NCBI RefSeq assembly: GCF_014395425.1
Contig: NZ_CP060711.1
Location: forward strand, 620,001 to 684,000
Origin: Thermomonas brevis
GTDB lineage: Bacteria; Pseudomonadota; Gammaproteobacteria; Xanthomonadales; Xanthomonadaceae
Direction: 5' to 3'
DNA: 64,000 nt
The notes below the pieces were generated by a model. It was not told the origin of the DNA, made no database searches, and worked only from the letters and a program-made list of their open reading frames with translations. Below are positions 1 to 64,000 of this stretch, in pieces. The stretch's first letter is position 1. Every line of letters begins with the position of its first letter. A program made the position numbers and the translations under genes.

Positions 1-168
1 GGCGCGCACCAGTTCGCCGGCGATGCCGCGGCCGCCGATCTCGCGCGGCACGATGGTGTGGGTGATGGTCAGGCGGCCGTCGTCCTCGACGTAGTCGAGG
101 TGCGCGGCGTGGCCTTCGGCCTGGGTGACGAACCGCTGTTCGGGGACTTCGTGGAGGATCTCGCTCAT
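1..168 (-). CDS. GNAT-like N-acetyltransferase, partial
   Basis: Only the first 56 residues are inside the window; the gene runs off the left edge. The N-terminus has the pattern of the small YjdJ/COG2388 acetyltransferases: a short strand with conserved histidine and aspartate, then THTIVPREIGGRGIAGELV, where the G-G-R-G-I-A stretch is the acetyl-CoA binding loop. The ATG at 166-168 is the first possible start. It is the last visible gene of a minus-strand run after the rhomboid gene (gap 22 bases), so it may be cotranscribed. The substrate is unknown; proteins of this type are about 90-100 residues and rarely characterised. Confidence 0.75.
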   Translation of the reverse strand, partial: MSEILHEVPEQRFVTQAEGHAAHLDYVEDDGRLTITHTIVPREIGGRGIAGELVRA

Positions 169-190
169 GGCTGGCTCCGTTGTGACGCCG

Positions 191-790
191 CTATCCCAGC
201 AGGCTGCGCGTGAAGTGGCCGGCAACGCCCGGTTCCAGCAGCACGGTGAACAGCACGCCGTAGGCCGCGCCCCACAGGTGGGCGCTGTGGTTGACGTTGC
301 CGCCGCCGCGCCGGTCCATCCAGATGCTGTAGCCGACGTAGAGGATGGCGAACAGGAAGGCCGGGATCGGCAGCGGGATCGGGAAGATGATGAGCTTCGT
401 CCACGGATCGAACAGGATCGCGGCGAACAGCACCGCCGACACGCCGCCGGACGCGCCGAGACTGCGGTAGTTGGGATCGCGCTGGTGCTTGATCCAGGTC
501 GGCAGGATCGAGACGACGATCGCCGACAGGTAGAACAGCACGAAGCCGAGCGGCGTGATCCACTGCGAGAACACCCGCTCCACCACGCTGCCGAACGACC
601 ACAGCGTGATCATGTTGAACAGCAGGTGGGTCCAGTCGGCGTGGACGAAGCCGTAGGTCAGCAGGCGGTCGTACTGGCGGTTGCGCTGCACGGCGGGCGG
701 CCACAGGATCAGCCTGCCCAGCAGGCGCTGGTCGTTGAAGGCGCGCCAGCTCACCAGCACGGTGACGGCGATGATGGCGTAGGTGAGCAT
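191..790 (-). CDS. Rhomboid family intramembrane serine protease
   Basis: A 199-residue inner-membrane protein with about six hydrophobic segments. The rhomboid hallmarks are present: HLLFNM (H55 and N59) in the second membrane segment, the active-site GASGGVSAV with predicted nucleophile S114, and HSAHLWGAAYG near the C-terminus supplying the catalytic histidine (H171). The family cuts membrane-spanning substrates inside the bilayer; this member's substrate cannot be read from sequence. It starts 3 bases after the stop of the upstream POT transporter gene, so the two are probably cotranscribed. The family call is firm because the Ser-His dyad is intact. Confidence 0.92.
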   Translation of the reverse strand: MLTYAIIAVTVLVSWRAFNDQRLLGRLILWPPAVQRNRQYDRLLTYGFVHADWTHLLFNMITLWSFGSVVERVFSQWITPLGFVLFYLSAIVVSILPTWIKHQRDPNYRSLGASGGVSAVLFAAILFDPWTKLIIFPIPLPIPAFLFAILYVGYSIWMDRRGGGNVNHSAHLWGAAYGVLFTVLLEPGVAGHFTRSLLG

Positions 791-793
791 GGA

Positions 794-2422
794 TCAGGCG
801 GCCCGGTAGTTGTCCTGCATCGGATAGGTGCGGGCGTAGGCCGCGAATGCAAGCGCGGCGGCGAACGCGAACAGCGCGAAGAAGAACATCAGGAACGCGT
901 TCTCGCTCCAGCCGGTGCCGGCGATATGCGCGGTCACCGCCTCGTTGCGTACCGCCACGTTGGTCAGCAGCACCCACAGGCTGCCGAAGGTGCTGGTGAG
1001 GTACCAGAACGCCATGATCACGCCCTTCATCGACGCGGTGGCCTGGCTGTAGGCGAACTCCAGCGCGGTCGCCGAGACCAGCACCTCGCCGAAGGTCAGC
1101 AGCAGGTAGGGCCAGGTCTGCAACGCCAGCGAGGTCTGCGCGCCGCTGTCGATCTCCAGTTGGATCAGCCCGGCGACGATCCAGGCGATGCCGGCGAATA
1201 CGATCCCCCAACCCATCCGCCGCAGCGGCGTGGGCTGGTAGCCGAGCCGGCGCAACGCGGGATACAGCACGAAGTTGTTGAACGGGATCAGCAGCATGAT
1301 CAACAGCGGATTCAGCGCCTGCATCTGCCCTGCTTCCTTGACCAGCCAGCTCGGCCACCACCACGCCTCGTGCGGGATGCTCATCGCCTTGCCCTGGATC
1401 ACCCAGGTGCTGGCCTTCTGGTCGAACAGCGACCAGAACGGCGTGGTCAGCGCGAACACGATCAGGATGCGCAGCACCGCGCGCACGCCTTCCACCGCCG
1501 CATCGGGATGCCGGCCGCGCGCACGCTCCAGCTGCATCGACACGCCGATCCCGCCGAACACGATCAGCGCCCCCAGCGCCAGGCAGGCGGTGATGACGAA
1601 ATGGAAATCCGCCGGCCAGAACGGCAGGTCGATGCCGAAGCCCGCATGCAGCGCCCAGCAGGCCAGCATCGCCACTGCCAGCAGCGCGCCCGCGCCGGCC
1701 ACCAGCAACCCTGGCCGGCCCTGCCCCGGTGCCTGCGCCAACAGCGCGGTACGCGCCACGTTGAAGAAGGAATCCGGATCCTCGCCGCGGCTCGGCGGCA
1801 CCCGCACGTATTTGCCTCGCCCCAGCCAGAAGATGAAGGTGGCCAGGAACATCAGCACGCCGGGAATGCCGAAAGCCACCGCCGGCCCGAAGTTGCGCAG
1901 GAACAGCGGCATCAGCAGCGAGGCGAAGAAGCTGCCGAAGTTGATCGTCCAGTAGAAGCCGTCGAAGACGAGCTTCGCCAGGTGCTTGTTGGCGGCGGTG
2001 AACTGGTCGCCGCAGAAGCTCACCACCAGTGGCTTGATCCCGCCGCTGCCCAGCGCGATCAGGAACAGGCCGGTGTAGAAGCCGGTGCGGTGATCCTCGA
2101 ACAGCGCGAGGCACGCATGGCCGGCGCAGTAGACCAGCGAGAACCACAGCACGGTGTTGTACTTGCCGAAGAAGCGGTCGGCCAGCCAGCCGCCCAGCAG
2201 CGGGAAGAAGTACACGCCGATCACGAAGCTGTGGAACACGTCCTTGGCGACGCCCTGCCGCTCCGCCTCCGGCACGTAGGCCAGGATCACGCTGCTGACC
2301 AGGAACTGCACCAGGATGTTGCGCATCCCGTAGAAGCTGAAGCGCTCGCAGGCTTCGTTGCCGATGATGTAGGGGATCTGCCGGGGCAGGCGTGCGGTCG
2401 TGGCGGCCGTCGTCTGGCTCAT
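794..2422 (-). CDS. POT/PTR family proton-dependent oligopeptide transporter
   Basis: A 542-residue major facilitator protein with 12-14 hydrophobic segments. The N-terminal helix carries the POT signature ExxERFxxYG (NEACERFSFYG, E23/E26/R27), used for proton coupling, and GSGGIKPLVVSFCGDQF is the family's second signature region. It should import di- and tripeptides across the inner membrane. Length is normal to slightly long for the family. It lies between the GST gene (46 bases upstream) and the rhomboid gene on the same strand. Peptide uptake fits the many secreted peptidases in this window, but substrate range is inferred only from the family. Confidence 0.93.
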   Translation of the reverse strand: MSQTTAATTARLPRQIPYIIGNEACERFSFYGMRNILVQFLVSSVILAYVPEAERQGVAKDVFHSFVIGVYFFPLLGGWLADRFFGKYNTVLWFSLVYCAGHACLALFEDHRTGFYTGLFLIALGSGGIKPLVVSFCGDQFTAANKHLAKLVFDGFYWTINFGSFFASLLMPLFLRNFGPAVAFGIPGVLMFLATFIFWLGRGKYVRVPPSRGEDPDSFFNVARTALLAQAPGQGRPGLLVAGAGALLAVAMLACWALHAGFGIDLPFWPADFHFVITACLALGALIVFGGIGVSMQLERARGRHPDAAVEGVRAVLRILIVFALTTPFWSLFDQKASTWVIQGKAMSIPHEAWWWPSWLVKEAGQMQALNPLLIMLLIPFNNFVLYPALRRLGYQPTPLRRMGWGIVFAGIAWIVAGLIQLEIDSGAQTSLALQTWPYLLLTFGEVLVSATALEFAYSQATASMKGVIMAFWYLTSTFGSLWVLLTNVAVRNEAVTAHIAGTGWSENAFLMFFFALFAFAAALAFAAYARTYPMQDNYRAA

Positions 2423-2468
2423 GCGTGGCTCGTCGCTCGGGATTGCCGAAGCCTAACCGATGCGGGCC

Positions 2469-3104
2469 TCACGCCCACTCGGTCAGCCCCTCGCGCTCGT
2501 ACAGCGCCTTGAACGAAGGGCGCGCCTTCAGCCGCTGCGCCAGCGCGGCCAGGTGCGGCCACTCGGTGGCCGGCTTCGGCATGTTGCGCGACCAGCGCAT
2601 CAGCATGGTCAGGTAGAAATCGGCGACGCTCAGGTTCTCGCCAAGCAACCACGGACCATGCGCGGCCAAGTGGTCGTCGATGCGCCGCCACTGCGCCTCG
2701 ATCCGCGGCGCGCAGTGCGCGCGCAACGCGTCCGCGTTCGCCTCGCCCGCCGGCTCGCCCGGATACCACCATTGGCGGAACAGCGGCTGCACCATGTTGG
2801 CGAGGTTGAACATCCACTGCAGGTAATCGGCGCGGCGCGGATCGTCGATGGCCGGCGCGAAGCCCGCTTCGGGATGGCGATCCGCCAGCAGGAGTGCCAA
2901 TGCGGCCGCCTCGTACTGCGGCTTGCCGTCGATCACCAGCGTCGGCACCACGCCGTTCGGGTTCAGCGCCAGATAGTCGGCCGATTTCTGGGCCTTGCTG
3001 TCGAAATCGACCAGGCGCAGTTCGTGCGGCAGATCGAGTTCGAGCAGCAGCCAGTGCACGAGGAAGCTGGCGGAACCGGGGGCGTAGTAGAGCGTGGAGG
3101 ACAT
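2469..3104 (-). CDS. Glutathione S-transferase family protein
   Basis: A cytosolic protein of 211 residues with an N-terminal thioredoxin-fold GST domain (LYYAPGSASFLVHWLLLEL) and the cis-proline motif NPNGVVPTLV, followed by a helical C-terminal domain with LLGENLSVADFYLTML, the usual N-capping box. I chose the ATG at 3102-3104 because it begins directly with the beta strand typical of GSTs; an in-frame ATG at 3140 would add 12 residues unlike the family. Conjugation or glutathione-dependent reduction is inferred from family only. It is first of a likely minus-strand operon with the POT and rhomboid genes. Confidence 0.88.
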   Translation of the reverse strand: MSSTLYYAPGSASFLVHWLLLELDLPHELRLVDFDSKAQKSADYLALNPNGVVPTLVIDGKPQYEAAALALLLADRHPEAGFAPAIDDPRRADYLQWMFNLANMVQPLFRQWWYPGEPAGEANADALRAHCAPRIEAQWRRIDDHLAAHGPWLLGENLSVADFYLTMLMRWSRNMPKPATEWPHLAALAQRLKARPSFKALYEREGLTEWA

Positions 3105-3156
3105 GGCGGGGATCCATCGGGGGATGCGGCATCTTCGCATGTGGTGGTGCTGGGTT

Positions 3157-3244
3157 GAGGAGTGAGTGGAGAGGAGTGAGGAGTGAGTAGAGGCAGCGCG
3201 GCTCTATGGTTTTCTCGCTCCTCACTCCTCTCCGCTCACTCCTC
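3157..3244. repeat. Long inverted repeat of the GAGTGAG type
   Basis: Two 31-base arms, 3157-3187 and 3214-3244, are inverted copies with two mismatches around a 26-base spacer. Each arm is itself built from repeats of GAGGAGTGAG. It lies in the divergent gap between the GST gene and the M14 peptidase gene. A transcript would fold into a very stable hairpin. No transposase is near; it looks like a dispersed chromosomal repeat. Confidence 0.85.
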
Positions 3245-3288
3245 GGCTCCACACCGGCTACCATCCGGCAATCCACCCGGAGCCGCCC

Positions 3289-5055
3289 ATGCGCCGCAGC
3301 CTGCTCGCCCTCGCCCTGTTGACCGCCACCGCTTCCGTCGCGATGGCCGCCAAGCCCAACCTGTCCACGTTCGCCGAACGCAGCGGCTACAAGCAGACAG
3401 GCCGCTACGACGAAGTGATCGCGCTGTGCGACGCCTACCAGCAGGCCTGGCCGAAGGCGGTGCGCTGCTTCGACTTCGGCATCACCCCGCAGGGCCGGCC
3501 GATGAAGGCAATGGCGGTCTCGACCAGCGGCGCGCTGACGCCGGAAGACGCGCGCGAACGCGACCTGCCGGTGGTGCTGGCGCAGGGCGGCATCCACGCC
3601 GGCGAGATCGACGGCAAGGACGCCGGCTTCGGCCTGATCCGCGACATGCTGCAGGGCAAGACCGGCAAGGGCGCGCTGGACAAGGCCGTGCTGCTGTTCG
3701 TGCCGGTGTTCAACGTGGACGGTCACGAGAACTTCCGCGCCTGGAACCGCCCCAACCAGCGCGGCCCGGAGGAAATGGGCTTCCGCGTCACCGCCCAGCG
3801 CTACAACCTCAACCGCGACTACGTGAAGGCGGACAGCCCGGAAATGCGCGCGATGCTGGCGCTGGTCAACCAGTGGGACCCGCTGGCGACGCTGGACCTG
3901 CACGTCACCGACGGCGCCAAGTTCCGCCACGACATCTCCATCACCGGCGAGCCGGTCAATTCCGGCGACGAGGCGCTGCGCGAGGCCGGGCGCGGGCTGA
4001 AGGACGGCATCATCGGGAAGCTGAAGCAGCAGGGTTCGCTGCCGGTCGGCTTCTACCCCAGCTTCGTCGAGGACGACGACCCGGCCTCCGGCTTCGTCGA
4101 AGGCGTCAACACGCCGCGCTTCTCGCACGGCTACTTCCAGCTGCGCAACCGCATCGGCATCCTGATCGAAACCCACTCTTGGAAGCCCTATCCCGAGCGC
4201 GTGCGCGCCACCTACAACGCCGTGCTGGATACGCTGGAGCTGGTGGCGGAGCACGGCGCGCAGTGGCGACAAATGGAACTGGACGCCGACGCCCGCTCCG
4301 CCGCGCTGGCCGGCCAGCCGGTGCCGCTGGACTACACCGTCACCGACGCCAAACGCTTCATCGAGTTCCTGGGCTATGCCTACACCCGCACGCCGTCCGA
4401 CATCTCCGGCGGCACCATGACCCATTACGACGAGCGCACCCCGCAATTGTGGATGCTGCCGCTGCGCGACACCGTCGCGCCCGGCCTCACGGTGGCCGCG
4501 CCGAAGGCCGGCTATCTCGTCCCGTCCGAATACGCCGAACAGGTCGGCGCGCAGCTGCGCATCCACGGCATCGACTACCGCGTGCTGGACGCCGCGCTGC
4601 CGCAGGCCGCGGTGCAGGCGTTCGACGCCGACAGCGTGAAGTTCTCGCCGACGCCGACGGAAAACCACCAGCGCGTCGCCCTAGCCGGCGCGTGGAAGCC
4701 CGCCTCCGCCAGCCTCGGCGCGGGCGCGCTGTTCGTGCCCATCGCCCAGCCGAAGGCGCGGCTGCTGATGACGATCCTGGAGCCGCAGGCGCCCGATTCG
4801 ATGGCGGCCTGGGGCGCATTCAACAACAGCTTCGAGCGCAAGGAATACATGGAGGGCTACGTGGCCGAGGAGCAGGCGCGGCTGATGCTGGCGCGCGACC
4901 CGGCGCTGAAAGCCGAGTTCGAGAAGAAGCTGAAGGACGACCCCGACTTCGCCAAGAGCCCGCGCGCGCGGCTGGACTTCTTCTACCGCCGCCACCCGGC
5001 CTGGGACGCGGGCTACAACCGCTATCCGGTGCTGCGTACCGATACGGCGTACTGA
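3289..5055 (+). CDS. M14 family zinc carboxypeptidase, secreted
   Basis: 588 residues with a Sec signal peptide (about residues 1-20). The M14 zinc site is complete: GGIHAGEIDGKD gives H103 and E106, LDLHVTDG gives H205, and GILIETHSWK supplies the catalytic glutamate E294; NLNRDY (173-178) is the substrate-binding Asn-Arg motif. The C-terminal 230 residues form an additional domain of unknown role. It should trim peptides from the C-terminus in the periplasm or outside. The next gene starts after a single base, so the pair is an operon. Substrate preference cannot be judged. Confidence 0.92.
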   Translation: MRRSLLALALLTATASVAMAAKPNLSTFAERSGYKQTGRYDEVIALCDAYQQAWPKAVRCFDFGITPQGRPMKAMAVSTSGALTPEDARERDLPVVLAQGGIHAGEIDGKDAGFGLIRDMLQGKTGKGALDKAVLLFVPVFNVDGHENFRAWNRPNQRGPEEMGFRVTAQRYNLNRDYVKADSPEMRAMLALVNQWDPLATLDLHVTDGAKFRHDISITGEPVNSGDEALREAGRGLKDGIIGKLKQQGSLPVGFYPSFVEDDDPASGFVEGVNTPRFSHGYFQLRNRIGILIETHSWKPYPERVRATYNAVLDTLELVAEHGAQWRQMELDADARSAALAGQPVPLDYTVTDAKRFIEFLGYAYTRTPSDISGGTMTHYDERTPQLWMLPLRDTVAPGLTVAAPKAGYLVPSEYAEQVGAQLRIHGIDYRVLDAALPQAAVQAFDADSVKFSPTPTENHQRVALAGAWKPASASLGAGALFVPIAQPKARLLMTILEPQAPDSMAAWGAFNNSFERKEYMEGYVAEEQARLMLARDPALKAEFEKKLKDDPDFAKSPRARLDFFYRRHPAWDAGYNRYPVLRTDTAY

Positions 5056-5056
5056 G

Positions 5057-5857
5057 GTGCGGGCACTCGCATCGCTGCTCGCGGCCCTGCTTTGCCTCGC
5101 TGGCTGCGGCACCAAAGCGCCCGCCGACGGAAAACACGAGCGGGTGCTGTTCGTCGGCAACAGCCTGACCTACGTCGGCAATCTGCCCGCGGTGTTTGCC
5201 GCGATGGCGAACGCGAACGGCCACGCCATCGAAAGCGACATGATCGTGCGCGGCGGCGCGTCGCTGACCGAGCCGCTGAAAGATGGTTCCATCGCGCGGG
5301 CGCTGGACGGGCGCCGCTACGCCGCGCTCGTGCTGCAGGAGCGCGGCGGCGATCTGCTCTGCGGGTTCGGCCCGGAGTCCTGCGCGGATTCCAGCGCCTC
5401 GCTCAAGGCCATCGCGCGCATGGCGAAGGAGAAAGGCGTCGCCAGCGTCGTGCTGCTGGGCACCTACCAGTCGATGCCGTCCGTCTCGAAGGTCATCGTC
5501 GAACGGGAAGGCGCGGCTGCGGACGAAGCGGGCATCGCCTACGTCGAGGTCTCGCAGACGCTGCAACGGCTGGGCGGCGCGCAGCCGGCACTGGTCTGGT
5601 TCGATGCCGATGGCATGCATCCGGGCAAGGACCTGACGCTGCTGGAGGCGATGCTGCTGCATCGGCAACTGTTCGGCGCGCTACCGGCCGCGCAAGCGCT
5701 TGTCGTCGATGGGCCGATCTATGGCGTCCAGAGCGGCCTGACCGGAACCCTGCGCGCGGCCGATGCGCCCGCGCCCAAGGCGGACACGCCACGGTCCATC
5801 GCCTACTCCGCCGATACCACCCGCAGCCTGCTCGACGCGTTGAGCGCTGATCGGTAA
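5057..5857 (+). CDS. SGNH-hydrolase-like lipoprotein
   Basis: 266 residues beginning with GTG one base after the preceding stop. The N-terminus is a lipoprotein signal with lipobox LAGC (C17). VLFVGNSLTYVGN carries the block I serine (S36) of SGNH/GDSL esterases, and FDADGMHPG near residue 188 gives the block V Asp-x-x-His (D185/H188). Esterase or deacetylase activity is therefore likely, but the substrate is unknown. Translational coupling with the M14 peptidase suggests both act on the same extracellular material. Confidence 0.82.
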   Translation: MRALASLLAALLCLAGCGTKAPADGKHERVLFVGNSLTYVGNLPAVFAAMANANGHAIESDMIVRGGASLTEPLKDGSIARALDGRRYAALVLQERGGDLLCGFGPESCADSSASLKAIARMAKEKGVASVVLLGTYQSMPSVSKVIVEREGAAADEAGIAYVEVSQTLQRLGGAQPALVWFDADGMHPGKDLTLLEAMLLHRQLFGALPAAQALVVDGPIYGVQSGLTGTLRAADAPAPKADTPRSIAYSADTTRSLLDALSADR

Positions 5858-5892
5858 GCGCTGCGACTGCCCGCCCGACAAACGCCCGTCAA

Positions 5893-5952
5893 CCTGAGCG
5901 CAGCGAAGGATCTGCTTGTAGCGATGAAAGTGGATCCTTCGCTGCGCTCAGG
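5893..5952. repeat. Perfect 20-bp inverted repeat, likely dispersed element
   Basis: Arms CCTGAGCGCAGCGAAGGATC (5893-5912) and its exact reverse complement (5933-5952) enclose 20 bases. It lies between the convergent SGNH and YdeI-like genes and could act as a bidirectional terminator hairpin, although no T-tract follows. Similar sequences are common in genomes of this family as far as I recall. Confidence 0.8.
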
Positions 5953-6006
5953 ACGACAGTGGATTGCCACGCATATGGGACGGAAGCCGTTCGAGGTTGC
6001 CCCGCC

Positions 6007-6603
6007 TCAACAGTTCTCGTACTTCCAGTTCCGCCGCTTGCCCTCGGCCATCCACTCCACCGCCTGCGCCAGCCGCTTCGCGCGCGTCTCCTCGCGCTTG
6101 GCTTCGACGATCCACTCGATGTACTCGCGCTTGCAGCTTGGCGGGAACGCATCGAACGTCGCCTGCGCCGCCTTGTTCTTCTTCAGCGCGGCGGCCAGAT
6201 CCTGCGGCGTTTCCGGCGGCGGCTTGGGCGCGGACTTGCGCGCCGGCGGCTTCACCCCGTCCTCGTTGAGCTTCATCGCCTTGCGGATATGCGCCAGCAG
6301 GGTCTTCTTCGGCGGAAGATCCTTCACCGAAGTCATCTTGCCGTAGCTGCCCATGCCGTCGCGCGGCTCGCCCTCGCCCACCACCAGCGCGTGCTTCCAG
6401 AAGCCGAACGAGGCGTGCTGCTTGAACGCCGCCATCCCGCACAGGATGCCGCCGGCGTGCACGAAGGTCGGCATGCCCCATTTGATCGTTTCCTCGACCT
6501 CCGGGCAGGCGTCGTGCACCCGTTCGCGCACCTGGGCCAGGATCGGCTGCGCGAACGGCGCGGCGCGTTCGATGTAGGCGTCGATGCGGGGGTCGCGGGC
6601 CAT
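6007..6603 (-). CDS. YdeI/OmpD-associated family protein (DUF1801 plus OmdA regions)
   Basis: 198 residues, no signal or membrane segment. The N-terminal half has the DUF1801 core with the diagnostic IKWGMP at about 40-45 and GGILCGMAAFKQHASFGFW after it. A lysine/proline-rich linker (about 115-135) leads to a C-terminal OmdA-like helical region with PSCKREYIEWIVEAKREETR. Members are linked with peptide or bacteriocin tolerance in some bacteria, but the biochemical role is not settled. It is monocistronic here, facing the SGNH gene. Confidence 0.85.
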   Translation of the reverse strand: MARDPRIDAYIERAAPFAQPILAQVRERVHDACPEVEETIKWGMPTFVHAGGILCGMAAFKQHASFGFWKHALVVGEGEPRDGMGSYGKMTSVKDLPPKKTLLAHIRKAMKLNEDGVKPPARKSAPKPPPETPQDLAAALKKNKAAQATFDAFPPSCKREYIEWIVEAKREETRAKRLAQAVEWMAEGKRRNWKYENC

Positions 6604-6666
6604 GTGGCTTGCCTGTCCGGAAGGTCCGGGCCATTCTGCGCCAACCCTTTGGCTTGAGGCGGTTCC

Positions 6667-7161
6667 ATGCGCCGGAAATCCGGTTCCCGATGGTTTCCCT
6701 GGCTGCTATTGGCCATCGTGCTGGCGCTGGGCTGGCAGTACTGGCAGCGATCCGCCGGCCCACCCGCGCCCGCCGTCGGCCCAGGCACGGAGGTGCCGCT
6801 GCCGATTCCCGCGCCAGCGTCTTCGCCCGCGCCCGCACCCACCACAACGCCTGCGGCTCCAGTCGAAACGCCAGCTTGGCCGGCCTTCCTGCCGCCGGAA
6901 GCGCGCGCCACCGTCGAACTGATCCAGCGCGGCGGCCCGTTCCCGCACCGGCAGGACGGCAGCGTGTTCGGCAACCGCGAAGGCCTGCTGCCGCGCCAGC
7001 CGCGCGGCTGGTACCGCGAATACACCGTGGACACGCCGGGGCTGTCGCACCGCGGCGCGCGCCGCATCGTCACCGGCGGCAACCCGCCGCGCGACTGGTA
7101 CTACAGCGACGACCACTACCGCAGCTTCCGCGCCTTCGAGGCGCCGGGGAATACGCCATGA
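6667..7161 (+). CDS. Membrane-anchored barnase-type ribonuclease
   Basis: 164 residues. One hydrophobic anchor (about 10-26) follows a basic N-terminus, then a proline/alanine/threonine-rich linker (about 31-75) leads to a C-terminal guanyl-preferring RNase domain. Visible family features are VFGNREGLLP, GWYREYTVDTPG with the general base E118, RGARRIVTGG with catalytic arginine R132 or R133, and YYSDDHYRSF with catalytic H150. The domain would lie outside the inner membrane. Its stop overlaps the ATG of a barstar-like gene, which would protect the cytosol before export. A housekeeping secreted nuclease or a competition toxin are both possible. Confidence 0.9.
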   Translation: MRRKSGSRWFPWLLLAIVLALGWQYWQRSAGPPAPAVGPGTEVPLPIPAPASSPAPAPTTTPAAPVETPAWPAFLPPEARATVELIQRGGPFPHRQDGSVFGNREGLLPRQPRGWYREYTVDTPGLSHRGARRIVTGGNPPRDWYYSDDHYRSFRAFEAPGNTP

Positions 7162-7601
7162 GCGACGCCGGTTCCGATCTGGTCCTGCACGACCCGCAGC
7201 AGGCCGGCGTGTTCTTCGTCGGCGGGGACGACATCGCCACGCTGGAAAACGCCGCGCGCGACGCCGGCTTGCTGGTGCGCCGCATCGACCTGCACGGCTG
7301 CGCCGGCAAGGACGCGCTGCTGGAGCGCCTGGCCGACGCCCTGTCCACGCCCGAGGGACAGGGCCGCAACTGGGACGCCCTGAGCGACCAGCTGCGCGAC
7401 CTGTCCTGGCTGCCGGCGCGCGGCTACGCCCTGCTGCTGCCGCACGCGGCCGAGCTGCGCGACGCCGAGGAAGCCAGCTTCGACACCCTGCTGGACATCC
7501 TCGACGAGGCCACGGTCGACTGGCAGGAACGCGACGTGCCGTTCTGGGCGTTCCTGGCGCTGCCCGACGACGAGTTTCCCGACGCGGCATCCCTCAATTA
7601 A
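7158..7601 (+). CDS. Barstar family ribonuclease inhibitor
   Basis: 147 residues, cytosolic. It begins at ATG 7158, overlapping the RNase stop by four bases (ATGA), which indicates translational coupling. The barstar core is recognisable: RRIDLHGCAGKDALLERLA, then GRNWDALSDQLRDLSWLP, matching the barstar helix that plugs the RNase active site, then a central hydrophobic strand GYALLLPH and a C-terminal WAFLAL strand. The role is to bind and silence the barnase-type enzyme encoded just upstream. An ORF in this frame extends upstream to 6609, but that part is only a shadow of the RNase gene. Confidence 0.92.
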   Translation: MSDAGSDLVLHDPQQAGVFFVGGDDIATLENAARDAGLLVRRIDLHGCAGKDALLERLADALSTPEGQGRNWDALSDQLRDLSWLPARGYALLLPHAAELRDAEEASFDTLLDILDEATVDWQERDVPFWAFLALPDDEFPDAASLN

Positions 7602-7632
7602 GCAACGCCCGCCCACGCGTTAGCATGGGCGG

Positions 7633-8175
7633 ATGAACGCACTCATTCTCCGCAACGCCACCCCGGACGACGTTCCCGCGCTGGTGGCCCTCGTCACCTC
7701 CGCCTACCGCGGCGACGCCAGCCGCGCCGGCTGGACCACCGAAGCCGACCTGCTGGACGGCAACCGCATCGATCCCGAGGTGCTGCTCGCCGACCTGCAG
7801 CGCCCGCACAGCCACGTGGTGCTGGCCGAACGCGGCGGCGAACTGCTGGCCTGCGCGCACGTCGCCGAGGACGGCGGCGCCGGCTATTTCGGCATGTTCG
7901 CCGTGCGCCCCGACCTGCAGGGCGGCGGCATCGGCAAGCACCTGCTGGCCGAATGCGAACGCATCGCCGGCGACGAATGGCGGCTGCCGGCGATGCGCAT
8001 GACCGTCATCGACGTGCGCGACGAGCTGATCGCCTTCTACGAGCGCCGCGGCTACCGCCGCACCGGCGACTTCAAGCCCTTCCCCTACGGCGACGCGCGC
8101 TTCGGCCAGCCGAAACGCGACGACCTGCGCTTCGAAGTGCTGGAGAAGCCCCTGCGCGCGGAGACCGCGGCATGA
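7633..8175 (+). CDS. GNAT family N-acetyltransferase
   Basis: 180 residues with a full GNAT fold. The acetyl-CoA loop is VRPDLQGGGIGKHLL (about 98-112) and the C-terminal signature is ELIAFYERRGYRRTG. The start is the ATG at 7633, 31 bases after the barstar stop. Its stop overlaps the Rieske gene start (ATGA at 8172), so the pair is coupled. The substrate is unknown; small-molecule amines or a protein N-terminus are both possible. Confidence 0.88.
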   Translation: MNALILRNATPDDVPALVALVTSAYRGDASRAGWTTEADLLDGNRIDPEVLLADLQRPHSHVVLAERGGELLACAHVAEDGGAGYFGMFAVRPDLQGGGIGKHLLAECERIAGDEWRLPAMRMTVIDVRDELIAFYERRGYRRTGDFKPFPYGDARFGQPKRDDLRFEVLEKPLRAETAA

Positions 8176-8501
8176 GCGAGGTCTGGACCTTCGTCTGCAC
8201 CACCGACGAGCTGCTGCCGGGCGAGATGAAAGTGGCGTTCGACGAGGTCACCGGCACGCCGATCGCGGTGTTCAACATGGACGGCGACCTGTACGCGCTG
8301 GAAGACCAGTGCAGCCACGAGGACTTCGAACTCTCGGCAGGCCATTTCGATCCGGCCAGCGGCCAGGTGGAATGCGTGCTGCACGGCGCCCGCTTCGACG
8401 TGCGCGACGGCCGCGCGCTGTGCGCGCCCGCCTACGAGCCGGTGGCGAAGTTCCCGGTGAAGGTGGAAGACGGCCAGGTGCTGGTGCGCGACGACCGCTG
8501 A
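8172..8501 (+). CDS. Rieske [2Fe-2S] non-heme ferredoxin
   Basis: 109 residues, cytosolic. The Rieske cluster motifs are complete: C47-S-H49 and C68-V-L-H71, separated by 18 residues, which gives two Cys and two His ligands. Length matches the small NirD/BphF-like electron carriers. It overlaps the upstream GNAT gene by four bases. Its redox partner is not visible next to it; the iron-uptake operon begins 270 bases downstream but has its own promoter region. Role as a soluble electron carrier is inferred from the family. Confidence 0.92.
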   Translation: MSEVWTFVCTTDELLPGEMKVAFDEVTGTPIAVFNMDGDLYALEDQCSHEDFELSAGHFDPASGQVECVLHGARFDVRDGRALCAPAYEPVAKFPVKVEDGQVLVRDDR

Positions 8502-8642
8502 CGCGTTCCGTCTTCGCCGGAACTGCCCGCGCTGCGGGCGCGACATCGACGCCTCGAACGATGGCGTTCGCCTGCCGCGAGCCCCGCTTCACGAGCCGGG
8601 CGAGGGCGAAAGCCCGCACGACGTGAAGTTTCCGTTGTAAAC

Positions 8643-8662
8643 GGGAATCGTTCTCACTATTA
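8643..8662 (+). promoter_or_regulatory. Putative Fur box upstream of the siderophore receptor operon
   Basis: GGGAATCGTTCTCACTATTA resembles the Fur consensus GATAATGATAATCATTATC, with the ATCGTTCTCA core of proteobacterial Fur sites. It lies about 115 bases before the receptor start codon. Iron-dependent repression of the whole operon is inferred. Confidence 0.65.
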
Positions 8663-8775
8663 TTCCCGCACCCAGCCTGCAGGCGGCGACGCCGTCCGCG
8701 CCAGGCCCCACCCCTTCCTTCCACTCGGGAAAGACCCGGCTACAGACCGGTCAACCCACCTTGGCCCGCATCCCA

Positions 8776-11112
8776 ATGACCCACATCAAATCCCGCAAGC
8801 ACCCGGCGCGCAGCGCGCACGCCCATCTCGCCACCACCGCCCTGAGCGCCAGCCTGGCGCTGGCCCTGCCGATGATGGCCCACGCCGCCGACGACAACGC
8901 CGACGCGGACAAGACCAGGAAGCCGGACGCGACCACGCTGGACAAGGTGGAAGTGCGCGGCCTGCGCAGCTTCGTGGTCTCGCCGAAGTTCACCCAGACC
9001 CTGCAGGACACGCCGCAGACCATCGAGGTGATCGGCAAGGAACTGCTGCAGGAACAGGGCGCCACCACCCTGACCGAGGCGCTGCGCAACAGCCCGGGCG
9101 TCGGCACCTTCTACGCCGGCGAGAACGGCAACACCAGCACCGGCGACACCCTGTACATGCGCGGCTTCGACACCTCGTCGAGCATCTTCGTGGACGGCGC
9201 GCGCGACCTCGGCAGCGTCTCGCGCGATCTGTTCAACATGGAACAGGTGGAAGTGGTGAAGGGCCCGGCCAGCACCGACACCGGCCGTTCCTCGCCCACC
9301 GGCGCGATCAACATGGTGACCAAGCAGGCGCAGCTGCGCGAAGCGGTCTCCGGCAGCGTCTCCGCCGGCGTGGACGGCCAGAAGCGCGCCACCGCCGACT
9401 GGAACACGAAGCTCAGCGATTCCTCCGCGCTGCGCGTGAACGCGATGTGGCAGGACAGCGACGTGCCCGGCCGCGACCACGTCAACAACAGCCGCTGGGG
9501 CATCGCGCCGTCGCTGGGCTTCGGCCTGGACGGCAACACCCGGCTCTGGCTGGACCTGCTGTACGTGAAGCAGGACAACGTGCCGGACGGCTTCGTCCCG
9601 ACGATCGGCCTGCCGTACTGGACGCCGCAGCCGGGCCTGGAAAACCTGGCCGGCCACCCCGTCGATCCGAGCAATTTCTACGGCACCCGCGACGACCACG
9701 AGAACGTGACCGCGCAGATGGCCACGCTGCGCTTCGAACACGATTTCAGCGACACCCTGAAGATCAGCAACACCCTGCGCTGGGGCAAGACCGACCAGGA
9801 CTACCTGCTGACCGCGTTCATGAGCACCGGCGGCACCAATGCCAACCCGCTGGCCGGCAACATCAAGTGGACCGACAAGAACGACCTGTCCACCTACACG
9901 CTGTCGCGCAGCAACCCCACCTTCCGCGACAACCAGAACAAGATCCTGACCAACCAGTTCAACCTGCGCGCGGACTTCGGCACCGGCGCGGTAGACCACT
10001 TCCTCAGCGCCGGCGTCGAGCTGACCCGCGAGGAGCAGACGGCCCCCGGCATCACCAGCACCGGCAGCCGTCCGGCCGCCAACCTGTACGACCCGGACTG
10101 GAACGATGCCGGCACCTTCGCGTGGAGCCACAACGGCACCCATGCCCACGGCCAGACCGACACCAGCGCGCTGTACGTCTTCGACACCATGAAGTTCGGT
10201 GAGCACTTCCTGCTCACCGCCGGCCTGCGCGCCGATCACTACACGACCAAGTACTTCGCCAACGCCATCTGCAATACCGCAGGCACCGGCGCTCCCGGCC
10301 GCGGCATCGTGTACTGCGGCACCGCGGCGGTCGGCTCCATCATCACCTCCAGCGACCTGAAGGATTCCGACACCCTGCTGAGCTGGAAGATCGGCGCAGT
10401 CTACAAGCCGGTGGAAGCACTCAGCCTGTACGCCAACGCCGCGCTGGCGCAGCAGCCGCCGGGTGGCGCCAACTTCCAGCTGGCCGTCGGTTCCTCCAGC
10501 GCCAACGGCGTCGATGCCGATCCGCAGGTCGCCCGCACGCTCGAAGTCGGCACCAAGTGGGCGGCCAACGAATCGCTGACCCTGAACCTGGCGCTGTTCC
10601 AGACCACGGTGAGCAACGAGATCAACACCCAGGAAAACCCGGCGACGCAGACCGGCAGGAAGCAGGTCAAGGGCGTGGAAGCCAGCGCGGTCGGCAACAT
10701 CACCGACAACTGGAACGTCTCGCTGGGCTACCTGCACCAGAGCGCGGAAGTGGACAAGGGTTCGCTGGTGGCCGCCGACGGCACGCCGAACCTGACCTAC
10801 ACGCCGTCCGACTCCTTCACCAGCTGGACGACCTACAAGTTCCCGTTCGGCCTGACCGTGGGCGGCGGCGTGCGCTACATGGGCGGCCTGCACCGCGGCA
10901 CCGACGGCGCCGCCGGCACGCCGAAGCTCACCAAGCCCTGGACCGTGTACGACGCCGTGATCTCGTACGCCGTCAACGACAACCTCACCCTGCGCCTCAA
11001 CGGCTACAACCTGTTCGACAAGGCCTACGTCGCGTCGATCAACAAGAGCGGCTACCGTTATACCCCCGGTACCCCGCGCACCTTCCTGCTGAGCGCGGAC
11101 TTCCGCTTCTGA
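8776..11112 (+). CDS. TonB-dependent catecholate-type siderophore receptor
   Basis: 778 residues. Start ATG 8776 gives a signal peptide ending in LPMMAHA; a TTG at 8761 is the only other choice. A plug domain follows ([50 protein letters not shown]), then a 22-strand barrel ending in the outer-membrane phenylalanine (FLLSADFRF). The sequence style matches Fiu/PiuA-like ferric-catecholate receptors. The next gene encodes a PiuC/YbiX-like dioxygenase, the usual partner of Fiu/PiuA. It imports an iron-loaded siderophore using TonB energy. A Fur-like site lies upstream. Confidence 0.93.
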
Positions 11113-11165
11113 TGCAAGACCGCGCGGCGGAGCCAGCCTCCGCCGCGCTTCCCTCCGGAGCCGCC

Positions 11166-11843
11166 ATGCTGCTGCACATCCCGAACGTCCTGACCCGCGA
11201 CGAACTTGCGCAAATGCGCGCCAGGCTGGACGCCGCGGACTGGACCGACGGACGCGAAACTGTCGGCACGCTGGGCGCGCAGGTCAAGCGCAACCAGCAG
11301 CTGCCGGATGCTTCGCCGGTGCGCGCGGAACTTGCGCGCATCGTGCTGGCGGCGCTGGGCCGCAACCCGCTCTACTTCGCCGCGGCGCTGCCGCTGAAGA
11401 CGCTGACCCCGCGCTTCAACCGTTACGCCGGCGGCGGCGAATACGGCTTCCACGTCGATGGTGCGGTGATGCGCGCAGGCGGCGAACAGCACCTGCGCTC
11501 CGACGTGTCCTGCACGCTGTTCCTGGCCGAGCCGGACGAATACGACGGCGGCGAGCTGATCGTCAGCGACACCTACGGCGAACACGAGGTGAAGCTGCCG
11601 GCCGGCGACGCCATCGTCTATCCGTCCAGCAGCCTGCACCGGGTGGCGCCGGTGACGCGCGGCGCGCGCATCGCCTCGTTCTTCTGGGTGCAGAGCATGG
11701 TGCGCGACGACGCCAGCCGCCGCCTGCTGTTCGAAATGGACGCATCGATCGAACGCCTGCGCGCCAGCGGCGCGGACGCCGACGCCGTGCTCCAGCTGAC
11801 CGGCATCTACCACAACCTGCTGCGGCGCTGGGCGGAGACCTGA
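11166..11843 (+). CDS. PiuC/YbiX-like Fe(II)/2-oxoglutarate PKHD-type hydroxylase
   Basis: 225 residues, cytosolic. The iron site is FHVDG (H96, D98) with distal H158 in [10 protein letters not shown] and the 2-oxoglutarate arginine R168 in [24 protein letters not shown] is the standard N-terminus of this family, so the ATG at 11166 is preferred over longer forms. It starts 53 bases after the receptor. The family is nearly always encoded beside catecholate siderophore receptors and is thought to modify the siderophore or a related molecule, though the true substrate is not established. Confidence 0.93.
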
Positions 11844-11847
11844 CGGC

Positions 11848-12489
11848 GTGACCGCGGCCAATCCGCTCCCCGATCTCTCCGCGCGGCAGCGCCGCGGCTA
11901 CTGGCTGCGCACCCTGCACCAGTGGCACTGGATCAGCGCCGCGGTGTGCCTGGTCGGCATGCTGCTGTTCGCGGTCACCGGCATCACCCTCAACCATGCG
12001 GCGAAGATCGAGGCCACGCCCGTCGTCGTGCATGTCAACGACGTCCTGCCGGCGGCGTTGTTGAAAAGGTTGCCCGCGCGCACCGAAGGGAATGCCGAAC
12101 TGCCCGCCCCGGTCGTCGCCTGGCTGCGCGAGAAGCACGGCATCGTGGCCGATGCACGCGAGGCGGAATGGTCGGAGGACGAAATCTACCTGTCGATGCC
12201 CGGTCCCGGCCACGACGCCTGGCTCAGCATCCAGAAGGAGGGCGGCGCGCTGGAATACGAGCGCACCGACCGCGGCACGCTGGCCTTCCTCAACGACCTG
12301 CACAAGGGTCGCAACGCCGGCGCGGCCTGGAGCTGGTTCATCGACCTGTTCGCGGTGGCCTGCATCGTGTTCACCGCCACCGGCCTGTTCCTGCTCTGGC
12401 TGCACGCGCGCCAGCGCCGCGCCACCTGGCCGCTGGTGGCACTGGGTCTGCTGATCCCGATGCTGCTGGCGCTGCTGTTCATCCACTGA
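11848..12489 (+). CDS. PepSY-associated transmembrane protein
   Basis: 213 residues, starting with GTG four bases after the dioxygenase stop. Three hydrophobic segments are visible (about 29-49, 163-185, 194-212), with a periplasmic PepSY-like region between the first two. Histidines flank the membrane segments (H24, H27 and H50 around the first; H152 and H186 around the second) in positions that could bind heme. Related PepSY membrane proteins act in ferric-siderophore reduction. In this operon it is the best candidate to pass electrons across the inner membrane; heme binding is an inference. Confidence 0.85.
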   Translation: MTAANPLPDLSARQRRGYWLRTLHQWHWISAAVCLVGMLLFAVTGITLNHAAKIEATPVVVHVNDVLPAALLKRLPARTEGNAELPAPVVAWLREKHGIVADAREAEWSEDEIYLSMPGPGHDAWLSIQKEGGALEYERTDRGTLAFLNDLHKGRNAGAAWSWFIDLFAVACIVFTATGLFLLWLHARQRRATWPLVALGLLIPMLLALLFIH

Positions 12490-12521
12490 AATCCCCCTCG
12501 ATCCGACAAGGCGAATCCACC

Positions 12522-13037
12522 ATGCGCGTCACCGTCTCCCTCGTCCTCGGCAGCCTGCTCGTCGCCCCGTCGGCGCAAGCCGGCGAACTGTCGCTCAACG
12601 TCGAACTCCCGCGCATCAACGCGGCCGAATACCACCGCCCGTACGTGGCGGTCTGGGTCGAGGGCGCGGACGGCAAGGCCGCCGCCGACCTCGCGGTCTG
12701 GTACCAGGACAAGGACACCAAGGAAGGCCACGGCACCAAGTGGCTGCCGGACCTGCGCCAGTGGTGGCGCAAGAGCGGCCGCACCCTGAAGGTGCCGGTG
12801 GACGGCGTCACCGGCCCCACCCGCCCGGCCGGCAAGCACGCGCTGAACTTCGACGAAAAACACCCCGCGCTGGCGAAGCTGCCGCCCGGCCAGTACACCC
12901 TGGTGGTGGAAGCCGCGCGCGAAGTCGGCGGACGCGAACTGCTGAAGATCCCCTTCGAATGGAAGGGCAAGCCGTCCACCGGCAGCGCGCAGGGCAAGAC
13001 CGAGCTGGGCAAGGTCTCGCTGTCCGCCAAGCCCTGA
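12522..13037 (+). CDS. DUF2271 periplasmic protein, possible flavinylated redox carrier
   Basis: 171 residues with a signal peptide (about 1-20). The DUF2271 core has an immunoglobulin-like look, with PYVAVWVEGADGK and LAVWYQDKD. Residues 94-100 read DGVTGPT followed by RPAGKH; this fits the D-x-x-[ST]-G-[AP]-[ST] pattern at which ApbE attaches FMN, predicting T100 as the attachment residue. The ApbE gene lies two genes downstream. The role as a periplasmic flavin electron carrier between the PepSY protein and ferric siderophore is inferred. Function of the family is otherwise poorly known. Confidence 0.85.
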   Translation: MRVTVSLVLGSLLVAPSAQAGELSLNVELPRINAAEYHRPYVAVWVEGADGKAAADLAVWYQDKDTKEGHGTKWLPDLRQWWRKSGRTLKVPVDGVTGPTRPAGKHALNFDEKHPALAKLPPGQYTLVVEAAREVGGRELLKIPFEWKGKPSTGSAQGKTELGKVSLSAKP

Positions 13038-13047
13038 CGCTCTGAAG

Positions 13048-13145
13048 CCCTCCCCTGCAAGGGGAGGGTTTGGGTGGGGCTGGTGTTCCCGGCAATACCG
13101 CAACACAACCCCATCCCCCTCCAACCTCCCCCTTGAAGGGGGAGG
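13048..13145. repeat. Paired CCTCCCC/GGGGAGG hairpins inside the iron operon
   Basis: Two palindromes, 13048-13068 and 13125-13145, face each other with G-rich and C-rich spacer segments that also pair partly. They separate the DUF2271 and DUF4198 genes. Similar palindromes occur at 14234-14256, 63131-63162 and 63211-63241. They may stabilise or attenuate the operon transcript. Confidence 0.75.
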
Positions 13146-13185
13146 CTCAAGCAAAAGCCCGCAGACACTTCGCAAAGGAATCCCC

Positions 13186-14064
13186 ATGAAGCGCACCACC
13201 CTCGCCCTCGCCGCCGCACTCTGCCTGCTGCCGCTGTCCGCCGTCGCGCACAAGCAATGGCTGGTGCCCTCGTCCACCGTGGTCGCCGGCCAGGACGCAT
13301 GGGTCACGGTCGATGCGGCCGTGTCGAACCAGCTGTACTACCCGGACCACGTGGCGATGCGGTTGGACAACATCGTCGTCACCGCGCCGGACGGCAGCGT
13401 GTCGAAGCCGCAGAACCCGGCCACCGGCAAGTACCGCAGCGTGTTCGACGTGCAGCTCGAACAGGAGGGCACCTACCGCATCGCCAACCTCAGCGGCGGC
13501 GTGTCCGCGCGCTGGGACACCCCGGAAAGCCTGGCCGCGGCCAAGGCGGCGAAGGACGGCAAGGCCCCGGCGGCCGGCGGCATGGGCGGTCCCGGCGGCG
13601 GACGCGGCGGCTTCCTGCGCAACGCCACGCCGGAAGACCTCGCCACCAAGATCCCGAAGAACGCGCTGAACGTGCAGGTGACCGAAGGCATCGGCCGCGT
13701 GGAAACCTTCGTCACCCATGGCGCGCCGAGCAGCGTAGCCGCTGCCGGCAAGGGGCTGGAACTGGCGCCGGTCACCCATCCGAACGACCTGTTCGCCGGC
13801 GAGGAAGCCACCTTCAAGCTGCTGGTGGACGGCCAGCCGGCCGCTGGCGTGGAGATCGAGATCATCCGCGGCGGAACCCGCTACCGTAACGCCCAGGACG
13901 AGATCAAGGTAACCACCGCCGCCGACGGCAGCTTCAAGGTGACCTGGCCGGACGCCGGCATGTACTGGCTGGAAGCTTCCACCACCGACGCCAAGACCAG
14001 CGTGCCGCAGGCCAAGCAGCGCCGCCTGAGCTACGTGGCGACGCTGGAAGTGCTGCCGCAGTAA
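13186..14064 (+). CDS. DUF4198 periplasmic protein
   Basis: 292 residues with a signal peptide ending in SAVAHKQW; a histidine right after cleavage is typical of DUF4198 and could bind metal. The fold looks like beta sandwiches: an N-terminal domain, a glycine-rich flexible stretch (about 125-145, GGMGGPGGGRGG), and a C-terminal Ig-like half with PNDLFAGEEATFKLLVDGQP. Proteins of this family are often encoded with nickel, cobalt or iron uptake systems. It sits in the siderophore operon, so metal or siderophore handling in the periplasm is likely, but no activity is known. Confidence 0.85.
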   Translation: MKRTTLALAAALCLLPLSAVAHKQWLVPSSTVVAGQDAWVTVDAAVSNQLYYPDHVAMRLDNIVVTAPDGSVSKPQNPATGKYRSVFDVQLEQEGTYRIANLSGGVSARWDTPESLAAAKAAKDGKAPAAGGMGGPGGGRGGFLRNATPEDLATKIPKNALNVQVTEGIGRVETFVTHGAPSSVAAAGKGLELAPVTHPNDLFAGEEATFKLLVDGQPAAGVEIEIIRGGTRYRNAQDEIKVTTAADGSFKVTWPDAGMYWLEASTTDAKTSVPQAKQRRLSYVATLEVLPQ

Positions 14065-14233
14065 TCCACGCGCTTCTTTCTTCGGGAGACGAATCGGCGG
14101 GATTGCCGGTTTGCACGGCATCCGCCGCCCGAAGGACGAGGCACAGGGATGTGCCGGACGCATGTGCCTGCAGGACGGTTGAGTAGTTCGGTACAAGCGG
14201 GAAGCCCCGTACTCGCCCGAACCCTCGCCCCAA

Positions 14234-14256
14234 CCCCTCTCCCGATGGGAGAGGGG
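14234..14256. repeat. CCCCTCTCCC hairpin upstream of apbE
   Basis: A perfect 10-bp stem (14234-14243 and 14247-14256) with a 3-base loop, ending 17 bases before the apbE start. The gap 14065-14273 also contains the short palindrome GCACAGGGATGTGC (14141-14154). The hairpin is close enough to affect ribosome access to apbE. Confidence 0.7.
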
Positions 14257-14273
14257 CTTCAATCCATGATCCG

Positions 14274-15245
14274 ATGACTGCATCCTCTCCCGCCGCCCTC
14301 GCGTTGCATACCCTCGGCGGCGACACCATGGGCACCACCTGGAGCGTGCGGCTGGCCGCCGCACGCGAAGCCGACCTGCGCGCGCTGCACGCCGGCATCG
14401 AAGCGCAGCTGGCGCTGGTGGTGCGGCAGATGAGTACCTGGGACAACGATTCCGACATCAGCCGCTACAACCGCGCCGACGCCGGCCAGTGGCTGTCCGT
14501 CCCGCCCGAGTTCGCGCGCGTACTGGTCTGTGCGCTGGAGATCGCCGACGCCAGCGATGGCGCGTTCGATCCCACGGTCGGCGCGCTGGTCGGCCTGTGG
14601 GGCTTCGGCGCGCACGCCCGCGATACCGTCCCCGACGCCGAAGCGCTGGCCGCCGCCTGCGCGTGCTCCGGCTGGCGACGCATCGACTTCGACGCGGAGA
14701 ATCGCCGCATCCTGCAACCCGGCGGCCTGCAGCTCGACCTGTCCGCCATCGCGAAAGGCTATGCGGCGGACCAGGTGGCGGCATGCCTGCGCGATGCCGG
14801 CATCGCCGACGCGCTGGTGGAAGTCGGCGGCGAACTGGTCGGTCACGGCTGCAAGCCCGGCGGCGAACCGTGGCGGGTACTCGTCGAAGCCGGTCCAGAG
14901 GAAGACGACCACCGGCTGGATGCGCGCGTGCTCGAACTCGACGAACTGGCGGTCGCCACTTCCGGCGACCGCTGGCACCACTACATGCGTGACGGTCGCC
15001 GCTACACTCACACCATCGACCCGCGCAGCGGCGAACCTGTAGAGCATGCGCCCGCCGCGGTCAGCGTCGTCGCGGCCGACGCCATGCACGCCGACGCCTG
15101 GGCCACAGCGCTGGGCGTGCTCGGCGTCGATGCCGGCCACGCCTTGGCGCTGCGGCTCGGGCTGGCCGCGCGCTTCCTCTGGCGCGATGACGACGGCATG
15201 CACGAACGCATGACCGACGCCTTCCGCGCGCGTCTGGCCGCATGA
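14274..15245 (+). CDS. FAD:protein FMN transferase (ApbE family)
   Basis: 323 residues. Family features in order: GDTMGTTWSVRLA, the MSTWDNDSDISRYN segment, FDPTVGALVGLWGFG, LDLSAIAKGYAADQVA, VGGELVGHG and the C-terminal HYMRDGRRYTHTIDPRSGEP with the metal-binding acidic region ATALGVLGVDA. The enzyme moves FMN from FAD to a Ser/Thr of a partner protein. No signal peptide or lipobox is visible from the ATG at 14274, which is unusual since many ApbE proteins work in the periplasm. It overlaps the reductase gene by four bases (ATGA). Confidence 0.93.
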   Translation: MTASSPAALALHTLGGDTMGTTWSVRLAAAREADLRALHAGIEAQLALVVRQMSTWDNDSDISRYNRADAGQWLSVPPEFARVLVCALEIADASDGAFDPTVGALVGLWGFGAHARDTVPDAEALAAACACSGWRRIDFDAENRRILQPGGLQLDLSAIAKGYAADQVAACLRDAGIADALVEVGGELVGHGCKPGGEPWRVLVEAGPEEDDHRLDARVLELDELAVATSGDRWHHYMRDGRRYTHTIDPRSGEPVEHAPAAVSVVAADAMHADAWATALGVLGVDAGHALALRLGLAARFLWRDDDGMHERMTDAFRARLAA

Positions 15246-16873
15246 GCGACATGAAGCTCTGGCGCCCTCGTCACGGCCTGTCGTTCGCCGGCAACGCGCT
15301 GGTGCTGTTGGCACTGGCCGCGTTGGCCGCCTGGCTGCTGCATCTGCAGGCATCGCCGTGGCCCACGCCGACGCCGATGGCAAAGCCGCGCTGGCTGGCC
15401 GTCGCCGCGTCGGCGCTGTGGCTGCTGCTATGCGGCCGGACGCTCTGGCGCGGACGAACGCAGGCTCAAACAACAGACAGCACCGACGCCTCCGGCTGGC
15501 TGGTGGTCCACGCCACCCAGACCGGTCTGGCGCTGGAACTCGCCGAGCGCACTGCGGATACGCTGCGCCAGACCGGCGCCGCCGCCGAACTGCGCGGCAT
15601 CGCCGAACTCGATGCCGCAAGCCTGCAAGGCCGGCGCTGCCTGTTCGTCGCCAGCACCACCGGCGAAGGCGACCCGCCTGACGCCGCGCTGGAATTCGCC
15701 GGCACCGCGATGGCCGACGCCATCGACCTGCACGGCACGCACCATGCGGTGCTGGCGCTGGGCGATCGCGGCTACGCGCAGTTCTGTTCCTTCGGCCATC
15801 GGCTGGACACTTGGCTGCGTAACAACGGTTCGCAGCCGCTGTTCGACCTGGTCGAAGTGGACAACGCCGATCCCGGCGCGCTGCGCCATTGGCAGCATCA
15901 GCTGGGCGTGCTCGCCGGCCGCACCGATCTGCCTGACTGGAGCCGCCCGGAATACCGGCCGTGGACGCTGGCCCAACGCCGGTTGCTCAATCCCGGCAGC
16001 GCGGGTGGCCCGGCCTTCCATCTGGAATTGCTCCCGCCAGAAAGCGGAATCCCGCAGTGGCAGGCGGGCGACATCGCGGAAATCGGCCCGCGCAATTCGG
16101 CACAGTCGATCGCGGCTTTCCTCGACGCCAGTGGTCTGTCCGGCAGCACGCCCGTCGAGTTCCAGAACCAGCGCACGCCGCTGGCGGAAGCGCTGGCGCG
16201 CGCGCATCTGCCGGATGCCAGTGCCGTGCGCGGCCTCGATGCGAAGACGCTGGCAAGCCGGTTGCAACCGCTGCCGCATCGCGAATATTCCATCGCATCC
16301 ATCCCAGCCGACGGCCGGCTGGAACTGCTGGTGCGGCTGATGCGACGCGAAGACGGCCAACCCGGCCTCGGCAGCGGCTGGCTATGTTCGCACGCCGGCA
16401 TCGGCGGCAGCATCGACCTGCGCATCCGCGCCAATCCCAACTTCCACGCGCCTGATCCGTCGCGACCGCTGATCCTGATCGGCAACGGCACCGGTTTCGC
16501 GGGCCTGCGCGCGCACCTGAAAGCGCGCATCGCCATCGGCGCGCGCCGCAACTGGCTGCTGTTCGGCGAGCGCAATGCCGCGCACGACCGCTTCCACGGC
16601 GACGAACTCGATGCGTGGCAGCGCGAAGGCAAGCTGGCCCGCCTCGACCGGGTGTTCTCGCGCGACGGCGACGCGCAGCGCTACGTGCAGGATGCCCTGC
16701 GCTCGCAGGCCGCGGCGCTGCGCACCTGGCTGGACGAAGACGCCGCGATCTACGTCTGCGGCAGCCTGCAAGGCATGGCGCCGGGCGTGGACGGCGTGTT
16801 GGCGGAACTGCTGGGCGAAGCAGGCGTCGCCGCATTGCTGCGGAGCGGGTGCTATCGCCGCGACGTGTACTGA
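15242..16873 (+). CDS. Membrane-anchored flavodoxin/ferredoxin-NADP reductase (CysJ-like)
   Basis: 543 residues. Two N-terminal membrane helices (about 12-32 and 46-66) are followed by a flavodoxin domain (about 84-230; HATQTGLALE, ASTTGEGDPPD, LGDRGYAQFCSFG) and an FNR domain (about 250-543; REYSIAS for FAD, GNGTGFAGLRAHLK for NADPH, YVCGSLQGMAPGVDGVL, C-terminal YRRDVY as in CysJ). It should take electrons from NADPH through FAD and FMN at the inner membrane. Position at the end of the siderophore operon, coupled to apbE, suggests it feeds the PepSY protein rather than sulfite reductase, for which no CysI is near. Confidence 0.9.
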   Translation: MSDMKLWRPRHGLSFAGNALVLLALAALAAWLLHLQASPWPTPTPMAKPRWLAVAASALWLLLCGRTLWRGRTQAQTTDSTDASGWLVVHATQTGLALELAERTADTLRQTGAAAELRGIAELDAASLQGRRCLFVASTTGEGDPPDAALEFAGTAMADAIDLHGTHHAVLALGDRGYAQFCSFGHRLDTWLRNNGSQPLFDLVEVDNADPGALRHWQHQLGVLAGRTDLPDWSRPEYRPWTLAQRRLLNPGSAGGPAFHLELLPPESGIPQWQAGDIAEIGPRNSAQSIAAFLDASGLSGSTPVEFQNQRTPLAEALARAHLPDASAVRGLDAKTLASRLQPLPHREYSIASIPADGRLELLVRLMRREDGQPGLGSGWLCSHAGIGGSIDLRIRANPNFHAPDPSRPLILIGNGTGFAGLRAHLKARIAIGARRNWLLFGERNAAHDRFHGDELDAWQREGKLARLDRVFSRDGDAQRYVQDALRSQAAALRTWLDEDAAIYVCGSLQGMAPGVDGVLAELLGEAGVAALLRSGCYRRDVY

Positions 16874-17043
16874 TCCGCGCATTGAAACGCCTCGGGCAGG
16901 ACGCTTAAGTACACGAAGCGCAGCCGGATGACGCGCTCACCCGCGCACAGGATCTCCTAACCGCAACGCAAGACCAGTCGATACGGATAGCCCCGGCATC
17001 GCGCAAGCAATCGCCCGAATGGTCCCATCACGGGCGGCGGCGC

Positions 17044-17074
17044 AAAAAAAGGTGCGGCACATCCTTGTGCCGCA
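17044..17074 (-). terminator. Intrinsic terminator for the HutD-like gene
   Basis: On the minus strand a 9-bp stem (TGCGGCACA/TGTGCCGCA, 17053-17074) with a 4-base loop is followed by seven Ts (17044-17050). It lies about 80 bases past the stop of the HutD-like gene. The rest of 16874-17152 holds only a small hairpin (17134-17150) and no gene that I can see. Confidence 0.75.
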
Positions 17075-17152
17075 GCGGAGCCGGTTCCTTCGACACCGCC
17101 TTGACTGAAAACCCCAGGGGGTGAGGGTTGAACAAAGCCGTCCGGGCTTTGG

Positions 17153-17758
17153 TCAAATCTCTCCCGCCTTGGTGATCCGGATCAGCAACGCTTCACCCGC
17201 GCCGCTGAGGGCGAAACGGGCACGCCCAGCCTCGTCCTGAAGGATGGCGGTATCGCCACGCTCGATGCCGCCAAGCCCGCAGTCGCCGGAAAAATGCGCC
17301 TGACCGGCCAGCATGTGCACCACCCAGGTCTCGCCGGGATCGACGAACAGCACCATCGCGCCCACCAGCGGCCGGCGCCAGAGCCGCGCCTCCACTTCGC
17401 CGCGCTTCCACATCACGTTGAAGTCCCGGCTGGGGCCGTCGATCAGTTCGCCCACCAGCGGACGCTCGCCGGAGAAACGCAGGGCATCGTGCGGAGGCAG
17501 TAATTCGTGCGTCGCCCCGTCGTCGAAGCGCAGGCGCATGCCGTTGCCGCCCAGCAGCACCAGCTCCCGTTCGACGCCGGGGAAGGCGGAGAACGGCGCA
17601 TCGGTTTCCACCTCGGCGATCGAAAGCCGCCAGTGCCAGTCGTCGGCGTCGGGGACGCGGAGGATCTCCGACGTCCACCCCGCCCCGTTCTTCCAGCGCA
17701 TGCGGCGGTAATCTTCCGCCCGCAACAGGAAGGACGACCGCGGCGATGCACCTGTCAT
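17153..17758 (-). CDS. HutD/Ves family cupin-like protein
   Basis: 201 residues, cytosolic. The family opening is present: RRMRWKNGAGWTSEILR followed by WHWRLSIAEVETDAPFSAFPG, then ELVLLGGNGMRL and a second cupin-like half with RDFNVMW. HutD proteins sit in histidine-utilisation loci in pseudomonads, whereas this copy is isolated with no hut genes nearby, so the role here is open. The ATG at 17756-17758 is chosen since an upstream extension would run into the ComEA-like gene region with no family resemblance. Confidence 0.87.
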   Translation of the reverse strand: MTGASPRSSFLLRAEDYRRMRWKNGAGWTSEILRVPDADDWHWRLSIAEVETDAPFSAFPGVERELVLLGGNGMRLRFDDGATHELLPPHDALRFSGERPLVGELIDGPSRDFNVMWKRGEVEARLWRRPLVGAMVLFVDPGETWVVHMLAGQAHFSGDCGLGGIERGDTAILQDEAGRARFALSGAGEALLIRITKAGEI

Positions 17759-17808
17759 CGCCGCAGTGTAGCCGCCGCAGCCCGGCTCGCCGTTGGCCCG
17801 TTCGGCAT

Positions 17809-18156
17809 TCACCGGCGCACGACCTGCTGCGGCGCGGGCCTGGCAGCCGGCTTGGCGGCGTTGGCGGCGGACTTCGGACGCGCGGCGGCGCCGAACACGA
17901 TCCGTTCGCGGTTCTTTTCCACCGTCTTCAGGCCGATGCCCTTGACCAGCGCCAGTTGCTCGGCGCTGCGGAACGCGCCATTGGCCTTGCGGTAATCGAC
18001 GATCGCCTGCGCCTTGGCCGGGCCGATGTTGACCAGCACGCGGTCGATGGTCGCGGCGTCGGCGGTGTTGATGTTGACGGTCTCGCCGGCAACGGCCGCA
18101 CCGGCCAGCGCGAAGAACAGGATCAACGAGGAAAACAGGGTGCTCAGCGATTTCAT
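17809..18156 (-). CDS. ComEA-like helix-hairpin-helix DNA-binding protein
   Basis: 115 residues with a signal peptide (about 1-23) and the ComEA core ETVNINTADAATIDRVL, IGPAKAQAIVDYRKANG, and VKGIGLKTVEKNRERIVFG, the two helix-hairpin-helix turns that bind DNA. A lysine/alanine/proline tail follows. Start ATG 18154-18156 has a good AAGGAG site just upstream; a longer in-frame start at 18225 would spoil the signal peptide. In naturally competent bacteria ComEA pulls DNA into the periplasm, which fits the type IV pilus genes 2 kb away. Confidence 0.9.
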   Translation of the reverse strand: MKSLSTLFSSLILFFALAGAAVAGETVNINTADAATIDRVLVNIGPAKAQAIVDYRKANGAFRSAEQLALVKGIGLKTVEKNRERIVFGAAARPKSAANAAKPAARPAPQQVVRR

Positions 18157-18388
18157 GGCATGGCTCCTTGGAGGGTATCTGTGGCCGAACCGCGGATTGC
18201 GATCCGGTGCATGCAGATTGCCCACCGGGATGGACGCAGCCTATCGGGTGCCGCCTCCGGGGCCCATCGGATTTATCCCCCACCGTTGGGTAGGAAAAAT
18301 CTGATCCCTGTAGTCACGCGGCATTCTCGGGGTTCGCGCGACCCGGCGCTACAATGGAAACCGAGAGCCACGACACCACAGGGACGCC

Positions 18389-19897
18389 ATGCACGCCGCC
18401 AATTTCGACGCCAACCAGATCCGCGAGTTCGTCGGTGCAAAATGGGACAAGGAAATCGTCCCCCAGCTGATCGACTACATCCGCATCCCCAACAAGTCGC
18501 CGATGTTCGACGCCGACTGGGTGAAGAACGGCCACATGGATCGCGCGGTCGCGCTGATGGAGTCCTGGGCGAAGGCGCAGGCGATTCCCGGCATGCAGCT
18601 CGAGGTGGTGCGCCTGGAAGGCCGCACGCCGCTGATCTTCATCGACATTCCCGCCGCCAACGGCGGCCGCGACGACGACTGCGTGCTGCTCTACGGCCAC
18701 CTCGACAAGCAGCCGGAAATGACCGGATGGGACGAAGGCAAGGGCCCTTGGGAACCCATGCTGGAAGGTGACCGCCTGTACGGCCGCGGCGGCGCCGACG
18801 ATGGCTACGCGATCTTCGGCTCGCTGACCGCGATCATGGCGCTGCAGGCGCAGGGCGCAGCGCACGCGCGCTGCGTGGTGCTGATCGAGGCGTGCGAGGA
18901 ATCCGGCAGCTACGATCTGCCCGCCTACGTGGACCATCTGGCGGAGCGCATCGGCAAGCCCTCGCTGGTGGTCTGCCTTGACTCCGGCTGCGGCAACTAC
19001 GAGCAGCTGTGGTGCACCACGTCGCTGCGCGGCCTGGCCGGCGGCAACCTCACCGTGAAGGTGCTGTCGGAGGGCGTGCATTCGGGCGACGCCTCGGGCA
19101 TCGTGCCGTCCAGCTTCCGCGTCATCCGCGACCTGCTTTCCCGCGTCGAGGACGAAGACACCGGCCGCGTGCTGATCGACGGCATGCACGTCGACATCCC
19201 CGCCGAGCGCAAGGCGCAAGCCGCCAAGGTGGCCGAGGTGCTTGGCGAGGAAGTGTTCGACAAGTTCCCGTTCCTGCCCGGCATGTCGCCGATGAACGCG
19301 GACCTGACCGAACTGGTGCTCAACCGCACTTGGCGCCCGGCGCTGTCCATCACCGGCGTCGACGGCATTCCGCCCTTGGCCTCGGCAGGCAACGTGCTGC
19401 GCCCGTTCACCTCGCTCAAGCTCAGCCTGCGCTTGCCGCCAACACTGGATGGCAAGCGCGGCGGCGAGCTGCTGCAGGAAACGCTGCTCAAGGACCCGCC
19501 CTACGGCGCCGATGTCAGCCTGAACCTGGAAAAGGCCAGCACCGGCTGGAATGCGCCGACATTGGCGCCGTGGCTGGAAGCGGCCATCGACCAATCCAGC
19601 CAGGAGTTCTTCGGCAAGCCGGCCATGTACATGGGCGAAGGCGGCACCATTCCGTTCATGGGCATGCTTGGCGAGAAGTTTCCCGGCGCGCAGTTCATGA
19701 TCACCGGCGTGCTGGGGCCGCATTCCAATGCGCATGGTCCCAATGAGTTTCTGCATATTCCGATGGGCAAGGCGGTCACCGCCTGCGTCGCACGCGTGGT
19801 CGCCAACCACCATGCCGCCAGCCTGCGCGGGGAAACCACTGGCGTGCCGGCGGCGGCCGGGAATTCGTATGCGGATACCCCTGGTGGGTGCTGCTGA
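18389..19897 (+). CDS. M20 family metallopeptidase (dipeptidase)
   Basis: 502 residues, no signal peptide. Zinc-site motifs of M20: VLLYGHLDKQPE (His and the Asp two residues on), YGRGGADDGYA (bridging Asp), EACEESGS (catalytic and zinc Glu), LDSGCGNYE, and a late GPHSNAHGPNE histidine. A lid domain with EGVHSGDASGIVPSS is inserted. Length and motifs match the M20 dipeptidases related to carnosinase/CNDP. The C-terminus ends in an odd GGCC after a flexible tail. It should split dipeptides in the cytosol, and peptide import through POT/OPT transporters would feed it. Confidence 0.92.
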   Translation: MHAANFDANQIREFVGAKWDKEIVPQLIDYIRIPNKSPMFDADWVKNGHMDRAVALMESWAKAQAIPGMQLEVVRLEGRTPLIFIDIPAANGGRDDDCVLLYGHLDKQPEMTGWDEGKGPWEPMLEGDRLYGRGGADDGYAIFGSLTAIMALQAQGAAHARCVVLIEACEESGSYDLPAYVDHLAERIGKPSLVVCLDSGCGNYEQLWCTTSLRGLAGGNLTVKVLSEGVHSGDASGIVPSSFRVIRDLLSRVEDEDTGRVLIDGMHVDIPAERKAQAAKVAEVLGEEVFDKFPFLPGMSPMNADLTELVLNRTWRPALSITGVDGIPPLASAGNVLRPFTSLKLSLRLPPTLDGKRGGELLQETLLKDPPYGADVSLNLEKASTGWNAPTLAPWLEAAIDQSSQEFFGKPAMYMGEGGTIPFMGMLGEKFPGAQFMITGVLGPHSNAHGPNEFLHIPMGKAVTACVARVVANHHAASLRGETTGVPAAAGNSYADTPGGCC

Positions 19898-19924
19898 GCT
19901 TACCTAGAGGCATCAGGAGAGACG

Positions 19925-19952
19925 AAAAAACCCGCCTACCGGCGGGTTTTCG
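19925..19952. terminator. Bidirectional intrinsic terminator between the M20 gene and pilE
   Basis: Stem AACCCGCC/GGCGGGTT with a TACC loop, six As on the left and four Ts on the right. It ends both the M20 gene (plus) and the minor pilin operon (minus, where the T-run is longer). Confidence 0.9.
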
Positions 19953-19971
19953 TTTGAAGCACCAAGCAGTT

Positions 19972-20367
19972 TTACCAGCAACCGGCAGTGGCAGGCGTCT
20001 TGGTGCCGGCCTGATTGACTGTCAGGGTGCCGCAGGAATCACCTGACTGCTTTCCTTGCGGCGCAGCGGAAATGATGTACTCCTTGTCTTTGAGATCGGC
20101 TGCTGGCGCCGTCACGTCGTAGAACTCCAACGCCTTCGGCTCGCAGATCGTGGTATTGGCCACGAAACCGGTATACCTCATGTTGGTGGTGTAGTACCGT
20201 TCGGCCTGCTGCGCCAACGCCAGCGCACAGGCTGCGCCGGCGGTTCGGCGGGTCTTGCGCACATGCTCGTTGTACGACGGCAACGCGATCGACGCCAAGA
20301 TGCCGATGATCGCCACTACCACCATCAGTTCGATGAGGGTGAAGCCTGAGGCGCCTGAATTACGCAT
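19972..20367 (-). CDS. pilE: Type IV minor pilin PilE
   Basis: 131 residues. After a 7-residue leader, prepilin peptidase should cut at [19 protein letters not shown], leaving E5 in the mature N-terminal helix. The C-terminal globular part has cysteines for a disulfide. Start ATG 20365-20367 has AAAGGA upstream; the reading frame extends to 20400 but that lacks a ribosome site. It is the last gene of the fimT-pilVWXY1E operon, 29 bases after pilY1, as in Pseudomonas and Xanthomonas. It should join the minor pilin complex that primes pilus assembly. Confidence 0.92.
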
Positions 20368-20396
20368 GGAAAATCCTTTGGAATCGTGCATCGAAT

Positions 20397-23300
20397 TCAA
20401 TCCTTCCTGATTTCACGCCAGGAAACCCGGCCCCATTCCTTGCCGACGATACCGCCCGAACCAGGCTTCTCTCCCGCATTGGTGCCGCCCACGATCAGTT
20501 TCCCATCCAGGAAAATCGGCAAGGTCGGCATACCAACCCCGAAGTTCACGGAACCCACGGGCACGCCACCGATTTTCTGATCAGTGGTATCCCCGTCCTT
20601 GTCCAGATCGAAGAACGATTTACCAGCGCTGGTACCCGTGAAGGCATCAAGGGCATTGATATAGCCAGAGCCGGAGGCTTCGCAGGCATCGCCTTCCGGA
20701 ATCATGCTGGCAGTGACCAGGATGTTCGATACCAGCTGCGCATCCTGCACGATCCGCTCGCCCTTGCCCGGCAAATCCAGGTACCAGCCGTCATAGGTCG
20801 CCAAATCCAGGTCCGCCTTGGCCTCGAAGGTGCGCACCGGATAACCATCCTGGGTCGCCCCTGTATTGCCGATGGTGCGCTTCTTCAATTTCGCGTAAGT
20901 CACCGTGGAGCCCGTATCCACGATGCCGTACATGCCCTGCATGTTCGGCGTCTTGTCATCGGCTTCCGTGGTGGTCATGTAGCTGCCGGTACCGAAGAAC
21001 ACCCAGCGCTTGTAGGTCCTGGGATCGGTGGCCACTGTCACGCCACCGGTGATCGGCTGGACAGCACCGGCGCCGCCACTGGACTTGGCGGTGAACATCT
21101 TGCTCACCGTCCAACTGGAAGGCGAAGCAGCACTCATGTCGAACTTCCACACATTGCCCAAACGGTCGCCGGCATAGGCATAGGCCAGTGTCTGGCCATC
21201 TTTACCCAAGATGCCGGTGGGTGCCGACAAACCATTGGGATTTGCGGCATCGCCGGCGCCAGTATCCAATTTCCTGATGATGGCCCCGGTGGCTGCATTG
21301 ATGACATACAGTACCGCTTTGTTGTCGGTGCTATTGACGCCATTACCCACGATTGCGGCCACGGTACCGCCCCCCACGCGAGCCAGGATCGGCCGCCCGG
21401 TCACCAGCCCCATATCTGCGTCGTTGCCGCCAAGCTCCCAGGTCACATTGCCCGTGCCGAACGAAGCGGGATTGGTCACGTCTAGACCGTACAGACCCTT
21501 GCCTCCGCGCCCCATTCCTCCTACAAGATAATTTTTGTTAGGAGTCAGCTTACGAGTAGTAACGGCTACTGGGCCATCCACAAACCATTTGTGAGTGTAA
21601 TCACCACGACTGAGCTGGCTGAGATCGCCAAAGTTGACCAAGCCAGGTATATAAGCGAACTGCTCAACACCGGTATCTGCATCAAAAGCATGCAGCATGC
21701 CATCGTTGGCTCCAACATACAGAGTGTTGGTATCGCTCACATAGGCAGGCGAAGAATTGACAATGTCACCAAGCACGGTACTGGCGCGATTGCGAAGCAA
21801 GCCGCCGTGGCGCTCCTCCTTACTGGTATCGCCCTTGATATAAGCCGCATTCTCTGCTCCGGTGACGGGGTAATCCACTGGGCCACCAGTGCGCACCAAA
21901 GCCAGCTGTTGGCTACTGGTAGGGAAATTTGCCCCGGATGTGCCATCAAAAGTAAAGACATTCCGACTGGATGGCGCTGGAATTGACGCAGACCAAGCCT
22001 GAGTAGACGGTTCATTATTGCTATTCAAAGTCCACGCTTTCACTGCCCCAGTCCAGAGTCCGGAAACATAACTAGCATTGAACACTTTGCCGCCGGTCTT
22101 GATAGAAGCTGCATTGGTAGCCACATTGGAAAATGAGCTGGTGCGCTGCGCAATGGCGGCCAAAGCCCTGGCCAAGCCACTGGTAAATGCCGACGGGCTA
22201 GATGCGGCCACGAACTGACCACGCCCATTGACTGCCGCATGCAACAGATCGTCGATATTTGCAGCCTTGTCACTACCAGGTTCTGGCCACGCCGGATTGG
22301 CCGGCACGTCATCGATGCTGGTCCATCCCTTGGTTGTCTTGAGGCCGATAGATATTCCAAAGGTCACCATGTGCTGCCAGAACGCGGGGTTCGCGTCAGT
22401 AGTAGGCACATTGTTCGTCAAGGTACGGAGATCTGTTTTCCAATAATACATCGCAACGTCAGCTAATGTATTCGAAAAACCATCCTTATACGGCGCCACG
22501 GGAGTATATTGATAACTAGCCTCCTTAGGGCCCGTTATCAAACTTCCCGATGTATTATCAGCATTTCCCGCTGAAGATCCAGTTTCATTCCAATACCCAT
22601 CCGTTGTCAGGATGGTGAAATTCTGACGGCAAGAATACTGATCCGCCCCGCTCTCCGGACCATAAGGTCCCGAACTGGAAGTTCCCTTGAAATACTCGCC
22701 AGCCTGCTCCAAAACGCTACGAAGAGGGGTGCCACTATTGGCGCTTGCCGCAAACAGCCGCCGGTACCAGGTTGTTCGACTGGTAGTAGCGGGGGACACA
22801 TTATCGACAAACCGTCCGTCATTCCCATCGCCCACGGGAATATTGAAATTCGAACTCCCGTTCTCATGCAAGCTTCGATACCCTACGCGCACTTTGTTGC
22901 CAAGCGGCCTGAATGCCTCGGCAGCGCCTGCTTTAGCCGCCTTGATGCGGGTACGATGATAGGAGTACCAAGTAGCGAAATTGGATTTTTCTTCAGCAAG
23001 ATTGCGACTCGTGGTCGGCAATGCCGACTCGCAATTGATCCAACCCCAAGAGCCATTACTGTCGCCATCACAGCTGTTGGTAGTGGTAAGAGTTGCTGTA
23101 ATCGTCAAACCGGAGAACGCACTGTACGCATTGACACCAATATAGTATGAACCCGCACCCGGGGAATTGATTGTGCATGTTTCATTGTTGCCACTGAGAT
23201 ATGGGCGGCAATCGTAGACCGCGTCCGTTGGATCCCCTCCCTTGCGAACATAAAGATCCGCGTCACCACTTCCCCCAGAAATAGCAATCGTCAAAACCGA

Positions 23301-24046
23301 CACCCCGTCCGGAACAGAAACGGAGTAACGCAACCAATTGCCTTTGCTTTGGCTTCGATTGGTCAATGGAAATCCAGCTGCGGCCGTAGTAGTCGCAACA
23401 ACTTTCCCATAAACGCCTCGCAGGATATCACCACTACCACCAGTCATAATCTGATAACGATAATAGTTATCCACCTTAGAAAGGTAAGCATTATCCGTGC
23501 TAGTAACATCCTTTGGGACATAGAATGTCTGGATATTGCCAGAAAGGTTTCTACTCCCTCCGGAACTTCCATTTCCGTCACCGCTCACATAATTAGCACT
23601 GCTATAAGCCGATGAATAATTAGACCCTCCGCTAAGGCGATTACCATCAGCCCCATCCAAGGCTGATAGGTCACGGAGGGGTTGTAGTAGAGAGTATTGG
23701 TGACGTAATTCTGCTCATACATCGCAGAATTTCCGCTACTTTCACTGTCCTTGCTCGTACCAGTCGTGATGCCATTTGCATCTGGCCCATCGCTGAAACT
23801 ACCGGATCCAGTAATCTGCGTGATATCCTGGTTGTTCATGTTGCGCCATTCCATCGATCCGGAATCATCCAGAATGAACAGGATATTGGGCGCCACCTTG
23901 TTCCCGGTAGTCAAGGGCTCATCTGGAATCGTGATCCCGGCACTGACGGGCAATGCCAATAGCGTGGCCAGACATGCTGCGGGCGTCACCCACCAAGGCC
24001 GAGCTGCCACGGAATTATTACGAGCACGATGGATTCGAGTATTCAT
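20397..24046 (-). pseudogene. pilY1: PilY1 pilus tip adhesin, frameshifted
   Basis: Two overlapping frames make one PilY1 of about 1,215 residues. Frame one (from 24046) has a signal peptide and the start of a VWA domain with MIDAS D60-D-S62-G-S64, ending near YNPSVTYQPW. Frame two continues with GADGNRLSGG through the C-terminal beta-propeller (LYVGANDGMLHAFDADTG, VGGMGRGGKGLYGLDV) and a Ca-binding DLDKDGDTTD. Adding one G to the GGGG run at 23651-23654 (CCCC on the plus strand) joins them as PWMGADGNRL. A PPC domain sits inside the VWA part (about 23088-23363). A GTG at 24058 overlapping the pilX stop is an alternative start. True decay or a sequencing error cannot be told apart here. Confidence 0.88.
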
Positions 24047-24054
24047 GACGCGGC

Positions 24055-24579
24055 TCACAGCTTCGGATTGCGGTAGATGACATCGGTCTGCAGAACCACC
24101 AGCGCACGCCCGATTGAGTTGCTGCGCGCGGTGATACGAAACATCGGGCCACGATTGGTTGTTTCGGAGCCTGGAATTACGCCGTTGGTTTCCATAGCCG
24201 TCGAATTTTCACCCAGATATTCGATCCAGTATTGCGTGGCGACTCCACGCAAAGTGGGCCCATTCACCCAGCCAGCGCTGCCTTCGTCGGTGTAGGACGG
24301 ACAAACGCCATTGCTGGTGCAATCTGCTGCCGTGGGCACGGTGGTACGCCATTTGGTGGCTGCATCCAGATTCGCCCGTGCGGTATCCAACGCCGACTCC
24401 ACCGCCTGGGTAGCCAAGCTGCGATCGCGTAAATTAGCGCTCATACGCTCCTGTAAGGCAGAGCTGCGCAAAACCGCCACGCCGAGTACCGACATGACGA
24501 CAAGCAACAGCAAGACCACCAGAAGCGAAATGCCCTGCTGCCGGCGCATGGCCGAATGGGATTGGAAGCGGCGGCTCAT
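24055..24579 (-). CDS. pilX: Type IV pilus minor pilin PilX
   Basis: 174 residues. Short basic leader with cleavage predicted at MRRQQG|ISLLVVLLLLVVMSV; as usual for PilX the mature residue 5 is not glutamate. ALQERMSANLRDRSLATQAVESAL is the conserved helix of the family and is followed by a cysteine-containing globular part. The ATG at 24577-24579 overlaps the pilW stop, marking operon coupling; an open frame reaching 24870 is only the shadow of pilW. PilX helps assemble the tip complex with PilY1. Confidence 0.92.
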   Translation of the reverse strand: MSRRFQSHSAMRRQQGISLLVVLLLLVVMSVLGVAVLRSSALQERMSANLRDRSLATQAVESALDTARANLDAATKWRTTVPTAADCTSNGVCPSYTDEGSAGWVNGPTLRGVATQYWIEYLGENSTAMETNGVIPGSETTNRGPMFRITARSNSIGRALVVLQTDVIYRNPKL

Positions 24580-25432
24580 AGGGTGCGATTCCTGATGCTC
24601 ACGGCAGAGGCCACATTGCGGTTCACGACGTCGCTCTCGCCCGGCGCCTTGGAGGGCATCACCGCGCGCAGGGGCATGTACATGCGTACGGCATCGACAT
24701 ACTGGAAATTGCCTGGCGCGGCGACGTAGGTATTGGGGTTTCCGTTGGCAAATTGGTGGTACGTCAGACCCATGCTCTGGACGCCGTTGGCCACTTCTTG
24801 ATCTCCGCCACCATTGCGGTTGACATACAGCGAATTGCCGGTAGCACCACCATTGGCTTTCACCAGCCACTGGTTATTACGGTAACGCGCAATCGAGATA
24901 CTGGCAGCATCACCATAATCGGTCAGCGAGGGATCGAACTCCAGCTCCGCCGTGAAAGTGACGGTCTGCCCGGAAATGGAGGCGATTTCGGCAAAGCCGG
25001 TCATGGCCGCATTGCAAACCATCACCTTGTCGCCCACCTTGAAGATATCGGTTGCGTCAGGGGCGCTTTCCACCAGTTGCACGAAGGATTTCGACGCCGT
25101 CTTGACGCGGTAGGAAATGTCATCGGCCGACACAGTGGTGAGCTGGGTCGCACTGCCGGACAGGGGGCCTTGAATGCATTGCTCATGCTGTCCGTACCCA
25201 GCACAGAAGCCTCTGCGGAGCAGGCCGAACTGCCGGTGGAGCGCACATCCTTGGACAGCAACTCATAAGCCACGCGCGCATTCTCCTGGACGCGGTTCTG
25301 CCCGTCATTGGCATTGAAGGTCCGAAGATTGGACTGGAACACCGCCACCGCGGCGCCGAGCACCAGCAAGCCCAGCATCATCGCAACCATCAACTCGATC
25401 AGGCCGAAGCCCACCTGCCGTGAGCGGCTCAT
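24576..25432 (-). pseudogene. pilW: Type IV pilus minor pilin PilW, frameshifted
   Basis: Frame one starts at ATG 25430-25432 with MSRSRQVGFG|LIELMVAMMLG, a class prepilin site, and runs to about SNAFKAP. Frame two carries the remainder from SGSATQLTTVSADDISYRV to the C-terminus at 24576. One extra C in the run of five at 25163-25167 (GGGGG on the plus strand) restores a single frame reading FKAPLSGSATQL, giving about 285 residues, normal for PilW. The restored protein keeps the family PQM-like long globular region. Coupled by overlap to pilX downstream and by overlap to pilV upstream. Confidence 0.88.
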
Positions 25433-25899
25433 ATGCGGGCCTCCGTGACAACCGTCCGCGTTGCCCCACCACCGGCGCGCCTGTCATCCCATTGCACCGT
25501 GACGGTATAAACACCACCCACTGCGCTGATGCTGCCGCAGGTGGTGGTGTCTCCGACGCCGGTACCAATGGTGGCCTTGAGCCGCGTCACCCAGTTATTG
25601 AGGTCATTACCTGCCAACGATGAGCCCGCCCCAGGCACCGTGCCGCAGGCGGCAATGCCGTTATAAACATAGGACGCCGCGTTGGCGCGGTTGGCGCGCA
25701 TCGCCTCGATAATGGAATTAGCGGCCATCACCGCCTGACTGCTTTCCAGCGAGCCCTGCCCGCCGCGCAGCGCCAGCGCCTGCATGGCCGCCACGCCCAG
25801 CATCCCAACGGCCAATACCAATACGGCCACCAATACCTCGATCAGGCTCATGCCGCGAACATTGCGCGGAGAAGATGTCGATTTCATGCGGAATTTCAT
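25429..25899 (-). CDS. pilV: Type IV pilus minor pilin PilV
   Basis: 156 residues. Prepilin cleavage is predicted at NVRG|MSLIEVLVAVLVLAVG, with E5 intact. ALALRGGQGSLESSQAVMAAN and MRANRANAASY are typical PilV helix residues; cysteines in the globular part could pair. The ATG at 25897-25899 overlaps the fimT stop (TAATG); ATG 25887 is an alternative start. It overlaps pilW by four bases. Intact, unlike its neighbours pilW and pilY1. Confidence 0.9.
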   Translation of the reverse strand: MKFRMKSTSSPRNVRGMSLIEVLVAVLVLAVGMLGVAAMQALALRGGQGSLESSQAVMAANSIIEAMRANRANAASYVYNGIAACGTVPGAGSSLAGNDLNNWVTRLKATIGTGVGDTTTCGSISAVGGVYTVTVQWDDRRAGGGATRTVVTEARI

Positions 25900-26420
25900 T
25901 AGCAAGCCACCTTCTTCACCGATACCACTCCACTGATCTGGACACAGACATACCGGGCCTCGCCGGACACCGTGACCTGAAACTGCTGTACGCTGTCGGC
26001 CAAACCCGTCGACCTGAATTGGGCGCCACCGGCGGAGCCACTGACCTGTACAGTGCCCGGCATCGCGATCTCACGCACCAACTCGATGTTGGCGACATTG
26101 GCTGGATCCTGCCAATACACCACGAACCGGCTTGCCGATGCCGCGCAGGTAGTTCCGGATGCAGCGGCACAGGCAGTCATGCGCTGGTTGCGCCGCACTG
26201 CTTCAGAGCGTGCCAGTTGCAACGCCGCCGTAACCTCTTCGGACTGCCCTCGAAGCCGGCTGTTATTGATCATGCCAGTCATGGAGGGAACAGCAATCAC
26301 CGCAAGAATGCCAAGCACAGCTACGGTCACCATCAATTCCACGAGGGTGAAACCACGAGCTCCGGCAGGCCATCGACAGGCATATTGGTGTTGCAAAGTA
26401 GTGTCCTCCCCTTTCTGCAT
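25899..26420 (-). CDS. fimT: Type IV pilus minor pilin FimT/FimU (GspH-like)
   Basis: 173 residues and first gene of the minor pilin operon. A leader of about 22 residues ends at PAGARG|FTLVELMVTVAVLG with E5 present; SRLRGQSEEVTAALQLARSEAVRRNQR is the GspH/FimT signature helix, and a C-terminal disulfide is possible. ATG 26418-26420 has AGGTGG upstream; a GTG at 26426 is possible. The operon promoter must lie in 26421-26589, shared with the divergent kinase gene. Confidence 0.9.
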   Translation of the reverse strand: MQKGEDTTLQHQYACRWPAGARGFTLVELMVTVAVLGILAVIAVPSMTGMINNSRLRGQSEEVTAALQLARSEAVRRNQRMTACAAASGTTCAASASRFVVYWQDPANVANIELVREIAMPGTVQVSGSAGGAQFRSTGLADSVQQFQVTVSGEARYVCVQISGVVSVKKVAC

Positions 26421-26589
26421 GGCCACCTTAGCGCCGCCCAGACATAGGGGCCAGCACTGACCGACAGGCGGCCGCCGGCTGGGAACGGGCGGCGACCAAG
26501 CCCGAGAGACGGGGCATCTTCGACTTCCTTGGGAGTGGCAGCTAGGCTTGTCGCTCCTGGACGCCGCCCCGCCCTACAGCGCCCCCTCC

Positions 26590-27608
26590 ATGTCTGATCG
26601 CGCAAAAACACCAGAAGAACCCCTTGTCACCCTCTGGCGCCCCGCCGCCCTCATGGGCGTGGTACTCGCGGGGAGGCGCTTGCCACCATCTTGGCACTGG
26701 CGCCACCCCGGAACGGCGATCGTATGGTGCACTTCGGCCTGGCCTCCCTGGGCATCCAGTGGGTGGCGCTGGGTACTTTGTGCGTACTGTTCCTACTGCG
26801 TAGGCCGCTGGCCAAACTGCCGCCGCTGCATTTGGCCTGGGCCTGCCTGGGACTGTTCCTAGCGATGAGCCTGCTGGTCGCTGCCGCGGCCTGGAGCATC
26901 CTGCTCATGACCGGCAATGCAGAGGGTTCGCGAACGGTGTTCGTGCTGCGCATGCTGGCCATGGCCATGGTGGTGGGCCTGATCGGCCTGCTGGCCTTCC
27001 AGAACTATTGGGACGCACGAAGGCTTGCGATACGTGCCAAGCAACTGGAGCTTGAAGCGCTGCAAGCACGCATCCGGCCGCACTTCCTGTTCAACACACT
27101 CAATACTAGCGCAGCGCTGGTGCACGCTCGGCCGGACGAGGCCGAGCGCGTCTTGCTAGATCTGGCCGATCTGTTCCGAAGTGCGTTGCGCGGGCCGGAA
27201 TTGATCCCTCTGGCCGAAGAACTGGCACTGACCCGGCGCTATCTGGAAATCGAGGCGCTGCGCTTCGGACCGCGTCTGCAGCTTTCATGGAATGTGCCGG
27301 ATACGTTGCCGGACGTGCGGGTGCCATCGCTTTCGATCCAGCCGCTGGCCGAAAACGCCATTCGTCACGGCATCGAACGGCTGCCTGAAGGTGGGCGACT
27401 GGAAGTGTCCGTCCATGCTGCCAACGACGGAATCGACGTAATCGTCGCCAACGATCTGCCCACATCGACCGGCAATTCGCGAGGCCATGCCGTTGGCCTG
27501 GCCTCGGCGCGCGAACGGGTGCTGGCGATGACCGGCAACCAGGGGCGGATCGACGCGGGCATTGAGGATGGCCGCTTCGTGACGCGGGTGCGGCTACCAA
27601 CGACATAG
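26590..27608 (+). pseudogene. AlgZ/FimS-like LytS-family sensor histidine kinase, frameshifted
   Basis: Frame one begins MSDRAKTPEEPLVTLWRP and ends soon after the first membrane segment. Frame two continues with ALAPPRNGDRMVHFG, further membrane helices, the HisKA_3-type box RIRPHFLFNTLNT (about H165 of the joined protein) and a HATPase domain with QPLAENAIRHGIERL and AVGLASARERV. One extra G in the GGGG run at 26670-26673 gives VVLAGEALATILALAPP, about 339 residues in all. In Pseudomonas FimS/AlgZ with AlgR activates the minor pilin operon, and this gene is divergent from that operon. No algR is present here. Whether the break is real is unresolved. Confidence 0.82.
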
Positions 27609-27630
27609 GGCGAGCCAGAGCGGCTCGCCC
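27608..27630. terminator. Hairpin between kinase gene and ppnN
   Basis: Nine-bp stem GGGCGAGCC/GGCTCGCCC around AGAGC, between convergent genes. No T-run follows, so it is either a weak terminator or aided by Rho. Confidence 0.6.
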
Positions 27631-27642
27631 TGCTCCGTCGCG

Positions 27643-29052
27643 TCAGCTCACCACCCTGTAGCAGGGCTTGTAGTCGCCGGCGATCTTCATGCGCCGCTGC
27701 TCGACGAACGCGCGCAGCAGCGAATCCAGCGCCTGCATGATGTCGGTGTCGCCGTGGATTTCGAACGGCCCGTATGCCTCGATGCGACGCATGCCGTCCT
27801 CCTTGACGTTGCCGGCGACGATGCCCGAAAACGCGCGGCGCAGATCCGCCGCCAGTTCGTGCGGCTTGCGCCCGTGGTGCAGATCCAGCCCCGCCATCAA
27901 CTCGTGCGTCGGCGAGAACGGCTGCTGGAACTCCAGCGGCACGTGCATCGCCCAGTTGAAGAAGAACGAATCCTGCTGCTCGATGCGCTGCTCCTTGACC
28001 TTGCGGATGCCCGTGCTCATGCGCTTAGCGACCTGCGCGGGATCAGCCACGATGATTTCGTAGAGCGAGGCCGCCTCATCGCCCAGGGTCAGGCGGATGA
28101 ACCGGTCGATCTGTTCGAAATACGGCGCGGCGCCGGTGGGACCGGTCAGGATCAGCGGGAAGCGGCGGCCAGCGTTTTCTTCGCGCAGCAGGATGCCGAG
28201 CAGGTACAGGATTTCCTCGGCGGTGCCGACGCCGCCCGGGAACACGATGATGCCGTGGGCCATGCGGACGAAGGCTTCGAGGCGCTTCTCGATGTCCGGC
28301 ATGATCACCAGGTGGTTGACGATGGGGTTGGGCGACTCGGCCGCGATGATCCCCGGCTCGGTGATGCCGATGTAGCGGGTGCGGCGGCGGCGCTGCTTGG
28401 CGTGCGCGATCGTCGCGCCCTTCATCGGCCCCTTCATCGCGCCCGGACCGCAACCGGTGCAGATGTCCAGCCCGCGCAGGCCCAGCTCGTAGCCGACCTG
28501 CTTGGTGTACTTGTATTCCTCCTGGCCGATCGAATGGCCGCCCCAGCACACCACCAGATTGGGATCGGCCGGGTGCAGCACGCGTGCGTTGCGCAGCAAA
28601 CGGAACACCGCGTCGGTGATGCCCGAAGAGGTGTTCAGTTCCTCGTCGCCATTGAGGTCGATGGCGGTGAACGCCAAGTCGCGGACCACCGCGAACAGCA
28701 GCTCGGCGACGCCGGCGATGATCTGACCGTCGACGAAGGCCATGGCCGGCGCGTTGCTCAACTCGATGCGCACACCGCGGTCCTGCTGGCGCACCTGGAT
28801 GTCGAAATCGGGATACAGCTCCTGCGCGGCGCGCGGATCGTCGGAGGCGCTGCCCGAGGTCAGCACCGCCAGCGCGCAGCGGCGCAGCAGGTCATGCAGA
28901 CCACCGGCGGAAGCGTCGCGCAGGCGGGCAACTTCCTCTCGCGAGAGCACGTCCAGCGCGCCACGGGGATAGATGTGGGTACTGACGGTGGGGAGCGTGG
29001 AAACGGGGATTTGTACGGCCGCACCCTGCGGCATGTTTGAGGTCGTATTCAT
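27643..29052 (-). CDS. ppnN: Nucleotide 5'-monophosphate nucleosidase PpnN (YgdH)
   Basis: 469 residues, cytosolic. The LOG-type Rossmann core has VVCWGGHSIGQEEYKY, CTGCGPGAMKGPMKG and the catalytic PGGVGTAEEILYLLG. N- and C-terminal PpnN domains flank it (IYPRGALDVLSREEVARL; PFEIHGDTDIMQALDSLLRAF), giving the usual length. The enzyme cleaves purine and pyrimidine nucleoside monophosphates to base and ribose 5-phosphate, and in E. coli is controlled by (p)ppGpp. Monocistronic between a terminator hairpin and the Oar-like receptor terminator. Confidence 0.94.
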   Translation of the reverse strand: MNTTSNMPQGAAVQIPVSTLPTVSTHIYPRGALDVLSREEVARLRDASAGGLHDLLRRCALAVLTSGSASDDPRAAQELYPDFDIQVRQQDRGVRIELSNAPAMAFVDGQIIAGVAELLFAVVRDLAFTAIDLNGDEELNTSSGITDAVFRLLRNARVLHPADPNLVVCWGGHSIGQEEYKYTKQVGYELGLRGLDICTGCGPGAMKGPMKGATIAHAKQRRRRTRYIGITEPGIIAAESPNPIVNHLVIMPDIEKRLEAFVRMAHGIIVFPGGVGTAEEILYLLGILLREENAGRRFPLILTGPTGAAPYFEQIDRFIRLTLGDEAASLYEIIVADPAQVAKRMSTGIRKVKEQRIEQQDSFFFNWAMHVPLEFQQPFSPTHELMAGLDLHHGRKPHELAADLRRAFSGIVAGNVKEDGMRRIEAYGPFEIHGDTDIMQALDSLLRAFVEQRRMKIAGDYKPCYRVVS

Positions 29053-29086
29053 TCGGTCACTTTATCGCAGCGGCGCCAGCATCGCG

Positions 29087-29119
29087 CACAAAAAAACGCC
29101 CGGGGTGCCCCGGGCGTTT
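29087..29119 (-). terminator. Intrinsic terminator of the Oar-like receptor gene
   Basis: On the minus strand a GC-rich stem AAACGCCCGGGG/CCCCGGGCGTTT is followed by a run of Ts (As at 29088-29096 on plus). It sits 20 bases past the receptor stop. Confidence 0.92.
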
Positions 29120-29140
29120 CGGACATCGACGTACTACCGA

Positions 29141-32100
29141 TCAGAACTGGTAGCGAACGGTCAACAGCGCCTGCCAGCGGGAGATCACGCGGGCCGGGTT
29201 GGTGTAGGTGTCGTACACGCCGAAATCCTGCCAGGACGGCTTGGCTTCCGTTCCGATGTCGTACACGTACTTGCCGTTGGCAACGTCGGTGACGTAGGCC
29301 AGACGACGGGTGCCGAAGTAGCCCACGCCGTTCTGCTGCCCCCAGTCCTTGTTGAGCATGTTCAGGAAGTTGTAGATGTCTAGACGGACGACAACCTTGT
29401 TGCCCTTGAAGAAGCCCGGCAGCTCCTGCTGGAAACCGACGTCGAGCTGGTTGATCCACGGCTGGTGTGAATCGTTGCGGCCGGCGATCTGGCCGCGGCG
29501 CGAACTCAGGTACGGATCGCTGTCGATCAGGTTCTGGAAGGCCTGGATCTGCGCAGCGGTGGTGCCCGCCTTGTAGGTGACGATCGGGTCGTTGACCAGC
29601 GGGATGTACGCAAGGTCGACGTTGTTGATGCTGTCGCCGTTCACGTCGGTGCCGAACGTCCAGCTGTAGGGCTGGCCGCTATGGCCGTTGTAGTACATCG
29701 AAATGGTGGTCTTGTAGTCGCCGAAGAACGCGTGATCCCAGCTCATCGACGCCTTTACCGACAGCGGAACGTCGAAGCGGGACGTCGCTTCCAGCGAGTC
29801 GTTCGGGTTCACGCGCGTCACGTAGTTGTAGTTCGAGTAAGCCTGCGACGCGGTACCCGGGTTGACTTCGGTGCTATGCGTCTGGGTGATGCTGAAGTTG
29901 CCGCGGAAGCCGTTCGACAGCGCCTTGGACAACGAGAAGGTCACCGAATCCGAACCGCCCTTGTTGCTGTTGGTCAGCAGGCTCGAGCGGGTGTTGATCT
30001 CGGCATACGCACCGTTGTTGGTGCCGTTGCCGATCTGGGTGGTGCTCGCGTTGGGATAGGTCTGCCAGTAGGAATCGCGACCATCCGGCAGCTTGCCCTT
30101 CGGGGTGCCGATGTTCGGCAGCATGTAGTCGATGGCGTTCTTCGCCTTGATGTGCTGATACTCGATGCTGCCGGTCAGCCCCCAGGGCAGCTCGGTATCG
30201 AAGCCCAGAGCGAACTTCCATGCACCCGGCATCTTGAAGTCAGGATCGAGCACGTCGATCTGGCAGGTGGCGTTCGTCGCGCACACGCCCGCCGCGACGC
30301 TGGTCGGACCCGGCTGGTTGTTCGGATCGGCGCTGAAGGGGTCCGTGGTCGAAGCACCGGCAGCCGAGTTGGTGACGCTGTACTGCTTCGCCGACACCAC
30401 GCCGTTGTTCGTGTAGGCGTTGGTCAGCCACACGTACGGCGGAACGGTCTGGAACAGGCCCACGCCGCCGCGCAGCTGCATCTGGCGCTCGCTGTCGAAG
30501 GTGTAGTTGAAGGCGACGCGCGGCTCGATCACCTTGTTCTTCGAACCCAGCGTGGTGGCGCTGGTATAGCCGAAACGGCTTTCCCAGACCGGCTCACCCG
30601 CTGTGGCTCCAGGCGCGGTGCTGGTGGCGCTCTCCAGGGCGACCGGCGGCGCGTGGTCGGCCTTCGGAATGTTCACGCGAACGCCGAAGGTCAGCGACAG
30701 GTTGTCGGTGGCCTGCCAGGTATCCTGCAGGAACGGGCTGATCTGGGTGTACTTCCAGGTACCGGCGCTGTCGGCCAGATTGACGCCGTCCGGCAGGTAG
30801 TTCTTCACGAAGAAACCGTAGTTCTTGGCGAGGATCTCGTCCACCGGCGTACCGTTGTTGTTCTTGTCGTAGAACCCGTACGAACCGTGCAGCAACTGGC
30901 CGAACACGTTGGCGACTTCGTTGCTCAGGAAGTCGACGCCGCCCTTGATGGTGTGGTTGCCCGCGTAATAGGTTCCGGACAGCGTGCCGCTGATGCGCGT
31001 GCTGTCGATCGAGTTCTCGTGGCGGTAACGGTCCTCGCCCGCGATGACCCAGGGAGCCTTCGCGTTGCTGGCGAAGTTGGTGCAATCCGTCGCGACCGCG
31101 GTGAAGCAGGCATACACCTCCGGCTGATCGATCGCGGCGCCGTTGTTGACGTTGTACTTCTGGTAGCCGACCTTGAACTCGGTGCTGAAGTTCTCGCTCC
31201 AGTCGCTGAACAGCTGCACCGAATAGTTGTCGGTCTTGGACGCCACCGTGTACCAGTTGCTGGGCAGGATGGCGCTGATGTCCTTCACGTACGAGCTGTA
31301 CGGAGTGGGCTTGGTCTCTTCGGTGCGCTGGAAGGTGAAGCTGGCGCGGTGGCTGTCGTTGATGTTCCAGTCGAACTTCGCCAGCGAACGCTTGTTCTTC
31401 AGGGACACGTCGCCCGCGCTGCCGTAGGTGCCGGCCTTGATGCCGATGGCATCGAACGCGCTGGCGACATCGCCCACCTGCTGCGAGGTCAGCTTGCCGC
31501 TGCTGACGGCATCGGTACCGACGCCGGCGAGGCCGCTGATTTCCTGCTCTTCGTACGAACCGAAGAAGAACAGGCGGTCCTTGATGATCGGGCCGCCGAA
31601 CGTCGCGCCCTTGGTTTCGTTCTTGTCGAAGCCCTTGTAGGCCGAACCGCCAAGGCGGCCGACCATGCTGCCGGCGTCGGTCAGCGTGTAGTACACCGAA
31701 CCGTGGAAGTCGTTGGTGCCGGACTTGGTCACCGCGTTGATGCTGGCGCCGACGGCGTCGGTGACGACGTCGAACTCGGAGATCTTGATGTCGTAGGCGG
31801 CGATGGTGTCCGGCGAGATCGGCGAACCGGTGAAGCCCAAGCCGTTGGCGTTCAGGCCGAACGGATCGTTCACCGACAGGCCGTCGACGCTGATCGTGTT
31901 GTAGCGGTTGTTCTGGCCGGCCACGGAGATCGAGCCGTCGTTCTGGTCCGTCACGGTCACGCGCGGATCGAGGCGCGCGATGTCGTCCAGCGAACGGTTG
32001 CCGCTCACGGCCGTCTCAAGCTGGCGGCCGCTGATGGACGTGCCCACGCCCTTGTTGTTCGAATCGAACAGGTAGGCGCTCGCGTCGCCGACCACCTGGA

Positions 32101-32470
32101 CGGTTTCGATGTTGGTGACGGATTCGCCCAGGGTCGCATTGACGGTGCTGACCTGGTTCAGTTCCAGGTACACGCCATCCTGGGTCTTCGTACCTTCGCC
32201 CGGCTTGTTGACGACGATGGTGTACGGACCGCCCACGCGCAGGCCGCGGGCGTTGTAGCGGCCGCTGGCGTCGGTGGTGGCGCGGCTGATCGTGCCCGAC
32301 TCGACGTGGGTGATGGTGACTTCGGCGCCCGCGACGGGCTGGCCGCCGGCCGAAACGACCTGGCCACCGACGCCGGACGACGTGCTCTGCGCGAAGACGG
32401 GCGCCGCAGCGAGCGCGACCATCAGGCCCAGCGACAGCTTGGACAGCCGGGCGCGGTTCGAATGCTTCAT
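29141..32470 (-). CDS. Oar-like TonB-dependent receptor with N-terminal carboxypeptidase-regulatory domain
   Basis: 1,109 residues. The ATG at 32468-32470 gives a signal peptide ending in APVFAQ. A carboxypeptidase-like regulatory domain (about 28-100, VAGAEVTITHVESG, DASGRYNARGLRVGGPY) precedes a plug domain with ETVQVVGDAS and SVDGLSVNDPFGLNANG, then a long barrel ending in LTVRYQF, with the outer-membrane terminal phenylalanine. The plug segment DVVTDAVGASINAVTKSGTN is characteristic of Oar proteins. These large receptors likely import peptides, glycans or act in adhesion. It stands alone with its own terminator. Confidence 0.93.
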   Translation of the reverse strand: MKHSNRARLSKLSLGLMVALAAAPVFAQSTSSGVGGQVVSAGGQPVAGAEVTITHVESGTISRATTDASGRYNARGLRVGGPYTIVVNKPGEGTKTQDGVYLELNQVSTVNATLGESVTNIETVQVVGDASAYLFDSNNKGVGTSISGRQLETAVSGNRSLDDIARLDPRVTVTDQNDGSISVAGQNNRYNTISVDGLSVNDPFGLNANGLGFTGSPISPDTIAAYDIKISEFDVVTDAVGASINAVTKSGTNDFHGSVYYTLTDAGSMVGRLGGSAYKGFDKNETKGATFGGPIIKDRLFFFGSYEEQEISGLAGVGTDAVSSGKLTSQQVGDVASAFDAIGIKAGTYGSAGDVSLKNKRSLAKFDWNINDSHRASFTFQRTEETKPTPYSSYVKDISAILPSNWYTVASKTDNYSVQLFSDWSENFSTEFKVGYQKYNVNNGAAIDQPEVYACFTAVATDCTNFASNAKAPWVIAGEDRYRHENSIDSTRISGTLSGTYYAGNHTIKGGVDFLSNEVANVFGQLLHGSYGFYDKNNNGTPVDEILAKNYGFFVKNYLPDGVNLADSAGTWKYTQISPFLQDTWQATDNLSLTFGVRVNIPKADHAPPVALESATSTAPGATAGEPVWESRFGYTSATTLGSKNKVIEPRVAFNYTFDSERQMQLRGGVGLFQTVPPYVWLTNAYTNNGVVSAKQYSVTNSAAGASTTDPFSADPNNQPGPTSVAAGVCATNATCQIDVLDPDFKMPGAWKFALGFDTELPWGLTGSIEYQHIKAKNAIDYMLPNIGTPKGKLPDGRDSYWQTYPNASTTQIGNGTNNGAYAEINTRSSLLTNSNKGGSDSVTFSLSKALSNGFRGNFSITQTHSTEVNPGTASQAYSNYNYVTRVNPNDSLEATSRFDVPLSVKASMSWDHAFFGDYKTTISMYYNGHSGQPYSWTFGTDVNGDSINNVDLAYIPLVNDPIVTYKAGTTAAQIQAFQNLIDSDPYLSSRRGQIAGRNDSHQPWINQLDVGFQQELPGFFKGNKVVVRLDIYNFLNMLNKDWGQQNGVGYFGTRRLAYVTDVANGKYVYDIGTEAKPSWQDFGVYDTYTNPARVISRWQALLTVRYQF

Positions 32471-32686
32471 GGTATGACCTCTGAGGATGGAGAAATAACG
32501 ACAGGCAATGGACGGCGGAAGCCGACATGCCCGTTCCACGACGGTTGCCGGCTGTTTTCGTGGGGTTCCCGCCGCCATACCCTGGCGGACGGGATTACCA
32601 AAGTTTAACACGGTAGCCGGGATCGATGACCGGCAGATGACAGGGGGATGGCGGGCAAACGACGCGCAGCCGGGCCGCCCGATCCG

Positions 32687-33280
32687 TCAGCCCGCGCTGC
32701 CCAGATAGGACTTGATGCCGTCCAGGAACATCTGCACCGACAGGGCCACGATCACCATGCCCATCAGGCGCTCGACTGCCGTCAGCACGCGGGTGCCCAG
32801 CAGCTTCTTCAGCCAGGTGGCCGAGAACAGGATGAGCGCGGTGGCGCCCCAGGCCAGAGTCAGCGCCAGCATCCAGTCGCCCATCCGGTCCGGTTCCTGG
32901 CTGCCCAGCAGCATCACCGCGGCCATGCCGGACGGGCCGGCGATCATCGGGATGGCCAGCGGGACGACGAAGGGTTCGCCGCCCGGCACGTCGCCCATGA
33001 CGCCTTCCGAGGTCGGGAAGATCATCCGCAGGCCGATCAGGAACAGCACGATGCCGCCGGCGATGGACACCGATTCCTGCCGCAGATGCATCAGTTCCAA
33101 CGCGTACTGGCCGCCCCACAGGAACAGCATCAGCACCACCAGCGCGATCAGCAGTTCGCGCATCAGCACCTTGCGCTGGCGTGCGGCCGGCAGCCCCTTG
33201 AACAGGCTGAGCAGCACCGGGATGTTGCCCAGCGGGTCGAGAATGAAGAACAGCAGCAGGGCGGCGGCGGTGATGGTCAT
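32687..33280 (-). CDS. MarC/YhgN family inner-membrane protein
   Basis: 197 residues with six hydrophobic segments. Family features: ILDPLGNIPVLLSLFKG in the first helix and its loop, and VVPLAIPMIAGPSGMAAVMLLG in the fourth region, the two inverted re-entrant style motifs of MarC. Older names call the family multiple antibiotic resistance, but no transport function has been shown. Its start is well defined by the ATG at 33278-33280. The region 32471-32686 to the left holds the receptor promoter and nothing else I can recognise. Confidence 0.9.
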   Translation of the reverse strand: MTITAAALLLFFILDPLGNIPVLLSLFKGLPAARQRKVLMRELLIALVVLMLFLWGGQYALELMHLRQESVSIAGGIVLFLIGLRMIFPTSEGVMGDVPGGEPFVVPLAIPMIAGPSGMAAVMLLGSQEPDRMGDWMLALTLAWGATALILFSATWLKKLLGTRVLTAVERLMGMVIVALSVQMFLDGIKSYLGSAG

Positions 33281-33360
33281 GCCGGCATTCTCGCACGCGC
33301 GGGTTTTCGGAAAGATGGCTGAAAGGCGACCAACGAGGCTCGGCCGCCCTTCTTCTTACC

Positions 33361-34089
33361 CTAGGGTGACGCCGCCTCGCGAATCTTCCCGCGCCACGCC
33401 GCGCCCGCCGGCGAGAGCAGTTCCACGCAGGCCGCCGCGTAGTCGGCCGCCGGCCTGGCCTCGGTATCGGCGTTGAGCTGGTAGGCCTTGCCGCGCAGGC
33501 CGGTGCGCATCGGGCCCGGACGCAGGCCGCTGACGCGCGGGCCCTGCTCGCCCAGTTCCGCCTGCAGCATCGGGATCAGCGTCGCCTGTGCCGACTGCGC
33601 CAGCCCGTAGCCGCCCCAGAATGCGGCGCTGCTGCGGGCGGGATCGTCCAGCACGAACACTGCCGCGCCGGCATCGGTCTTCGCCAGCAGCGGCAGGCAG
33701 GCCTGGGTCAGCCACCAGCGCGCGGTCAGGTCGACGTGGACGGCGCGGGCGAAGTCGGCCGGATCGGTGTGCCGCAACGGGGTCAGGCCCTTGAACTCGG
33801 CGGCGCAGTGCAGCAGGCCGTCGAGCCGGCCGAACTCGGCGTCGATGGCCTGCGCCAGCTGGTCGTAGTCGTCCGGAGCGGCGCCTTCCAGGTCCAGCGG
33901 ATACAGGATCGGTTCCGGGCCCACCGCCTTCGCCGCGTCGTAGACCCGGTTGAGCGGCGCGACCTTGCGCCCGAGCAGGATGACGGTCGCGCCCGCCTGG
34001 GCGCAGGCGACCGCCGCCGCCGAACCCAGCCCGCCGGCCGCGCCGGCGATCAGGACGACGCGATCCTGAAGCGCCCCCTGCACGCTCAC
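33361..34089 (-). CDS. SDR family oxidoreductase (YciK-like) with altered active site
   Basis: 242 residues, starting at the GTG 34087-34089 that overlaps the grxD stop. The NAD(P) motif GAAGGLGSA (15-23) and LLHCAAEF are present. The catalytic YxxxK is replaced by Y161-G-L-A-Q165, and the position expected for the catalytic serine reads aspartate (D148/D149). The Rossmann fold looks intact but ordinary SDR chemistry is doubtful. Coupled to grxD on the minus strand. A regulatory or binding role is possible; without relatives to align I cannot tell if this is typical of the local YciK group. Confidence 0.8.
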   Translation of the reverse strand: MSVQGALQDRVVLIAGAAGGLGSAAAVACAQAGATVILLGRKVAPLNRVYDAAKAVGPEPILYPLDLEGAAPDDYDQLAQAIDAEFGRLDGLLHCAAEFKGLTPLRHTDPADFARAVHVDLTARWWLTQACLPLLAKTDAGAAVFVLDDPARSSAAFWGGYGLAQSAQATLIPMLQAELGEQGPRVSGLRPGPMRTGLRGKAYQLNADTEARPAADYAAACVELLSPAGAAWRGKIREAASP

Positions 34090-34409
34090 GCCTTCCGCGC
34101 GTCGGCGACCAGGCGCGCCAGTTCGCCGGATTCGGCCAGTTCGACGGTGATGTCGCAGCCGCCGATCAGCTCGCCGTTGACGAACAGCTGCGGGAAGGTC
34201 GGCCAGTCGGAGAAGCGCGGCAGGTTGGCGCGGATCTCGGGCTCCTCCAGCACGTTGACGGTGTGCAGGTCGGTGGCGCCCGCCGCCTTCAGCGCCTGCA
34301 CGGCGCGGCTGGAGAAGCCGCACATCGGGAACTGCGCGGTGCCCTTCATGAACAGCACGATGGGATGGCCTTCGATCTCGGCGCGGATGCGCTCTTCCAC
34401 GGACGACAT
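34086..34409 (-). CDS. grxD: Monothiol glutaredoxin Grx4/GrxD
   Basis: 107 residues with the CGFS active site (C30-S33) within [19 protein letters not shown], then [21 protein letters not shown] glutaredoxins bind a [2Fe-2S] cluster with glutathione and deliver it to other proteins. The ATG at 34407-34409 is the normal family start; the frame extends to 34583 without family resemblance. Divergent from sodB, with a palindrome at 34471-34489 between them, which fits shared iron or oxidative-stress control. Confidence 0.95.
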
Positions 34410-34470
34410 TGGCAGAACTCCTGAAACGGTGTGGCCCGCGCGTTTCACGATGCAGCAACGGGCTTGGGGG

Positions 34471-34489
34471 ATACAATCGCGCATTGTAT
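34471..34489. promoter_or_regulatory. Palindrome in the grxD-sodB divergent region
   Basis: ATACAATCGCGCATTGTAT, with 7-base arms that are perfect inverted copies around a 5-base centre. It includes TACAAT, which could be a -10 box for sodB. The dyad fits a dimeric regulator; it does not match Fur or OxyR sites well. Confidence 0.55.
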
Positions 34490-34540
34490 GTCTTCGCGCG
34501 GCCCCGGCCGCATCCCCTCGCCATCCTTCAGGAGCCCGCC

Positions 34541-35119
34541 GTGGCCATCGAACTGCCAGCCCTGCCCTACGACCGCACCGCACTGGAACCGCACATCTCG
34601 GCCGAGACCATCGACTTCCACTACGGCAAGCATCACCAGGCCTACGTGACCAACCTCAACAACATGATCGCCGGCACCGAGTTCGCCGACATGCCGCTGG
34701 AGGAGATCATCCGCAAGTCGCAGGGCGGCATGTTCAACAACGCCGCGCAGGTGTGGAACCATACCTTCTACTGGAACTGTCTGAAGCCGGGCGGCGGCGG
34801 CGAGCCGGACGGCAAGCTAGGCGACGCGATCAACGCTGCGTTCGGCAGCTTCGCCAAGTTCAAGGAAGAGTTCACCAAGACCGCCATTGGCACCTTCGGC
34901 TCCGGCTGGGCGTGGCTGGTGCAGCGCCCGGACGGCGCGCTGGCGCTGGTCAGCACGCCGAACGCGGCCACCCCGCTGACCGGCGAGGACACCCCGCTGC
35001 TGACCTGCGACGTGTGGGAGCACGCCTACTACATCGACTACCGCAACGCCCGCCCGAAGTACGTGGAGGCGTTCTGGAACCTGGTGAACTGGGACTTCGC
35101 GGCCTCGCAGATGAAGTAA
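34541..35119 (+). CDS. sodB: Iron superoxide dismutase
   Basis: 192 residues beginning with GTG after a clear AGGAG site. Metal ligands are H27, H74, D157 and H161, in [18 protein letters not shown] and [12 protein letters not shown]70 in [13 protein letters not shown] is the residue that marks Fe- rather than Mn-type enzymes. No signal peptide, so cytosolic. It converts superoxide to hydrogen peroxide and oxygen. A strong terminator follows at once. Confidence 0.96.
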
Positions 35120-35141
35120 GCCGATACGTCGGCGCGACGCG

Positions 35142-35167
35142 AAACGGCCGGGGCGACCCGGCCGTTT
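35142..35167. terminator. Terminator after sodB
   Basis: Eleven-bp perfect stem AAACGGCCGGG/CCCGGCCGTTT with a GCGA tetraloop. It serves sodB and, from the other side, the convergent membrane protein gene. Confidence 0.9.
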
Positions 35168-35185
35168 CCGTTTGCGCGGCGGGCA

Positions 35186-35695
35186 TCAGGCCTGCGGCGG
35201 ATGCTCGCCCAATTCCCGCATCCGCCGGATCAGGCCGATGCTGTAGTACAGCGTGTAGGCCACCAGCGCGGCGGCGATCGCCATCGTCAGCACGCTGGGC
35301 TGCTGCTGGACGCCCTGCATGCCGCCGCCGTGGGTGAAACGCCAGATCATGCGCACGACCAACGCCAGCGTCAGCAGGCCGCCGACCCACGGATTCGGGA
35401 TGTAGGTGCGCACGCCGTCGCGCCATTCGGCATGGGTGTGGCGCAGCCCGATCCAGCCCAGCACGCCACCCACCGCCGCGCCGCCCGCCATCGGCAGCAG
35501 CGCATGCGGCACGAACACGGCAGCCACCGCCAGCATCAGCGCCACGAGCGCGATCAGCACCAGGCGGAACCAGGTGCGCTTCGGCTTCCACGCCTGCGGT
35601 CCGAAATTGCGGCGCACGCGCCTGTACAGCACCCAGCCCACCAGGACCGGCATCGCGTAGGGCAGCATCTGGTTCGGTTGCAGGATCATCGGCAT
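35186..35695 (-). CDS. Multipass membrane protein, DUF1453/CcdC-like
   Basis: 169 residues with five or so hydrophobic segments and the pattern VLVGWVLYRRVRRNFGPQ near the start and LVAYTLYYSIGLIRRM near the end, which recalls DUF1453 (CcdC-type) proteins of this family. ATG 35693-35695 is chosen; ATG 35689 is an alternative. Function is not known. It lies between the sodB terminator and purK on the minus strand with a 70-base gap, so it may be read through from purEK. Confidence 0.65.
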   Translation of the reverse strand: MPMILQPNQMLPYAMPVLVGWVLYRRVRRNFGPQAWKPKRTWFRLVLIALVALMLAVAAVFVPHALLPMAGGAAVGGVLGWIGLRHTHAEWRDGVRTYIPNPWVGGLLTLALVVRMIWRFTHGGGMQGVQQQPSVLTMAIAAALVAYTLYYSIGLIRRMRELGEHPPQA

Positions 35696-35765
35696 TCGCA
35701 GGCGCGGCGGTTGCCCGCATCCTGCCACGGATCGCCACGATCCCGAAGCGCGCGGCCCTTGCGGG

Positions 35766-36923
35766 TCAGACGAGGCGTTCGATCACCGGCGCGACCTGCG
35801 CTCCTCGCTCCAACGCATCGCCGATGCGACGCAGGGCCTCGGCCAGTTCCTGCCGTGAATTCGCGCGCAGCGTCGCGTGCCCGACCTTGCGGCCCGCGCG
35901 CGGCGACTTGCCGTAGTCGTGCCAGTGGCCGCCCGCTTCGCGCAGCACCGCGTCGGCATCCGGCATCGCGCCGATCCAGTTGAGCATGCAGGCGTGCCCG
36001 ACCATGCGGGTGTCGCCCAGCGGCATCCCGAGCACCGCGCGCAGGTGGTTCTGGAACTGGCTGGTCTCGCTGCCTTCGATGGTCCAGTGGCCGGAGTTGT
36101 GCACGCGCGGCGCCATCTCGTTGGCCAGCAGCTCGCCGTCGCGGCAGAACAGCTCCAGCGCGAACACGCCGACGTAGTCCAGCGCCTCGGCCAGCTTGCT
36201 CGCGTGCGCCAGCGCGGTGTCGCGCAGCGCGTCCTCCACCGGCGCGGGGGCGAGACTGGCCGAGAGCACGCCGTCGACGTGCCAGTTCTCGGTCAGCGGC
36301 CAGGCGCGGAACTCGCCGTCGCGGCCGCGCACGGCGACCACCGAAAGCTCGCGCTGGAAGGCGACGAAGCCTTCCAGGATCAGCCCGACCTTCGCCGCCT
36401 GCGCGCCCAGCGCGTCCCAGGCGGCATCGACGTCGCCGGGCGACTTGATGCGGAACTGGCCCTTGCCGTCGTAGCCCAGCCGGCGGGTCTTGAGGATGCA
36501 GGGCGTGCCCAGCTCCGCCACCGCCGCCTGCAGTTGCTCGCGCGTGTCGATGGCGGCGAACGGCGGCACCGGGATGCCCAGCTCGCGGAACAGGGTCTTC
36601 TCGGCCAGCCGGTCCTGCGCCGTCGCCAGCGCGCGCGGGTTCGGGAACACCGGTACGCGCGCGGTCAGCCACTGCGCGGATTCCGCCGGCACGTTCTCGA
36701 AGTCGAAGGTCGCCACGTCGATGCGCGAGGCGAATTCCTGCAGTGCGTCCTGGTCGGTGTAGTCGCCCACCACCATCGGCGCGAACTGGCCGGCGCAGGC
36801 GTCGGCCACCGTGTCCAGCACCAGGAAGCGCAGGCCCAGCGGCGCGCCGGCCAGCGCCATCATGCGGGCCAATTGCCCGCCGCCAAGAATGCCCACTGTG
36901 GTCATCGGGGACGCCGCGGTCAC
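35766..36923 (-). CDS. purK: N5-carboxyaminoimidazole ribonucleotide synthase PurK
   Basis: 385 residues, ATP-grasp enzyme. [18 protein letters not shown] is the N-terminal nucleotide-fold motif; [16 protein letters not shown] is the ATP-grasp loop; [15 protein letters not shown] and [17 protein letters not shown] are conserved active-site segments. It carboxylates AIR to N5-CAIR with ATP and bicarbonate in purine synthesis. The start overlaps the purE stop by four bases, the usual purEK arrangement. Confidence 0.97.
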
Positions 36924-37426
36924 TTGCGCGGATCGTCGTTGTTCACGACGTCCTCGGTCTGCTTCGCGCGGAACGCGGCCAGCGCATCGCCGACGGCGGG
37001 GTGGTCATTGGCCAGCATCGCCGCCGCGAACAGCGCCGCGTTGGCCGCGCCGGCGTTGCCGATGGCGAAAGTGGCGACCGGGATGCCGGCCGGCATCTGC
37101 ACGATCGACAGCAGCGAATCCATGCCGTTCAGCGCCTTGCTCTGCACCGGCACGCCCAGCACCGGCACCGCGGTCTTGGAGGCCAGCATGCCCGGCAGGT
37201 GCGCCGCGCCGCCGGCGCCGGCGATGATCGCGCGCAGGCCGCGCGCGGCGGCAGTGTCGGCATACGAGAACAGCACGTCGGGCGTGCGGTGCGCGGAGAC
37301 CACGCGGACTTCGTGCGGCACGCCCAGCGCTTCGAGCTTTGCAGCCGCGTGCTGCATCGTCTCCCAGTCGGAGCGCGAACCCATCACGATGCCGACCAGA
37401 GGTGCGGCGTTGTTGGCAGCGGACAT
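36920..37426 (-). CDS. purE: N5-carboxyaminoimidazole ribonucleotide mutase PurE
   Basis: 168 residues. Active-site motifs are [14 protein letters not shown] and [14 protein letters not shown], with [14 protein letters not shown]. The enzyme moves the carboxylate of N5-CAIR to give CAIR. It is the first gene of purEK; the promoter lies in 37427-37485, shared with the divergent Trm112-like gene. A C-terminal tail is rich in acidic residues. Confidence 0.97.
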
Positions 37427-37485
37427 GACAATCCCCGGTCGCTAAAGACGTATTCTAACGGCCCCCGTTTCCCGTTGCCTCTCCG

Positions 37486-37755
37486 ATGGATCGCAAGCTG
37501 CTCGACATCCTGGTCTGCCCCGCCACCCGCCAGCCGCTCTCGCTGCTGGACGCGGCCGGGCTCGACGCCTTCAACCGCGCGATCGCCGCCGGCGCCGTGA
37601 AGCGCGAAGACGGCACGCCGCAGGCGGACGCGCTGCGCGAGGCGCTGCTGACCCGCGACCGCAAGACCGTCTACCGGATCGACGACGGTATCCCGGTGCT
37701 GCTGGCCGAAGAGGCCATGACGACATCGCAGGTCGGCGACTTCCCGGCGGCATGA
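37486..37755 (+). CDS. Trm112/YcaR family protein
   Basis: 89 residues with the family start LLDILVCPATRQPL and the late VYRIDDGIPVLLAEEA. The second cysteine pair of zinc-binding relatives is absent, as only one Cys is visible. Length is longer than the usual 60 owing to an insertion (about 25-60). YcaR-like proteins have no firm role, although eukaryotic Trm112 activates methyltransferases. The stop overlaps the nadC start by four bases. Confidence 0.85.
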   Translation: MDRKLLDILVCPATRQPLSLLDAAGLDAFNRAIAAGAVKREDGTPQADALREALLTRDRKTVYRIDDGIPVLLAEEAMTTSQVGDFPAA

Positions 37756-38621
37756 GCGTGCGCTTCGCCCCGCCGCCGGAGGACGCGGTCGCCGCCGACG
37801 TGGCCGCCGCGCTGGCCGAGGACATCGGCCTTGGCGACGCGACCGCATCGCTGCTGGACGACGCGCCCGACAGCGCCTATCTCCTGTGCAAGGAAGACTG
37901 CGTGGTGGCCGGCCGGCCCTGGTTCGACGCCTGCCATCGCGCGCTCGATCCCGAGGTGCGCATCGACTGGCGCTGCGACGAGGGCGACCGCATCGCCAGG
38001 GGCACCGTCATCGCCACCCTGCAAGGCCGCAACCGCGCGCTGGTCAGCGCCGAGCGCGCCTCGCTCAATTTCCTGCAGACCCTGAGCGGCACCGCCACCG
38101 TCACCGCGCAGTACGTCGATGCGGTGCGCGGCACCGGCGCGAAGATCCTCGACACCCGCAAGACCCTGCCCGGCCTGCGCGTGGCGCAGAAATACGCGGT
38201 GCGCGTGGGCGGCGGCATGAACCACCGGATGGCGCTGTTTGATGCGGTGATGCTGAAGGAGAACCACATCCGCGCGTTCGGCTCCGTGGCGGCGGCCATC
38301 GCGCGCGCGCGCGCGCTGCATCCGGAGCTGCCGCTGATCGTCGAGGTGGAAACGCTGGAACAACTGCGCGACGCGCTGGACACCGGCTGTACCCGCGTGC
38401 TGATCGACGACTTCGACGCGGCGACCCGGCGCGAAGCGGTGCGCATCGCCAAGGGCGCGCCTTACCACGGCCGCATCCCGCTGGAAGTCTCGGGCGGCGT
38501 GGACATGGACACGCTGCGCGGGATCGCCGAGGACGGCGTGGACTGCATCTCGATCGGCGCGCTGACCAAGCACGTCCGCGCCATCGACTTCTCGTTGAAA
38601 CTCGGCCCGCCGCCCGCTTGA
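37752..38621 (+). CDS. nadC: Nicotinate-nucleotide diphosphorylase (carboxylating) NadC
   Basis: 289 residues. Family motifs: LAEDIGLGDATASLL, ERASLNFLQTLSGTAT, DTRKTLPGLRVAQKYAVRVGGG, MLKENHIRAFG and EVSGGVDMDTLRGIAEDGVDCIS. It uses quinolinate and PRPP to make nicotinate mononucleotide in NAD synthesis. The other de novo NAD genes (nadA, nadB) are not in the window. Coupled to the Trm112-like gene by a four-base overlap. Confidence 0.96.
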   Translation: MSVRFAPPPEDAVAADVAAALAEDIGLGDATASLLDDAPDSAYLLCKEDCVVAGRPWFDACHRALDPEVRIDWRCDEGDRIARGTVIATLQGRNRALVSAERASLNFLQTLSGTATVTAQYVDAVRGTGAKILDTRKTLPGLRVAQKYAVRVGGGMNHRMALFDAVMLKENHIRAFGSVAAAIARARALHPELPLIVEVETLEQLRDALDTGCTRVLIDDFDAATRREAVRIAKGAPYHGRIPLEVSGGVDMDTLRGIAEDGVDCISIGALTKHVRAIDFSLKLGPPPA

Positions 38622-38664
38622 AGGCGGCACGCGGATGTCGCGTGCCGCCCTTCCCCCCCGGCGC

Positions 38665-39063
38665 TCAATGCGCGCCGAGGCGCACCAGCAGCAGATCGAG
38701 GTCGGTCTTCGCCGTCACTCCGTGCGATTCGCCCGGCTGCAGGTGCAGCACCTGGCGCTCGTGCAGGGGAACGGTCTCGCCGGAAATCTCGAATTCGCCG
38801 CTGCCGCCCAGCACGACCACCAGCACCCTGTCCGGCGCGGCATGGGCAGGAAGCCGGGTGCCGGCCTTGAGCTGCAATTGCATGACCTTGGCGGTGTCGT
38901 ACTGACCCACCTGCACCATCTTGCGCGCCTCGGCCAAGCCGGTGGCGGCAGGCGCGGCGGCCAGATCGGCGAGGCGTGGCGGCGGCGGGACATCGGCGGC
39001 GATCGCGCCCGGCGCGATCGCGATGCCCAGCAGCAGGGAAGACAGCAGAAGAGGAAATTTCAT
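38665..39063 (-). CDS. Small secreted cupin-domain protein
   Basis: 132 residues with a signal peptide (about 1-22). The single cupin barrel shows QLQLKAGTRLPAHAAPDRVLVVVLGGSGEFEISGE and LQPGESHGV. It lies 180 bases downstream of, and on the same strand as, the Fur-box receptor gene, so cotranscription is possible. Function is unknown; a periplasmic binding role for a metal or ligand is a guess. Confidence 0.8.
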   Translation of the reverse strand: MKFPLLLSSLLLGIAIAPGAIAADVPPPPRLADLAAAPAATGLAEARKMVQVGQYDTAKVMQLQLKAGTRLPAHAAPDRVLVVVLGGSGEFEISGETVPLHERQVLHLQPGESHGVTAKTDLDLLLVRLGAH

Positions 39064-39243
39064 GGGCGTTCTCCGTCAGGCTGGATGGATCGGGGGGTTG
39101 TTGCTTTGGTTCGCGTCCGCTGGAGCATCGAGCCCGACCGGACGTCTTATGGGCATGGCTCGGCACGGGAAGGGCCGGGGAAACTTCGGCGTTCCCTGCC
39201 ATCGATCCGTGCAGAACGGGTTCCTCGCTCTCCTCGCGCCGGA

Positions 39244-41361
39244 TCAGAACCGCCAGGTCAGGCCGACCGTCGCGTTGCGACCGACGCCCTGCAGGAAGCC
39301 AGGCTGCGCCAGCGTTCCCTGATCCCGGATCACGTAGCTGCTGGCATAGCGGCGATCGGTCAGGTTGTCGGCATGCACGAACGCCGACCAACGGCCATCG
39401 CTGGCGGTGTATTCCAGGCGGAAGCCGAGCAGAGCGTAGCCATCCTGGTAAATGGCGCGGGTGTTGGCATGGTCGGTCGGGGTGTCGCCCGGCAACCAGC
39501 GCAGGTTCGGCCCCAGGCGCCATCCGCCATGCCGCCACAGCAGTTCGGCGCTGATCAGGTTGCGCGGCACGCCGGCGATGCGGTTGCCGGCGAACTGCCC
39601 GCCGTCGAAGGTGAAGTCGCTGTACGTCCACGCCAGCCGGTATTCCAGCGCGCCCGCAATCGCCATCGGCAGGCGGCCATCCAGCCCGGCCTCCACGCCC
39701 CGATGGGTGGTTCCGGCGGCATAGTTGTAGGTGCCGACCCGGCTGCCGGATTCGTCCACCATCGACATCAGCTCGTCGTCCACCCGGCTGTGGTAGGCGA
39801 CCAGCGACCAGTTCACCCCGCCCAGCCGACCGCCGCCGCCGATTTCGACGGTGTCCGCGGTCTGCACCCGCAGCCGCAGCAGCGCTGCCTGGGCGGCCGC
39901 GGGATTGTTCGGCGGCGCATCCGCGGACACGATTTCCCACCAGGTCGGCACTTCATTGCTGCGGCTGAGATTGGCGAATAGGCGAAGGTCCTCGCGCGGT
40001 TGCCAGATCGCGCCCAGCCTGGGGCTGGCATGGCTGTAACGCTGATCCAGACGGATGCCGCGGGACAGGTCATGGGCATTGCGCTCGACCCGGCTCCATT
40101 TGCTCTCGGCCAGCAGCCGCACGTCGCCGCCGACCCGCCACCCCAACCCGGCGACCAGGTCCAGGCTGGACGCCTCGAGCCCGTAATGGCCGAAGCGCTG
40201 CAGGCGGCTGCCATTGGCCGGATTGTTGGCATAAAAATCGCGCGCGGTGTCACCGTCGGTCCAGGATGCCCCCAGCCGGTAGTCCAGGCGCCCACGCTCG
40301 CCGTTCCACTGGTACTGCGCGCCCCAGGTATCGGAATCGCTGACGTTGTGCACGGTCGGGTTCTTGAACAGGTCATCGGTGCCCTGCCACCACAGGCCCA
40401 AACGATGCCTGGAATCCGCGGCGCCCCATTCGGACGCATTGGCTACCCGCAGTTGGCGGGTATCGCGAAGCGGGTCGCGCCGGTAGACGTTGAGCAAAGT
40501 GTCCTGCGGCGTCGCGGCATCGCCCATCACCCCGCGCGGGTCGTCTTGGACGCGGTTCTTGGGCACCACGTTGGGAATGTGGAAGAACAGGTCGGTCCAC
40601 GATAGCCAGGTGCGATTGCTGAAGGTTTCGCCAGCGCGCCAGCCGGTATTGAAATGGACCGCGCTGCGTTCGCCGTCGGCGTGGTGGCGATAACCGTCGT
40701 AGCGGTCGTGGCTGGCGCCGATCCACCAGTCGGCGCGCTCGCCGGCGCCACCCCAGGCCAACTGGCCGCCACGGCGGCCGTCGCTGCCGCTTTCCAGGCG
40801 CAGGCGTCCCCGCTCGTCGGCGCCGTTGAGGCTGAAGAAATCGATCTCGCCGCCCAGCGTGGTGGCGCCGGGACTGAGCGCATTGGCGCCGCGGCGGGCG
40901 CTGACGAACGCCGCGTTGCGCTGCTCCAGCAGGCCGATGACGAAAGAGCCATCGGCTTCGTTGAGCGGGACGCCATCCTGCAGCAGCAACAGGCCGCGGT
41001 TGACCGGATTGCTCTGGATTCCGGAGCCGCGGACGTTCAGCCGGGGCTGGTCGATGCCGCCGAAGAACTCCTGCAGCACTATGCCGGGCTGATAGTCCAA
41101 GGCATCGCGCAGCGTGGCTTGGCGGCCGGCATCGTGCAGATCGATCAGGTTGGTGCCGCCGGGAACGCGCTCGAGGCGCCGGCGCTCGTCGGTGACGCTG
41201 GGCGCCACCGGGGTGGCGATGCTGCGACCGAGCACGGTGATTCGATCCAGATCGACCGGCTCGGCGGTTCCGGGCCTTGTTTGCGCAGCGACGGGATTCC
41301 CGGCAAGGACAGAGGCGATACCGATGGTCAGCAGGTGCCGGCGGATGCGGAGGGCGAGCAT
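39244..41361 (-). CDS. TonB-dependent receptor, FecA-like
   Basis: 705 residues. ATG 41359-41361 gives a signal peptide ending in GNPVAAQ. The plug region has RITVLGRSIAT, RDALDYQPGIVLQEFFGG, RLNVRGSGIQSNPVNRG, LLQDGVPLNEADGS and GANALSPGATTLGGEIDF, a set close to FecA-type receptors. The barrel ends in VGLTWRF. No FecR/FecI genes are visible, and there is no clear N-terminal signalling domain. A good Fur box lies 100 bases upstream, so iron-complex uptake is likely though the ligand is unknown. Confidence 0.9.
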   Translation of the reverse strand: MLALRIRRHLLTIGIASVLAGNPVAAQTRPGTAEPVDLDRITVLGRSIATPVAPSVTDERRRLERVPGGTNLIDLHDAGRQATLRDALDYQPGIVLQEFFGGIDQPRLNVRGSGIQSNPVNRGLLLLQDGVPLNEADGSFVIGLLEQRNAAFVSARRGANALSPGATTLGGEIDFFSLNGADERGRLRLESGSDGRRGGQLAWGGAGERADWWIGASHDRYDGYRHHADGERSAVHFNTGWRAGETFSNRTWLSWTDLFFHIPNVVPKNRVQDDPRGVMGDAATPQDTLLNVYRRDPLRDTRQLRVANASEWGAADSRHRLGLWWQGTDDLFKNPTVHNVSDSDTWGAQYQWNGERGRLDYRLGASWTDGDTARDFYANNPANGSRLQRFGHYGLEASSLDLVAGLGWRVGGDVRLLAESKWSRVERNAHDLSRGIRLDQRYSHASPRLGAIWQPREDLRLFANLSRSNEVPTWWEIVSADAPPNNPAAAQAALLRLRVQTADTVEIGGGGRLGGVNWSLVAYHSRVDDELMSMVDESGSRVGTYNYAAGTTHRGVEAGLDGRLPMAIAGALEYRLAWTYSDFTFDGGQFAGNRIAGVPRNLISAELLWRHGGWRLGPNLRWLPGDTPTDHANTRAIYQDGYALLGFRLEYTASDGRWSAFVHADNLTDRRYASSYVIRDQGTLAQPGFLQGVGRNATVGLTWRF

Positions 41362-41813
41362 GTTCGAAAATCTCCAATCAGGAAGAGAAAGGCGCGAAGG
41401 CGGTGTGCGCGGACCGAGCCATCGGTCGCGTCGGCCGTGGCGCAGCGCTATCTCAGGCATTTCACAAATAAGAATCATTTACATTTCAAGCATGTTCGCT
41501 CCCCCCTTCTCCGTCGCAAATGACATGCGTCAACCCGCGCACTGGTCGTCCACGGAAACTTCCGTTCGACAGTGACTGCACGGCGCTGCCCGGCAGCGGG
41601 AACGGGGCGAGCTTGCCTTCTTGGCAAGACGGGTCGGGTGCGACGAGGCGGAAACGGGGGGATCCGAGCCGTCGGCACCGGGCAAGCGCACTTCCACGCC
41701 ATTCCTCCCAGGAACCGCACAGACCGGGACGCGGTGGCCACCACACGGATGCCGCGGGGCAGCCGGCATCGGCACGGATTTACCGTCGCCGCGCCTTGCG
41801 GCACGATGTCGGC
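41362..41813. other. Intergenic region with a Fur box and little else
   Basis: 452 bases between divergent genes. I see the Fur-like site at 41466-41484, a small hairpin CTTGCC/GGCAAG at 41612-41628, and no convincing gene. Open frames here lack codon bias and homology. Confidence 0.6.
41466..41484 (-). promoter_or_regulatory. Putative Fur box upstream of FecA-like receptor
   Basis: AAATAAGAATCATTTACAT matches the Fur consensus core (AGAATCATT) well and is AT-rich in a GC-rich region. A TTGAAA element lies just upstream on the minus strand and may be the -35 box. Confidence 0.75.
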
Positions 41814-42149
41814 ATGCCCACCCTGCTCATCCTGATGATCGTCGGCGCCGCCGGCTTCTTCTTTTTCACCGCCTCCCGCGCAGCGGCCGAGCGCGCCGCC
41901 GAGATCGGCCGCGACGCCTGCGAGGCCGCCGGCGTGCAGTGGCTGGACCAGTCCGTGCACGCCACCGGCCTGCGCCTGCGCCGCATGGACAATGGCTGGC
42001 TTGGCTTGGAGCGCAGCTTCCGCTTCGAGTATTCCGAGGACGGACAGGACCGCCACATCGGCCGGGTCCAGCTGCTAGGCGGCAAGCTGGTGGGCTTCAG
42101 CGGCCCGAGTCGCGCCGCGCAGGCGGTGGTGCGGAGCTTTCCGCAGTAG
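41814..42149 (+). CDS. DUF3301 family single-pass membrane protein
   Basis: 111 residues: one N-terminal membrane helix (MPTLLILMIVGAAGFFFFTA), then AGVQWLDQSVHATGLRLRRM and WLGLERSFRFEYSEDGQDRH, which are typical of DUF3301. The ATG at 41814 is preferred because the family begins with this helix; the open frame reaching 41520 is non-coding upstream. Function of the family is unknown. Confidence 0.85.
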   Translation: MPTLLILMIVGAAGFFFFTASRAAAERAAEIGRDACEAAGVQWLDQSVHATGLRLRRMDNGWLGLERSFRFEYSEDGQDRHIGRVQLLGGKLVGFSGPSRAAQAVVRSFPQ

Positions 42150-42184
42150 GCCGGCAAGCAGCCGGAACACCGGATTCGCCGCCG

Positions 42185-42308
42185 ATTGATCCGGCCCTCA
42201 AATGGTTTCCGGTAGAGCGCAGCTTGCTGCGCTGCCTGGCGTTTAGCCGAGCAAGCTCGGCTCTACACAAAGCGGCGGCGGATGCGACTATTTGAGGGCC
42301 GGACCAAT
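42185..42308. mobile_element. MITE-like element with paired GTAG palindromes
   Basis: Terminal arms 42185-42203 and 42290-42308 are inverted copies with 18 of 19 bases matching. Inside, two GTAG-led palindromes face each other: 42212-42233 (GTAGAGCGCAGC...) and 42245-42266 (reverse of GTAGAGCCGAGC...). These look like the SMAG/GTAG REP family of Stenotrophomonas. About 124 bases, no coding capacity. No target-site duplication is evident. Confidence 0.75.
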
Positions 42309-42369
42309 AACGGAATTGATGCGTCACGAGCCGCACTGGAATGCGAGGTCGGGCATTCCGAAATGCTGG

Positions 42370-42396
42370 ATCCCCGCCTGCGCGGGGATGACGCAA
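42370..42396. repeat. CCCCGCCTGCGCGGGG palindrome, half of an ATTCCCGCG-type repeat
   Basis: GGATCCCCGCCTGCGCGGGG then ATGACGC is a variant of the repeat arm seen at 53082-53214 and 57389-57520. It lies just past the sspB stop, where the hairpin could end transcription. Confidence 0.65.
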
Positions 42397-42427
42397 CGCC
42401 GGCCGCGCTGAAGCGCGGCGCGTTGCG

Positions 42428-42889
42428 TCACTTGATGATGCGCAGATGGCTGCCGCGCTTGGGCGGATCGGAGCGCGGCGGCGGGTCGGTATCGGCCGGA
42501 GTTTCCGGCGCGGCCGAAGGCGCGGCATCGGCGCCGGCATCCGCGGTTTCGGACGGCAGGTCCGCCGGCAGCGCCATGCCCTGCCCGGTCTCGCGCGCAT
42601 AGATCGCGATCACCGCCGCCATCGGCACCACCACCGACTGGCTTACGCCGCCGAATCGCGCGGAGAAGCGCAGCGCGTCGTTGTCCATTTCCAGCCGGGC
42701 CACCGCGCGATCGGCGATGTTGAGCACCACCTGCCCGTCCTTGACGGTGTGCGCGGGCACCCGCACGCCGGACACGCGCGCATCCACCAGCACGTGCGGG
42801 GTCATGCCGTTGTCGGCGATCCACTCGTACAGCGCGCGCAGGATGTACGGGCGCTGGCTGGTCATCGGCGGCAGGACGGGCTCACCCAT
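42428..42889 (-). CDS. sspB: ClpXP protease specificity-enhancing factor SspB
   Basis: 153 residues. Conserved N-terminal substrate-binding domain: RPYILRALYEWIADNGMTPHVLVDA, then VVLNIADRAVARLEM and FSARFGGVSQSVVVPMAAVIAIYARETGQGM. A flexible tail rich in Ala, Pro and Asp ends in the ClpX-binding SHLRIIK. It delivers ssrA-tagged proteins to ClpXP. The ATG at 42887-42889 is used; ATG at 42865 would give the E. coli-like start. Second gene of sspA-sspB. Confidence 0.95.
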   Translation of the reverse strand: MGEPVLPPMTSQRPYILRALYEWIADNGMTPHVLVDARVSGVRVPAHTVKDGQVVLNIADRAVARLEMDNDALRFSARFGGVSQSVVVPMAAVIAIYARETGQGMALPADLPSETADAGADAAPSAAPETPADTDPPPRSDPPKRGSHLRIIK

Positions 42890-42901
42890 TGCGCTCGCCC
42901 A

Positions 42902-43540
42902 TCAGAGCGTCAGCTCGCGCAGGTTCTTTTCCTGGTCGGTCAGGCTGCGCACGAAGCCGGGGTTGCGGAAGATGCGGTTGCCGTATTCCTCGATCACCTT
43001 GCCGTCCTTCGGCAGCGGCACGCCCAGCGCGTCCAGGCGCCAGATGATCGGCGCCATGGCGCAGTCGGCCAGGCTCATTTCGCCGTTGAGGAAGAACTTG
43101 TAGGCCTTGAACAGCGGCACCGACTGCGCCAGCAGTTCCTTCAGGCGCTTGCGGCCGGCCTCGGCCTGCTGCTTGTTGCCGAGCTGGATGGCCTGCACCT
43201 GCGGCACCCAGTCGTGCTCGATGCGCAGCATCGCCAGGCGCAGGCGGGCGCGGGCCAGCGGTTCCACCGGCATCAGCGGCGGATGCGGATAGCGCTCGTC
43301 GAGGTATTCGCTGACCACGCTCGCCGCATACAGCACCAGGTCGCGTTCGACCAGGGTGGGCACCGAGTGGTACGGGTTCAGGTCGATCAGATCCTCGGGC
43401 GGATGCTGCGGATCGACGGGGATGAGGTCGTAGGTGACGCCTTTCGCGGCCAGCACCAGGCGAACCCGGTGGCAGAGCACGTCGTCGACGGCGGAAAACA
43501 GGGTCAAGGCGTTACGCATGCGCGGACTCACAGCCATCAT
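42902..43540 (-). CDS. sspA: Stringent starvation protein A (GST-fold RNA polymerase-associated protein)
   Basis: 212 residues. GST-like fold with LFSAVDDVLCHRVRLVLAAKGV, the NPYHSVPTLVERDLVLYAASVVSEYLDERYPHP segment that is nearly invariant in SspA, and a helical C-terminal half. SspA binds RNA polymerase to change promoter use under starvation and lacks GST activity. Two adjacent ATGs (43540, 43537) follow a GGGAG site; GTG 43549 is less likely. It lies upstream of sspB and downstream of the bc1 genes. Confidence 0.94.
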   Translation of the reverse strand: MMAVSPRMRNALTLFSAVDDVLCHRVRLVLAAKGVTYDLIPVDPQHPPEDLIDLNPYHSVPTLVERDLVLYAASVVSEYLDERYPHPPLMPVEPLARARLRLAMLRIEHDWVPQVQAIQLGNKQQAEAGRKRLKELLAQSVPLFKAYKFFLNGEMSLADCAMAPIIWRLDALGVPLPKDGKVIEEYGNRIFRNPGFVRSLTDQEKNLRELTL

Positions 43541-43655
43541 CAGGATCACTCCCGCGCCCGCCGGACTCCGCCGGACGCACCCGCGCCGCCCGCAGGATGC
43601 GGGCGGCAGTCAAGCTTCGTTCCCCGTGGCGGGCGTCCTTGCCATCCGCCGCCGA

Positions 43656-44399
43656 TCAGTGAACGTCCCGCCAGTATTCCTGCTTCAGCAGCCAGGCGAC
43701 GAAGGCGAAGAAGACGAGGAACAGGACCGCCCACACGCCGACGTTCTGGCGCTTGAGCGCCGCCGGCTCGCCGACGTATTCGAGGAAGGCGGTGATGTCG
43801 CGCACGGTGCGGTCGAACTGTTCCGGACTCTGGCTGCCCGGCTGGCTCACGGTGAAGCCTTCCACCGGCAGCTCGCCGGCTTCGGTCTTCTTGCCGTAGA
43901 CCGGCTGCTGCACGCCCTGCAGCTCCCACAGCGGGTTCGGCATCGAGGCGTTGGCGAACAGGGTGTTGTTCCAGCCGACCGGGCGGCCCTCGTCCACGTA
44001 GAAGGACTTGAGGTAGGTGTAGATCCAGTCGCTGCCGCGCACGCGGGCGATCAGGCTCAGGTCCGGCGGCGCCTTGCCGAACGCGGCCACGCCCATCGCC
44101 GGCGTCATCGCCGAGATCACGTGGTCGCCGATCTTGCCGCCGCTGAAGTTGAGGTTGGCCATCACGTCGTCTTCGCTGAGGCCCAGGTCCTCGCCGATGC
44201 GCGCGTAACGCATGTACTTCAGCGAATGGCAGCCGCCGCAGTAGTTCATGAACAGGGCCGCGCCGCGCTGCAGCGAAGCCTTGTCGTTGAGGTCGACGCC
44301 CGACTGCTGCAGGTTGCCGCCCTCGTTCGCCAGGGCCACGGTGCTGAGCAGGAGGCCGGCGGCGAACGTCGCCGCGCGGGTCAGGAAGTTCTTAGTCAT
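43656..44399 (-). CDS. petC: Cytochrome c1 of the bc1 complex
   Basis: 247 residues. Signal peptide (about 1-24), heme-binding C54-G-G-C57-H58, a methionine ligand region near PAMGVA, and a C-terminal membrane anchor VWAVLFLVFFAFVAWLL. It passes electrons from the Rieske protein to soluble cytochromes in the periplasm. Third gene of petABC, with its start overlapping the end of the cytochrome b gene. Confidence 0.96.
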   Translation of the reverse strand: MTKNFLTRAATFAAGLLLSTVALANEGGNLQQSGVDLNDKASLQRGAALFMNYCGGCHSLKYMRYARIGEDLGLSEDDVMANLNFSGGKIGDHVISAMTPAMGVAAFGKAPPDLSLIARVRGSDWIYTYLKSFYVDEGRPVGWNNTLFANASMPNPLWELQGVQQPVYGKKTEAGELPVEGFTVSQPGSQSPEQFDRTVRDITAFLEYVGEPAALKRQNVGVWAVLFLVFFAFVAWLLKQEYWRDVH

Positions 44400-45675
44400 G
44401 CATCGTCACCCGTTCCGGCACCGGCTTGGTCTTGTCGAGCTTCGACCAGACCGGCATGGTGATGAAGAAAGCGAAATAGAGGAAGGTCAGCACGCGGCCG
44501 ATGATCGCCTCGACCGGGTCGGTGCCCGGGCCGCCGCCGATCTTGGCCAGCCAGCAGAAGCAGACCACGAACATCAGCAGCATCGCCCAGCTCAGCCAGC
44601 CGCGGTAGCGGTAGGACTTGACCGGCGACTTGTCCAGCCACGGCACCAGGAACAGGCAGACGATCGCGCCGAACATCACCAGCACGCCCCACAGCTTGAT
44701 GCCGAAGAACGAGGGCACCACGCGCAGCATCGCGTAGTACGGGGTGAAGTACCACACCGGCTTGATGTGCGACGGCGTCACCAGCGGGTTGGCCTCGGTG
44801 AAGTTGTCGTGCTCGAGGAACAGCCCGCCGAAGGTCGGCGCGAAGAAGATCACGAACGCCGCGATGATCAGGAAGCAGGCGACGAAGAAGGTGTCCTTCA
44901 CCGTGTAGTACGGGTGGAACGGCACGCCGTCGGCCGGCGCGGTGGGCGACCAGCGGTTGCCCTTCGGGCCCTTCTTGATCTCCACGCCGTCGGGGTTGTT
45001 GGACCCCACTTCGTGCAGGGCGAAGATGTGCAGGGTCACCAGCAGCAGCAGCACCAGCGGCAGCGCGATGACGTGCAGGGCGAAGAAGCGGTTCAGCGTC
45101 GCGTCGCCCGGGTTGAAGTCGCCCATGATCCATTCGGTCAGGCCGCCGCCGATCACCGGGATCGCGCCGAACAGCGAGATGATCACCTTGGCGCCCCAGT
45201 ACGACATCTGGCCCCACGGCAGCACGTAGCCCATGAAGGCTTCGGCCATCAGCACCAGGTAGATCACCATGCCGAGCAGCCAGACCAGCTCGCGCGGCTT
45301 GCGGTAGCTGCCGTACATCAGCCCGCGGAACATGTGCAGGTAGATGACGATGAAGAACAGCGACGCGCCGGTGCTGTGCATGTAGCGGATCAGCCAGCCC
45401 CACTCCACGTCACGCATGATGTATTCGACCGAGCTGAAGGCTTCCGCCGCGCTCGGCTTGAACTGCATCGTCAGGAAGATGCCGGTGACGATCTGGTTGA
45501 CCAGCACCACGCTGGCCAGGATGCCGAAGATGTACCAGATGTTGAAGTTCTTCGGAGCGTAGTACTCCGACATGTGCTTGCGGTAGAACGGCATCAGGCC
45601 GTGCGCGCGCTCGTTGACCCACTCCATGACGCCGTTGGCGGCGTCGCAGGCGGCTTGCGTGATCTTGTTCGCCAT
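44392..45675 (-). CDS. petB: Cytochrome b of the bc1 complex
   Basis: 427 residues with eight or nine membrane helices. Heme-ligand histidine pairs are in RYMHSTGASLFF...YLHMFRG and FFALHVIALPLVLLLLVTLHIFALHE; the quinol-oxidation loop carries PVIGGGLTEW and the PEWY-equivalent region reads KPVWYFTPYYAML, so the usual PEWY glutamate is changed. It carries quinol oxidation and reduction sites. Three bases separate it from petA. Confidence 0.96.
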   Translation of the reverse strand: MANKITQAACDAANGVMEWVNERAHGLMPFYRKHMSEYYAPKNFNIWYIFGILASVVLVNQIVTGIFLTMQFKPSAAEAFSSVEYIMRDVEWGWLIRYMHSTGASLFFIVIYLHMFRGLMYGSYRKPRELVWLLGMVIYLVLMAEAFMGYVLPWGQMSYWGAKVIISLFGAIPVIGGGLTEWIMGDFNPGDATLNRFFALHVIALPLVLLLLVTLHIFALHEVGSNNPDGVEIKKGPKGNRWSPTAPADGVPFHPYYTVKDTFFVACFLIIAAFVIFFAPTFGGLFLEHDNFTEANPLVTPSHIKPVWYFTPYYAMLRVVPSFFGIKLWGVLVMFGAIVCLFLVPWLDKSPVKSYRYRGWLSWAMLLMFVVCFCWLAKIGGGPGTDPVEAIIGRVLTFLYFAFFITMPVWSKLDKTKPVPERVTMHD

Positions 45676-45678
45676 GGC

Positions 45679-46278
45679 TTACGCGGCTCCCTTCGGGTCG
45701 ACGCCGATGACCAGGGTGTTGTCGTCCTCGAAATGGTAGGGCGGCACCGGCAGGTTGGCGGGCGCGGGCTGCGCCTTGAGGACGCGCCCGGCGAGGTCGT
45801 AGCGCGACTTGTGGCAGGGACAGAAGTAGCCGCCCTTCCAGTCGGGATCGAACGGCTCGGGCTTGACCTCGGCGTGCAGCTCGGGCGCGCAGCCCAGGTG
45901 GGTGCAGACGCCGACCAGCACCAGCACCTCGGGCTTGATCGAACGCCACTCGTTCTTGGCGTAGGCCGGCTGCTGATCGATGTTGTCCGACTTGGGGTCG
46001 GCCAGCAGCGCATCCATCTGCGGCAGCATGTCCAGCATCGACTTCGAGCGCTTGGCGACGAAGATCGGCTGGCCGCGCCAGTTGATGACCATCTGCTGGC
46101 CTTCCGCCAGCTCGCTGATGTCCTGGGTCACCGGCGCGCCGGCGAAACGCGCGCGCGCACTGGGGCTCCATGACTTGATGAACGGCACCGCCGCGAAACC
46201 GGCACCCACCGCTCCCACCACCGCGGTCGTCGCGGTGAGGAACCGGCGCCGACCGGTGTTGACCTCTTCGTTGGCCAT
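45679..46278 (-). CDS. petA: Rieske iron-sulfur subunit of the bc1 complex
   Basis: 199 residues. TGRRRFLTATTAVVGAVG is a twin-arginine type signal that also anchors the protein. The cluster motifs are C125-T-H127-L-G-C130 and C153-P-C155-H156. It takes electrons from quinol and gives them to cytochrome c1. First gene of petABC; ATG 46276-46278 is preferred over a longer form to 46311. Confidence 0.96.
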   Translation of the reverse strand: MANEEVNTGRRRFLTATTAVVGAVGAGFAAVPFIKSWSPSARARFAGAPVTQDISELAEGQQMVINWRGQPIFVAKRSKSMLDMLPQMDALLADPKSDNIDQQPAYAKNEWRSIKPEVLVLVGVCTHLGCAPELHAEVKPEPFDPDWKGGYFCPCHKSRYDLAGRVLKAQPAPANLPVPPYHFEDDNTLVIGVDPKGAA

Positions 46279-46383
46279 CCCGCACTCCGAAAAAAATACG
46301 CAAGAAAACACGGTTGCGGCAGGTCGGCGACGCGCTGGCGAACGCTGGCCGGCCGCAAAAGACAGGGAAGTGTAACGGAACGC

Positions 46384-47313
46384 TTAACGGGCCGACAATC
46401 CGCCCCGCAGCGGCGACGCCACCGGATTCGAGGCGCCGCGATAGCGTTCCGCCAGCACGCCCACGCGCTGGACGTAGCGCTGGGTTTCGCTGTAGGGCGG
46501 CACGCCGCCGTACTTGTCCACCGCGCCCTCGCCGGCGTTGTAGCCCGCCGCGGCCAGGGTCAAATTGCCGTTGAAGCGCCGCAGCAGCCAGGCCAGGTAC
46601 TGCACGCCGCCGCGGATGTTCTGGCTCGCGTCGAAGGCGTTGGCGACGCCGAAGCGGCGGGCGGTGGCCGGCATCAGCTGCATCAGCCCCTGCGCGCCGA
46701 CCCGCGAGAGCGCGTTCGGGTTGAACGCCGATTCGGCATGGATGATGGCGCGCACGATGGCTTCGTCCACGCCGTGCTCGCGCGCGGCGGTGCGGATCTC
46801 GTTCTCGTAGGCGGCGGTGTTCAGCCGCAGAGTGCGGAAGTTCAGCCCGGGCAGGACGCCGCAGGCGTAGCACTTCTCGATGTAGCTGTAGTGGATGGTG
46901 CGGATCGACGACGCCGGCAGGCCGCGCGGACGCACGCTGGCGTAGGTGCGCACGCCTTCCTTGTCGACATAGGAGTAGACCTGCCCGCGCACCACCCGCG
47001 GCGCGGAGGCGGCGGGCGCGGGCGTGGCCGGAGCGAAGGCGGCAGCCGGAATCGTCGATGGCGCGGCGGCCGGCTTGTCGGCCTCCTTCGCGGCCAGCGC
47101 CGTCGCCTGCATCGCCGCCGGCGCGGCCGGTTTGGGCGCGGCGCGTGCGGGCCTGGCGCTGTAGCTGCGCACCAACGTGCATTTCGCGCCCGGCAGGCGC
47201 TTGCTGACGTAGCTGGTCACGCCGTCGCCGCTCGCGCACTTGTAGATCCCGCCCGCCAATGCGGGCGCGGACAGCGCGAACAACAGCAACCCCAGGACCG
47301 GCCTCCCCTTCAT
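46384..47313 (-). CDS. Lytic transglycosylase, SLT domain
   Basis: 309 residues. Signal peptide (1-20), a small DUF4124-like beta segment ([17 protein letters not shown]), an Ala/Pro-rich linker, then a second such segment ([15 protein letters not shown]) and the SLT domain (about 175-295). The catalytic glutamate is E194 in [21 protein letters not shown], with [15 protein letters not shown] and [16 protein letters not shown]. It cuts the glycan strand of peptidoglycan. Divergent from miaB. Confidence 0.93.
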
Positions 47314-47459
47314 GGGCGGGAAGTCTTACCCCATCGCCGCGCGATGGCAAGTGCAAGTGCTTGATTTTGCGCGCCGAGCCCAGCCCGGCGGCGCGCCTGG
47401 CGGTAGAATCGCCGACCCAATCACCGGCCCGGACTACCCGCCGCGCCCCGGAACCCGCC

Positions 47460-48893
47460 ATGACCGACCTGCATCCCCTGCCCTCGCCGCCCGCCGCCCG
47501 CGTGTCCCGTCCGGGGGCGAAAAAGCCTGCCGATGCCTCGGCATCGGTAAAAAAACTCTTTATCCAGACCCACGGCTGCCAGATGAACGAGTACGACTCG
47601 GCCCGCATGGCCGACGTGCTGCACGCCGAGGAAGGCATGGAGCTGACCACGAACGCCGACGAAGCCGACGTGATCCTGATCAATACCTGCTCGATCCGCG
47701 AAAAAGCGCAGGAAAAGGTGTTCAGTCAGCTGGGCCGCTGGAAGGGCCTGAAGCAGGGCGACCGCCCGGTCATCATCGGCGTCGGCGGCTGCGTGGCCTC
47801 GCAGGAAGGCGCGGCGATCCTCGACCGCGCGCCCTATGTGGACCTGGTGTTCGGCCCGCAGACCCTGCACCGCCTGCCGGAGCTGATCCGCGCCCGCCGC
47901 GAGCAGGACAAGCCGCAGGTGGACATCAGCTTTCCCGAGATCGAGAAGTTCGACCGCCTGCCCGAGCCGCGCGCGGAGGGCCCGACCGCCTTCGTCTCGA
48001 TCATGGAAGGCTGCTCGAAATATTGCTCGTATTGCGTGGTGCCCTACACCCGCGGCGAGGAGATCAGCCGCCCGTTTGAGAGCGTGCTGACCGAAGTGGC
48101 CGAACTGGCCGCGCAGGGCGTGCGCGAGGTCAACCTGCTGGGCCAGAACGTCAACGCCTACCGCGGGCCGCTGGGCGATGGCGAGGAAACGGCGGACCTC
48201 GGCCTGCTGATCCGCGCGATCGCCGAGATCGACGGCATCGGCCGCATCCGCTTCACCACCTCGCATCCGCTGGAATTCAGCGATTCGCTGATCGAGGCCT
48301 ACCGCGACGTGCCGAAGCTCGCCAACTACCTGCACCTGCCGGTGCAGGCTGGCAGCGACCGCATTCTGGCAGCGATGAAGCGCGGCTACACCGCGCTGGA
48401 GTTCAAGCACAAGATCCGCAAGCTGCGCGCGGTGCGGCCGGACATCTCGGTCAGCTCGGACTTCATCGTCGGCTTCCCCGGCGAGACCGACGCGGACTTC
48501 GAGAAGACGATGAAGCTGATCGAGGACGTGGGCTTCGACCAGAGCTTCTCCTTCATCTATTCGCGCCGCCCCGGCACCCCGGCCGCCGACCTGGAGGACA
48601 CCACCACCGGCGAAGAAAAGCACGCGCGGCTGGACCGCCTGCAAAAGCACATCACCGCGCACGCGGCGACGATCTCGCGGGCGATGGTGGGCAGCGTGCA
48701 GACCGTGCTGGTGGAAGGACCGTCGCGCAAGAACCCGGACGAGCTGACCGGCAAGACCGAGAACATGCGCTCGGTGAACTTCGCGGCGCCGAAGCGGCTG
48801 ATCGGGCAGTTCGTGGACGTGCTCATCACCGAGGCGATGAGCAATTCGCTGCGCGGGCGGGTGGTGATGGCGGGCGAAGAAGCCGCCGCCTGA
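47460..48893 (+). CDS. miaB: tRNA-2-methylthio-N6-dimethylallyladenosine synthase MiaB
   Basis: 477 residues. N-terminal [4Fe-4S] domain cysteines in [26 protein letters not shown] and GGCVASQEG; radical-SAM C185-SKY-C189-SY-C192; a TRAM domain at the end ([20 protein letters not shown]). It adds the methylthio group to i6A37 of tRNAs reading UNN codons. In most relatives ybeZ follows at once, but here a 6-kb block of unrelated minus-strand genes intervenes. Confidence 0.97.
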
Positions 48894-48918
48894 TCAGTCG
48901 CGGCAAACAAATGCCCCA

Positions 48919-48953
48919 CTCAAGCCTGTGCCGCGACGCGGCCCCGGCTTGAG
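48919..48953. terminator. Hairpin after miaB
   Basis: CTCAAGCC/GGCTTGAG arms with an inner GC-rich stem, between convergent miaB and the small membrane protein gene. No T-run. Confidence 0.6.
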
Positions 48954-48966
48954 CGAACTGCCAAGG

Positions 48967-49293
48967 TCACAGCCAGCGGATCGCTACTGCCGCGATCAGC
49001 AACACGACGCCGACGGCCGCCACCCAATCGAACCATCCGCTTACGCGCGGCTTGGGCTTGAACGCCTGCCGCAATGGCATGGTCAGGCTGACCGGATTCC
49101 TGAATGCCTCCGGCGCGAGCAACAGGAAGCCGAGCCCCGTCAGCAGCCTGAAGCTCTGCCCCATACCGCCATACAGCCAGTCGGCGACATTGAACAGGCC
49201 GCAGACCAGAAAGAGGATTCCCCACGCTTTCGAGCGTGGCGTGGCCGCATCGCGCCTAACGGCGTTCTCCGCGCGGGCTTCGATGTCCTTCAT
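48967..49293 (-). CDS. Small membrane protein of unknown function
   Basis: 108 residues with three hydrophobic segments (about 24-42, 47-62, 88-106): KAWGILFLVCGLFNVADWLYGG, LTGLGFLLLAPEAF, WFDWVAAVGVVLLIAAVA. I do not recognise the family. It overlaps the amidohydrolase stop by four bases (ATGA at 49290-49293), so it is the tail gene of that unit. The start is the ATG at 49291-49293. Confidence 0.75.
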   Translation of the reverse strand: MKDIEARAENAVRRDAATPRSKAWGILFLVCGLFNVADWLYGGMGQSFRLLTGLGFLLLAPEAFRNPVSLTMPLRQAFKPKPRVSGWFDWVAAVGVVLLIAAVAIRWL

Positions 49294-50954
49294 TTCTTCT
49301 TCGCCTCGTACACGGCCTTGCCATCCACGTAGGTCGCGCGCACGTCCAGCGTGCGCAGCGCCGCCTCCGGCACCGCCAGCGGGTCTTCGGCCAGCACCAC
49401 GAAATCGGCGCGCTTGCCGGGCGCGAGGCTGCCGACTTCGTTCTCGGCAAAGCCCGCATAGGCCGCTTCCAGGGTGAAGCCGCGCAGCGCCTCGAACGCG
49501 GTCAGCTTCTCGTCCGGATACCAGCCGCCCGCCGGCAGGCCCTTGCCGTCGCTGCGGCTGACCGCCGCGTACAGGCCCAGGCGCGGATCGACCGATTCCA
49601 CCGGGAAGTCCGAACCCAGCGCGAGATGCGTGCCCGCGTCGCGCAGCTGGCGCCAGGCGTAGGCGCCGACGATCCGCTGCGGGCCCAGCCGGTCCTCGGC
49701 CCACGGCATGTCGCTGGTCGCGTGGGTGGGCTGCATCGAGGCGATGACGTGCATCTGCGCCAGCCGCGGCAGGTCTTCGGGCGAAAGCACCTGCGCGTGT
49801 TCGATGCGCCAGCGGTGGTCGCTTTCCACGTCCTTGCCCAGCGCCTTGGCGTAGGTGTCGAGCGCGACGCGGTTGCCGCGGTCGCCGATGGCGTGGGTCG
49901 CCACCTGCACGCCGCAGCGGTGCGCCTTGTCGGCGGCGGCAGCCAGTTCCTCCGGCGACATCACCATCAGCCCGCGGTTGCCGTGGTCGTCGCTGTAGTC
50001 GGCCAGCAGCGCCGCGCCGCGGCTGCCCAAGGCGCCGTCGGCGTACAGCTTCACCGCGCGCATCTGGAGGCGGCCGGAAGGATGCCGGTACAGGCCGTTC
50101 CTGCACAGCGATTCCAGCGCGGCGTTGTTGCCGTCGGCCATCGCGTAGATGCGCAGCGGCACCTGCCCGCGGTCGGCCAGGCGCTGGTAGCGGTGCAGTT
50201 CCTCCAGCGGGATGCCGGCGTCGTGCACGCCGGTCAGGCCGTGTTCGACCGCCGCCCGCATCCCCAGCGACAGCGCCTTCTCGGCAGTGGCATCGCTGGC
50301 GGCCGGCTGCGCGGCATCGACCAGCGCCATCGCGTTGTCGACGAACACGCCGGTCGGCTGGCCCTTGTCGTCGCGGCGGATGGTGCCGCCGTCCGGCTGC
50401 CAGCTGCCGCTGAGGTCGCGCTTCACCGCGCGCATCGCGGCGCTGTTGGCCCAGCCGGCGTGGCCGTCGATGCGCGACAGCCAGACCGGGCGGCCGGGGA
50501 ACGCGGCGTCGAGGTCGGCGGCGGTCGGGAACGCCTTCTCCGGCCAGTCGTTCTGGTCCCAGCCGCGCCCGATCAGCCATTCGCCCGGCTTCAGTTCCTT
50601 TTCCTTGGCGCGCAGGCGTTCGAGGATCTCGGCCTTGTCCGCGGTATCGACCAGATCGGCGGTCAGCATCGCCCAGCCCAGCCCGGAGACGTGGCCGTGC
50701 GCGTCGATCAGCCCCGGCACCACGGTGGCGTTGCCGACGTCCAGCCGCTTCGCGCCGGGATGGCGCGCCAGCAGGTCCTTCGCGTCGCCCACGTCGAGGA
50801 TCTTGCCCGACGCGTCGAACGCCACCGCCTGCGCCTGCGGCCGCGCGGCGTCCATCGTGTGGATGCGGTGCGCGGTCAGCACGGTGGTCTGCGCCAGCGC
50901 CGGGCCGGCCAGCAGTCCCAGCGCCAGCGCCATCATGGAATCCAGCTTCCGCAT
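49290..50954 (-). CDS. Amidohydrolase family protein, YtcJ-like, secreted
   Basis: 554 residues with a signal peptide (about 1-21, AGPALAQ). Metal site motifs: VVPGLIDAHGHVSGLG (HxH), HAIGDRGNR, HRWRIEHAQVLSPEDLP and LALGSDFPVESVDPR; the YtcJ pattern WPEKAFPTAADLDAAFPGRPV WLSR is clear. The family hydrolyses amide bonds but most members are uncharacterised; a signal peptide implies a periplasmic substrate. It sits at the end of the ABC exporter block, 76 bases after the permease gene. Confidence 0.9.
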   Translation of the reverse strand: MRKLDSMMALALGLLAGPALAQTTVLTAHRIHTMDAARPQAQAVAFDASGKILDVGDAKDLLARHPGAKRLDVGNATVVPGLIDAHGHVSGLGWAMLTADLVDTADKAEILERLRAKEKELKPGEWLIGRGWDQNDWPEKAFPTAADLDAAFPGRPVWLSRIDGHAGWANSAAMRAVKRDLSGSWQPDGGTIRRDDKGQPTGVFVDNAMALVDAAQPAASDATAEKALSLGMRAAVEHGLTGVHDAGIPLEELHRYQRLADRGQVPLRIYAMADGNNAALESLCRNGLYRHPSGRLQMRAVKLYADGALGSRGAALLADYSDDHGNRGLMVMSPEELAAAADKAHRCGVQVATHAIGDRGNRVALDTYAKALGKDVESDHRWRIEHAQVLSPEDLPRLAQMHVIASMQPTHATSDMPWAEDRLGPQRIVGAYAWRQLRDAGTHLALGSDFPVESVDPRLGLYAAVSRSDGKGLPAGGWYPDEKLTAFEALRGFTLEAAYAGFAENEVGSLAPGKRADFVVLAEDPLAVPEAALRTLDVRATYVDGKAVYEAKKK

Positions 50955-51030
50955 CGCCCCGTCTCCCTCGCCCGTGTGTGCGGCGACTGTACGAGAGCAC
51001 GGCGCCGATTGCGACCGTGCCGGCGCGCGC

Positions 51031-52113
51031 TCAGTCCAGCCGCTTGCGGAAACGCAGCGTCGCCAGCCCCATCATCGCGACGGTGAAGACGATCAGCGCC
51101 AGCGCGTCCGGCCACAGGTCCGCGACGTGCGCGCCGCGCAGCATCACGCCGCGGATCAGGCGCATGAAGTGGGTCAGCGGCAGGACCTCGGCCAGCCACT
51201 GCACCGCCACCGGCATGCCGTCGAACGGGAACATGAAGCCGGACAGCAGGATCGACGGCAGGAACAGGAAGAACGCCATCTGCATGGCCTGGAACTGAGT
51301 CTTCGCCAGCGTCGAGATCAGCAGGCCGAGGCCGAGGTTGGCGACCACCAGCAGCGCCGAGGCGACGTACACGTCGAGCAGGCCGCCGCGGATCGGCACC
51401 TGGAACAGCAAGGCGCCCAGCAGCAGCACCAGGGTCACCTGCACCAGCCCGGCGGCGATGTAGGGCAGCACCTTGCCGACCATCAGCTCGCCGCTGGACA
51501 CCGGCGTGGTGATCAGCAGTTCGAGGTTGCCGCGCTCGCGCTCGCGCACGATGGACATGGCGGTGAACATCACCATGGTCATCGTCAGGATCACGCCGAT
51601 CAGCCCCGGCACCACGTTGACCGCGGAGATGCGCGCCGGGTTGTACAGCGGCAGCACGCCGATGGGCGATGCCGGCGCGGCGCCCGCGCCGTCCAGCGGC
51701 ATCATCACCAGCTGGCGCGCGGCGGCCTGCACGGAGGTGTCGCTGCCGTCGACGATCACCTGCACCGCCTCGCGCCCGTCGATGCGGCGACGCTCGAAGT
51801 CCGGCGGCACCAGCACGCCGACCTTGATCTTTCCGGCGTGCAGCAGCGCCTGCAATTCCTGCGGCGTGCGCGCGCCGGCGACCGGCCGCACCACGCCGGT
51901 GGCGAACAGGTCCTGCACGAACGCGCGCGAGCCGCCGGTGTCCGCCATGTCGGCCACCGCCGCCGGCAGGTTGCGCACGTCGAGGTTGATCGCGTAGCCG
52001 AACAGCAGCAGTTGCATCGTCGGGATGCCGATCATCATCGCCACCGTCATCCGGTCGCGCGCCATCTGCCGCACTTCCTTCCACATCACCGCGAGGATCT
52101 GCTGCGGCTTCAT
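51031..52113 (-). CDS. ABC-2 type transporter permease (YbhR/YbhS-like)
   Basis: 360 residues. One N-terminal membrane helix (about 25-45), a large periplasmic loop, and five more helices at the C-terminus; the end of the loop reads NPARISAVNVVPGLIGVILTMT, then REREGNLELLITTPVSSGELM-like residues (RERERGNLELLITTPVS), both typical of YbhR/YhhJ permeases. It pairs with the ATPase and HlyD genes. The start overlaps the ATPase stop by four bases. Only one permease is encoded, so it should form a homodimer. Confidence 0.9.
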   Translation of the reverse strand: MKPQQILAVMWKEVRQMARDRMTVAMMIGIPTMQLLLFGYAINLDVRNLPAAVADMADTGGSRAFVQDLFATGVVRPVAGARTPQELQALLHAGKIKVGVLVPPDFERRRIDGREAVQVIVDGSDTSVQAAARQLVMMPLDGAGAAPASPIGVLPLYNPARISAVNVVPGLIGVILTMTMVMFTAMSIVRERERGNLELLITTPVSSGELMVGKVLPYIAAGLVQVTLVLLLGALLFQVPIRGGLLDVYVASALLVVANLGLGLLISTLAKTQFQAMQMAFFLFLPSILLSGFMFPFDGMPVAVQWLAEVLPLTHFMRLIRGVMLRGAHVADLWPDALALIVFTVAMMGLATLRFRKRLD

Positions 52114-53048
52114 GCGGCCCGAGCCTCCGCGCGCCCTTGGGTGGCGGCGACGAACACGTCCTCCAGGTTCGGCTCGATGGCCCGCACCTCCGCCTCGATG
52201 CCCCGCGCCCGCAGCGCGTCGCGCAGGCGCGCGGCGGCGTCGCCGTTGCCGGCGCAGAGCACGCGCAGTTCGTTGCCGATCTGGGCCACGCTGAGCACGC
52301 CGTCCACCGCATGCAGCGCGGCCTGCGCGCGGCGCGGCTCGCGCGCCTGCACGCCCAGCGTGCGTCCGGCCAGCCGCGCGGTGAGCTCGTCCGGCGTGCC
52401 GTCGGCCATCAAGCGGCCGGTGTCGAGGATGGCGATGCGGTGGCAGCGCTCGGCCTCATCCATGTAGTGCGTGGAAACGAGGATGGTGGTGCCGGCGTCG
52501 GCGAGGTCGAACAGTTTTTCCCAGAAATCGCGGCGCGATTCCGGGTCGACCGCGCTGGTCGGTTCGTCCAGGAACAGCAGTTCCGGCTCGTGCACCACCG
52601 CGCCGGCCAGCGCCAGCCGCTGCTTCTGGCCGCCGCTCATGGTGCCGGCCAGCTGGCGCGCGCGGTCGGCCAGGTCGTAGGTTTGCAGCAGCGCATCGAC
52701 GCGCCTGCGTCGCGCCTCGCGCGGCAGGCCCTGCACCGTGGCGAGGAACTCCAGGTTCTCGCGCACGCTGAGGTCTTCGTACAGCGAGAACTTCTGGGTC
52801 ATGTAGCCGATCCGCCGGCGCAGCGCCTCGGCCTGCTCGGGGATGCGCAGGCCGAGCACTTCGATGTCGCCCGCGCTCGGCGTCAGCAGGCCGCAGAGCA
52901 TGCGGATGGTGGTGGACTTGCCGGAGCCGTTGGGGCCGAGGAAGCCGTACACGCTGGCGCGCGGCACCGCGAGATCGACGCGATCCACCGCCAGCAGCGC
53001 GCCGAAGCGCTTGCTCAGGCCGTGGGCGCGGATGGCGATGTCAGACAT
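52110..53048 (-). CDS. ABC transporter ATP-binding protein (YbhF-like half)
   Basis: 312 residues. Walker A GPNGSGKST, ABC signature TMSGGQKQRLALAGA, Walker B LLFLDEPTSAVDPESR with the switch histidine in STHYMDEAERC. A C-terminal extra domain (about 220-312) has QAREPRRAQAALHA. It powers drug or peptide export with the permease. Between it and the HlyD gene is a 218-base gap filled by a repeat pair (53082-53214), which is unusual inside an operon. Confidence 0.93.
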   Translation of the reverse strand: MSDIAIRAHGLSKRFGALLAVDRVDLAVPRASVYGFLGPNGSGKSTTIRMLCGLLTPSAGDIEVLGLRIPEQAEALRRRIGYMTQKFSLYEDLSVRENLEFLATVQGLPREARRRRVDALLQTYDLADRARQLAGTMSGGQKQRLALAGAVVHEPELLFLDEPTSAVDPESRRDFWEKLFDLADAGTTILVSTHYMDEAERCHRIAILDTGRLMADGTPDELTARLAGRTLGVQAREPRRAQAALHAVDGVLSVAQIGNELRVLCAGNGDAAARLRDALRARGIEAEVRAIEPNLEDVFVAATQGRAEARAA

Positions 53049-53081
53049 CCTTCAACCTCACGATCCGAACACACCGATGCC

Positions 53082-53214
53082 GTCATTCCCGCGAAGGCGG
53101 GCCGCTTCCGACGAGCGAATGTTTGTCCAATCCAGCCTCTTTGCTGTTGCCTCTGCTTTTCCTATGCAAAGGGAAAAGCGCAAGACGCTGGATTCCCGCC
53201 TTCGCGGGAATGAC
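53082..53214. repeat. Inverted ATTCCCGCG-type repeat pair within the ABC exporter operon
   Basis: Arms GTCATTCCCGCGAAGGCGGG (53082-53101) and its reverse complement (53195-53214). Each arm holds its own small hairpin. The centre has CTTTTCC/GGGAAAAG, another stem. Same family as 57389-57520. It fills most of the gap between the HlyD and ATPase genes. Confidence 0.85.
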
Positions 53215-53266
53215 GAGCAAAAACATGACGCGCAAGGCCAGCCGAGCAAAGGCAGGCAATCCGTAA

Positions 53267-54208
53267 TCATCGGACGAACTCCACCCGTACCGGGATGCCC
53301 GCGGGCAAGTCCACCGGCGCATCCAGCACGATCTCGGCGAGATAGCTGAGCCTCGCCGCGTCGTCGCCGCTCAGCGCGTAGTACGGGGTGAACACCGGCT
53401 CGCTGCGTACCATCCGCACGTGGCCGGCCAGGCTGCCGTCGCGGCCGTCGACGAATACCCGCGCCGCCTGCCCCGACTTCACGTCCGCGCGCAGGCGCTC
53501 CGGCACGTAGACACGCGCGTGCGGCGCATCGCCGACCAGCAGGATGGCCAGCGGCGCGCCGACCGGCGCCTGGTCGCCCAGCTTGTACGGCAGGCTGTCC
53601 ACGCGACCGGCGCGCGGCGCGGCGACGTCGAGCTTGTCCAGCGTCGCCGACTGCACCGCGGCCTGCGCCTGCGCGGCGGCGGCGGCGGCTTCGCCCTGGG
53701 CGACGCGCTCCATGCGGGTGCCGTGCAGCAGTTCGTCCAGCGCCGCCTGCGCTGCGCGCACCTGTCCGTCGGCGTTGCCGGCGGCGGCGCGAGCGCGATC
53801 GACGTCGGCCACCGCCACCAGCTTGCGCTCGCCCAGCGGACGCAGGCGGGCGTAGTAAGCGCGCGCCTCGGTCGCCTGCGCCTGCGCGGCGGACAGGCTG
53901 GCGCGGGCCTGCGCGATCTGTTCGGCGCGCGGGCCGGCCCGCAGTTCGGCCAGCGCCTCGCCGCTCTGCCGCGCCTGCGCCTGCGCGGCCTCCAGCTGCG
54001 AGCGCGTGCGGGTCGCTTCCAGTTGCAGCAGCCGCGCGCCCGCCGCGACCCGCTGGCCTTCCTTCACGTCGATGGCGACGATCTTCTCCGCCACCGGCGC
54101 GGGCAGCGTGATGCGATCCCATTCCAGCGTGCCCAGCACCTGCGGCTCCTGCCTGGAGCAGCCGGCCAATGCCAGCAACGCCAGCGCGGCCAAAGCGGTC
54201 TTCGTCAT
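53267..54208 (-). CDS. HlyD/YbhG family membrane fusion lipoprotein
   Basis: 313 residues. Lipoprotein signal with lipobox LAGC (C17), then a biotinyl-like half (ITLPAPVAEKIVAIDVKEGQRV), a long alpha-helical coiled-coil (about 65-190, rich in Ala/Gln/Arg), the second lipoyl half (DVAAPRAGRVDSLPYKLGDQAP) and a beta-barrel domain. It should link the inner-membrane ABC exporter to an outer-membrane channel. The start overlaps the TetR stop by four bases. Confidence 0.92.
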   Translation of the reverse strand: MTKTALAALALLALAGCSRQEPQVLGTLEWDRITLPAPVAEKIVAIDVKEGQRVAAGARLLQLEATRTRSQLEAAQAQARQSGEALAELRAGPRAEQIAQARASLSAAQAQATEARAYYARLRPLGERKLVAVADVDRARAAAGNADGQVRAAQAALDELLHGTRMERVAQGEAAAAAAQAQAAVQSATLDKLDVAAPRAGRVDSLPYKLGDQAPVGAPLAILLVGDAPHARVYVPERLRADVKSGQAARVFVDGRDGSLAGHVRMVRSEPVFTPYYALSGDDAARLSYLAEIVLDAPVDLPAGIPVRVEFVR

Positions 54209-54891
54209 GGCTTCAGCTCCAGTCCGCGATCCAGCAGCGCCAGCGCATGCCGGCGCACGTCGTCCATGCCGAGGTCGCCGGCGTCGAACATCTGCCGCCA
54301 GATCGGCGCGCCGGCGGCGGGAAATAGGGTCAGCCCGACCAGCGTCGGCACCAGCAGGCGCGGGTCGAGGTCTGCGTTGAGGCGGCCTTCGGCCTGCGCC
54401 TGGGCGAAGCGCGCGGCCACCAGCCGTGCCAGGTCGGGCGCGATCCGCGTGGTCAGCAGGTCGCGCAGCGCGCCGCCTTCGCACAACACCTCGCGCACCC
54501 AAAGCTGCGGCCACCACGGATGCAGCCGCACCGCCTCGGCGATGCCGTGGACGAAGGCGGCGACGAGATCGGCCACGTCGTCGCCCGCGCCCAGCAATCT
54601 GTCGCGCACCAGCGCGAACACCGGCATCGCGCGCTCCTGCACCACCGCGTCCAGCAGCTGCGCCTTGTCGCCGAAGTAGTAGTGCAGCAGCGCCGGGGTG
54701 ACGCCCGCCTCGGCCGCGATGTCGCGCAGCGAGGTCGCGGCGATGCCCTTGCGCACGTAGCAGGCCAGCGCCGCGTCCAGCACGCTGGCGCGCTGGTCGG
54801 GCGCGTCGGCGCCGGGCCGGCCGGGCGCGCGGCGGCGCGGTTTCGCGGCGGCGGGCTTTCTTGCGGGGGGCTTGGCCGTGTTCATTCCCAT
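54205..54891 (-). CDS. TetR family regulator (CecR/YbiH-like)
   Basis: 228 residues. A basic, Lys/Pro/Ala/Arg-rich N-terminal tail (about 1-30) precedes the TetR helix-turn-helix (ASVLDAALACYVRKGIAATSLRDIAAEAGVTPALLHYYFGD). The ligand domain is unlike other regions I know. In E. coli the cecR regulator leads the ybhGFSR exporter operon, as here, so it likely represses this operon. ATG 54889-54891 and ATG 54883-54885 are both possible starts. A palindrome lies just upstream. Confidence 0.92.
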   Translation of the reverse strand: MGMNTAKPPARKPAAAKPRRRAPGRPGADAPDQRASVLDAALACYVRKGIAATSLRDIAAEAGVTPALLHYYFGDKAQLLDAVVQERAMPVFALVRDRLLGAGDDVADLVAAFVHGIAEAVRLHPWWPQLWVREVLCEGGALRDLLTTRIAPDLARLVAARFAQAQAEGRLNADLDPRLLVPTLVGLTLFPAAGAPIWRQMFDAGDLGMDDVRRHALALLDRGLELKP

Positions 54892-54894
54892 AAT

Positions 54895-54910
54895 TTAATT
54901 CAACAATTAA
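54895..54910. promoter_or_regulatory. Putative TetR operator between tetR and phoH
   Basis: TTAATTCAACAATTAA: perfect 6-base arms around CAAC in an AT-rich patch just before the regulator's start codon. Its position suits autoregulation. It could also contain -10-like sequence. Confidence 0.55.
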
Positions 54911-54958
54911 TTAAGACGCAACACCCCGTTTCACGGGCCCGCGCGCTACCCTTTCGCG

Positions 54959-55939
54959 ATGCCGATCCAACGCGACTTCACCCTCGACCCCGCCGACACC
55001 GAACGCCTCGCCAATCTGGCCGGGCCGTTCGACGCCCACCTGCGCCTGATCGAACTGCGCCTCGGCGTGGAGATCGCCAACCGCGGCAACGTGTTCCGCG
55101 TCAGCGGCGACGACGAACACGCCGTGGCGCAGGCCGAACGCTTCCTGCGCCAGCTCCATGACGATGCCGCCGACGAGGCGCTGGACGAACACGCCATCCA
55201 TCTGCGGCTGGGCGCGTTCGCGGGCGACGAGCCCGCCCCCGTCGCCGTCGGCGACTACGCGCCGCAGGACGTGGCCGTGCGGGTCAAGCGCGGCACCCTG
55301 CGCGGGCGCGGCGACAACCAGCGCAAGTACCTGCACGCCATCGCCACCCACGACATCAACTTCGGCGTCGGCCCCGCCGGCACCGGCAAGACCTTCCTCG
55401 CGGTGGCGATGGCGGTGGATGCGCTGAACCAGTCGCGCGTGCAGCGCGTGATCCTGGTGCGCCCGGCGGTGGAAGCTGGCGAGAAGCTCGGCTTCCTGCC
55501 CGGCGACCTCACCCAGAAGGTCGATCCCTACCTGCGCCCGCTGTACGACGCGCTGTACGAGATGCTGGGCGTGGAGAAAGTGGCGCGGCTGCTGGAGCGC
55601 AACGTCATCGAGATCGCGCCGCTGGCCTACATGCGCGGGCGCACGCTCAACGACGCCTTCGTGATCCTCGACGAAGCGCAGAACACCAGCATCGAACAGA
55701 TGAAGATGTTCCTGACGCGCCTGGGCTTCGGCAGCACCGCCGTCATCACCGGCGACCTGACCCAGATCGATCTGCCCAAGCACCAGAAGTCCGGCCTGAA
55801 GGACGCGGTGGAGGTGCTGCGCGGCGTGGAAGGCGTGAGCTTCACCTTCTTCGAGGCGCGCGACGTGGTGCGGCACCCGCTGGTGGCGCGGATCGTCAAC
55901 GCCTACGAGGCGCGCGATGCCGCCAACGGACAGGCGTAG
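54959..55939 (+). CDS. ybeZ: PhoH-like ATPase YbeZ
   Basis: 326 residues, cytosolic. N-terminal KH-like region, then the P-loop GPAGTGKT (138-145) and Walker B with [21 protein letters not shown], as in all PhoH proteins; [10 protein letters not shown] closes the domain. It is an ATPase of the YbeZ-YbeY pair acting on ribosomal RNA. It leads the ybeZ-ybeY-corC run, which usually follows miaB directly. Confidence 0.95.
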
Positions 55940-55948
55940 GATGCGCGC

Positions 55949-56431
55949 ATGACCAAGGGTCCGATCCGCCTCGATGTCGCCGTCGGCTACGCCGCGCCGC
56001 GCGCCGGCGTGCCCGCGGCGGCGAGCTTCCGCAAATGGGTGGCGGCGGCGCTGGACGGCCGCATCCGCGAGGCCGACCTCGCCATCCGCATCGTCGACGA
56101 GAAGGAAGGCCGCGCGCTCAACCACCACTACCGCGGCAAGGACTACGCCACCAACGTGCTCAGCTTCCCGGCCGAACTGCCGGAAGGGTTGCCGAAGGGC
56201 GTGAAGCTGCCGCTGCTGGGCGACTTGGTGCTGTGCGCACCGGTGGTCGCGCGCGAGGCGGAAGAACAGGGGAAGCCCTCCGGCGCGCACTACGCGCACC
56301 TGACCGTGCACGGCTGCCTGCACCTGCTGGGCTGGGACCACGAGGACCCGCGCGAGGCCGAGGCGATGGAGCAGCTGGAGCGCGAAATCCTGGCCGGCCT
56401 GGGCTTGCCCGATCCCTACCGGGACGCCTGA
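55949..56431 (+). CDS. ybeY: Endoribonuclease YbeY
   Basis: 160 residues. The zinc-binding [11 protein letters not shown] (H121, H125, H131) and [17 protein letters not shown] are the family signatures. It matures 16S rRNA ends and takes part in ribosome quality control. It begins 9 bases after ybeZ. Confidence 0.96.
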
Positions 56432-56505
56432 ACGCTGCCTTCCTGCCGCCTTCGCGCGGATTCGCTAGACTTCCCCCGTTGCAAGCCAAGAGGCCCCCAC
56501 GCCCC

Positions 56506-57384
56506 ATGTCAGAGGACGACAGTCGGCACTCCGCCGACCCCGAAGAACGCCCCGCCGAGAAACCCCATCGCTCCTGGCTGGACCGCATCAGCGCCGCGCT
56601 TTCCGGCGAGCCGACCAGCCGCGAGGATCTGGTCGAGCTGCTGCGCGACGTGCAGGCCGACGGCCTGATCGGCTCCGACACCCTGCGGATGATGGAAGGC
56701 GCGGTGAACATCGCCGACATGACCGTGGGCGACGTGATGGTGTCGCGCGCGCAGATGGTCGCCCTGCCGGCGGACGGCAAGTTCCTCGACCTGATGAAGC
56801 AGGTGGTGGAATCCGGCCATTCGCGCTTCCCGGTGCACGGCGAGGACAAGGACGAGATCCTCGGCATCCTGCTGGCCAAGGACCTGCTGCGCGGCGTGGT
56901 CGCCGACAACGGCCCGGCCAGCATCCACGAGCTGCTGCGGCCGGCGGTGCTGATCCCCGAGTCGAAGAACCTCAACGTGCTGCTGCGCGAGTTCCGCCAG
57001 TCGCGCAACCACATGGCGATCGTCATCGACGAGTACGGCGGCGTCGCGGGGCTGATCACCATCGAGGACGTGCTGGAGCAGATCGTCGGCGACATCGACG
57101 ACGAGCACGACGACGCGGCCGACGAATCCGCGCTGATCGCCGCGCAGGCCGACGGCCAGTTCGTGGTCGACGCGCTGACGCCCATCGCCGACTTCAACGA
57201 ACGCTTCGGCGCCGACTTCGCCGACGACGAGTACGACACCATCGGCGGGCTGGTGACGGCCGCCATCGGCCACCTGCCGGAGGCCGGCGAGGAGCTGGCG
57301 CTGGGCCGCTTCCGCTTCCGCGTCGCCAGCGCGGACGCGCGCCGGCTGCTGGCGCTGCACGTGGGCGTGCATGCGGAACCTTGA
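56506..57384 (+). CDS. corC: CorC/HlyC family CBS-domain protein
   Basis: 292 residues without membrane segments. Two CBS domains (about 65-185) with VGDVMVSRAQMVALP, SRFPVHGEDKDEILGILLAKDLL and IDEYGGVAGLITIEDVLEQIVGDIDDEHDD, then a CorC_HlyC domain with EYDTIGGLV. Role in magnesium/cobalt handling or in supporting YbeZ/YbeY is inferred from gene order. In most relatives lnt follows; here it does not. Confidence 0.93.
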   Translation: MSEDDSRHSADPEERPAEKPHRSWLDRISAALSGEPTSREDLVELLRDVQADGLIGSDTLRMMEGAVNIADMTVGDVMVSRAQMVALPADGKFLDLMKQVVESGHSRFPVHGEDKDEILGILLAKDLLRGVVADNGPASIHELLRPAVLIPESKNLNVLLREFRQSRNHMAIVIDEYGGVAGLITIEDVLEQIVGDIDDEHDDAADESALIAAQADGQFVVDALTPIADFNERFGADFADDEYDTIGGLVTAAIGHLPEAGEELALGRFRFRVASADARRLLALHVGVHAEP

Positions 57385-57388
57385 CGCC

Positions 57389-57520
57389 GTCATTCCCGCG
57401 AACAGGGCCGTCATTCCCGCGAAGGCGGGAATCCAGCTGTTGCTTTCATTGAAGCAAGAGCCGAAGAGCTGGATTCCCGCCTTCGCGGGAATGACGAGCC
57501 ACAATTCCCCTTCGCGGGAA
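57389..57520. repeat. Nested ATTCCCGCG-type repeat with a perfect 29-bp inverted pair
   Basis: Arms 57410-57438 and 57467-57495 are exact reverse complements, each with an inner hairpin GGCGGGAATCC type. Partial copies flank them at 57389 and 57504. The spacer has its own TTGCTTTC/GAAGCAA stem. The DUF4105 gene begins at the edge. Confidence 0.9.
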
Positions 57521-57534
57521 TGACGGCCCTTGGC

Positions 57535-58734
57535 ATGCGCATGACCAGACTTTTCCCGATCCTCCTGCTTCTGATGTGCGCAATGGGCATCGCGCATGCG
57601 CAACCTGCACAGACACAGGAAACGCCCGCGCCGCGCATCGGCGTGGTGACGATGGGCCCGGGCGAGATCTTCTGGGAGCGCTTCGGCCACGACGCCATCG
57701 TGGTGGACGATCCCGCGCAGCCGGCGCCGATCAGCTACAACTTCGGCTTCTTCGATATGGACGAGGACGGCTTCTTCGGTCGCTTCGTCAAGGGCGAGAT
57801 GCAGTACCGGCTGGTCTCCCTGCCGTTGCAGGACGACCTCGCCTACTACCGCGAGGTCGGGCGCGGCGCGACGCTGCAATGGCTGGACCTGGACCCGGCG
57901 CAGGCCCGCCGGCTGGCCGCCGACCTGGCCGAGAACGCGAAGCCCGAGAACGCCCGCTACCGCTACGACTACTACACCGACAACTGCGCCACCCGCGTAC
58001 GCGACGCGCTCGACCGCGCGCTGGACGGCCGCCTGCGCAAGCTGCTGGACAGCCGCTCCAGCGGCGACACCTGGCGCGGCGAATCGCTGCGGCTGGCCTC
58101 GCCCGCGCCGTGGATGTGGCTGGGCTTCGACATCGGCCTGGGCCCGGCCGGCGACCGCGCGCTGACCCGCTGGCAGCAGGACTTCCTGCCGCGCCGGCTG
58201 GCCGACGACCTGCGCAAGGTGACCCGCGCGGACGGCCGCCCGCTGGTCGCCACCGAAGTCGAACTGCTGCCGCAGCGGCAGGCGGCGGAGCCGGAGGAAC
58301 ACGAACAGTCGCTGTGGCCGTGGCTGCTGGCCGGCCTCGCGCTGGCCGCGCTGGTGCTTGCCGCGGGCCGACGCCATCCGCGCACGCTGGCCGCGCTGGC
58401 CGCCGGCTTCTGGCTGCTGTGCGGCCTGCTCGGCGCGGTGCTGGCGCTGGGCTGGGCGTTCACCGAGCACCGCGCGCTGTGGGCCAACCGCAACCTGCTG
58501 CTGCTGGATCCGCTGTGCCTGCTGCTGCTGCCCGGCGCATGGGCGCTGCTGCGCGGGCGCCTGCCCTCGCCGCGCTTCCGCGCGCTGCTGGTGGCGGTGG
58601 CGGTGCTGGCCGCGCTGGCCTGCCTGCCGCTGTGGCTGCAAGTGTCGCCGCAGCGCAACGGCCACTGGATCGCGCTGCTGCTGCCGCTGCACGCCACCCT
58701 CGCCCGCCTGTGGGCGCGTTCGCCGGACGCTTGA
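57535..58734 (+). CDS. DUF4105 (Lnb-type) membrane protein
   Basis: About 399 residues. Signal sequence to AHAQPAQ, then the periplasmic Lnb/DUF4105 domain (about 25-165) with PGEIFWERFGHDAIVV, YNFGFFDMDEDGFFGRF and YRYDYYTDNCATRVRDALD, where the Cys-Asn-His set suggests a papain-like or peptidase fold. Five C-terminal membrane helices follow. ATG 57535 is chosen; 57520 lies in the repeat and 57541 is also possible. Function unknown. It occupies the place where lnt usually follows corC. Confidence 0.8.
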   Translation: MRMTRLFPILLLLMCAMGIAHAQPAQTQETPAPRIGVVTMGPGEIFWERFGHDAIVVDDPAQPAPISYNFGFFDMDEDGFFGRFVKGEMQYRLVSLPLQDDLAYYREVGRGATLQWLDLDPAQARRLAADLAENAKPENARYRYDYYTDNCATRVRDALDRALDGRLRKLLDSRSSGDTWRGESLRLASPAPWMWLGFDIGLGPAGDRALTRWQQDFLPRRLADDLRKVTRADGRPLVATEVELLPQRQAAEPEEHEQSLWPWLLAGLALAALVLAAGRRHPRTLAALAAGFWLLCGLLGAVLALGWAFTEHRALWANRNLLLLDPLCLLLLPGAWALLRGRLPSPRFRALLVAVAVLAALACLPLWLQVSPQRNGHWIALLLPLHATLARLWARSPDA

Positions 58735-58765
58735 TGCCCTTGCCGCGCGAAGGCAGGATGCGGCG

Positions 58766-59761
58766 ATGAACGCCGTCCCCGCCCAACCCGCCTGCGTGGT
58801 CAATTGCGCCACCTACGACCGCGACGGCCATCGCCGCGACATCCTGCTGGACGACATCAGCGAGGCGCTGGCGGCCGACGACGGCAGCTTCGTCTGGGTC
58901 GGCCTGTACGAGCCGGAGGAGGCGCTGCTGGACAAGCTGCAGGACGAATTCGGCCTGCACGACCTCGCGGTCGAGGACGCCCACCACGCGCACCAGCGCC
59001 CGAAGCTGGAGTCCTACGGCAACAGCCTGTTCATCGCCGCGCACACCGCGCAGCGGATCGACGGCCACGTGCGCTTCGGCGAAACCCACGTCTTCGTCGG
59101 CCCGCGCTTCCTGCTGACCGTGCGGCACGGCGCCTCGCTCAGCTTCGCTCCGGTGCGGCAGCGGCTGGAGCGCGAACCCGACACGCTCGCCCACGGCCCC
59201 AGCCTCGCGCTGCACGCGGTGCTGGACTTCATCGTCGACAACTACCAGCCGATCGTGTCCGACTACGAGGCGGAACTCGACGCGCTGGAACAGGACGTGT
59301 TCGCGGAAAGCTACAAGCGCGGCACCATCAAGCGGATCTACACGCTGCGCAAGGAGCTGACCCAGATGCGGCTGGCGGTCGCGCCGATGCAGGACATCCT
59401 CTCGCAGCTGATCCGCACGCCGGTGCTCGCGATCCCGGACGAGGTGAAGCCGTACTTCCGCGACGTGCTCGACCACGCCGCGCGGGTCGGCGACAGCATC
59501 GACACCCTGCGCGAGATGGCCGCCGCGGCGATGAGCGTGAACCTGTCGCTGGTCACCGTGGCGCAGGGCGAGATCGTCAAGAAGCTGGCCGGCTGGGCCG
59601 GCCTGCTGGCCGCGCCGACGCTGATCACCAGCTGGTACGGCATGAACTTCGAGCACATGCCGGAGCTGCACGGGCGCTACAGCTACCTGGTGCTGATCGG
59701 CGCGGTGGCGCTGGTGTGCATCGGCCTGTACCGCTATCTCCGGAAGATCGACTGGCTCTGA
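58766..59761 (+). CDS. corA: CorA family magnesium/cobalt channel
   Basis: 331 residues. Large N-terminal cytosolic domain with EEDAHHAHQRPKLE-like acidic/histidine loop (VEDAHHAHQRPKLESYG), long stalk helix, and two C-terminal helices with the pore motif G292-M293-N294 in SWYGMNFEHMPEL. The usual loop MPEL is intact. It conducts Mg2+ as a pentamer. A possible AAGGCAGG ribosome site lies upstream. Follows the DUF4105 gene by 31 bases. Confidence 0.95.
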   Translation: MNAVPAQPACVVNCATYDRDGHRRDILLDDISEALAADDGSFVWVGLYEPEEALLDKLQDEFGLHDLAVEDAHHAHQRPKLESYGNSLFIAAHTAQRIDGHVRFGETHVFVGPRFLLTVRHGASLSFAPVRQRLEREPDTLAHGPSLALHAVLDFIVDNYQPIVSDYEAELDALEQDVFAESYKRGTIKRIYTLRKELTQMRLAVAPMQDILSQLIRTPVLAIPDEVKPYFRDVLDHAARVGDSIDTLREMAAAAMSVNLSLVTVAQGEIVKKLAGWAGLLAAPTLITSWYGMNFEHMPELHGRYSYLVLIGAVALVCIGLYRYLRKIDWL

Positions 59762-59762
59762 C

Positions 59763-61016
59763 TCAGGCGCCGGCCAGCGCCTTCAGCGCCAGCCCCAGCA
59801 GATAGGCCAGCACCGTGCCGGTGGCATAGCCCAGCGTGCCCAGAAGCGCGCCCACCGGCGCCAGCGCGGGATGGAACACCGAGGCCACCACCGGCGCCGA
59901 CGCCGGCCCGCCGATGTGGCTCTGCGAACCCACCGCGAAATAGAACAGCGGCGCGCGGATCAGCCGCCCCACCAGCCACAGCACGACCACGTGGAAGCCG
60001 AGCCAGACCACGCCGAGCAGCAGCAGCGCCGGCTTGTCGAACACCGCGCCGATGTCCATCTGCATGCCGATGCAGGCGATCAGCACGTAAAGCAACAGCG
60101 TGCCGATGGTGGAGGCGCCCACGCCGTCGAGCCGGCGCATGCGGGTGAAGCTCAGCGCCAGTCCGGTGCCGGTGCAGATCGCGATGATCCATACCAGCGG
60201 CTCGCCCAGCCCGGCGCGCCTGGCCCACGGCGCCTGTTCGGCCAGCCACGGCGCGAATCCGCCGGCCACCGCGTGCGCCAGGCCGACCGTGCCGAACGCC
60301 AGCCCGAAGATCATCGCCATGTCGGTCAGCGTGGCCGGCCGCTCGTGCTGGCTGCGGTAGGCCGCGAGCCGCAGCTTGAGGTCGTCCAGCGCCGCCGTGT
60401 CCGCCTTCTGGCGCGCGTCGATGCTGGCCGCGCGCTGCGCCAGCAGCAGCAGGATCGCCATCCACACGTAGGCCACCGCCGCATCGACCACCGCGAACTG
60501 CCCGAAGGTGGTGGCGTCGACTTGGAAGATTTCCTTCATCGCCACCATATTGGCGCCGCCGCCGATCCAGCTGCCCGCCAGCGCGGCCATGCCGCCCCAG
60601 GTGTCGCCGCCCATCGTCTCCGGGAACAGCGCGCGCATCGCCACGAACGCCAGCACGCCGCCGAGCATGATGCTGGCGGAAGTCGCCGCATACATCGCCA
60701 GCAGCTTCGGCCCGAGCCGCAGGATCGCGGGGATGTCCACGGTCAGCGTCAGCAGCACCAGCGACGCCGGCAGCAGCACGCGGCTGGCCACCGGGTTGTA
60801 GAGCGCGCTGTGGGCGCCGTCGATCACGCCCGTGCTGTTGAGGATGCCGGGGATGAAGTAGCACAGCAGCAGCGGCGGAACGAAGTCGAAGAACCGGCGC
60901 AGCGCGCCCGACGGCCGCGACGAGGCCCAGAACACCCCGCCCAGCACGGCGGCCAGCAGGCCGAGGACGACGATGTCGTTTTCGATCAGCGCCTGCGGCG
61001 CCGCGGCGTCGATCAT
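59763..61016 (-). CDS. DUF819 family membrane protein
   Basis: 417 residues with about ten hydrophobic segments. DUF819 features: FDFVPPLLLCYFIPGILNSTG near the start, GSWIGGGANMVAMKEIF in the middle and GSQSHIGGPASAPVVAS near the end; two repeated halves suggest an inverted-repeat transporter. Substrate unknown. Convergent with corA by a single base. Its start is the ATG at 61014-61016, 26 bases from the S9 peptidase stop. Confidence 0.88.
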   Translation of the reverse strand: MIDAAAPQALIENDIVVLGLLAAVLGGVFWASSRPSGALRRFFDFVPPLLLCYFIPGILNSTGVIDGAHSALYNPVASRVLLPASLVLLTLTVDIPAILRLGPKLLAMYAATSASIMLGGVLAFVAMRALFPETMGGDTWGGMAALAGSWIGGGANMVAMKEIFQVDATTFGQFAVVDAAVAYVWMAILLLLAQRAASIDARQKADTAALDDLKLRLAAYRSQHERPATLTDMAMIFGLAFGTVGLAHAVAGGFAPWLAEQAPWARRAGLGEPLVWIIAICTGTGLALSFTRMRRLDGVGASTIGTLLLYVLIACIGMQMDIGAVFDKPALLLLGVVWLGFHVVVLWLVGRLIRAPLFYFAVGSQSHIGGPASAPVVASVFHPALAPVGALLGTLGYATGTVLAYLLGLALKALAGA

Positions 61017-61041
61017 GCCGGCATCCCCGTGGTCGGCGCGG

Positions 61042-63108
61042 TCACTGGCCGATGTGCTGCTTCAGCCAGGCGTTCACCGTCTCGTGCCACTGCACGCTGT
61101 TCTGCGGCTTCAGCACCCAGTGGTTCTCGTCCGGGAAGTACAGGAATTTCGACTCCACGCCCTTGCGCTGGTTGGCGGTGAACAGCGCGATGCCCTGCTC
61201 CACCGGAATGCGGAAGTCCTGCTGGCCGTGGATCACCAGCATCGGCACCTTGAAGTTGGCAACAAAGTTGGCCGGGTTGAACTTCTGGTAGCCGGCCGGG
61301 TTGTCGTACGGCGTGCCGCCGTTCTCCCACTCGCTGAACCACAGCTCCTCGGTGGCGTAGCCCATCGCGTTGTTCTCGAACACGCCATCGTGACTGACCA
61401 GGCACTTCCACGGCTCGTTCCAGTTGCCCGCGATCCAGTTGACCATGAAGCCGCCGTAGCTCGCGCCCAGCGCGCAGGCCTTGCCGCCGTCGAGGAACGC
61501 GTACTTCTGCTGCGCCGCCGCCCAACCCTTCTGCAGGTCTTCCAGCGGGCGGTCGCCCCAGTGGCCGCTGATCGCGTCGGTGAACTTCTGGCCGTAACCG
61601 GTGCTGCCGTGGAAGTCGATCATCACCACCGCATAGCCCTGCCCCGCGTAGGTCTGCGGGTTCCAGCGGTAGCTCCAGCCGTTGCCGAAGCTGCCCTGCG
61701 GGCCGCCGTGGATCAGGAAGGCGACCGGGTACTTCTTGCCGGCGACGTAGTTCCACGGCTTCACCACGTAGCCGTGCACGGTTTCGCCGTTCCAGCCGAT
61801 GAAGGTGAACTGCTCGTAGGCGCCCCAAGCGACATCCGGCAGCATCTCGCCGGCGCTGGGGGTGATCGCGCGCGCCGGCGCCTTGCCGTCGGCATTGGTG
61901 GTCGCGACCACGTCGCCGGTCTTCAGCGAATTGCGCGAGTACGCCAGCGTGTCGCCGGCGAGGTCGAAGGACGAGACGCTGCCGTCCTTGACCACGTTCT
62001 CCACCTCGCCGTTGGCGAGCGAGATGCGGAACAGCGGGTGCTGGCCGAGTTCCTGAGCGGTCGTGTAGATCCACTTGCCATCGGCCGAGAGCGCGATGCC
62101 GTCGGCGGACGCGTCCCAGCGCGGCGCGATTTCCCTGGCCGTACCCGAGGCGATGTCCATCGCCATCAGCGCGAAGCGGTCGGCCTCGAAGCCGGGGCGC
62201 GCCATCGCGCGGTAGTACAGGGTATTGCCGTCGGCGGAGAACACCGGGCCGGCGTCCCAGGCCTTGTTGGCGGCGGTCAGGTTGCGCGCGCCGCTGCCGT
62301 CGGCGTCGACCAGCCAGATGTCGAAGTTGGTGCTCCACGGCTCGGCGCGGTCGGCTTGGCGCACGCTCATCGCCACCGACTTGCCGTCGGGCGACCACGC
62401 GAAATCGCCGAGGTCGCCGAACGGCTTGGACGGGATGTCGCCGTGGATGTCGCCGCTGAGCAGCGTCGCCGAGGCCAGCATGGCGTCGCCGCCGAGCTTC
62501 GCCGCGAACACGCGGTTCAGGCGGCCGTCGTTCCACGTGTCCCAGTGGCGGATGAACATGCGGTCGAACACCTTGCCGGTGGACTTCACCGCGTCGGCGT
62601 CGTCGAGCTTCTTCTTCGTGCAGGCCAGGTCGGCCTTGCAGTCCGGGAACACCGCGAACGCCAGCGCGACCTGCGCGCCGTCGGGCGAGAGCTTGTAGCC
62701 GTCCACGTCGAGGGCGAAATCGGTCAGGCGCTTCGCCTCGCCGCCGGCGGCCGGCATCGCGTACAGCTGCATCGAACCGGACTTCGCGCTCAGGAAGTAC
62801 AGGGTCTTGCCGTCCGCCGAAAACGCTGGCGAGTTGACGCTCCAGCCCTCCGGCGACACCTGCTTCGGCGGCGCGTTGTCGCGAGTGACCAGGTTGCGCA
62901 TCCACAAGGTGGTGGCGGACTTGTTGCTGTCCTTGTTCACCGTGCGCTTGGCGAACACCAGCACGCGCCCGTCCGGCGACAGCGTCGGCGAGGAATAGCG
63001 GTCCATGTAGGCCATGTCCTGCACGGTGAAGCCGCGCTGGGCGGCATTGGCGACGGCCGGCAGGGACAGCGCGAGGGCGAGCGGGAGGATGGCGTGGCGA
63101 AGAGTCAT
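61042..63108 (-). CDS. S9 family prolyl oligopeptidase-type peptidase, secreted
   Basis: 688 residues with a signal peptide ending in AVANAAQ. A beta-propeller with repeated S-P-D-G-K-like blades (about 30-390) precedes the alpha/beta hydrolase domain. The triad is S550 in ALGASYGGFMVNW, D631 in HGQQDFRIPVEQG and H663 in DENHWVLKP. S9C-type enzymes release dipeptides or acylated amino acids. Cotranscribed with the DUF819 gene. An OPT peptide transporter lies upstream, which fits a peptide-use role. Confidence 0.94.
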   Translation of the reverse strand: MTLRHAILPLALALSLPAVANAAQRGFTVQDMAYMDRYSSPTLSPDGRVLVFAKRTVNKDSNKSATTLWMRNLVTRDNAPPKQVSPEGWSVNSPAFSADGKTLYFLSAKSGSMQLYAMPAAGGEAKRLTDFALDVDGYKLSPDGAQVALAFAVFPDCKADLACTKKKLDDADAVKSTGKVFDRMFIRHWDTWNDGRLNRVFAAKLGGDAMLASATLLSGDIHGDIPSKPFGDLGDFAWSPDGKSVAMSVRQADRAEPWSTNFDIWLVDADGSGARNLTAANKAWDAGPVFSADGNTLYYRAMARPGFEADRFALMAMDIASGTAREIAPRWDASADGIALSADGKWIYTTAQELGQHPLFRISLANGEVENVVKDGSVSSFDLAGDTLAYSRNSLKTGDVVATTNADGKAPARAITPSAGEMLPDVAWGAYEQFTFIGWNGETVHGYVVKPWNYVAGKKYPVAFLIHGGPQGSFGNGWSYRWNPQTYAGQGYAVVMIDFHGSTGYGQKFTDAISGHWGDRPLEDLQKGWAAAQQKYAFLDGGKACALGASYGGFMVNWIAGNWNEPWKCLVSHDGVFENNAMGYATEELWFSEWENGGTPYDNPAGYQKFNPANFVANFKVPMLVIHGQQDFRIPVEQGIALFTANQRKGVESKFLYFPDENHWVLKPQNSVQWHETVNAWLKQHIGQ

Positions 63109-63130
63109 GGCGATGTCCTTTGGTTCAAGC

Positions 63131-63241
63131 CCCTCCCCTTTGCGCGCAGCGCAAGGGGGAGGTTGGAAGGGGGGCTTTTTGCGCGCAACCGGGAAAGCAC
63201 CCCTCCCCGGCCCTCCCCTTCGCCTGCGGCGAAAGGGAGGG
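63131..63241. repeat. Two CCTCCCC/GGGGAGG-type hairpins between OPT and S9 genes
   Basis: Palindromes at 63131-63162 and 63211-63241, each with GC-rich stems (CCCCTTTGCGC/GCGCAAGGGG and CCCTTCGCC/GGCGAAAGGG). Same family as 13048-13145 and 14234-14256. Confidence 0.75.
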
Positions 63242-63250
63242 AGAACAGCA

Positions 63251-64000
63251 TCAGGCGTTCGGGTTGGCCTTGGCGCCGGTGCGGTAGATCAGCCAGCCGA
63301 CCACGGCCAGCACGATCAGGCCCACCGTCTGCCCGAAGTGGAACTGCTCCGGCAGCGCCAGCACGTCGGCGCGCTCGCTGACCACGATCGGGATCGCGAT
63401 CAGGATGCCCATCAGCGCCTCGCCGGTGATCAGGCCGGCGGAGAACAGCACGCCGGGGCGATGCACGCGGTCGCGCAGCGATTCGTCGTGGGTGCCGACG
63501 ATGCCGTGGCGCTTCTCGACGATGTGCGCCAGCAGGCCGCCGAGGAAGATCGGCACCATCAGCTCCAGCGGCAGGTAGATGCCGATGGCCGCGGCCAGCA
63601 CCGGCACGCGGAAATTCGAATTGCGCGACTTCAGCCAGCCGTCGAACGCGATCACCAGCGCGCCGATGCCGGCGCCGACGGCGATCATGTCCCAAGGCAG
63701 GTGGCCGCCGAACAGCCCCTGCGCCACCGACGCCATCAGCGTCGCCTGCGGCGCCTGCAGCGAACCGGGGCGGGTGGGATCGCCGATGCCGTAGGCCTGC
63801 GCCAGCAGGTTCAGCACCGGCGCCATGATCAGCGCGCAAGAGAACGCGCCGATGCCCAGCATCAGCTGCTGCTTCCACGGCGTCGCGCCGACGATGTAGC
63901 CGGCCTTGAGGTCCTGCAGGTTGTCGCCGCCGACCGCCGCCGCGCAGCACACCACCGCGCCGATCATGATCGCGGCCACCGCGCCGATCTTGGAGTCGCT
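63251..64000 (-). CDS. OPT family oligopeptide transporter, partial (5' end outside window)
   Basis: Only the C-terminal 249 residues are present; the gene starts beyond the right edge. The OPT core is clear: KIGAVAAIMIGAVVCCAAAVGGDNLQDLKAGYIVGATPWKQQ, then PLELMVPIFLGGLLAHIVEK and GVLFSAGLITGEALMGI, with about seven helices. OPT transporters bring in peptides or metal-chelator complexes. The downstream gene is the S9 peptidase. Confidence 0.9.
   Translation of the reverse strand, partial: SDSKIGAVAAIMIGAVVCCAAAVGGDNLQDLKAGYIVGATPWKQQLMLGIGAFSCALIMAPVLNLLAQAYGIGDPTRPGSLQAPQATLMASVAQGLFGGHLPWDMIAVGAGIGALVIAFDGWLKSRNSNFRVPVLAAAIGIYLPLELMVPIFLGGLLAHIVEKRHGIVGTHDESLRDRVHRPGVLFSAGLITGEALMGILIAIPIVVSERADVLALPEQFHFGQTVGLIVLAVVGWLIYRTGAKANPNA

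Follow-up and report, generated by a model that had tools for sequence, protein, structure and literature searches.

A putative NADPH-to-periplasm iron-reduction operon in Thermomonas brevis with a relaxed DUF2271 flavinylation motif and a co-varying ApbE residue

Introduction

Could a single run of genes behind a Fur-like site in Thermomonas brevis provide a complete route for electrons from NADPH to iron in the periplasm, and is its DUF2271 protein the carrier of a covalent FMN on that route? The window analyzed here, a stretch of 64,000 nucleotides (bases 620001-684000 of a host genome that consists of a single contig of 3.44 Mb), contains such a run, which the initial annotation had read as a flavin-based siderophore-reduction chain. 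ApbE is regarded as recognizing an almost invariant motif, the canonical form in its substrates being Dxx[ST]GA[ST], and FoxB-type PepSY proteins are siderophore reductases. A flavinylation survey published in eLife in 2021 reportedly treated ApbE-linked clusters of DUF2271, DUF4198 and PepSY genes. In the Pseudomonas aeruginosa piuA-piuC-piuB system, PA4513 is a PepSY-flavodoxin-FNR fusion. For the locus described here a reduction chain is the best reading; its unusual part is the combination of a relaxed flavinylation motif, a co-varying ApbE residue and a missing ApbE signal peptide.

Results

Gene content and layout of the operon

The run comprises seven genes, all on the + strand, between positions 8761 and 16873 of the window. 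The seven-gene set proposed in the initial annotation is present in full, with each gene where it had been placed and with the named domains matched. The features are as follows.

8637-8655 (+) and 8643-8661 (-), within 8637-8661: Fur-like site formed by two overlapping matches to a matrix from 43 related-locus sites
8776-11112 (open frame from 8761), +: TonB-dependent catecholate siderophore receptor, Fiu type (NF007349)
11166-11843, +: PiuC/YbiX-type Fe(II)/2OG dioxygenase (NF003975, PF18331, PF13640)
11848-12489, +: PepSY-TM membrane protein (PF16357, PepSY_TM_like_2, 1e-81; PF03929 above cut-off)
12522-13037, +: DUF2271 protein, proposed covalent FMN carrier (PF10029, 3.6e-51; Sec-type signal peptide by eye)
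12801-12821, +: variant of the flavinylation site, D94-G-V-T-G-P-T100, in DUF2271 (alignment with relatives)
13040-13160, no strand: non-coding repeat-like element between DUF2271 and DUF4198 (read from the sequence)
13186-14064, +: DUF4198 periplasmic protein with signal peptide (PF10670, 3.4e-55)
14274-15245, +: ApbE FAD:protein FMN transferase (ApbE domain, 2e-81; nearest solved relative 5mgy, 2.9e-69)
14970-14975, +: ApbE residues R233-W234, Tyr-Arg in canonical enzymes (column 233 co-varies with the DUF2271 motif)
15242-16873, +: membrane-anchored flavodoxin/FNR, CysJ type (PF00258 and PF00175, flavodoxin and NAD-binding domains)

Curated cut-offs sharpened several of these identities. 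The receptor passes the NCBIfam equivalog cut-off for Fiu (NF007349, 978 bits vs 686), and the dioxygenase gene passes that for PKHD-type hydroxylases (NF003975, 349 bits vs 180) while falling short of the NF003973 and NF003972 cut-offs. The ApbE domain lies far beyond its cut-off (PF02424, 274 bits vs 25.6), with the protein as a whole below the PRK10461 equivalog cut-off (217 bits vs 498). The flavodoxin/FNR, whose gene overlaps apbE by 4 bases and which carries two N-terminal hydrophobic helices by eye, misses the equivalog cut-off for CysJ sulfite reductase (TIGR01931, 208 bits vs 668). DUF4198 has conserved His22 and His198.

Two non-coding gaps, at 13038-13185 (~150 bases) and 14065-14273 (~210 bases), break the run; despite both, a single transcript for the seven genes is predicted as likely. 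Repeat-like non-coding inserts rich in CCTCCCC/GGGGAGG lie inside the operon, namely the 13040-13160 element and a second at about 14200-14262, and an Rfam search of 8000-17500 returned no match. The operon is flanked upstream by a gene for a Rieske [2Fe-2S] protein (8178-8501) and downstream by a HutD-like gene (17153-18283).

A Fur-like site precedes the run

The initial annotation had also placed a Fur box ahead of these genes. With a matrix derived from 43 sites that precede related operons, the two overlapping matches at 8637-8661 ranked second and fifth best on both strands of the window, bearing out that claim; by the E. coli consensus alone the site is weak (~12 of 19 positions by hand, outside the top list). 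In several loci in which the core genes described below stand apart, a separate Fur-like site precedes the PepSY gene.

The best Fur-like site of the window by the same matrix, at 41464-41488, precedes another TonB-dependent receptor gene (39244-41361, - strand). AT-rich Fur-like matches also cluster at 21700-23500, including the palindrome GATAACGATAATAGTTATC at 23453; this cluster sits inside a PilY1-like frame (20397-23660) and is perhaps merely AT-rich DNA.

Five genes form a conserved core

DUF2271 was found in 76 of 149 genomes of the family. Its nearest named relatives, in a one-sequence search covering seven loci, came from Thermomonas (82 and 76%), Luteimonas mephitis (72%) and Stenotrophomonas, with an unclassified pseudomonadotal MAG (82%) among the closest, which places the window close to Thermomonas within the Lysobacteraceae; DUF2271 was also matched in the control genome, Caulobacter vibrioides. 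We fetched 80 loci from the family, 70 of which are of the window's locus type. Within these 70, PepSY was present in 70, DUF4198 in 69, ApbE in 68 and the FNR in 70, and the five-gene core of PepSY, DUF2271, DUF4198, ApbE and flavodoxin/FNR shared a strand and a fixed order in 68, an arrangement that exceeds chance. The two leading genes proved less constant: the retrieved stretch contained all seven genes in 54 of 70 loci, and PiuC, present in 56 of 70, lay at most 400 bases from the PepSY gene in 34 of those 56. Outside the family, where 51 of 67 matches were fetched, PepSY occurred in 44 loci, DUF4198 in 47, ApbE in 29, the FNR in 28, all five in 17 and PiuC in 16. Thus, joint conservation, which the initial annotation had expected of all seven genes, holds for the five-gene core, whereas the receptor and PiuC form a looser module whose place is not fixed.

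DUF2271 is the candidate FMN carrier

Does the genome offer ApbE a client other than DUF2271? It encodes one ApbE and one DUF2271, and the two further client families searched genome-wide, FMN_bind and NqrB/RnfD, gave no match, which makes DUF2271 the best candidate for FMN acceptor. Across the 149 family genomes, ApbE was present in 68 of 69 genomes with DUF2271 but no FMN_bind, in 19 of 20 with FMN_bind only, in all seven with both and in 7 of the 53 with neither. These occurrence patterns point to DUF2271 as the candidate carrier.

The difficulty lies in the site itself. No [ST]GA[ST] occurs in any + frame of 5000-20000, and an early thought that DUF2271 is not a client was dropped once alignment with relatives revealed a proline variant: the window's protein reads DGVTGPT where others have DGVSGAT, an alanine-to-proline change at motif position 6. 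Counting the window together with the family loci of its type, 50 sequences carry Pro6, 18 the canonical motif, two DGLSAAT and one DSIAGAT. Of the 50 genomes of the Pro type, that of the window among them, 40 have exactly one ApbE and no FMN_bind; G092, also of the Pro type, lacks ApbE. On a 115-row tree built without the motif columns (a quick tree, with long branches according to its own warnings), the Ala/Pro states of position 6 called for at least seven changes, all of which starred branches make necessary; the Pro rows of the family, 49 in number, grouped in one clade, with the other Pro rows scattered.

The proline variant could mean that these DUF2271 proteins are no longer flavinylated, the threonine being kept for structure and the sole ApbE modifying another protein. 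The substitution does break the published consensus, which keeps the Ala, and relatives illustrate how the site may decay. A second DUF2271 type in the family is fused with ApbE in one long open frame (519-678 aa; L102, L104, L107, L110, L111), and these fusions have lost the Asp and the Ser/Thr from the site yet keep Pro-Thr-Arg, so the threonine can be structural. L101 (genome G100) has Ala at motif position 4 (DSIAGAT) and, in an otherwise conserved locus, has lost ApbE, possibly a natural loss. Against such a loss in the Pro type stand the genome lacking an FMN_bind or NqrB/RnfD match, the co-variation of ApbE described below and the retention of Asp and a T/S hydroxyl in 50 of 50 Pro-type members. 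D94, G95, G98, P99 and T100 are invariant in all 50, position 97 being T or S; this invariance is weak by itself, as 50 of 149 mature DUF2271 columns are likewise invariant in the Pro clade. Weighing these points, we regard loss of flavinylation as unlikely and retain DUF2271 as the putative carrier. The initial proposal to that effect is thus sustained by the sole ApbE, the co-occurrence and the co-variation of motif and transferase, but not by a canonical ApbE motif, DGVTGPT standing in its place. Structure prediction contributed little: AlphaFold on seven DUF2271 sequences was poor (mean pLDDT 57.7), the motif falling within a stretch (87-104) under 50, and a search of solved structures returned no DUF2271 relative at E <= 1.

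An ApbE residue co-varies with the motif

A scan of ApbE alignment columns singled out column 233, directly after the invariant Ser-Gly of TSGD, as separating the motif types. Within the family, Tyr occupies this column in 19 of 20 Ala rows versus 1 of 49 Pro rows; outside it, in 14 of 19 Ala rows versus 0 of 8 Pro rows (Fisher p = 5.8e-4, the best among columns, uncorrected). The solved ApbEs 5mgy and 6nxi have Tyr-Arg at the 233-234 position, where the window's enzyme has Arg-Trp.

Loci fetched later, 30 from another family and six from a third, followed the same pattern, with motif and residue concordant in 34 of the 35 that have both features (the stretch fetched for L230 contains no motif); as the 30 were the top matches to the window's ApbE out of 125 genomes with a match, they are no random sample. 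For the six genomes of the third family the expectation had been written down beforehand and held in five, the sixth combining a non-Tyr enzyme with a canonical motif. Over all 130 loci, non-Tyr and Tyr enzymes accompany Pro6 in 60 and 1 loci, Ser5-Ala6 in 5 and 0, and canonical motifs in 4 and 60. Tyr thereby accompanies 60 of 64 canonical motifs and 1 of 66 relaxed motifs, the relaxed class having been defined after the split at column 233 had been seen inside and outside the family. The exceptions are L084, L085, L178, L179 and L245.

In a Pagel-type test of correlated evolution, column 233 gave a likelihood ratio of 42.8 and ranked first of 243 columns, ahead of 27.6 for the runner-up and a median of 6.1; a p-value of 1e-8 is too small for this ratio, given that the median lies above the chi-square expectation. 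Pro6 alone gave 26.8 with column 233 in a test that covered four columns. In the fitted rates, the relaxed motif was gained only where Tyr was already gone. An independent-pairs test found four pairs on starred branches, ~3.3 of them pointing the same way and none the opposite, a result that cannot reach significance with so few usable pairs. The ApbE-DUF2271 fusions L212 and L213 were excluded from the trees used with the all-loci tests. Taken together, ApbE seems to have changed in step with the relaxed DUF2271 motif, as judged from these alignments. If DGVTGPT sites are modified, a large group of flavoproteins escapes canonical-motif searches, and a single ApbE residue would offer a handle on target choice; the joint change of motif and enzyme makes ApbE target specificity directly testable.

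ApbE lacks a recognizable signal peptide

Signal peptides were scored with a crude in-house rule, which missed at least one sequence (L098) that looks lipoprotein-like by eye. By this rule, signal peptides were present in 63 of 70 DUF2271 and 67 of 69 DUF4198 proteins of the family, and in 0 of 56 PiuC proteins, the negative control. For ApbE, they were found in none of the 48 scored Pro-type loci of the family, in 12 of its 18 Ala-type loci, and in 5 of 29 loci outside it. The window's ApbE has no recognizable signal peptide from any possible start, and inspection by eye found none on the ApbE of the five named-organism operons and the S. nitritireducens contig that carry this gene.

These counts bear on the link between column 233 and the motif, which might be hitch-hiking on ancestry or on some other change, such as ApbE location, rather than physical recognition. 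The family's Pro type is a single 49-row clade and is also the group without ApbE signal peptides, and the formal pair test is underpowered. The split recurs outside the family, however, where 24 of 29 ApbEs lack a signal peptide whatever the motif; the later-fetched loci agree with it, and column 233 lies next to an invariant Ser-Gly pair in the active-site region. We consider hitch-hiking improbable, and co-adaptation of the enzyme to the relaxed motif the preferred account.

An ApbE without a signal peptide beside a DUF2271 with one constitutes a second tension. Because of it, the periplasmic picture drawn in the initial annotation does not settle the compartment of attachment: either FMN is added in the cytosol before export, or ApbE leaves the cell by some other route, or the simple periplasmic picture is wrong here. 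A specific version of the first option, to which we give rather limited credence, is that a cytosolic ApbE modifies the DUF2271 precursor before Sec export and that changes at residue 233 opened the enzyme to the relaxed motif, in which Gly5 or Ala6 is replaced, mostly by Pro6. If true, the locus and its relatives would provide a natural transferase-substrate series in which the evolution of flavinylation specificity can be followed, together with an example of a Sec-type protein that receives its cofactor prior to export. Should ApbE indeed act without being exported, this would revise where periplasmic flavoproteins obtain their flavin.

A proposed chain from NADPH to periplasmic iron

The PepSY protein scores above the cut-off for the PepSY_TM domain (PF03929, 40.2 bits vs 28.8) and matches PF16357 with 274 bits. 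In an alignment of 115 rows, His27 and His152 are invariant, and His50, His213, His186 and His24 are kept in 95, 93, 84 and 79%, respectively; His 27, 50, 152, 186 and 213 are candidate haem ligands on this conservation. A search of solved structures returned no PepSY relative at E <= 1, and the predicted model (79.7) gave no convincing fold match; neither supports the haem reading.

In the chain that we propose, the receptor would bring ferric catecholate into the periplasm, and NADPH would reduce the cytoplasmic flavodoxin/FNR, which may hold the FAD and FMN of a CysJ-like protein. Electrons would then cross the membrane via the PepSY protein, probably over two haems on the conserved histidines, and reach the FMN linked covalently to Thr100 of DUF2271, which would reduce the bound ferric iron. 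ApbE would attach this FMN at a site that here takes the relaxed form Dxx[ST]GPT, presumably read by an enzyme whose Tyr next to TSGD was replaced. The computed basis of this proposal is the gene content and order, the Fur-like site, the lack of other known client families and the co-variation of column 233 with the motif; from the sequences we infer the FMN attachment, the haems, the electron path, the substrate and siderophore reduction. Fur-controlled iron reduction from NADPH to the periplasm, with FMN placed on DUF2271 by an ApbE co-adapted to the relaxed motif, is in our judgment moderately probable. Such a chain, ending in a covalent periplasmic flavin, would give ferric-siderophore reduction in these bacteria a defined and testable set of parts.

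Instead of a catecholate siderophore, the substrate may be haem, free ferric iron or a different metal, with the receptor an interchangeable neighbor. This would fit the many loci that lack the receptor and PiuC or have them at a distance (PiuC in the family and outside it, as counted above), but within the family the core is repeatedly accompanied by a Fiu-type receptor, PiuC and Fur-like sites, and we find another substrate somewhat doubtful compared with a ferric catecholate.

Relation to known systems

The window's ApbE belongs to the same enzyme family as those acting on NqrC/RnfG/NosR (FMN_bind) and NqrB/RnfD, with 5mgy, 6nxi and 11 other solved chains matching it, and its presumed target site shares the form Dxx[ST]..T; the differences are the client, DUF2271, the proline at position 6 and the Arg-Trp pair. 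The core is shared with the ApbE-linked DUF2271/DUF4198/PepSY clusters of proteobacteria, from which the window appears to differ in its relaxed motif and in the tie between that motif and an ApbE residue. With the P. aeruginosa piuA-piuC-piuB and FoxB type, it has in common the receptor, PiuC, a PepSY membrane protein and a CysJ-like NADPH module; unlike in the P. aeruginosa system, PepSY and FNR are separate proteins, and DUF2271, DUF4198 and ApbE are added.

Other contexts of ApbE and DUF2271 in the family

Seven family genomes (G006, G012, G014, G058, G080, G085, G120) carry ApbE without a DUF2271 or FMN_bind match. A third DUF2271 type of the family adjoins an FNR-ApbE pair and has a motif with a Ser acceptor (L103, L105, L106, L108, L109); it reads DG[VI][ST]GAS in four of these loci and QGVTGAS in L109.
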